DNA of 27,698 nucleotides from a virus. Each line of letters opens with the position of its first letter. The stretch's first letter is position 1. Of the stretch, positions 1-27,698 are shown one piece after another. Location of the stretch: IMG/VR virus record IMGVR_UViG_3300018420_000080, positions 1 through 27,698 of that record; one strand, written 5' to 3'. A program made the position numbers and the translations under genes. The notes below the pieces were generated by a model, which was given only the letters and a program-made list of their open reading frames with translations, had not been told where the DNA came from and ran no database searches.

Positions 1-1
1 C

Positions 2-79
2 GAAGAGCAGCACACGTCCGTCCTTGCCTCGCAGCGTAAATTCACAGTTAGTATCCCGAATAGAAAGACGGTGGTGTGA
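2..79 (+). CDS. 3' end of an unidentified protein (partial)
   Basis: The frame starting at base 2 is open for 25 codons and stops at TGA 77-79. The visible residues end in RKFTVSIPNRKTVV. The stop overlaps the ATG of the next gene by one base (TGATG), the coupling style used throughout the window, so this is probably the real end of an upstream phage gene. Too little is visible to name it; a virion or tail gene would fit the context. Confidence 0.5.
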   Translation, partial: EEQHTSVLASQRKFTVSIPNRKTVV

Positions 80-417
80 TGTCTGGACCTACTATTACTC
101 GCTATCGCGGTGACACAATTTCTGACGAGTTCACTGTACAGTCTCCGGGCGGCGGGACGGTGAACATCGCCGGTTTCACGTTCCGCATGACTATAGACAA
201 ACTACAGAATCCTCCAGATGCAACGACGAAACTACTGGAGATCGTTGGAACGATAACGGACGCCGCGAATGGTGTGGTTGAGTTCGCGTGGGACGCTGTT
301 GGAGCAGACCAGCCTCCAGGGGGTTACTACTACGACATCGAAATGACCGATGCGAGCAGCAAGGTTCAAACGCTGACTGTTGGGCGCTACACGTTCGTCC
401 AGGATATCAGTAAATAA
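79..417 (+). CDS. Small BppU-N-like beta-sandwich virion protein
   Basis: This encodes 112 aa from ATG 79, which overlaps the preceding stop by one base. A GTG at 76 is in frame but less likely because ATG 79 gives the coupled junction. The pattern RYRGDTISDEFTV, then VNIAGFTFRMTI, then a GVVEFAWD strand and a GGYYYDIEMTD strand, resembles the Ig-like N-terminal domain of phage baseplate upper protein BppU and of small accessory proteins near phage necks and tails. No catalytic motif, signal peptide or membrane segment is visible. It lies 12 nt upstream of a fibre gene and may anchor or accompany that fibre. The fold assignment is by pattern only, and the role in the virion is inferred. Confidence 0.55.
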   Translation: MSGPTITRYRGDTISDEFTVQSPGGGTVNIAGFTFRMTIDKLQNPPDATTKLLEIVGTITDAANGVVEFAWDAVGADQPPGGYYYDIEMTDASSKVQTLTVGRYTFVQDISK

Positions 418-429
418 CAGGAGAGTGCA

Positions 430-1143
430 GTGACAGAAATCAGAGAAGTAAAGATTCGGTCTGGTACAGACCTGAACACCCTCATCTACGAGACCTCACG
501 TTTTGACGTAGCAGAGGCTATCAACGGACCCGCCGCTGGATCGTTCTTGGTAGACGTAACTCGTCTTCCCAACAGCACCCCTGGCGATCAGCAGGTCATC
601 CAGCACGTTGTCAACAAGGCAACAGGAGTCGAGAGCACACGCGCGCTATCCAGTGGCGTCTGGACTAGTTGGTCTTCGACTGGCGGCGGTGGCGGGGGTG
701 GAGGCGTGTCTCCGTATATCTACCACCAGACAGGTTCCGTGACTAACGTAACGGACGGGAATATCGTCGAGGTCACCTACGCACAGAAGGCGTACATCTA
801 CTCGCAGAACTGGCCGACAGCCAGCAAGTCTGGATACGAGGCCGGTACCGACTACCTTCTAGCACCTGTGTCTGGGATGTACGCCTTTTCTGTCATGGCT
901 GACAGTTCCATAGACGCGAATCAGACGGTGAGCATGTATCTCGGTCAGAACTTGTGGCAACTGACTGGACCCCACGCTGGTCCCGCGTGCTTCATCGGCT
1001 ACGCCGCAGCCGGTAGCCCGATTTTCCTGGACTACTACAACGGTACCGGTGTCACCGTCGTGTCGTTCAATATCGAGTGGAGCGTGACACTGATCAGCGA
1101 AGACGCGGGTGGAGATGTGTCTACGGACTATCCTGGCTTCTAA
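430..1143 (+). CDS. Fibre protein: pyocin-knob-like N-terminus, Gly hinge, C1q-like C-terminus
   Basis: This encodes 237 aa from GTG 430, preceded by AGGAG at 419-423 with a 6-nt spacer. Residues about 10-80 (DLNTLIYETSRFDVAEAING ... RALSSGVWTSW) follow the pyocin-knob pattern of fibre proteins, in which a short 'result of sample' motif ends in GxWtsW. Residues 85-92 are eight consecutive glycines forming a flexible hinge. The C-terminal part (about 115-230) carries the LLAPVSGMYAFSV pattern typical of C1q/TNF-like trimeric jelly rolls, which are common receptor-binding tips. It is probably a trimeric tail or head fibre. The gene is followed directly by a terminator, so it ends a transcription unit. 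Domain calls are by eye; the attachment site on the virion is unknown. Confidence 0.6.
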   Translation: MTEIREVKIRSGTDLNTLIYETSRFDVAEAINGPAAGSFLVDVTRLPNSTPGDQQVIQHVVNKATGVESTRALSSGVWTSWSSTGGGGGGGGVSPYIYHQTGSVTNVTDGNIVEVTYAQKAYIYSQNWPTASKSGYEAGTDYLLAPVSGMYAFSVMADSSIDANQTVSMYLGQNLWQLTGPHAGPACFIGYAAAGSPIFLDYYNGTGVTVVSFNIEWSVTLISEDAGGDVSTDYPGF

Positions 1144-1157
1144 CCGGGGAGGGAGGG

Positions 1158-1188
1158 AAGAGGGGGCCTTGACAAGAGGCCCCCTTTT
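1158..1188 (+). terminator. Rho-independent terminator
   Basis: Bases 1162-1168 (GGGGGCC) pair perfectly with 1178-1184 (GGCCCCC). The stem extends outward through A1161-T1185 and AAG/TTT pairs, and inward through TT/GA, leaving a 5-nt loop. The 3' side runs into TTTT. The hairpin starts 15 nt after the stop of the fibre gene and lies before the chaperone operon, as expected for an intrinsic terminator separating two transcription units. Confidence 0.8.
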
Positions 1189-1197
1189 CACTACATT
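1169..1197 (+). promoter_or_regulatory. Candidate sigma70-type promoter overlapping the terminator
   Basis: TTGACA (1169-1174) starts at the tip of the terminator stem and runs into its loop. After exactly 17 nt comes TACATT (1192-1197), which matches the -10 consensus at 4 of 6 positions. It would drive the chaperone and tape-measure operon. The -35 is perfect but the -10 is mediocre and the overlap with a hairpin is unusual, so it remains a candidate. Confidence 0.3.
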
Positions 1198-1233
1198 AAC
1201 CATACCGATTAACCATAATCGTTAACCTTTACC
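1195..1233 (+). repeat. Three 13-nt TTAACC direct repeats
   Basis: Three adjacent 13-nt units begin at 1195, 1208 and 1221: ATTAACCATACCG, ATTAACCATAATC and GTTAACCTTTACC. TTAACC recurs at exactly 13-nt intervals (1196, 1209, 1222). The array lies between the terminator and the chaperone gene. Similar sequence occurs in the only two other sizeable intergenic gaps, around 18236 and 23109. A phage regulator binding array is the likeliest meaning, but that is inference. Confidence 0.6.
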
Positions 1234-1261
1234 ACAAGCAACGCACACGGAGTAAACCAGC

Positions 1262-1666
1262 ATGACCTCGATCTACGACTTGTATGCCACCAGCGAAAGC
1301 GCCGCAGAGGACGGCAAGTGGTTCGATTTCGGCCCATCCATGAAAGTCAAGATTCGCCGCTTCAAGTCCAAAAAGTCGCGCAACGTCCGCGACGAGCTTG
1401 AAGCCCCGTACAAGCGTGTCAACAAGTTCGGTGCGTCTCTCCCCGACGACATCCAGGACGACATCACAACCGAGCACATCGCCCGTGGCATCGTCGTGGA
1501 CTGGAAAGGCGTCTTGGACCGTGAGGGAGCCGAAATCGCCTATTCCCCCGGCGTGGCGTTGAAGCTGTTCAAGGAGCTTCCTGAGTTCCGCGATGCCGTC
1601 GCTGAGATCAGTCTGTCTCTCGATAACTATCGGGACGACGAGAAGGAAGAAGTGGTGGGAAACTAA
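1262..1666 (+). CDS. Tail assembly chaperone, short form (lambda gpG-like)
   Basis: This encodes 134 aa from ATG 1262, with GGAG at 1249-1252 upstream. The charged N-terminus (GKWFDFGPSMKVKIRRFKSK) and the stretch IVVDWKGVLDREGAEIAYSP followed by VALKLFKELPEFRDAV match the usual pattern of phage tail assembly chaperones. These cytoplasmic proteins coat the tape-measure protein while the tail tube polymerises and are absent from the mature virion. The position directly upstream of the tape measure and the frameshift site at its end support the call. The ordinary reading frame stops at TAA 1664-1666, immediately after the slippery heptamer, so this is the majority product. Confidence 0.85.
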   Translation: MTSIYDLYATSESAAEDGKWFDFGPSMKVKIRRFKSKKSRNVRDELEAPYKRVNKFGASLPDDIQDDITTEHIARGIVVDWKGVLDREGAEIAYSPGVALKLFKELPEFRDAVAEISLSLDNYRDDEKEEVVGN

Positions 1667-2064
1667 CCGAAGTCCTTCGATACCATCTGAAGCATCCTCA
1701 GAAGAAGCACCGCGACTGGCTCGCTAAGCTGAAAGAGGAGGGCATCAAGCGTAAGGAAGATTCACCCGATCCGAATCTTCCCAAGGTTTTGCCGGAGGGG
1801 GCATGGCTGTGGCGCTGTTTCGTACTGCTTAGTTCGCATAGAGCTTCATACGAAAACGGGCCACAGCCAATATCTCTATCCGACATATACGCTTTGGCGA
1901 ATATCGAAGGACTCGACGAAGCGGATTCTCGCTACCTTCTCGACGTAGTTCACGAACTGGATAACGTCTACCTTCAGGAGAGCTACGACAAGATCGCTAA
2001 GGATCGGGCTAAGGCTCAGAAGGGCAAGAATCAAGGTAGCGGGCGTGGTAGGGGGCGTCGTTAG
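1262..2064 (+). CDS. Tail assembly chaperone, -1 frameshift fusion (lambda gpGT-like)
   Basis: A -1 slip on G GGA AAC (1657-1663) bypasses the TAA at 1664 and enters the frame starting at CTA 1663, which is open to TAG 2062-2064. The fusion is 267 aa: 134 from the first frame plus 133 new residues beginning LTEVLRYHLKHPQKKHRDW. The T-like part contains GAWLWRCFVLLSSHRAS and a helical SRYLLDVVHELDNVYLQESY segment, then a basic tail (GKNQGSGRGRGRR). By analogy with lambda, the long form recruits the tape measure and tail-tube protein. A stand-alone start at TTG 1789 is possible but leaves 42 open codons unexplained and has no clear ribosome site. The stop overlaps the tape-measure GTG by one base. 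Confidence 0.8.
1657..1663 (+). promoter_or_regulatory. Programmed -1 ribosomal frameshift heptamer GGGAAAC
   Basis: In the zero frame the codons read gtG GGA AAC TAA, which is an exact X XXY YYZ slippery heptamer directly before the stop codon. Lambda G/GT uses GGGAAAG at the equivalent place. The -1 frame is open for 133 codons beyond it. Just downstream, 1668-1679 is a short palindrome (CGAAGTCCTTCG) that could form only a weak stem, so any structural stimulator is not obvious. Confidence 0.85.
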
Positions 2065-5000
2065 TGGCCGATCAACTAAGGATTGAGATCGACGTAACAG
2101 CAGCGAAAGCGGCGCTAGACGCCCTTTCGCAAAGCTTTACTACGTTCCAAGCCAACGCCACTACACAGACTGCTGGTGTCAGCAAAGTCATCTCCCGCCT
2201 TAACGAGCAGATGCGCAATATCCGCGCCATCGACTCGAACGTCCTCACGTCTCTCCAGCAGTTCAATACAGCGGTCCAGAACATACAGAGCGGCGCACTA
2301 AGCACGGCAGCCGATGCGTTGTCGCGCTTCAGTACGTCGTCTAGCGGCGTCCAGGTAACTGCTGAAGCAGTGAGGGCTCTAAGCCAGAACATTCAAGGTC
2401 TGCGTGCCCCGGAGGGGATCGACCGCATGAGCGTGTCGTTCCGCACCGCAGGTAACGCAGCTTCTCAGGCGGCGAAGCAGACCAGGGACTTCGCGGTAGC
2501 ACAGCGCAAGATCGAGAACGACATTCGCGGCATCGGTCGAGAGATCGCGAACACTGTCGGTTACATGCTCAATATGGGTGTGACGACGGGTAACCTTGCA
2601 CGTGCTATGTCAGACCTCGGTAAGCAGGGAATATCTCTAGGTCAGATATTCCAGGGTCTCCAGCGCAACTTCGGCAACTTTGGTGCGGTCACCGCTGTCC
2701 TTGGCGGCGTAGCCATCGGCCTGCGCGGTATCTACGAGGCCGCACAGCTTGTTCTCGGACCAGTGTTGCAGACCGGCATGGCGCTTCAGGCATTCGGGAC
2801 GGCAGTAGACGCCATCGACGGCAAGTCTGGCGCTGGTACGGCTGCACTGAGCGCTCTTAAGGATATCGCCGCTAAGACGGCTACTGACATCAACGTCTTG
2901 ACGAAGAACTACCTAGGTTTCCGCGCAGCGGCGGAGTCCACTGGTGTTTCGGCGGCAGACACTCTTAAGATTTACGAGGGCATCTCAGTCGGCCTCCGGG
3001 CGCTGAATAGAGACGCGATCAGCAGCGAGCGCGCGTTCACCGCGCTTACGCAGATGATGTCTAAGGGTACCGTCAACGCTGAAGAATTGAAGCAGCAGTT
3101 GGGTGACGCCCTCCCTGGCGCAGTGACCTACGCGGCACAGGCGATGGGGAAAACGACCGCAGAACTTCAGAAAATGATGGAGTCTGGCCAGCTACTAGCT
3201 AAAGACCTGCTACCACGCTTGTCCCAGCTCTTCCAGACTAAGTTCGGCGAGGCCGTGGCGACGCAGGCCCAGCTAGCTCAGGGACAGATCGCACAACTCG
3301 GTAACGCGATGACGTACCTTAGGGAGGCTATGGCGAACGGATTCAACGGCGGCGCGCTTGCTGGGTTCACACAAGGACTAAAGGCGCTGAACGAAGCTAT
3401 GAACAGCGCGTCTATCTTGGCGTTCGCCAAAGTTCTCGGCGATCTCATGGGCGTCATGCAGGCACTCGTCGGAGGCGTAATCGGAGGCTTCATCACCGGA
3501 TTCACCGCCATAGCTGACGCCATAGGACACGTCATAGAGAAGATCGTGGGGTTCATCCCTGGAGCGCAGGCTCTCGTTGACTGGTTCCAGAAGTCTGGCG
3601 GCGTTATGAACGTTGTCGCCTCTGTATCTAAAGTACTCGGTGCGGCCATTGGTGCGTTAGCTGCGCAGTATGTTCTCCTGAACGCAAAGGTGCTCCTCGC
3701 ATCTGCGGCTAAGACCGTGTATCAGGCGACCCTTGGCAGAACAGTGGCGATGCAGACAGCCGGAGCCGTCAGCACGGCGCGACTCACAACAGCACTCGGT
3801 GCGCAGACGGCGGCTGCGGCCACAGCGACTACAGCCACTACCGTGTTGAGCGCCGCTGTGGCTAGACTTAATACCGTCATCAAGGCTAACCCAATAGCGC
3901 TCGTTATCGCCGCGCTGGTTGGTCTAGGCTCAGTCATCTATGACGCTATCGGAGGTTGGGACGGACTCACTGCCAAGGTGGCCGCGTTCTCCGGTAGCAG
4001 CGTGGACGCGGCAGCCAAGACGGACACCGTGCAGCAGGCGTTGCAGAAGTTTGTAGATACGGCGGCGCAGACTCCAGAGAAGATCATCGCCAGTGCGAAC
4101 TCAATGTTCACCTTCACCGAGGCAGCTAAAGCCGCCAAGCAAGAGGTGCAGGCTATCGACATCCAGTTGAAGGATGTTAAGAACAGCATGGACGCGCATA
4201 AGATGGCGATTGACAGCGCGAAGAATAAGCAGGAACAATGGGTCGCTGGATTGAAGAGTGAGAAGCTGGCTTTGCAGTCACAACTCGCACAAGTACAGCA
4301 GTCTTCCAAGGAGTACAAGTCCCTCTTCGGCGCGCAGACTCTTGTATCGGATGGATCGGCAAGACTTAAGCAGCAGATTCAGGAAGTGTCCAGTCAGATC
4401 AACTCCTCTAACAATAACTTCCAGCAGTGGTCGTTGCGTCAGAAGGAGGGGTCGTTGAGTATGACTGAGCTTACGCAGAAGCTCAAGGAACAGAAACAAG
4501 CCATTCAGACATGGGGCGTCGTTCTGAATAAGAATGCCGACGATCTCGCGCGTCAACTTGTATCTCTCGGTAAAACGAAAGAGGAAGCCGCACAGATGGC
4601 TTTCTCTATCCAGGAGGCCACGAGGTCGTGGCAGGATCAGGCCGACGTTCTAGACAAAGCTGCGGATAGAAACGAGTTGCTTGCTCAGATTCTAATCAAG
4701 CAAGTGGACGCTGCTAAGCAAAACCTTGACGCCTTCCGCGAACACCGCAAGGAGAAGGGGCTAGACGCCGAGGAGACCGAGAGGCTTATAAAGGCGCAGA
4801 CTGACCTGTTAGCATCAACGGAGTCTGGCATATCGTCCGCTCTACAAGCGGCGGCTGCCCAGCGCACCGTGGCTACGGCGCTGCGCGAGGACATCTCTAT
4901 CAGGGAAGCTGCGAAGAAGGTCGCCGAGGACTTTGCTTCTAGGTACGGAAAGAACATTGAGGTAGCCGAGCTTGAAAAGAAAGCCCTAGAAGACCTCAAG

Positions 5001-6491
5001 AAGCAGATCACCGGTACCTCCGATGAGATGGCGAAAGCGGCAGGGAATGCAGATAAGTTGGCAGGTTCGTCTCAATCGACTGCCGAGAAAATCAAGGAAG
5101 CCAGCGAAGCTTCTGACAAGGCTAGCGGAAACGTCAAGAAAGTAAGCGACGCTATGGATCAAGCGTCGGGCACCTTCTCGGGAATTCGTGATACTCTCAG
5201 CGGAATCGCCTCATACTTTACTAAGGCGTCGGAGAGTGCGCACTCCCTCGGTTTGACGTTCCCACCCCTAGAAGCTAGCTTCGCGAGAATTGCTGAAGTC
5301 TTGCCGAACCTGAACGCAGGATTGACTCCGTTCAACGAAGCGTTCAGCCAGTTCGCTCAGAGCGCTGCGACCGCTGGTCCGCAGATGACTGTCCTCGCGC
5401 AGAGTTTCACGCAAATCTCTCAGGCAGTGCTAACATCATCTCAACCGATGGTGGCTTTCGCTGGTGCGCTGTCATCCATCCCGGAAACCGCTCCGGGTAT
5501 TGATATCGCCCGCGTATCTCTTGAACAGATGATCGCGTACCTTCGCGACTCTGCGGCGGATTTCGCCAGAGCTACGGAACAAATGTACGGACTAGCCGCG
5601 ACAGGAGCAGCGGTAAAGGACGGATTCGCTACAGCACAGGCGGGGACAGAGCAGTATATCGGCGTACTCAGTGACCTCCTATCGGCACTGGATACAGTCA
5701 TCCAGCGTATGAACGACCTCAAGCGCGCAGCGGAAGAGGCGCTGGCGGCTGCACAGGCCGCAGCGTCGGCTGGCGGAGGCACCACGGACGCTGGTTCTGG
5801 ACGCTACGGCGGTATGTCTGAAAGCCTGCCGGAGAAGATGAGCGTGCCCAGTGACGCCTTCAAGAACGCTCCGGCATTCGCGGAAGGTACAGCCAACACT
5901 TCGCGTCAGCTCAGCAAACTCCCTGGTGGTGGCATCCCATCGATACTTCACCCGAACGAGGCGGTTGTGCCGCTATCGCGCGGACGGCAGATTCCTGTGG
6001 ACATCCGCCTAGAGCCGGTTCAGATCGACACGTCTGGGACCATCGACGAGCGTCCGTTTGAGCAGATCGCGGATGGTCTTAACAAGCTCAACATGACGTT
6101 CAGTCGCGGGTTCTCAGCAGTCACCGCGAACAGCGGGCAGCAGACTAGTGACTTGACATCTCCTACCGTAGACGTTAACCTTAACGCTCCAGACATCCGT
6201 GGGTTCATGACCAACTTTGGGCGCAACTCAGCGGTTTCGGAGAATAGTTTCGTCGGGACGTTCGGCAACCCTGCCGACATGTCTTTCAACGCCTCTGCCC
6301 CCGGTGGACCGAACCGCCCGAACAATAGCGGAACTCAGACCGGAGACGGATCAACCACGAATAACCAGACTATCACCGTAACTATCAACCTGAACAGCGA
6401 AGACGTGGACGGCTTCAGACGGTCGGAGGACCAGATCGTGCGGAGCCTCGCCGACAAGATCAAGAGGGCGACACGCCGCGTCTCGTCATGA
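2064..6491 (+). CDS. Tape measure protein
   Basis: This encodes 1475 aa from GTG 2064, which shares its G with the TAG of the preceding gene. Residues about 240-415 match the phage tape-measure domain: a helical stretch containing MMSKGTVNAEELKQQLGDALPGA, its hallmark. Hydrophobic segments lie at about 450-510, 516-550 and 609-632; these are thought to help genome passage through the inner membrane. Long coiled-coil sequence follows (about 695-1000). The motif GIPSILHPNEAVVPLSRGR near 1290-1307 and the FRRSEDQIVRSLADKIKRA end are typical C-terminal tape-measure features. At roughly 0.15 nm per residue the tail would be about 220 nm long. It works with the upstream chaperones and fixes tail length. 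Confidence 0.92.
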   Translation: MADQLRIEIDVTAAKAALDALSQSFTTFQANATTQTAGVSKVISRLNEQMRNIRAIDSNVLTSLQQFNTAVQNIQSGALSTAADALSRFSTSSSGVQVTAEAVRALSQNIQGLRAPEGIDRMSVSFRTAGNAASQAAKQTRDFAVAQRKIENDIRGIGREIANTVGYMLNMGVTTGNLARAMSDLGKQGISLGQIFQGLQRNFGNFGAVTAVLGGVAIGLRGIYEAAQLVLGPVLQTGMALQAFGTAVDAIDGKSGAGTAALSALKDIAAKTATDINVLTKNYLGFRAAAESTGVSAADTLKIYEGISVGLRALNRDAISSERAFTALTQMMSKGTVNAEELKQQLGDALPGAVTYAAQAMGKTTAELQKMMESGQLLAKDLLPRLSQLFQTKFGEAVATQAQLAQGQIAQLGNAMTYLREAMANGFNGGALAGFTQGLKALNEAMNSASILAFAKVLGDLMGVMQALVGGVIGGFITGFTAIADAIGHVIEKIVGFIPGAQALVDWFQKSGGVMNVVASVSKVLGAAIGALAAQYVLLNAKVLLASAAKTVYQATLGRTVAMQTAGAVSTARLTTALGAQTAAAATATTATTVLSAAVARLNTVIKANPIALVIAALVGLGSVIYDAIGGWDGLTAKVAAFSGSSVDAAAKTDTVQQALQKFVDTAAQTPEKIIASANSMFTFTEAAKAAKQEVQAIDIQLKDVKNSMDAHKMAIDSAKNKQEQWVAGLKSEKLALQSQLAQVQQSSKEYKSLFGAQTLVSDGSARLKQQIQEVSSQINSSNNNFQQWSLRQKEGSLSMTELTQKLKEQKQAIQTWGVVLNKNADDLARQLVSLGKTKEEAAQMAFSIQEATRSWQDQADVLDKAADRNELLAQILIKQVDAAKQNLDAFREHRKEKGLDAEETERLIKAQTDLLASTESGISSALQAAAAQRTVATALREDISIREAAKKVAEDFASRYGKNIEVAELEKKALEDLKKQITGTSDEMAKAAGNADKLAGSSQSTAEKIKEASEASDKASGNVKKVSDAMDQASGTFSGIRDTLSGIASYFTKASESAHSLGLTFPPLEASFARIAEVLPNLNAGLTPFNEAFSQFAQSAATAGPQMTVLAQSFTQISQAVLTSSQPMVAFAGALSSIPETAPGIDIARVSLEQMIAYLRDSAADFARATEQMYGLAATGAAVKDGFATAQAGTEQYIGVLSDLLSALDTVIQRMNDLKRAAEEALAAAQAAASAGGGTTDAGSGRYGGMSESLPEKMSVPSDAFKNAPAFAEGTANTSRQLSKLPGGGIPSILHPNEAVVPLSRGRQIPVDIRLEPVQIDTSGTIDERPFEQIADGLNKLNMTFSRGFSAVTANSGQQTSDLTSPTVDVNLNAPDIRGFMTNFGRNSAVSENSFVGTFGNPADMSFNASAPGGPNRPNNSGTQTGDGSTTNNQTITVTINLNSEDVDGFRRSEDQIVRSLADKIKRATRRVSS

Positions 6492-6498
6492 TGACCAA

Positions 6499-9400
6499 AT
6501 GGCCCAATTTGTATGCGTACAGAGAAAGTCTGGTCCGTACTGTAGCGACAAACGGCTAGAGACGACAGACCCCGAGAAGAAGGACTGCATCAAGCGCGTC
6601 ATGCTTGAGTGCACGTCCGAGGTGTGGCAGTGCCGCAGCGACCTTCTCGCCGCTATGCCAGAGTTCATCCTATTCAGGCACGATTCCAGCAGTGGCGGGG
6701 CTAAGCCCATGGAGCCGCTGGATGACCTACAGTGCTACACGGACGCCTGCCTTGACCCGCTGCTAGAATGTTTCTGCACCGGTTTGTCAGGACTTACCTG
6801 TACGCTCTGTGACGACAACAACGGCTTCGACCCTGGTGGTGACGATGACGACCCGGATGTTATATACGAGGACGGCGGTGTCGTAGACTACAATCCGATA
6901 ACGTTCTCAGATACAAGCGCGTACATCCCAATAGTGTTCGGAACCGTGCTTCTCGGTGCGAATATTATCTGGATATCCGAGCCTAGCTATGACGACGAGG
7001 AGCGCCCCACCATAAACTTCGCCGTGGGTATTTGTGAAGGGGTCGTTGACCGCGTTACAAAGATGTGGATTGGAGCAGACTTGGTGCTCGATACAACATC
7101 GACCTCCGCTATCATCTCTCCGCTGGTCGCTGAATACGACTTTTCTGTCAAGACTTTTTCTGGGTCTAATACTCAAAAGGTTGCCCCCGAGATGCTGACC
7201 TCCTTCGGGCGCAACGTCGGCTATCGGGGTCTGGCGGTCGTCTACATTGAAAACTATCCGATTACTGGGGTGGAGAATACCATGCCCGAGATCAGGCTGG
7301 AAGTTTCCACCGGATCGTCTGGTGGTACTGTGGCCTGGGAGGACACGACGATAGTGACGGACGCGACGGCTACCGTTGTGAGTCCCTATTCGCGTCGCTT
7401 CGTAACATCCAATGCTACGTCCATTGAGTTGCGCAAGGAGACTGGAGAAGTTCTGTGGCAGGATACCGTTGACATCAACACAGCGTCCATCCGGCTATCT
7501 CCGTACGACGACCTCGGTTACCAGGAGGATGCCGGGACGCTCGTATGGCGAGGTGGTATCGACAGAAACGAGAAGTCATCTCTCATGGTGGGGTATGTCG
7601 CTGACGAAGTTGGTGTCGGGCGTATCCCTGACTTTCTGAGCGACACCCGCGTCATCGGTACATCCGACAGTAACACGCTACGGGTATACGCGGCGAAGGA
7701 CAACAACGCAGCCCTATCGTTGATCTCATCAAACACTAATAGTTCGCTGACGACTTATAAGTTCTTCGACATCGTTGACATCGCCGAAGGCGCATTCGAA
7801 TTCGCGCCGACAACGCGCGCTCTCGGTATCGGACAAGAGTCCTCTGGCGACCTGCACCTGGACTGGTATGATGTCAAGACGGCCCCGCTTCCGTCAACGT
7901 TGATCGACGACGGCAACTGGGAAACGTTCTCATTGTCCTTATCAGCTTGGGGGTTGACCGACACCGCGACGCTGCTGAACGCCGCGTGGCTCAGACAAAT
8001 ATCCAGCGCGGTGCTATTCTTCGACGACGCCGGAACGTATAAAGCAGTGCTAGTCGATACCGCTTCCCCGCTTACTCCGACGTGGGTAACGACAGTACCT
8101 ACGTCACCGACTGGGAAGTTGAACCCACGCTCGTTCGGGGAATACTTCGAATACGTGGCTGGCAGTATAATCTACTCTCTACGGCTAGAAGACGGTGAAC
8201 TGAAGACGGTGTACGATATCGCTGAAGACGGCGCACCGGCTTACGGCGGGATGCAGTACTTCGATCCGCATATTCGTGTGTTGACTTACGTATCTGCTTT
8301 CGGAAAGGTGACCTATTCTCGCCCAGGGCGTGCTGTGGGCGAGGCTGTTACCTTGGCCAGTATCGTCCGTTCTCTCGCCACTCGCGCGGGATTAGACGAC
8401 ACGCAGTATGACGTGTCCAACCTCGAATCCATAACGGTGGACGGATTCGCTATAACGGATCAGGCGAGCGCCGCTGGAGCGATAAGCCAGCTATCGGAGT
8501 TCTATCACTTGGGTCTCGTCGAAGCTTCGCGAGGAGTACGTGTTATCCCGCTAACGGCGGCAAGTTCAACGGTTATCGATGACGATTCCCACGCGCAGAG
8601 TTTCAAGTCACGGCGTTACACAGACCGCCTGGACGACATAAACTTCGTTCGAGTCCTGTACTTCGACAAGAACAAGGAACACGCCGTGTCCTATCAGGAC
8701 GTGTACCGTGATATCATCTTGGGCGAGGAACAGGGCGACATCGGAAACGGCATCACCATCGATATAAAAGTGTTCACGGATGCGCTCACTGCGCGCCTGT
8801 CCGCTGAGATGGAGATGATGAAGCGTCTTCAGAACGTCCGTGAGTATCAGACTATTCTCGGACCGCGTTATCTGGCGATAGAGCCGCTGGACTTCGTTAC
8901 AATGTCCAACGGAGAGACGGCACGCGTCGAGAAGTTCACCGTAGACTCGACCCTTAAGTCATCCTTCACAGCGGTCAAGGACGACACGTCACTATATAGC
9001 GAGGTTCCAGCCCTCAGTGCGATTGACTTCGGGACGTACTCGTCAACGATGCCGTACAGCTCCAAGATAACGAATATGCCGGTAGTCATCAGCACGCCCC
9101 CTGCGCGCGACGGACATAACGGTGAGCGGGTGTGGATTGGACAATTCAACCCTGAGACATCGACGTTCGGTGACGGGTTCGCGGCAAGTCCTGTATACTG
9201 GAATGATCCAGCAAACGGACCGCGTAAGCGGACTGCCGCCACGCAAGAGGCGATCATAGGGACGCTAGTCAGCGGACTCGACCAGTTCTCCACTGCACAG
9301 TTCAGCACAGATCGAACGAACGAGGTCGTCATAAAGTTCGCTAAAGACATTCCTGTCGGCACGTTCTCTGACGCCACATATGACGAGCTTCTGGCAGACT

Positions 9401-10185
9401 ACACGACCAACCTCCTCGTGGTCGGCAAAGAGCAGATACAGTTCATGTCGCACAGTATCGACGTGGACAACCGCACGGTCACGTTCACTGGACTGTTCCG
9501 TGGGAAGTTCGGAACTGAGTGGTACATGCGTAGGCACCAAGTCGGAGAACTGTGCGCGTACTACACGCCGCAGTCTTTCACGTGGACGGATATGACTACG
9601 TACCCAGGCCAACTCGAAGAGGTGTCGATTTCTTTGGCGTCGCCGACGATATCCTCCATACGGCGTACTGATCGGAGAGCATACTCGTCCCTCCGTGAGG
9701 AGTGGTACGGTGGTATTTTCGTCTACAAGGACCACCCTCTACGGGCTTTCTACAAGCACTGGCCGCGTGTCCCCTTCCGCAACACGCTGACGGACAGTTC
9801 GCAGATAGAAGGTATAATGCACGGAGAGATTCTGAGAATCTTCTTCTTGTCGAGTCAATTCGACAGGCAACAGTTCGAGACGGCATGGGAGGAGGGACCG
9901 GGGCATCCGTACTTCAAGTTAGCGATCCCATACTCCGACTACAAGCAGGGGTTCAGTTACGAGATAGACATGACCCTAGAGACAAGCACGCTGTACTCTC
10001 TGGGATACATCGACAACCCGAGCGTGCAGAGTTGGAAACTGATAGCGCCTATGTATATGGCCGTTGTTAAGGGTCTGAACTACAAGAGAGCGACTGGACA
10101 CTATCTGCCAGCAGGGACGCAGTTCAGAATCCAGAACGGCGCGTTCTACGATGTCAAATTCGGAGTAACACACAGTGTCTTCTGA
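6499..10185 (+). CDS. GTA megatron-type tail tip protein, paralogue 1 of 3
   Basis: This encodes 1228 aa from ATG 6499, 7 nt after the tape-measure stop; no good ribosome site is visible. Domains in order: a Cys-rich helical N-terminus (11 Cys in about 105 residues, ending ECFCTGLSGLTCTLC); a Gly/Asp linker; a core starting IPIVFGTVLLGANIIWI (GANIIWI near 152-158) with the VGICEG signature (176-181) and the segment YRGLAVVYIENYPITG; a propeller-like insertion about 277-610 (GEVLWQ, GSIIYSLRLEDG); a Phage-tail_3-like domain about 615-780 (ATRAGLDD ... ITVDGFAITDQ); and the megatron C-terminal signature GLFRGKFGTE (998-1007). In GTAs this protein sits at the tail tip below the hub and contacts the host. 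The C-terminal 150 residues are unlike anything I recognise. Confidence 0.8.
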   Translation: MAQFVCVQRKSGPYCSDKRLETTDPEKKDCIKRVMLECTSEVWQCRSDLLAAMPEFILFRHDSSSGGAKPMEPLDDLQCYTDACLDPLLECFCTGLSGLTCTLCDDNNGFDPGGDDDDPDVIYEDGGVVDYNPITFSDTSAYIPIVFGTVLLGANIIWISEPSYDDEERPTINFAVGICEGVVDRVTKMWIGADLVLDTTSTSAIISPLVAEYDFSVKTFSGSNTQKVAPEMLTSFGRNVGYRGLAVVYIENYPITGVENTMPEIRLEVSTGSSGGTVAWEDTTIVTDATATVVSPYSRRFVTSNATSIELRKETGEVLWQDTVDINTASIRLSPYDDLGYQEDAGTLVWRGGIDRNEKSSLMVGYVADEVGVGRIPDFLSDTRVIGTSDSNTLRVYAAKDNNAALSLISSNTNSSLTTYKFFDIVDIAEGAFEFAPTTRALGIGQESSGDLHLDWYDVKTAPLPSTLIDDGNWETFSLSLSAWGLTDTATLLNAAWLRQISSAVLFFDDAGTYKAVLVDTASPLTPTWVTTVPTSPTGKLNPRSFGEYFEYVAGSIIYSLRLEDGELKTVYDIAEDGAPAYGGMQYFDPHIRVLTYVSAFGKVTYSRPGRAVGEAVTLASIVRSLATRAGLDDTQYDVSNLESITVDGFAITDQASAAGAISQLSEFYHLGLVEASRGVRVIPLTAASSTVIDDDSHAQSFKSRRYTDRLDDINFVRVLYFDKNKEHAVSYQDVYRDIILGEEQGDIGNGITIDIKVFTDALTARLSAEMEMMKRLQNVREYQTILGPRYLAIEPLDFVTMSNGETARVEKFTVDSTLKSSFTAVKDDTSLYSEVPALSAIDFGTYSSTMPYSSKITNMPVVISTPPARDGHNGERVWIGQFNPETSTFGDGFAASPVYWNDPANGPRKRTAATQEAIIGTLVSGLDQFSTAQFSTDRTNEVVIKFAKDIPVGTFSDATYDELLADYTTNLLVVGKEQIQFMSHSIDVDNRTVTFTGLFRGKFGTEWYMRRHQVGELCAYYTPQSFTWTDMTTYPGQLEEVSISLASPTISSIRRTDRRAYSSLREEWYGGIFVYKDHPLRAFYKHWPRVPFRNTLTDSSQIEGIMHGEILRIFFLSSQFDRQQFETAWEEGPGHPYFKLAIPYSDYKQGFSYEIDMTLETSTLYSLGYIDNPSVQSWKLIAPMYMAVVKGLNYKRATGHYLPAGTQFRIQNGAFYDVKFGVTHSVF

Positions 10186-13100
10186 AGAACAGTGCAAGGT
10201 GCCTGGGGATAGCTGCTCTCGCGGCGGTACAGGTCCGACTTGTTCGCAGAACCCAGAGATCGGGGCTGCCAACAAGAAGGAATGTCTTGAGGAGGCCAAG
10301 GAGTACTGCGAAGAGGCCCTTAAGAAGTGCATCGAAGAGTGCGACAAAGAGAAGGAGGAGGGACTCGCCACCGGCATGGACGGGCAGACCTCGCTCATCG
10401 ACGGTATATTTACGCCCAGCGAAGCTTACGAGAACTCTGATTCGATCCAGCGGACTAACATCTACGGATACGGCGATAGTTCCTACTTCAGAGGACCCAC
10501 ACCAGACGGTAACCGCGACTTCCACAACATTCTGGCAGACCATACCCTCTGCATGCGGGACTGCTACTATCAGGCCGCTTCTGATTGCAGTACGGTTCAG
10601 TGCTACTGTAACTCTCTCAAGTGTGACGTTGACAGTGGGCCACCAGGAGGAGACGGTGGGAGGGGAGAAGACGAGTTCGACCGTGTGTACAAGACAGATC
10701 GTCTTGGCGAGGTCGAGTTCAGCACGAACTCCCAATACGGGGGCCTGATAGAGTTGGTATACACCCGCGCCTACATGCCGGGTAACATCATCTGGATAAG
10801 TGACGTATACCCGGATAGGAAGGAAACCACTTACTCTACCACTGACCCTGAGACGAAGACGATAACGATACGGACAGCGGTCAGCATCAGCAATAAGGTA
10901 GCGATGCACATCGGACTTTGCGCTGGTGAGATTTCTGACATCATGTCAATCCGCGTTGACGGCTCTTTGCTTTATGACCGGAACGACCCATCCTACGCCG
11001 CGTTCGAGGACACCTTCGAACTCATGCGCGGAGCGAGAACGCAGAAAGCGCGTCAAGCGATTGCCGAGGAGTTCGGTTTCGGACGGGCTCCGGCCTTCCG
11101 TGGGCTCAGTTATCTTGTTTTGGGGGATTTCGAACTCAGCGGGTTTACGCAGTTTCCGAAGTTCTCCATAGAAGTAGTCAAGAGCGCGAAGAGAGAAACC
11201 GCTAACTTCGACGGAGCTGCCATCCCCGGTAAGGATTCTGCTATCGTTTGGACCGTCTCGCCGGAAGCTAAACGGGCATATGCGGAATCCTCTGGCGGAG
11301 TTATGTGCCTGGACACGGACAGTCTCACACAGGTGTGGGACAAGCCGGTGGCGAATCCGATTGAGGTTACACCTCTAGGCCGTGTCGTCACCTACGACGG
11401 CGTGAATATAGGTGTTTACGACTCAGCGTTTGAGCAGACTTACGGCAGTTATCTGGCGTCGCTGCCGATATCTCAGAGTTTCATGTTCCGTACGCCGGAT
11501 ATGACAGGGAATTCGTCCCTGACTCTTATAACGCAGTCTGGTGATGGAAACGCCATAGCTGAAGAGATAGGAGAGGTGATTCCGCAATTCCCTGCCGACA
11601 GCGTGTCGATACGAGAATTGAGCGGACTCGATACCGACGTTCACGATGTCGCGGTAGAATCGTACAATTATACGGCACAAGCGGCAGGTATCTCGGCCTT
11701 CCAGCGCTCCATATACCTACTCCGTGTCCACGCTGGAACGTTCGACACAATCCGCGTGAGGGAGCTTAGACTCATCGGAGCCGCTTCAGACTTCCTACTT
11801 GAGAACGAAGAGTGGTATGAATATGACCTACCGTTGTTGACATTCAACAACTCTCACTCCCTAGTCTTGCTTGGGGCGATTCCGCACGCCAGCGGAGGGT
11901 TCGTCGTGTTCACTGTGGACAACGCTGGCTACCGAGCCGTATATTGGAAGAACGATGCAGTACAGTGGTCGGAGACGATCACCGCCGCTCCGGGGTTTGG
12001 TAAGTACGCACCAGTTGACGTGCCGGTATCCAACTATTTCTTCTACATCTACGGTTCTACGGTGTATAGGCTCAACGTCAACACCGGAGAGCAGGCTGCG
12101 TGGCCGCTGACTAGCATACCCGCGTCACTAGACGGTAAGCAATTCTACTTCTCGAAGGCGAAGACGATCTTCTACGAGAGCGCTGGTGGAAAACTATCCA
12201 AAATCGTCCTAGAACAGTTCTCCACGACCAACGAGACGGTTGGAGATGTCGCGCGTGACCTCACAGCTCGTCTCGGGCTGTCCGTGACTGATTTCGACTA
12301 CACTGACATCGACACGATAGAGGTAACAGGCTTTCGATCTGGAAGTTATCAGACAGCCGCAGAGATCATGCAGGCCCTCGCTGACATCTACCAATTCACC
12401 TTCTCGGCGAATGAGCGGATCAGCTTCTCTGCCCTGTCAACTGACACCGCTATAATCATTGACGCGAATGACGTGCTAACCGAGTCTCCGTTGTCCAGAA
12501 CTTCGGTCAATAAAGAGGATAGAACGGTCCGCGTATCCTACTTCAGCGTCCCGTTGTTCGGGGAGATCGTGGACCAGACTTTCACGTTCGACCACACGGC
12601 TGAAAGAACGCTATTCGGCGCAGACGCCACCTACAGTTGGCCCGTCCTTGAGACAGACCTGTTCATGCGACAGTTGGCGGAAAGACTGGCCTACAAGGGT
12701 GAACAGACAAGTCGCGGACAGACGCTAACACTCCCCCCTCGATATCTCAGTTTGACGCCGGGGGACACGCTAGTTATGGACCCGATCAACCGCGCACACA
12801 GAGTAACTGTTGGGGCAGACCTTACAATTGAGCTTGAGATCGAAGAGGATGATCCCTCCAAGTACAGCGAAGAAGTGCCCTTGTCGGCACAGGAGGTGAT
12901 CAGCCGTAGAAGGTCCATAGATGAGACGACGTTGACACTGGGAGGCCCTATGGCTGTCTCCACTAGGGGAATATTCCCCGTGCGAGTACAGTCCTCCTGC
13001 GTCTACGCTGGCGTCTCCAACATCGACGAAGCCTATGACGCGCCCACCACGATAGCGCCAACGAATTCGATGATCGACTACGTGCCGTCTGGTCCCGTAC

Positions 13101-14083
13101 TGAAGACCTATAACTCGATGATGTGGGGCAGACTCTCGGCGCTTCCTGCCACGCACCCAACGGCGCGGTTCAAAACATTTGTGGACGATTCATTAAAGAT
13201 CGTGTTCGCAGATCAGGAAATGGCTGACCGCGTGTTGCAGAAGGTTAGCCACTATGGTAAAGTCCCAGATCGGCGCACAGTCGATCCTTACTACAACACG
13301 CTCGTCGTCGGTAAGGAAATCATCCAGTACGGCTACGCTGTTGGACAGGTGGGCGTGTCTAAGGAGGTGACGTTCAATAACTTGATCAGGAACCTGCACC
13401 TGACAGAGCAGTTCGCGGATCAGCATGTCATCGGGGAAGTGTGCGTTGTAGTCGATCCCGCGACGTGTGCTGACTATGAGGTCTCTGCGGAGAATCTTGG
13501 ACAGACGTTTAAGCTATTCACATATGCTAGAGGGACGGACCGTCGCCGCTTCGACGCATACGTTGAAGAGGACGTGCTCCTACCGATTGATCCAGGATAC
13601 GTTATGCGCCTGGATCGCCTGTCGGCCTTTACGGTCAATGCCTCATTCGGGGCGCGGGATACGCTGGTTTACTTCCGCATGCGCAATGGTCGGAACAGCG
13701 GCTTCGATGTGGACAGCGCCGATCAGGGACTATCAACGTACGACATGCTCGGGAACAAGAGTATATATCTCCTCCGCGCCGACTACGACGAGGCGCTGTT
13801 CGACGCCGAGCGCTACGGAACGTCAAGAGACTATATCTTCGCAAGATCGGACCCAATATTCGTCAGACAGGATGTCGGGTCCAGAGAACGTTACTACCTA
13901 ACCTCTGGATGGGAGTTCACTTATGGTTCGCCAACAACGTATGAAGTCATCTGGGATGACCTCACAGAGCCTCTTGTCGTCGTACTGATCACCACAAACG
14001 AGTACGGCGAGACTCGCGCCGTATATAAATTCCCCCCAGGGGATTACACTGACCGCCCAACGAGAGGGCTGAGAGTACTATGA
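10175..14083 (+). CDS. GTA megatron-type tail tip protein, paralogue 2 of 3
   Basis: This encodes 1302 aa from GTG 10175, overlapping the previous gene by 11 nt, with GGAG at 10162-10165. It has the same architecture as its neighbours. The Cys-rich N-terminus has 13 Cys, including a helical KKECLEEAKEYCEEALKKC run and QCYCNSLKC, and is followed by a Gly/Asp-rich linker. The core has GNIIWI at 203-208 and IGLCAGE at 246-252. The propeller-like insertion (about 345-685) includes VYRLNVNTGEQAAWPL. A Phage-tail_3-like region starts near 690 (ARDLTARLGLSVTDFDYTDI). The C-terminal signature is degenerate: LIRNLHLTE (1070-1078) lacks the RG..GT seen in the other two. It is probably a tail tip subunit assembling with the flanking paralogues. 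Confidence 0.78.
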   Translation: MSSEEQCKVPGDSCSRGGTGPTCSQNPEIGAANKKECLEEAKEYCEEALKKCIEECDKEKEEGLATGMDGQTSLIDGIFTPSEAYENSDSIQRTNIYGYGDSSYFRGPTPDGNRDFHNILADHTLCMRDCYYQAASDCSTVQCYCNSLKCDVDSGPPGGDGGRGEDEFDRVYKTDRLGEVEFSTNSQYGGLIELVYTRAYMPGNIIWISDVYPDRKETTYSTTDPETKTITIRTAVSISNKVAMHIGLCAGEISDIMSIRVDGSLLYDRNDPSYAAFEDTFELMRGARTQKARQAIAEEFGFGRAPAFRGLSYLVLGDFELSGFTQFPKFSIEVVKSAKRETANFDGAAIPGKDSAIVWTVSPEAKRAYAESSGGVMCLDTDSLTQVWDKPVANPIEVTPLGRVVTYDGVNIGVYDSAFEQTYGSYLASLPISQSFMFRTPDMTGNSSLTLITQSGDGNAIAEEIGEVIPQFPADSVSIRELSGLDTDVHDVAVESYNYTAQAAGISAFQRSIYLLRVHAGTFDTIRVRELRLIGAASDFLLENEEWYEYDLPLLTFNNSHSLVLLGAIPHASGGFVVFTVDNAGYRAVYWKNDAVQWSETITAAPGFGKYAPVDVPVSNYFFYIYGSTVYRLNVNTGEQAAWPLTSIPASLDGKQFYFSKAKTIFYESAGGKLSKIVLEQFSTTNETVGDVARDLTARLGLSVTDFDYTDIDTIEVTGFRSGSYQTAAEIMQALADIYQFTFSANERISFSALSTDTAIIIDANDVLTESPLSRTSVNKEDRTVRVSYFSVPLFGEIVDQTFTFDHTAERTLFGADATYSWPVLETDLFMRQLAERLAYKGEQTSRGQTLTLPPRYLSLTPGDTLVMDPINRAHRVTVGADLTIELEIEEDDPSKYSEEVPLSAQEVISRRRSIDETTLTLGGPMAVSTRGIFPVRVQSSCVYAGVSNIDEAYDAPTTIAPTNSMIDYVPSGPVLKTYNSMMWGRLSALPATHPTARFKTFVDDSLKIVFADQEMADRVLQKVSHYGKVPDRRTVDPYYNTLVVGKEIIQYGYAVGQVGVSKEVTFNNLIRNLHLTEQFADQHVIGEVCVVVDPATCADYEVSAENLGQTFKLFTYARGTDRRRFDAYVEEDVLLPIDPGYVMRLDRLSAFTVNASFGARDTLVYFRMRNGRNSGFDVDSADQGLSTYDMLGNKSIYLLRADYDEALFDAERYGTSRDYIFARSDPIFVRQDVGSRERYYLTSGWEFTYGSPTTYEVIWDDLTEPLVVVLITTNEYGETRAVYKFPPGDYTDRPTRGLRVL

Positions 14084-17000
14084 GCAGGTTTGGCGAGACA
14101 GGGACAGAGAACTACGGCTACGGGCCGAAGCTCACTTCTGACGCTATGGGTATCAAAGGGGAAAGCTCCAACGTGCTGGAGTGGACCACTGACGCGCAAG
14201 AGATGGTGGAAAAGCTGTTCGCTGGAACGGAGTCGGACGGTAAGGGCAAGTACGCAGAGCACTGCGAGGACCTTAAGGGGGAGATCAAGGGGCACGGCCC
14301 TGAATGTTCGCCTATACCTGAGGTAGGTCAAAGTGATCTGACGGAGTGCTTCTACGTCAACACTCTCGACTGTATCGAAGGGTGGCGTACGGGAGTGTTC
14401 GATAGCACCCGCCGATTCATCGACATCTACATCCAGAACTCTGAACTTCGTCGCGATTACGACAGCGGATTCCCTCGCTACGGAAACGACGAGGGGGGTA
14501 GTTACTACGGAAAAACACAGTCTCTCGAACCAGAGCGAGAGGTGTACGATGACATCAAGGATCAGTTCGAGGCGTGCCTTGAAGACATCGTGAATATATG
14601 CGAATGCAAGCATTGTCAGTCGGGAACCCTCGGTGAGGACGACGAAGATGATGATGACGGTGGGGATGATGACGAGGACGATGACATCGATGTACCTGGG
14701 CTGACCCCCAACTACGAAGATTTAGAAACATCGTCGTCGTTCAACATCATCCCGCGCGTTTGGGGCCGCTACGTCGTTGGCGGAAACATCATATGGATAG
14801 GTAATCAGCGGAACATCCTCAGCAGCGTAACATACGAACTTCCTACAGGTCGTAAGACGGCTGAGACCTACAACAACTATATCGACATGCTCGTCGGCCT
14901 CTGCGTCGGGGAGATGGACGGTATCGTTCGCGTGTGGCTGGGCGATTACCTGCTCTATAACGATTTGCTGTTCCTCGAAGCCATCGGAGAATCCACAGAC
15001 GACTTCAGCAGCGCCGCTGCGGCGAATAACTCATTCGACTTGTCCGCACTTGAGGCAGACAAACCCATTATCAGGTTCTTCCGAGGATCAGCCGCCCAGC
15101 ACGTCTACTCGGCAGCGGCAGAAGAGAACGGGTTTGGTCGAGTGCCTGCCTACAGGAATCTTTGCTATCTTCGCCTTGATAATATCAACCTAAATTACTT
15201 CGACGGAAAGTTCCCGGATTTGCGCATAGAGGTGGCCTCCCTTTTGGAGAACGACTACAGGTATCTCGAAAGCGACAACGCCTACACTATCGATGAAGAG
15301 CGCTTGGCCGTCGAGCCGCGAACGGGACAGATGTTCGTTACCGAGGGAGGTGACGTAACTGTCTTTGACTGGGACACGATGGAGGAGCGCTGGGGTGTCC
15401 CGTATGCTCCATCGACCGACCACTTCGTGGCGCTGGAATCTGGGTATCCGCTGCACTTCCTCCCGTTCGCTACTCACTACGAAGAGGCACGTGTATACGA
15501 TCAGACATTCGTGTCTCGTATCATAGACAACGATGAGAATCCCACAGGAGATAAGGTAGGAATCTCCGCTCACAGCGGCAAGCCGCTATTCGTGGCAACA
15601 CGGAGATTCAGCGTCGAGGACGCCAAGGGGTATGATCGCGTCTACTACACGACGGAGGCTGATTACGTTAAGTATATCGACTATGACTACACGGACGAGA
15701 CGCTGACTCCAAACGACGATTTTGAGTATCCGCGCCAGTACGTCGGCACAGGAGATGTCGTCGAGAATGCGATGTATCACAGCGCGGATGGCTCGTACTA
15801 TATCCAGTTTCGCGTTGACGCCGCTTCCGCCACGGCGCTCGACATCTGCAAGTTCAAGGTGGCAGGGGACGATGGCTCATTCCTCAGCGAGTTGACTGGT
15901 GCCGAGTTCTCGCTGACAAGCGTTCCTTCCACCGATATATGGGGAGCGGATACTACAGGTATCAAGATCATTCAGGCGGTGAACGTCGCCAGCGACAACA
16001 CGATATTGTTGTTCATTCGTCAGGAAACGTCGGGTGTGTACCGTCTGACGAAGATTGATCCATCGGACATGTCTGTCGTGTGGAACTCCACCATACCCTA
16101 CGCGATAGATACGTGGGGTAAGTTCGGCAACCCGGTGGCTTCGCGTTCCGCTTCGAATACGTTGTATTTCCTGACCGTTAGCGGAGTCGTCCTATACGTC
16201 GATCTGTCTGATGGAGTCGTGTACGAAGAAGGGTCGCTAAGCTACTTCGGCTGGCCGTCTTATGCTTCGGGCGGAGCGCAGTATTACGACGGGCGGACTC
16301 GTTCGCTTACATATGTGACGACAGCGAACACTATCGCGCGTATATTCTTCAACCGCGTGAATCCTCTACGTATTCCGCTGAACACCATCATCGACGATAT
16401 CGCAGGAGCTTCCCCCCTTACGGCGGATATCGTGGATGGGCGTGCACTGAGCGCAGTAACCGTTGCTGGCTACGCTATTACCGAATCGACATCTGTCAGT
16501 AAGTTCCTGACAGAAGTCATCGACTTCTACCAACTAGCGGTTTTTGATGATGGTTCAGAGATAGTACTAGCGCCTAAGTCTGACCTCCCGTCCGTGGTGT
16601 CGCTGGACCCGTCCATGGACATCATTGCTGACACTATAAATAGAGGATCGCTGAACCAGGGGGCTCTCCCTGATTCTATCCGAGTGGCGTTCGTGACGAT
16701 AGACTCCACAGGGCTCGTCCAGCAGGTCCAGGAACTATCAGTTCGCGGGGAGGATGAAGAAGATGTATATCAAGCAACCAAAGTCAGCGAATACGATCTA
16801 CGCGTAAACGAGGACCCGGCCATTATGCGCCTTTACGCGGAACAGGCGCTCATTGCTTCGCGGTCGGAGAAGACGACAATGGGTGCCGCGCTCATGCCTC
16901 GGAAGATAGGAGTCACTACACAAGACCAAGTATCGCTGTATGGCGTGACATACCGCGTGACTGGGACGTTCTTGTCTCCAGACAACATGACGGAGATCAC

Positions 17001-18231
17001 TGCGGCCAAGTTCTCGGTGGACGACTTCGCCACACAGGTGTCCATTTCAAGCGCTACCGTGCACAACGCTGTAGCCACGAACAGAGTCATTCGGTCCGGT
17101 GTTTACCGCCCTGTGGCTTTGTTCACTAATGCGCTATCAAACGATGCTGCGCTGCGCTCTACGAGCGGAAGGCAGATAGCGTACGTTGCGGTGGAAGCTG
17201 GCACAGCGGATATCCCATCAACACGCGTCCAGGTGCGGGTCCAGGAGCACCAAGGAGTTGTCCCTGACAGACTCGACGCGGAGTACGCCTACTACTATTA
17301 CACTGTACCTTCTTCCAATCTCTACACGTCGGCGTCGATCAACAAGGCGGCACACTTCGGCGTCACGTTGAACAGTCCGCATGGTCACAGCGAGCGGCAG
17401 ACCCCGTGGACCTCTAACGAAGATGACTATGTTGTCGTACAGTTTGCTAGAGACGATACGATAGATTACATCCAGACATTGAACAGCTATGATTATCCTA
17501 GCTACGAAGTTCTGGAGACGGAGACGGAAAACCTTCTCATCATCGGACGAGAGTACATCAAGTTCGGTAAATACACCGTTGGCGCGAATAGGGAAGTACT
17601 GTTCGAGAACCTGATTCGTGGATACCTTGGAACGTCTTCGTACATGGCACACGAAGACGGTGAGCGCGCATACCTGTATAGTGCCGACACGATCAAGGAG
17701 ATCAGCCTGGAGTCTCACTACACCAAGCGCGGTGCCAGGGCTAAGGTGTTCGTGGCGCAGACGGCTCCAGCAGGGACTCTGCCGCAGTATTTCTACCCGG
17801 AGGCGGACGCCGGGTCAGCGCGTCCGTGGCCTCCAGTTCTTGCTGAAGTCGTCGCCATCGACGGAGACGAGTCTCGCCTTACTGTTCGTGTCAACCGGCA
17901 GCATCCGCTGTTCTTCGACGTACTCGGTGTAGGCGGGGATATTGCGGACATCTGGGGATCAGACGAATATTACATAAAGGAAGTAAGTTCTTCTGACTTC
18001 ACCTGGGACGACGATCAGTACGCGGTGAACCTAGCCGGGTGGCAGCTATTAACTCTAGAAGACGACGGAGGACCCTTCCTGGACTTCGAGGTAGAGATGG
18101 CCTCGCAGCACACGAGAGCGTACGTCTTGGTCTCTCACGTTGCCAGAGACGGCAAAGGGGAGCCGGTAACCGGGCACCCGCTTAGAATCCGCATCGCTGG
18201 TGGACTCACTGACACCTACAACACGGCTTGA
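14080..18231 (+). CDS. GTA megatron-type tail tip protein, paralogue 3 of 3
   Basis: This encodes 1383 aa from ATG 14080 in an ATGA overlap with the previous stop. The N-terminus (about 1-180) has 8 Cys, ending ICECKHC, and is followed by a strongly acidic D/E/G tract at about 185-207. The core shows GNIIWI at 235-240 and VGLCVGE at 272-278, then GFGRVPAYRNLCYLRLDNIN. A propeller-like insertion spans about 395-765, and a Phage-tail_3-like domain begins near 767 (ALSAVTVAGYAITESTS). The C-terminal signature is LIRGYLGTS (1178-1186). The tail ends with beta-rich sequence I do not recognise. This is the longest of the three; its stop overlaps a promoter for the next operon. Homology within the trio is clear; the division of labour is inference. 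Confidence 0.8.
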   Translation: MSRFGETGTENYGYGPKLTSDAMGIKGESSNVLEWTTDAQEMVEKLFAGTESDGKGKYAEHCEDLKGEIKGHGPECSPIPEVGQSDLTECFYVNTLDCIEGWRTGVFDSTRRFIDIYIQNSELRRDYDSGFPRYGNDEGGSYYGKTQSLEPEREVYDDIKDQFEACLEDIVNICECKHCQSGTLGEDDEDDDDGGDDDEDDDIDVPGLTPNYEDLETSSSFNIIPRVWGRYVVGGNIIWIGNQRNILSSVTYELPTGRKTAETYNNYIDMLVGLCVGEMDGIVRVWLGDYLLYNDLLFLEAIGESTDDFSSAAAANNSFDLSALEADKPIIRFFRGSAAQHVYSAAAEENGFGRVPAYRNLCYLRLDNINLNYFDGKFPDLRIEVASLLENDYRYLESDNAYTIDEERLAVEPRTGQMFVTEGGDVTVFDWDTMEERWGVPYAPSTDHFVALESGYPLHFLPFATHYEEARVYDQTFVSRIIDNDENPTGDKVGISAHSGKPLFVATRRFSVEDAKGYDRVYYTTEADYVKYIDYDYTDETLTPNDDFEYPRQYVGTGDVVENAMYHSADGSYYIQFRVDAASATALDICKFKVAGDDGSFLSELTGAEFSLTSVPSTDIWGADTTGIKIIQAVNVASDNTILLFIRQETSGVYRLTKIDPSDMSVVWNSTIPYAIDTWGKFGNPVASRSASNTLYFLTVSGVVLYVDLSDGVVYEEGSLSYFGWPSYASGGAQYYDGRTRSLTYVTTANTIARIFFNRVNPLRIPLNTIIDDIAGASPLTADIVDGRALSAVTVAGYAITESTSVSKFLTEVIDFYQLAVFDDGSEIVLAPKSDLPSVVSLDPSMDIIADTINRGSLNQGALPDSIRVAFVTIDSTGLVQQVQELSVRGEDEEDVYQATKVSEYDLRVNEDPAIMRLYAEQALIASRSEKTTMGAALMPRKIGVTTQDQVSLYGVTYRVTGTFLSPDNMTEITAAKFSVDDFATQVSISSATVHNAVATNRVIRSGVYRPVALFTNALSNDAALRSTSGRQIAYVAVEAGTADIPSTRVQVRVQEHQGVVPDRLDAEYAYYYYTVPSSNLYTSASINKAAHFGVTLNSPHGHSERQTPWTSNEDDYVVVQFARDDTIDYIQTLNSYDYPSYEVLETETENLLIIGREYIKFGKYTVGANREVLFENLIRGYLGTSSYMAHEDGERAYLYSADTIKEISLESHYTKRGARAKVFVAQTAPAGTLPQYFYPEADAGSARPWPPVLAEVVAIDGDESRLTVRVNRQHPLFFDVLGVGGDIADIWGSDEYYIKEVSSSDFTWDDDQYAVNLAGWQLLTLEDDGGPFLDFEVEMASQHTRAYVLVSHVARDGKGEPVTGHPLRIRIAGGLTDTYNTA

Positions 18232-18256
18232 CAGGTTAACCTTAACTCCTTATATT
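18228..18256 (+). promoter_or_regulatory. Sigma70-type promoter upstream of the distal tail operon
   Basis: TTGACA (18228-18233) is separated by exactly 17 nt from TATATT (18251-18256). That is a perfect -35 and a 5-of-6 -10 at ideal spacing. The -35 overlaps the TGA stop (18229-18231) of the third megatron. The spacer holds the palindrome GGTTAACC (18234-18241), part of the recurring TTAACC element, so a repressor or activator could act there. Transcription would start about 25 nt before the DUF2460 start codon. Confidence 0.6.
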
Positions 18257-18269
18257 AAGAGAACCCTAA
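18236..18269 (+). repeat. TTAACC intergenic element, long form
   Basis: The element begins TTAACCTTAA (18236-18245) and ends GAGAACCCTAA (18259-18269). The version at 23109-23131 has the same two halves. The long form differs by 13 extra bases (18246-18258) and by lacking a TT after GAG. It covers the spacer and -10 of the promoter at 18228. Confidence 0.6.
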
Positions 18270-18288
18270 TACACCAGGATACACACCA

Positions 18289-18918
18289 ATGGTCGCCTTT
18301 ATCGAGGAAAGATTCCCCTCAGACATCAGCTATGGTTCAAGCGGCGGTCCGAGCTTCAGTACGACCGTTTATGAAGCCTTGTCTGGTTACGAGCAGCGGA
18401 ACATGAACTGGCAAGATGCTCGCTGCGTCTACGACGTATCGCACGGTATCCGCGACAAGGCGGACATGGAAACCGTTCTCAACTTCTTCTACGCCGTTCG
18501 CGGTAAAGCTATCGGGTTCCGTTATAAGGACTGGGGTGATTACACGCTCTCTCAGGAACTCATCGGCACAGGCGACGGCTCTACCGTTGCTTTTCAGATC
18601 ACAAAGACGTACGCCGCTGGTGTGCAGGAGTACGTGCGGACGATTCGAAAGATCGTCACGCCTGTCGTCGGTCCTCCCGCTATCGTGTTCGAAGTCTACG
18701 TGAACGATGTCCTCCAAGGCAGCGGTTATACAGCGAACTACAACACAGGTGTCATCACGTTCGACGTTGCACCCGCTGCGGCTGCAACGATCAAAGTTAC
18801 GTGCGAGTTCGACGTGCCCGTGCGCTTTGACACAGACGAGATGCAAATCACGGAAGAGGCGTGGGAACTCGAAACATGGGATTCGATCCCTCTCATCGAG
18901 ATTAGGACTACAGCGTAA
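18289..18918 (+). CDS. DUF2460 distal tail protein (GTA g12-like)
   Basis: This encodes 209 aa from ATG 18289, with AGGA at 18276-18279. The whole length follows DUF2460 (TIGR02217): FIEERFPSDISYGSSGGPSF at the N-terminus, SGYEQRNMNWQDARCVYDVS, the FFYAVRGKAIGFRYKDWGDY segment, IGTGDGSTVAFQITKTY, YNTGVITFDVAP, and FDVPVRFDTDEM at the C-terminus. The size is normal for the family. In GTAs and related phages this protein forms the ring that joins the tail tube to the hub. Its stop overlaps the DUF2163 start (TAATG), matching the g12-g13 pairing in GTAs. Confidence 0.92.
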   Translation: MVAFIEERFPSDISYGSSGGPSFSTTVYEALSGYEQRNMNWQDARCVYDVSHGIRDKADMETVLNFFYAVRGKAIGFRYKDWGDYTLSQELIGTGDGSTVAFQITKTYAAGVQEYVRTIRKIVTPVVGPPAIVFEVYVNDVLQGSGYTANYNTGVITFDVAPAAAATIKVTCEFDVPVRFDTDEMQITEEAWELETWDSIPLIEIRTTA

Positions 18919-21077
18919 TGCGCAGTATACCGGCACCACTACAGACGCACATTGACGGCGAAGTCCTGTCGCTGACCCGCTGTATAAAGATCACGCGTAC
19001 CGATGGCGTCGTTCTGCGCCTGACGACACATGACCGTGCCCTTACCGTTAGCGGTGACCTATACCGCGCCGACATTCCTTTCGACGTATCCGCGCTTGAG
19101 AGCACGGATAATCTAGCTGTTGATAACGCAGAGCTGACTATCGGTATCGATGAAATCGATATCAAGACGGTCGATCTTGAATCTGGTCTCTATGACAACG
19201 CCTTGTTCGAGATGTTCCTAGTCAACTGGGATTCTCCGGGCGACGGCATCATCTCCCTCAAGCGCGGGACACTCGGAGATTCTGAGATCGACGAGGGAGT
19301 TTCTGCTCGTATTCAACTTCGCGGCCTGACGCACATTCTACAGCGCCCTCTCGTGGAGCGCTACTCCTTGACGTGTCGCGCCGCTCTCGGTAGCAAGCGA
19401 TGCGGATACGTCAACATGCCGTTGCGTATCCGCCGCGATCTTCAGAAGGTACGGACCTTCGACTGGTTCCTGGAACCATCCGCCAACGTAACGACACCTT
19501 CTCTGACGAACTTGTCATTTGAGAGCGCGCCCACAACTGGGTGGACGGTCCCAAGTGGATCGGTTTGGGCGCAGGCTAGCGCATTCACACCAGCGGACGG
19601 CGCGAACTATGTAGAGGCTGGAGCCGGGTCTTCGGGCCAAGAGCACGTCATCTACATGGACCTGGACACCGTAACTATAGGGATGCCTGACGCTAACGTT
19701 GATACAGGTGACTACAGTTTTGACTTTTCAACGAAGATCGCCGCGACCTCCAGCACGTTCTTAAACGTAGGTAAGGCGTTCATCGAGCAGTACGATGTAA
19801 CTGGAGTCACGTTGAAGCGCGAAGAGACTCCGTGGACGACGCCTCCTCACCAAAGTTGGGAAGGCATTGGCGTAACGTCTTTCATTCTCCCAGGTTGTCG
19901 CACCGTACGCATCGGTCTCGTCGTCAAGATCAACGAGGGGACGGCAGGATTCGTCGCGTTCGATGACTGCGCCACACGCTTCTGGACAAATGTCATCGGA
20001 ACATGGGGCGGAGCTGCTTTCCGAACGGTCAAGATACCGACGTATGCGTCGGATGAACTGCTGCCACTGATCAATGGTTCCTTCGAATCTGACGGTGCTG
20101 TCGGAAACACTAATGCGCAGGACTTCACTGGATGGACGGTGGATTCCCCCACCTCGTACTGGCAGTCGTTGACTTCAGACGGTGCGCTCAACCCCATAAA
20201 CGGAACCGTGTTCCTGGAGGGCGGTGACGACGCGTCTGGTACGCCGAACAAGGTGTATAACATCTACCAGACAATCGTACTCCCAACGGAGGCGACAGCC
20301 GCAAACATCTCGGCGGGGTGGTATTATGCGGAACTGCTGGCAGCCGTCGCGGTCACTGACGGTACAGCCGAACCGCGCATCGTCCTACAATTCCTTGACG
20401 CAGGGAATACGGTGCTGGACACGCAGGATAGCGGGTATATCTCGGGACTATCCACGCACACGTGGTACGCGCGATCAGTGGGTGGGCGCGTGCCTGCGAC
20501 TGCCACCAAAGTTAAAGTCACGCTGTACGCCAAGTCTGGCAACTCCGGCTCCTTAGCTAAAGTAGCCTTCGATGATGTTGGTGTGTACTTCTTCCCCACA
20601 GCCTATGAGCACCCAGAAGACCTCGAAGAGGGCTACCTCGCCAGTTCCCTCCCCACACTGAGCTACACTTCGCTTGATTACACGATTGATGGAGACGCCA
20701 TCGTTCAGGCCAAGGGGTTGAACTTTGGGTACGCAGCGGTGACCTCCCTCGTGTCAAACCGCGCATTCGAAGCAACGGCGATCAACCAGACCCCTGAGGA
20801 GATGTACTCTGGGAAGATCATCTGGCTCAGCGGCAACAATGCTGGGCGTTCTAGCTTCGTACGCGTGTGGGACAACACGAGCAAGGAGATCAAGACGTAC
20901 GACATTCTCCGTGGGGATATCCAGATCGGAGACAAGTTCGTTTACGCCCTAGGATGCGACAAGACTATCGACACATGCGCCGACCGCTTCGGTAACGCGC
21001 ACAACTTCCAAGGCGAGCCGTATCTACCTGGGCCGTCTCGCGTCATCACCTTCCTCACATCGACAGGAACAGAGTAA
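18918..21077 (+). CDS. DUF2163 tail hub protein with two inserted lectin-like modules (GTA g13-like)
   Basis: This encodes 719 aa from ATG 18918, over twice the usual 280-300 aa. Residues 1-170 are the DUF2163 N-terminal domain (TRCIKITRTDGVVLRLTTHDRAL, MFLVNWDSPGDG, SLTCRAALGSKRCGY). The family's C-terminal domain occupies about 600-719 (GKIIWLSGNNAG, LGCDKTIDTCADRFGNAHNF, GEPYLPG). The four Cys expected to bind the hub iron-sulfur cluster are C153, C162, C680 and C687. Between them sit two tandem beta-sandwich modules resembling carbohydrate-binding or galactose-binding folds. One runs from NLSFESAPTTGWTV to VAFDDCATRFW, the other from NGSFESDG...FTGWTV to VAFDDVGVYFF. The hub plugs the tail tube; the modules may add glycan binding at the tip. 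Confidence 0.88.
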   Translation: MRSIPAPLQTHIDGEVLSLTRCIKITRTDGVVLRLTTHDRALTVSGDLYRADIPFDVSALESTDNLAVDNAELTIGIDEIDIKTVDLESGLYDNALFEMFLVNWDSPGDGIISLKRGTLGDSEIDEGVSARIQLRGLTHILQRPLVERYSLTCRAALGSKRCGYVNMPLRIRRDLQKVRTFDWFLEPSANVTTPSLTNLSFESAPTTGWTVPSGSVWAQASAFTPADGANYVEAGAGSSGQEHVIYMDLDTVTIGMPDANVDTGDYSFDFSTKIAATSSTFLNVGKAFIEQYDVTGVTLKREETPWTTPPHQSWEGIGVTSFILPGCRTVRIGLVVKINEGTAGFVAFDDCATRFWTNVIGTWGGAAFRTVKIPTYASDELLPLINGSFESDGAVGNTNAQDFTGWTVDSPTSYWQSLTSDGALNPINGTVFLEGGDDASGTPNKVYNIYQTIVLPTEATAANISAGWYYAELLAAVAVTDGTAEPRIVLQFLDAGNTVLDTQDSGYISGLSTHTWYARSVGGRVPATATKVKVTLYAKSGNSGSLAKVAFDDVGVYFFPTAYEHPEDLEEGYLASSLPTLSYTSLDYTIDGDAIVQAKGLNFGYAAVTSLVSNRAFEATAINQTPEEMYSGKIIWLSGNNAGRSSFVRVWDNTSKEIKTYDILRGDIQIGDKFVYALGCDKTIDTCADRFGNAHNFQGEPYLPGPSRVITFLTSTGTE

Positions 21078-21310
21078 TGCTGGATCAGAAGAGTTTCATA
21101 CTGGGTGTCCTGACTCACGTCCTCGATGACGCAGATATCACCTACAAGCGCGACCGCAACTTCTACAACATCTACTGTAGAGGCGCGGCCCTAGGGTGGA
21201 TCGCCGAGGAAGAGATCAAATGGATTCTCGAAAAGTTCGGCTTCGATAAACTGCGTAACAGCGCGGAAATCGAAGAGGCCGTAGCGACAAGATATAAGGC
21301 AGCGGAGTAA
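21077..21310 (+). CDS. Small conserved-looking protein of unknown function
   Basis: This encodes 77 aa from ATG 21077, sharing a base with the DUF2163 stop (TAATG), so translation is probably coupled. It is charged, mostly helical in appearance, with ALGWIAEEEIKWILEKFGFDKL in the middle; no membrane segment is seen. In GTAs this slot after DUF2163 is filled by an NlpC/P60 peptidase of about 140 aa, but there is no Cys-His catalytic arrangement here. I do not recognise the family. It could be a small tail-tip assembly factor. Confidence 0.7.
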   Translation: MLDQKSFILGVLTHVLDDADITYKRDRNFYNIYCRGAALGWIAEEEIKWILEKFGFDKLRNSAEIEEAVATRYKAAE

Positions 21311-21313
21311 GCC

Positions 21314-22348
21314 ATGGGACAGTCAGTAATTCTATTGATCAACGAGCTGGCTCAGGGTCAGACGCAGGCATTCGTTACGGTCAACGACGGTTTCGCCGCT
21401 ATGGAAGAAGCGGGCAACAAGCGTAAGACGCTCACGTCGTCGGATTTCACAGCGAACGCCTACGTTATGCCTGAGACGGACTTCGTGCGGTTCGCCGAGA
21501 TTCACGTGTCGTCGGCGGCTGCGGACTCGACGATCACGCTGCCTTCATCCGTCAACGGGAACACATCCCAGAGAATCATCGCTGTTTACAACGCTACAGC
21601 ATTCCTCATCACGGTGAATGGGAACATTATTCCTTCGAACTCTGGTCGAATCTTCCAGGTCGCAGGATCGTCGGTTGACGTTATAGGCGAGTCTGGAGTT
21701 GTCACCGGTATTCCCCACACAACGGCCTTCTTCGCCTCGGGGACGCCGACGCACGACACCGAAGTCCTCCGCTACGTGTTTGCGGAGCGCGTCAAGTGGG
21801 ATGTGGATATGGACGGCTCACTCGGCTCCGTCCGAGTCGCACCATCCCCCGGCGCGCGGTTCTATGTCTACAAGAACGGCGCGAAGATTGGCGATGTGAT
21901 TGTCTCCACAGGTGGTCTGGTAACCTTCGACATGACTTCGGCGCAGACGTTCGAAATCGATGACGTACTCACCGTCGAGTATGAAGCGCTCGAAACCGGC
22001 ACAGTGACGTTCAACGCGGTTGCAGACACGAACGACACTATCACTGTTGACAACGGAACGGATACTCCCGTCGTGTTCACCTTCGGCGGCGGCGGCGGGC
22101 AGGTCGCCCCCGGTTCGACTGGTACCGACTCGGCGACGAACCTGAAGGCAGCCATTGAGGCATCAGCCATCGCCTCTACCGTATTCGTCTCGCAATCGAC
22201 CAACGTATTGACCATCGTCAACCTTCTGGTAGCTGGCGGCGGTGCTCTCACAAAGTCGGACGCCGACAACGACTACACCATCGTCGATTTCACACAAGAC
22301 GCCACAGGCGCAGATTACGGTGTTACATTCTACGGGACGCGAATCTAA
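21314..22348 (+). CDS. Fibre-like structural protein (DUF2793-like parts)
   Basis: This encodes 344 aa from ATG 21314, 3 nt after the previous stop, with GGAG at 21304-21307. The N-terminus (GQTQAFVTVNDGFAAMEEAG) and the following hydrophilic beta region resemble the DUF2793-type beginning of phage tail fibres. Residues about 135-228 (FFASGTPTHDTEVLRYVFAE, FYVYKNGAKIGDVIVSTGG, DDVLTVEYEA) resemble the small beta-sandwich repeated in many fibre proteins. The last 110 residues (GTVTFNAVADTNDTITVDNG ... SATNLKAAIEASA) are like the 'gdtvtvng..ytF..taanLaaAI' domain of phage structural proteins. Probably a virion-surface fibre. The stop overlaps the next start (TAATG). Confidence 0.6.
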   Translation: MGQSVILLINELAQGQTQAFVTVNDGFAAMEEAGNKRKTLTSSDFTANAYVMPETDFVRFAEIHVSSAAADSTITLPSSVNGNTSQRIIAVYNATAFLITVNGNIIPSNSGRIFQVAGSSVDVIGESGVVTGIPHTTAFFASGTPTHDTEVLRYVFAERVKWDVDMDGSLGSVRVAPSPGARFYVYKNGAKIGDVIVSTGGLVTFDMTSAQTFEIDDVLTVEYEALETGTVTFNAVADTNDTITVDNGTDTPVVFTFGGGGGQVAPGSTGTDSATNLKAAIEASAIASTVFVSQSTNVLTIVNLLVAGGGALTKSDADNDYTIVDFTQDATGADYGVTFYGTRI

Positions 22349-23112
22349 TGCACCTTTCTGTAACTAAAGATCAGATGTTGACCGTGGTCGATGCCAAGGG
22401 TCGAGCTAAGCAGGTCACGGTGGCCGAGGCGGCTGGGTTCCAGAAGATATTCGACTGGTTCGGAAACATCCGCAGCGTCGAGGTCTCCCGCGATCCCGTC
22501 AAGGAGAAGCTGTCCATGCTGGCCTGCACCAGCGGAGAACCGGTGATCGTCGGGGAGTCCCATACCGTGCTATGCCGCGTCCCTCGGCAAGGCCGGTGGA
22601 AGAGGGTGCCCCTCTCCGAGATCACGGAGCCCGTTCTAGTACAGCTACCCCAGCGGAAAATCTTTGTATCCCCGAAACTATTCGACGTGTTCTCCATCGA
22701 CGATAAGGGTCTCTACCTGGAGCCTACTCAGGCATCTGACATGCTTGACCTGATGCGTAAGGCGTCGTGGTGCGGGTTGACCGTATCGCGGAGAAAGGCC
22801 GAACTACGAATCGACCTGGAGAAGCACCGCCCCTCCTGCTACGCGGCGAAACTCATCAATGGGGGCATGGAATACGACCTGGAAAAGACGCTCGGGGGAC
22901 TCGTGGGCGGTGGTATCGTCAGCCCCAAGAGGCTATTCGACGACGATTATCTCAAGGAAGTCAAGGGCAAAGGTATCCTTATGGAAGGAGCCGCCGTGAT
23001 GAATAGCGCCCCGTTGCTCCCTCCCCGCCCCCTTGCAAAGGAAGGCGACGTTTACCATATCAGGGTGGACGATCCAATGACGCCTGTCGAGACATCTTGG
23101 TGTCACTTTTAA
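22348..23112 (+). CDS. Hint/intein-like domain protein (putative, stand-alone)
   Basis: This encodes 254 aa from ATG 22348, coupled to the previous stop. The N-terminus TVVDAKGRAKQVTVAEA resembles intein block A without the catalytic Cys1. CTSGEPVIVGESHTVLCRV, then GRWKRVPLSEITEPVLVQLP, resembles block B and what follows it. The end GDVYHIRVDDPMTPVETSWCHF resembles blocks F/G, with CHF where an intein has HN plus a nucleophile. The middle includes MLDLMRKASWCGLTVSRRKAELRI and TLGGLVGGGI, reminiscent of homing-endonuclease inserts but lacking the acidic residue. There are no exteins, so splicing is unlikely; an intein-derived or bacterial-intein-like protein is one reading. The gene is certain; the family assignment is tentative. 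Confidence 0.45.
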   Translation: MHLSVTKDQMLTVVDAKGRAKQVTVAEAAGFQKIFDWFGNIRSVEVSRDPVKEKLSMLACTSGEPVIVGESHTVLCRVPRQGRWKRVPLSEITEPVLVQLPQRKIFVSPKLFDVFSIDDKGLYLEPTQASDMLDLMRKASWCGLTVSRRKAELRIDLEKHRPSCYAAKLINGGMEYDLEKTLGGLVGGGIVSPKRLFDDDYLKEVKGKGILMEGAAVMNSAPLLPPRPLAKEGDVYHIRVDDPMTPVETSWCHF

Positions 23113-23134
23113 CCTTAAGAGTTAACCCTAAGAT
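23109..23134 (+). repeat. TTAACC intergenic element, two 13-nt units
   Basis: Two adjacent 13-nt units, TTAACCTTAAGAG (23109-23121) and TTAACCCTAAGAT (23122-23134), differ at three positions. The first overlaps the TAA stop of the Hint-like gene. The spacing equals that of the array at 1195-1233, and the sequence nearly matches the element at 18236. It lies just ahead of the adhesin cluster. No convincing -35/-10 pair accompanies it. Confidence 0.6.
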
Positions 23135-23148
23135 CACTGGAGCCCGAA

Positions 23149-24135
23149 ATGACCGTATACGCCGTAGGCGGAGAAGCTGACTGTTTCTACCCCGTTTCTG
23201 GACAGGACTACGCCTTCGAGACCACGGCGGGACGCTACGTCTCTACGGCTTCTCGCGGTGCGATGAAGGTCACGCAGGCCACCAGCGAGATCGAGCTGGA
23301 CTTCTCCGCGAACATCACTGAAGGGTACATTCACATGTACCTTTACCAGGAGGCGATTGCTGGTGCGGTCGATGACTGGATTCAGATCAAGAAACTCGAC
23401 GGGAGTAACGCCTTCCGCATCGGACTGAACGGTGATGGTACGTGGGACCTCGACAAGTACTCCAGCGCGGCATGGAACAACCTGACCACCTCGGCGGGTT
23501 CGATTATCTCATCTGGCGCTGGTGCCATCGACATCTACATCAAGGTTGACGGCACCGTTGGTGAGTTCACCGTATGGAAGGACGGTTCGCAGGTAGCGAC
23601 GTTCTCCGGTGACACGTCAATCGACAACGCCAGTTTCGGACGCATTCACTGGAAAGGGCAGACCGGGGCCACGAACGAACTGAATGTGTCTCAAGTCATC
23701 GTATCCAGTGAAAGCACCATTGGGTGGGTTTTGGCTACGCTCTACCCTGACGGCAACGGCGCGAACACTGCGTGGACCGGTTCATACACGGACATCGACG
23801 AGTTCCAGCTCAACACGGCGGATTACATCGAAGCCATCGCCACGAATCTCATCGAGACCTCCACGGTCTCTAACATCCACACCAGCTACTCTACGTATAA
23901 CGTAAAGGCGGTGGCAGTGGCCATGCGTGCCTCGAACGACTCTGGGTCGGTGATCAACGATCTTCAAGCCGTCGTCAGAACGTCAAGCATCAACTACACC
24001 TCGCCGAACCTATCGCTGCCGAAGGATGGGGCCGACTACAGCAAGCAGTACATCTGGGAAACAAACCCGAACACTGCTGCGGCATGGAGTCAGGCTGCTG
24101 TCAACGGCGTCGAGGTCGGAGTCAAGTCCGTCTAA
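23149..24135 (+). CDS. Jelly-roll adhesin/fibre protein, paralogue A of 4
   Basis: This encodes 328 aa from ATG 23149, with GGAG at 23139-23142. It is the first of four related genes. The shared layout is an N-terminal (T)(I/V)YAV segment, a beta-rich LamG/concanavalin-like domain containing IDIYIKVDGTVGEFTVWKDG (about 127-146), a bridge QVIVSSESTIGW, then the family signature WTGSYTDIDE (209-218) and a C-terminal beta domain ending WSQAAVNGVEVGVKSV. No enzyme motif or signal peptide is visible. Such proteins in phage tail regions are usually surface-exposed receptor-binding or decoration proteins; that role is inferred from fold pattern and position. Confidence 0.65.
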   Translation: MTVYAVGGEADCFYPVSGQDYAFETTAGRYVSTASRGAMKVTQATSEIELDFSANITEGYIHMYLYQEAIAGAVDDWIQIKKLDGSNAFRIGLNGDGTWDLDKYSSAAWNNLTTSAGSIISSGAGAIDIYIKVDGTVGEFTVWKDGSQVATFSGDTSIDNASFGRIHWKGQTGATNELNVSQVIVSSESTIGWVLATLYPDGNGANTAWTGSYTDIDEFQLNTADYIEAIATNLIETSTVSNIHTSYSTYNVKAVAVAMRASNDSGSVINDLQAVVRTSSINYTSPNLSLPKDGADYSKQYIWETNPNTAAAWSQAAVNGVEVGVKSV

Positions 24136-24150
24136 TGACTGGAGGAGCCT

Positions 24151-25146
24151 ATGGCCATCCTAGCAGTCGTGGACGAGATAGAGTGCTTCACGAATGAATC
24201 GTCGCTGACGACAGTTGGACAGACGACTGTGAAGGACTCCGGCCAGCGGGGCGGATTCAGAACAAATAGCAGTAATCCACTGAACATCGATCTCGCCTCC
24301 GGGGTCGATGAGGTGTGGGTGCGCGTTCTCGTTGGTGCGCTTAGTGCCTCTAGCACGTCGATACCTGTTATATCGTTCGTGAACTCAGGCACCGGTAAGG
24401 ATAACCTACAGCTATTCCACATTGCCACAACATCTCATCCCAACTGGCGTTTCCGTTACAACAGCACGGGAACGACGTATGTCACCTTGGCGGAGATGGA
24501 CCTGACGGAGACAGAATCCGTAACGGAGTTCATCATCTACTGGAAGCGAGGAGCTTCTGGAGTACTGAAGTGTTGGATATCGGGTACGCTCATCGTGTCA
24601 GTCAGCGGTGCGTATAACACCCCCGATACGACGTTTGACCGGATAAAGTTCAGCGGTACGTCTGCATCGACTAGCACGTCTGTCATGTTCATAGCGGGAT
24701 CGGTAATAGTCGCCGATGAGCCTATATTCGATTGTTTCGTTGACCACATAAGTCCAGACGGCTCCGGCACGTATTCGGAATGGACAGGCGCGTATACCGA
24801 CGTGGATGATTCCGCTGAGGCCCCGTTCTGGAATACGTCCACAGACATAAATGTCAACGCGACAGGGCAACGGTTCCTGGCCACCTATGCCAGTATGGAC
24901 GCGCTGGACGCGTCTCGTGAAGTGGCTGCGGTACAACTCGCCGCAAGAGGGATTCTGGAAAGCGGCTCTACGCCGACAGACGTACTGTTCAAGTCCAGAC
25001 TTAGCTCCACAGACTACCTCCTGAATAGCCTTAACTTGTCAACTACGGCCTCAAACGCTCGACAGACGATGAATGCCGACCCAGCAACGAATGCGTGGAC
25101 GGAAAGTAACGTCAACGCGATAGAGTTCGGGGTGGAAACGGCATGA
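24151..25146 (+). CDS. Jelly-roll adhesin/fibre protein, paralogue B of 4
   Basis: This encodes 331 aa from ATG 24151, after a strong GGAGGAG (24141-24147) in a 15-nt gap. The core FIIYWKRGASGVLKCWISGT aligns with the LamG-like core of its neighbours. VIVADEPIFDCF replaces the bridge, and WTGAYTDVDD begins at residue 211. The C-terminus WTESNVNAIEFGVETA is almost the same as in paralogue C. It is more similar to paralogue C than to A or D across the core (KRGASG, GTYNT/GAYNT). Its stop forms an ATGA overlap with the next start. Confidence 0.65.
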   Translation: MAILAVVDEIECFTNESSLTTVGQTTVKDSGQRGGFRTNSSNPLNIDLASGVDEVWVRVLVGALSASSTSIPVISFVNSGTGKDNLQLFHIATTSHPNWRFRYNSTGTTYVTLAEMDLTETESVTEFIIYWKRGASGVLKCWISGTLIVSVSGAYNTPDTTFDRIKFSGTSASTSTSVMFIAGSVIVADEPIFDCFVDHISPDGSGTYSEWTGAYTDVDDSAEAPFWNTSTDINVNATGQRFLATYASMDALDASREVAAVQLAARGILESGSTPTDVLFKSRLSSTDYLLNSLNLSTTASNARQTMNADPATNAWTESNVNAIEFGVETA

Positions 25147-26117
25147 CGATATACGCAGTAGCTAATGAGCAGGACAGCTTCCAACAGTGTCCACACCCTA
25201 ACTTTAACACGAACGCTGTGAGTTCTGCCGACTACAACATCGCCACGAGATTCGGCGGGAACGCACGCGTCCATCTCGGCACGTCGGTCAGTGAATGTTG
25301 GGTGCACTTCAGCCTGTATCGCATCTTTCCCGGTGTTGGAAGCACAACATTTCCATTCTTGACGCTGTACAACTCTTCTACCGGTAAAGACGCGTTCAGA
25401 ATCTATAACACAGCAACGACTGCATATTTTAGCTGTAGGTACAACAGCGCTGGTACGACATACACTACGATTGCGTCTGGTGCATCTAACACCACCAACG
25501 CTGTTATATCTGTCGATCTGTACTTCAAGAGGGGGGCCAGCGGCGCGCTCAAACTATTCGTAGATCGCCAGCTTCGTATCGACACCACGGGGACGTATAA
25601 TACCGTAGACACGACATGGGACTACCTGACTCTGACAGGATTCATTACTACCATGACCTGGGAGTATTCCAACATCATAGTGAGTGATGTTCCGATGTTC
25701 GATTGGGAGTACCAGACGCTTAGACCATCGGCGGCTGGGGCGGTAAGCGGCTGGACAGGGGATTACACAGACTTGCTCGATAACGCGGGAAAGATAGACG
25801 CCACTTCAGCGGTGTTCACGGATACGGCGTCGGATTCTTTCACGATGTCCTACGAGAACATGGTCACGCCGCAAGCAAACCACGACATCAAAGCAGTAGC
25901 CATCGCTGCCTCTGGGTCGATAGACAGCGCTGCGTCCATATCCAACATCGCCCTGTACGCTAGACACGCCTCTACAAACTACACGCTCAACAACATTGGC
26001 GCTTCGGCTGGGAACGGCCCGGTGCGGTATTCTCAAGTTATGGAACTTAACCCGGTAAGTGCTCAGTGGTCAGAATCCGACGTTAACGCGATTGAGTTCG
26101 GAGGCATAACGTCATGA
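25143..26117 (+). CDS. Jelly-roll adhesin/fibre protein, paralogue C of 4
   Basis: This encodes 324 aa from ATG 25143 in an ATGA overlap. It contains VDLYFKRGASGALKLFVDRQ, the bridge NIIVSDVPMFDW and WTGDYTDLLD at residue 204. It ends WSESDVNAIEFGGITS. TGKDAFRIYNTATT parallels TGKDNLQLFHIATT of paralogue B, so B and C probably arose by the more recent duplication. The role is as for the other members: a candidate trimeric or multimeric virion surface protein. No catalytic residues are seen. Confidence 0.65.
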   Translation: MTIYAVANEQDSFQQCPHPNFNTNAVSSADYNIATRFGGNARVHLGTSVSECWVHFSLYRIFPGVGSTTFPFLTLYNSSTGKDAFRIYNTATTAYFSCRYNSAGTTYTTIASGASNTTNAVISVDLYFKRGASGALKLFVDRQLRIDTTGTYNTVDTTWDYLTLTGFITTMTWEYSNIIVSDVPMFDWEYQTLRPSAAGAVSGWTGDYTDLLDNAGKIDATSAVFTDTASDSFTMSYENMVTPQANHDIKAVAIAASGSIDSAASISNIALYARHASTNYTLNNIGASAGNGPVRYSQVMELNPVSAQWSESDVNAIEFGGITS

Positions 26118-27142
26118 CGATTTACGCCGTAGCTACAGACCACACGAATACGCTTTGGGCGGTGCCGTCCATCGCCGACAGTGGCGCACACCCGAATTAC
26201 TACAGTTCCGCCTTCGCTTCCGACTTTTACGATCAGAACATATGTCGGAACGCCATTGAAATTTCCAACGGTACCTCGGAACCGTGGTTGGACCTCGGTG
26301 CGGAATATTCGGAGTTCTGGTTACACTTTGAGCTGGACTACAACGTCAACTCCGTCACATCCGGTCAGAGCCTCATAGCTACGTACGGTTCATCGGGGAA
26401 TCTACAGATAGGTATCGTGGAGAACGCCTCTGGTCCAATCGTTGACGTGCGTAAGTCTACGAACGGGACGACCTACGGTACGACGCTGACAGGCACCATG
26501 ACTACAACTGCTACTGCGCGCGTAACTTGGGACATCCACTATAAAATCCACGCATCTCTTGGTGAGATACACATCTATCAGGGAGGATCGCTACAGTATA
26601 CGTTCACAGGGGATACTTCCACGAATGGAAGCGGTGGAATTCGCTATGTTCGTTTCACTGCTGGGCGTACTAACATCACCAAGTACCTTTCTGAAGTTGT
26701 CGCTGCCAGCGAGTCAACCGTTGGTTGGCGCGTATCTAACCTAGCCCCTATCACAGGGACACAAGATTTCAGTGCGTGGACTGGGGACTACTCAGTCATA
26801 GACGACTTTATCAACTCAGGCTCGGACACGGCGTACGCGAACTCGTCAGACGCTACTTCAAGTTACGTCATCGACGATTTGAACGCGGCGGTATCCACTC
26901 TTGTCGTGAAAGGTATCGCTGTCTGTGCGCGCGTACTCAGCACACCGGGAGCGACAACACCGAACATCGATGTCGGTCTCTCTATCAGCAGCACCTTCTA
27001 CTCAGGCGGAACAGACACGATTGATCCAACAGACGGTGTAGTCAACATCGTCAACATCCTAGAAACAAACCCAGCGACGGCCTCTGCGTTTACGCAGTCA
27101 GACGTTAACGGACTTCAACTGGCTCTCAGAGCCAAGACCTAA
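26114..27142 (+). CDS. Jelly-roll adhesin/fibre protein, paralogue D of 4
   Basis: This encodes 342 aa from ATG 26114 in an ATGA overlap, with GGAGG at 26100-26104. The N-terminus MTIYAVATDHTN matches paralogue C. The core WDIHYKIHASLGEIHIYQGG, the bridge VVAASESTVGW and WTGDYSVIDD (from 222) are closest to paralogue A, which has SSESTIGW and a FSGDTS/FTGDTS turn. The C-terminus FTQSDVNGLQLALRAKT has lost the EFG signature. It is the most divergent end of the array, sitting directly before the repeat protein. Confidence 0.65.
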   Translation: MTIYAVATDHTNTLWAVPSIADSGAHPNYYSSAFASDFYDQNICRNAIEISNGTSEPWLDLGAEYSEFWLHFELDYNVNSVTSGQSLIATYGSSGNLQIGIVENASGPIVDVRKSTNGTTYGTTLTGTMTTTATARVTWDIHYKIHASLGEIHIYQGGSLQYTFTGDTSTNGSGGIRYVRFTAGRTNITKYLSEVVAASESTVGWRVSNLAPITGTQDFSAWTGDYSVIDDFINSGSDTAYANSSDATSSYVIDDLNAAVSTLVVKGIAVCARVLSTPGATTPNIDVGLSISSTFYSGGTDTIDPTDGVVNIVNILETNPATASAFTQSDVNGLQLALRAKT

Positions 27143-27153
27143 GGTAGCCCGCC

Positions 27154-27698
27154 GTGGCCGCAAGGATTTACAAGCAATCTGCTGCGGTCGTCACCCGGTA
27201 CAAGACGGGAGGACGCCTGAACAAGCAAACTGCTTCGGTTGTCGTCGGGCCGAAGGAGGCGGTGCACGTCTACGCTGGCGGTGTCACTGCGGTGGTGGGT
27301 CCCCCGACTGGTATTAATTGTCTACAGGCTGGTATTGTCACGGTGCTCGCTCCTGCACCGACTACGGCGGTCACATATCAATATAACGGGTATGCTGTTG
27401 TCCTCCCAGCAGGGAGCGTAACGCAGTACAATGGCTATGGCGTCCTGTACCCGCCGACGAACCCTGCGGTGGCTTACCAGTATAACGCCTATGCTGTTCT
27501 GAACGAATCCGCCAACGTGTTCGCGTACAACGGGTATGCTCTCCTACAGCCAACGTCTGTAGTAGAGAAGATGGCGGGGTACGCGGCGGTGTCTCCGCAA
27601 CCTGTTGTCAACTATAAGACCGCCGCTTATGTCGTCATGAGCACACGCTCGCGTGCGTACCAGTACGATGGTTACGCGGTTATGGACCCTCCTCCTCC
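27154..27698 (+). CDS. YNGYAV-repeat protein (partial, runs off window)
   Basis: The frame is open from GTG 27154 to the end, 181 codons; the 3' end is missing. No strong ribosome site precedes the GTG, and the gap from the previous stop is 11 nt. The visible protein is almost entirely about eleven repeats at 15-18-residue spacing, with the core Y-N-G-Y-A-V-(V/L) then a Pro-containing loop, for example YQYNGYAVVLP, QYNGYGVLYPP, YQYNAYAVLN, FAYNGYALLQP and YQYDGYAVMDP. Earlier copies (KQSAAVV, KQTASVVVGP, AGGVTAVVGPP) are more degenerate. Alternating hydrophobic and small residues suggest a beta-strand stack. Function unknown; a fibre or surface protein would fit. Confidence 0.6.
   Translation, partial: MAARIYKQSAAVVTRYKTGGRLNKQTASVVVGPKEAVHVYAGGVTAVVGPPTGINCLQAGIVTVLAPAPTTAVTYQYNGYAVVLPAGSVTQYNGYGVLYPPTNPAVAYQYNAYAVLNESANVFAYNGYALLQPTSVVEKMAGYAAVSPQPVVNYKTAAYVVMSTRSRAYQYDGYAVMDPPP

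Follow-up and report, generated by a model that had tools for sequence, protein, structure and literature searches.

Our analysis shows that M1, M2 and M3, three consecutive genes of the window (the whole 27.7-kb stretch of DNA analysed here, a siphophage tail module from a virus collection), encode full-length megatron paralogues, which are probably specialised subunits that are all required in one virion (a reading to which we give a probability of about 0.75). All genes of the window lie on the + strand, in the order fibre-like genes, tail assembly chaperone genes, tape measure, M1, M2, M3, distal tail, hub and fibre-like genes. The first-pass annotation had reported three adjacent genes of 1228, 1302 and 1383 aa, and these were found exactly where it placed them, at 6499..10185 (M1), 10175..14083 (M2) and 14080..18231 (M3), overlapping and open throughout; M2 begins with a GTG start within the end of M1 (11-nt overlap), and M3 is joined to M2 by an ATGA overlap. 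The tape measure gene lies upstream (2064..6491; PF20155, E=1.2e-26), and homologues of the distal tail protein (18289..18918; DUF2460, matching RcGTA Rcc01695 with E=3.9e-40) and of the hub (18918..21077; PF09931 and PF09356, matching the RcGTA hub with E=6.8e-24) are encoded alongside the trio. The tip is RcGTA-like, despite the different gene order. The hub contains a large central insertion, and its cysteines 153, 162, 680 and 687, which line up with those of its relatives at the expected places, are likely to be Fe-S ligands. No NlpC/P60 gene adjoins the hub, and four fibre-like paralogues are located downstream of the array.

The three proteins share pairwise identities of 21-27%, with blastp E values of 1.9e-30 (M1/M2), 4.9e-32 (M1/M3) and 2.0e-20 (M2/M3). 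Searched against the Protein Data Bank, a profile made from the trio alone retrieved the megatrons of RcGTA (6tba, E=1.4e-15) and of roseophage R4C (8gtc, 1.5e-6) and no other protein, and a profile of 12 known megatrons recovered M1 (7.5e-59), M3 (2.8e-47) and M2 (6.4e-45), with none of the other 13 window proteins or 300 shuffled trio copies appearing at E<=10. Profile-profile alignment to the same 12 megatrons spans residues 133-1028 of M1, 181-1159 of M2 and 219-1275 of M3 (E 6.5e-40 to 2.5e-32), and profile-profile alignments that include orthologue pairs span nearly all of each protein beyond the N-terminal region. The proposal of megatron paralogy was therefore borne out by pairwise blastp, by the 12-megatron profile and by profile-profile alignment. 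The accompanying suggestion of a check with PF13550 and the GTA C-terminal family gave a clear result for M1 only, which passed the Pfam cut-offs of both PF13550 (Phage-tail_3, 1.2e-6) and PF23666 (Rcc01698_C, 1e-8) and also matches phrog_4271. M2 reached 22.2 bits against the 23-bit cut-off of PF13550, 0.8 bit short, and had no PF23666 match, while M3 had no PF13550 match and a weak PF23666 one (17 against the 27 bits required), so routine annotation could miss both M2 and M3. No Pfam match to the TIM barrel (GTA_TIM, PF13547) was observed in M1-M3, and this domain is likewise absent from the CcrColossus, XM05 and Mwe-JY26 megatrons that were checked. AlphaFold2 monomers were poor (pLDDT 41 for M1 and 37 for M3), too poor for interface analysis. 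Foldseek returned the RcGTA megatron first for the M3 model, followed by the T5 and DT57C tip proteins, and beta-propellers and RcGTA for the M1 model, and these model-based matches simply agree with the sequence evidence.

The adhesin-like domain is located at 6895..7314 in M1 (residues 133-272, with a profile match to the RcGTA megatron that starts at residue 53), 10721..11200 in M2 and 14698..15243 in M3. The GNIIWI and IC/LC-x-GE signatures described for all three proteins are exact in M2 (GNIIWI, LCAGE) and M3 (GNIIWI, LCVGE) and inexact in M1 (GANIIWI, ICEGV; NIIWI motif at residues 155-159). In M1 this domain is followed by a peripheral region (7315..8334, residues 273-612) that is the least conserved large part of the M1 orthologue pair (36%); the propeller-like insertion proposed for it is plausible, since residues ~440-570, where the M1 model is most confident (block pLDDT mostly 66-83), match beta-propellers, but with low TM-scores. 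The central Phage-tail_3 domain is assigned by Pfam in M1 (8335..8928, residues 613-810) and by profile-profile alignment, together with the match just short of the cut-off, in M2 (12233..12814), while its equivalent in M3 (16345..16959), without a Pfam match of its own, was located through M1 and profile-profile alignment. The C-terminal part of M1 (8929..10182), which contains Rcc01698_C at residues 918-1017 and then a presumed fibre-binding region, diverges strongly between paralogues (13-19%), and across the peripheral and C-terminal regions the paralogues share 13-23% identity. The (G)L(F/I)R signature is present, though not at the C-terminus as first described: it is found in or next to the PF23666 region, ~190-230 residues before the end of the protein.

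What sets the trio apart is its N-termini. Each protein begins with a Cys-rich region, at 6499..6834 in M1 (residues 1-112, 11 Cys), 10175..10639 in M2 (residues 1-155, 13 Cys) and 14080..14625 in M3 (residues 1-182, 8 Cys), followed by an acidic linker in M1 that was assigned from the sequence (6835..6894, residues 113-132) and by an acidic run in M3. The segment ahead of the NIIW-like motif measures 152-235 residues in M1-M3 and in the M1 orthologue of contig L015, with 8-13 Cys and charges between -16 and -36, whereas its counterpart in ten known megatrons from phages, and in the full-length megatrons of loci L016 and L018, is 52-81 residues long, Cys-free and charged between 0 and +4. Ordinary megatron N-termini usually contain a Gly-rich hydrophobic stretch that corresponds to the iris/penetration segment of RcGTA. 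In M1-M3 and the L015 orthologue this hydrophobic helix is absent and the acidic Cys-rich region stands in its place, a substitution that went unremarked in the first-pass annotation, which had noticed the Cys-rich domain itself; a shift to an upstream start large enough to hide a helix is not possible for M1, M2 or M3. Loss of the iris is not unique to this phage, a possibility that we considered and rejected, since the megatrons of Alteromonas phage R7M (R7M_40) and Xanthomonas phage Langgrundblatt (BL10045) also lack it and begin almost directly at the adhesin domain. The distinctive feature is thus the Cys-rich replacement rather than the loss. Between orthologues 31 of the 32 cysteines are conserved (10 of 11 in M1, against L015, and 13/13 in M2 and 8/8 in M3, against contig L027), with P ~8e-8 given the regional identity, a value that ignores the generally above-average conservation of cysteine, and six Cys columns around a G-P-x-C motif and a C-x7-C pair are invariant in 6/6 proteins. 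Compared alone, the N-terminal regions show marginal homology (hhalign E 0.004-0.2; shuffle z 3.0-4.7), so that it is chiefly the cysteines and the position that support a common pattern.

The two related contigs, L015 and L027, were found by scanning viral contigs with the trio and adhesin-domain alignments. L015 carries M1 residues 1-732 with the tape measure and chaperone genes, and L027, with its genes arranged as in the window, carries the C-terminal part of M1, full M2 and M3, the distal tail and the hub, at identities to the window proteins of 54%, 57.5%, 56%, 80% and 79%, respectively. Both come from one metagenome and represent a single related lineage; the two contigs may belong to one and the same phage. 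When M3, M1 and the distal tail protein were each used as single queries against viral contigs, no matches were obtained, nor did two scans of bacterial and archaeal genomes give any, and a plasmid search gave one weak match; contigs recovered with an assembly-chaperone alignment were set aside, because the genes downstream of their tape measure resemble lambda J-like tail fibres or have no match at all, and megatrons were not among the matches. Both gene junctions, the 11-nt M1/M2 overlap and the ATGA between M2 and M3, are kept in L027, where M2 starts within GTGTCTTCTAG, compared with GTGTCTTCTGA in the window.

Orthologues of the trio are 47-58% identical (M1 47-55%, M2 58%, M3 56%), against 21-27% for paralogues, and in a phylogenetic tree the window and L015/L027 copies form M1, M2 and M3 clades, each with 100/100 support, with long clade stems (1.4-2.0) that carry short tips (0.3-0.5). 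The triplication is therefore ancient and has been retained 1:1:1. Synonymous sites are saturated in all genes, for which reason dN/dS could not be computed, but the proteins are still 46-80% identical, indicating that selection has acted on each of the three copies ever since the two phages diverged. Constraint is similar across the three orthologue pairs, M2 and M3 being no freer than M1, and therefore none of them looks like a decaying spare. Relaxed leftovers of duplication, with one working copy and the others kept by chance, would have a precedent in the tandem duplications of the megatron gene that arose several times independently, but intact genes at 47-58% identity despite saturated synonymous sites, in a gene order and with overlaps conserved in L027, make such an origin highly improbable. 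The side-by-side occurrence of the trio in a related virus suggests instead that these are fixed, specialised parts and not spares, and the L027 order, the identities, the clades and the stem and tip lengths lend strong support to the earlier suggestion that the copies are specialised subunits and did not arise by recent duplication.

Two-copy megatron arrays were already known, and a Colossus megatron duplication has been described in the literature (PMC3556154). A typical-megatron search of 50,697 phage records returned 152 places in 123 records, and none of the 60 of these 123 records that were listed had more than two; two-copy cases were found in CcrColossus-like and Brevundimonas jumbo phages and in Erythrobacter phage XM05. 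Among 82 fetched loci with megatron-like ORFs, two consecutive megatron genes were observed in four Caulobacter records, and three consecutive full-range ones only in L027, where two genes are complete and the first is interrupted by the contig end. Within these collections and at this sensitivity, a three-copy array was found nowhere else apart from the window and L027. The tree indicates that tandem duplication happened several times independently, with the trio forming one clade (100/100) separate from all other megatrons and its duplication event distinct from those behind the Dolichocephalovirinae and XM05 pairs, although its deeper placement is unsure because of long stems.

In RcGTA and R4C, three megatrons, the only three on the axis, sit under the hub, with the central domains on the distal tail, the adhesin domains around the channel and the N-terminal helices closing it, while peripheral and C-terminal regions carry receptor- and fibre-binding functions (PMC7296036, PMC10276861). 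By analogy, the array would encode a siphophage tail tip whose baseplate, as in RcGTA, consists of a distal-tail ring, a hub trimer and a megatron trimer. One ancestral megatron gene was triplicated long ago, and divergence of its copies would have given three subunits that are made together and jointly required in one virion, most likely as a heterotrimer of one M1, one M2 and one M3, an arrangement already put forward in the first-pass annotation. This heterotrimer would be seated on the hub and distal tail through the central domains. In the channel, at the position of the three iris helices of RcGTA, the N-terminal regions would come together, and their hydrophilic, acidic and Cys-rich sequences could form a plug that is stabilised by disulphides or metal and gives way once a receptor is bound; the peripheral and C-terminal parts, which are divergent, may each engage a receptor-binding or fibre partner of their own. 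Co-assembly in a single virion, the role as a plug and the division of labour among fibres are, by this analogy, the most likely reading. The 1:1:1 stoichiometry on the hub, which we infer, is about an even bet, favoured because all three proteins keep the domains with distal-tail-binding and channel-lining roles in RcGTA, where there are only three such places. Baseplate heterotrimers encoded by three neighbouring genes have a precedent in an unrelated phage, Mysterious (PMC13252515). Co-assembly in one tip is also the simplest reading of domains that are kept, encoded together and about equally constrained.

The two-copy arrays are the main argument against three as a matter of stoichiometry, as they show that the number of copies can depart from the threefold symmetry of the axis; CcrColossus, Kikimora and XM05 keep two megatron genes, which 1:1:1 logic leaves unexplained. 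The marginal homology of the N-terminal regions on their own, the absence of a Pfam central-domain match in M3 itself and the restriction of the comparison to one related lineage also count against the heterotrimer model. The two-copy arrays would fit a different arrangement, in which the same virion contains three homotrimers with separate jobs, M1 as the canonical tip and two accessory trimers below or around it. M1 is indeed the closest to known megatrons and alone passes both Pfam cut-offs, and divergent C-terminal regions would suit different positions. We consider this arrangement rather unlikely, as all three proteins keep the adhesin and central domains, which in RcGTA touch the channel and the distal tail, a place with room for only one trimer, and sequence change is no less restricted in M2 and M3 than in M1 (58% and 56% vs 47-55%). 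Alternative tips had also been proposed by the first-pass annotation, and any paralogue could in principle form a trimer, giving mixed virions with a different receptor range; the variability that peaks in the peripheral and C-terminal regions, used for receptor or fibre binding in RcGTA and R4C, would agree with this, as would the four fibre-like paralogues downstream. However, the genes are coupled by overlaps in one array with no repeats suggesting a switch, and the N-termini of interchangeable subunits should resemble each other, yet here they differ in length and Cys number, so that we hold this possibility to be improbable. A phase-variation or diversity-generating switch was rejected for lack of supporting repeats: no direct repeats were found, and the only inverted pair, a weak one (22 nt, 82%), frames no gene. 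Co-required subunits of one virion are the reading that we retain. A more specific version, a non-symmetric tip in which an obligate 1:1:1 heterotrimer carries a cross-linked Cys-rich plug in place of the membrane-penetrating iris and three receptor or fibre inputs open one gate, is put forward tentatively, and we think it somewhat doubtful.

Solved megatron tips, those of RcGTA and R4C, contain three identical megatrons, and with the preserved trio of ancient paralogues the step from homomer to heteromer in a phage injection device becomes open to direct testing. The presence of a Cys-rich region in place of the iris helix in turn tests the generality of membrane penetration by that helix, which was already doubted in the T5 structure paper (PMC10038345).

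Comparison with known systems places the trio close to RcGTA in the adhesin-like/central/C-terminal order of its megatron Rcc01698 (g15; 6tba), found with hub Rcc01696 and distal tail protein Rcc01695. RcGTA differs in having one gene that forms a homotrimer, against three genes known here from sequence, and in its N-terminal iris/penetration helix and TIM barrel, against acidic Cys-rich N-termini and no TIM-barrel match. Its genes are ordered distal tail, hub, peptidase and megatron, while the window megatrons precede the distal tail; the usual order of tape measure, distal tail, hub, peptidase and megatron becomes tape measure, M1, M2, M3, distal tail and hub. The R4C megatron (8gtc) shares the domain family of the trio and has extra peripheral carbohydrate-binding parts, but is the product of a single gene and forms a homotrimer with iris helices (PMC10276861). 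In the Dolichocephalovirinae, CcrColossus gp122/gp123 and Kikimora 03420/03410 are adjacent full-length megatron paralogues like the trio, but with two copies that are 38-59% identical in matching parts, ordinary Cys-free N-termini and the canonical gene order. Erythrobacter phage XM05 has two full-length megatrons close together (gp70/gp68), separated, unlike the trio, by a 244-aa gene, 50% identical and derived from an independent, younger duplication. Finally, gp35/36/37 of mycobacteriophage Mysterious, an unrelated phage that we liken to ours by description, are three adjacent baseplate genes whose products form a 1:1:1 trimer (PMC13252515), although these are small beta-sandwich accessories, arranged as six heterotrimers round the baseplate rather than as the axial tip.

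The window holds a second expanded family besides the megatrons, made up of four tandem paralogous genes downstream of the tail tip (P0013-P0016, 23149-27142), whose products of 324-342 aa are assigned to phrog_6368, a family of unknown function, and resemble each other at pairwise values of 1e-18 to 1e-48. These could possibly be lectin-like fibre or surface proteins. The frame that follows (27143-27698) is open and repetitive, with YQYNGYAV-like repeats, and appears to continue past the end of the contig. On the other side of this family lies the gene for P0012 (22348-23112), a 254-aa protein with neither a Pfam nor a PHROG match; by eye, it resembles in part a Hint/intein-type domain.

The window also has two tail assembly chaperone ORFs (P0009 and P0010, 1262-2064), and since the phrog_8233 match is divided between them, with its front part in the first and its back part in the second, a programmed frameshift between the two is likely from their sequences. 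No NlpC/P60 gene adjoins the hub in the window. In the related phage contig L015, a gene coding for a CHAP-domain protein (1681-2313; match 7.4e-6) with a hydrophobic segment at its C-terminal end sits among the head-tail genes.

Other comparison loci show megatron paralogy of another sort, in which one copy is truncated: an ORF of ~206-212 aa contains only the iris and adhesin parts (L016, 4615-5250; L017, 9173-9808). Such short ORFs were likewise observed in L036, L039, L045, L046, L048 and L049, and in all of these loci a second ORF, directly after the short one, has this domain once more, as a full or split megatron. In Xanthomonas phage Langgrundblatt1 (BL10045-BL10047; L025, 5007-9066), the megatron is divided between two genes, separated by one without a megatron match, with the adhesin part in BL10045 and the remainder in BL10047.
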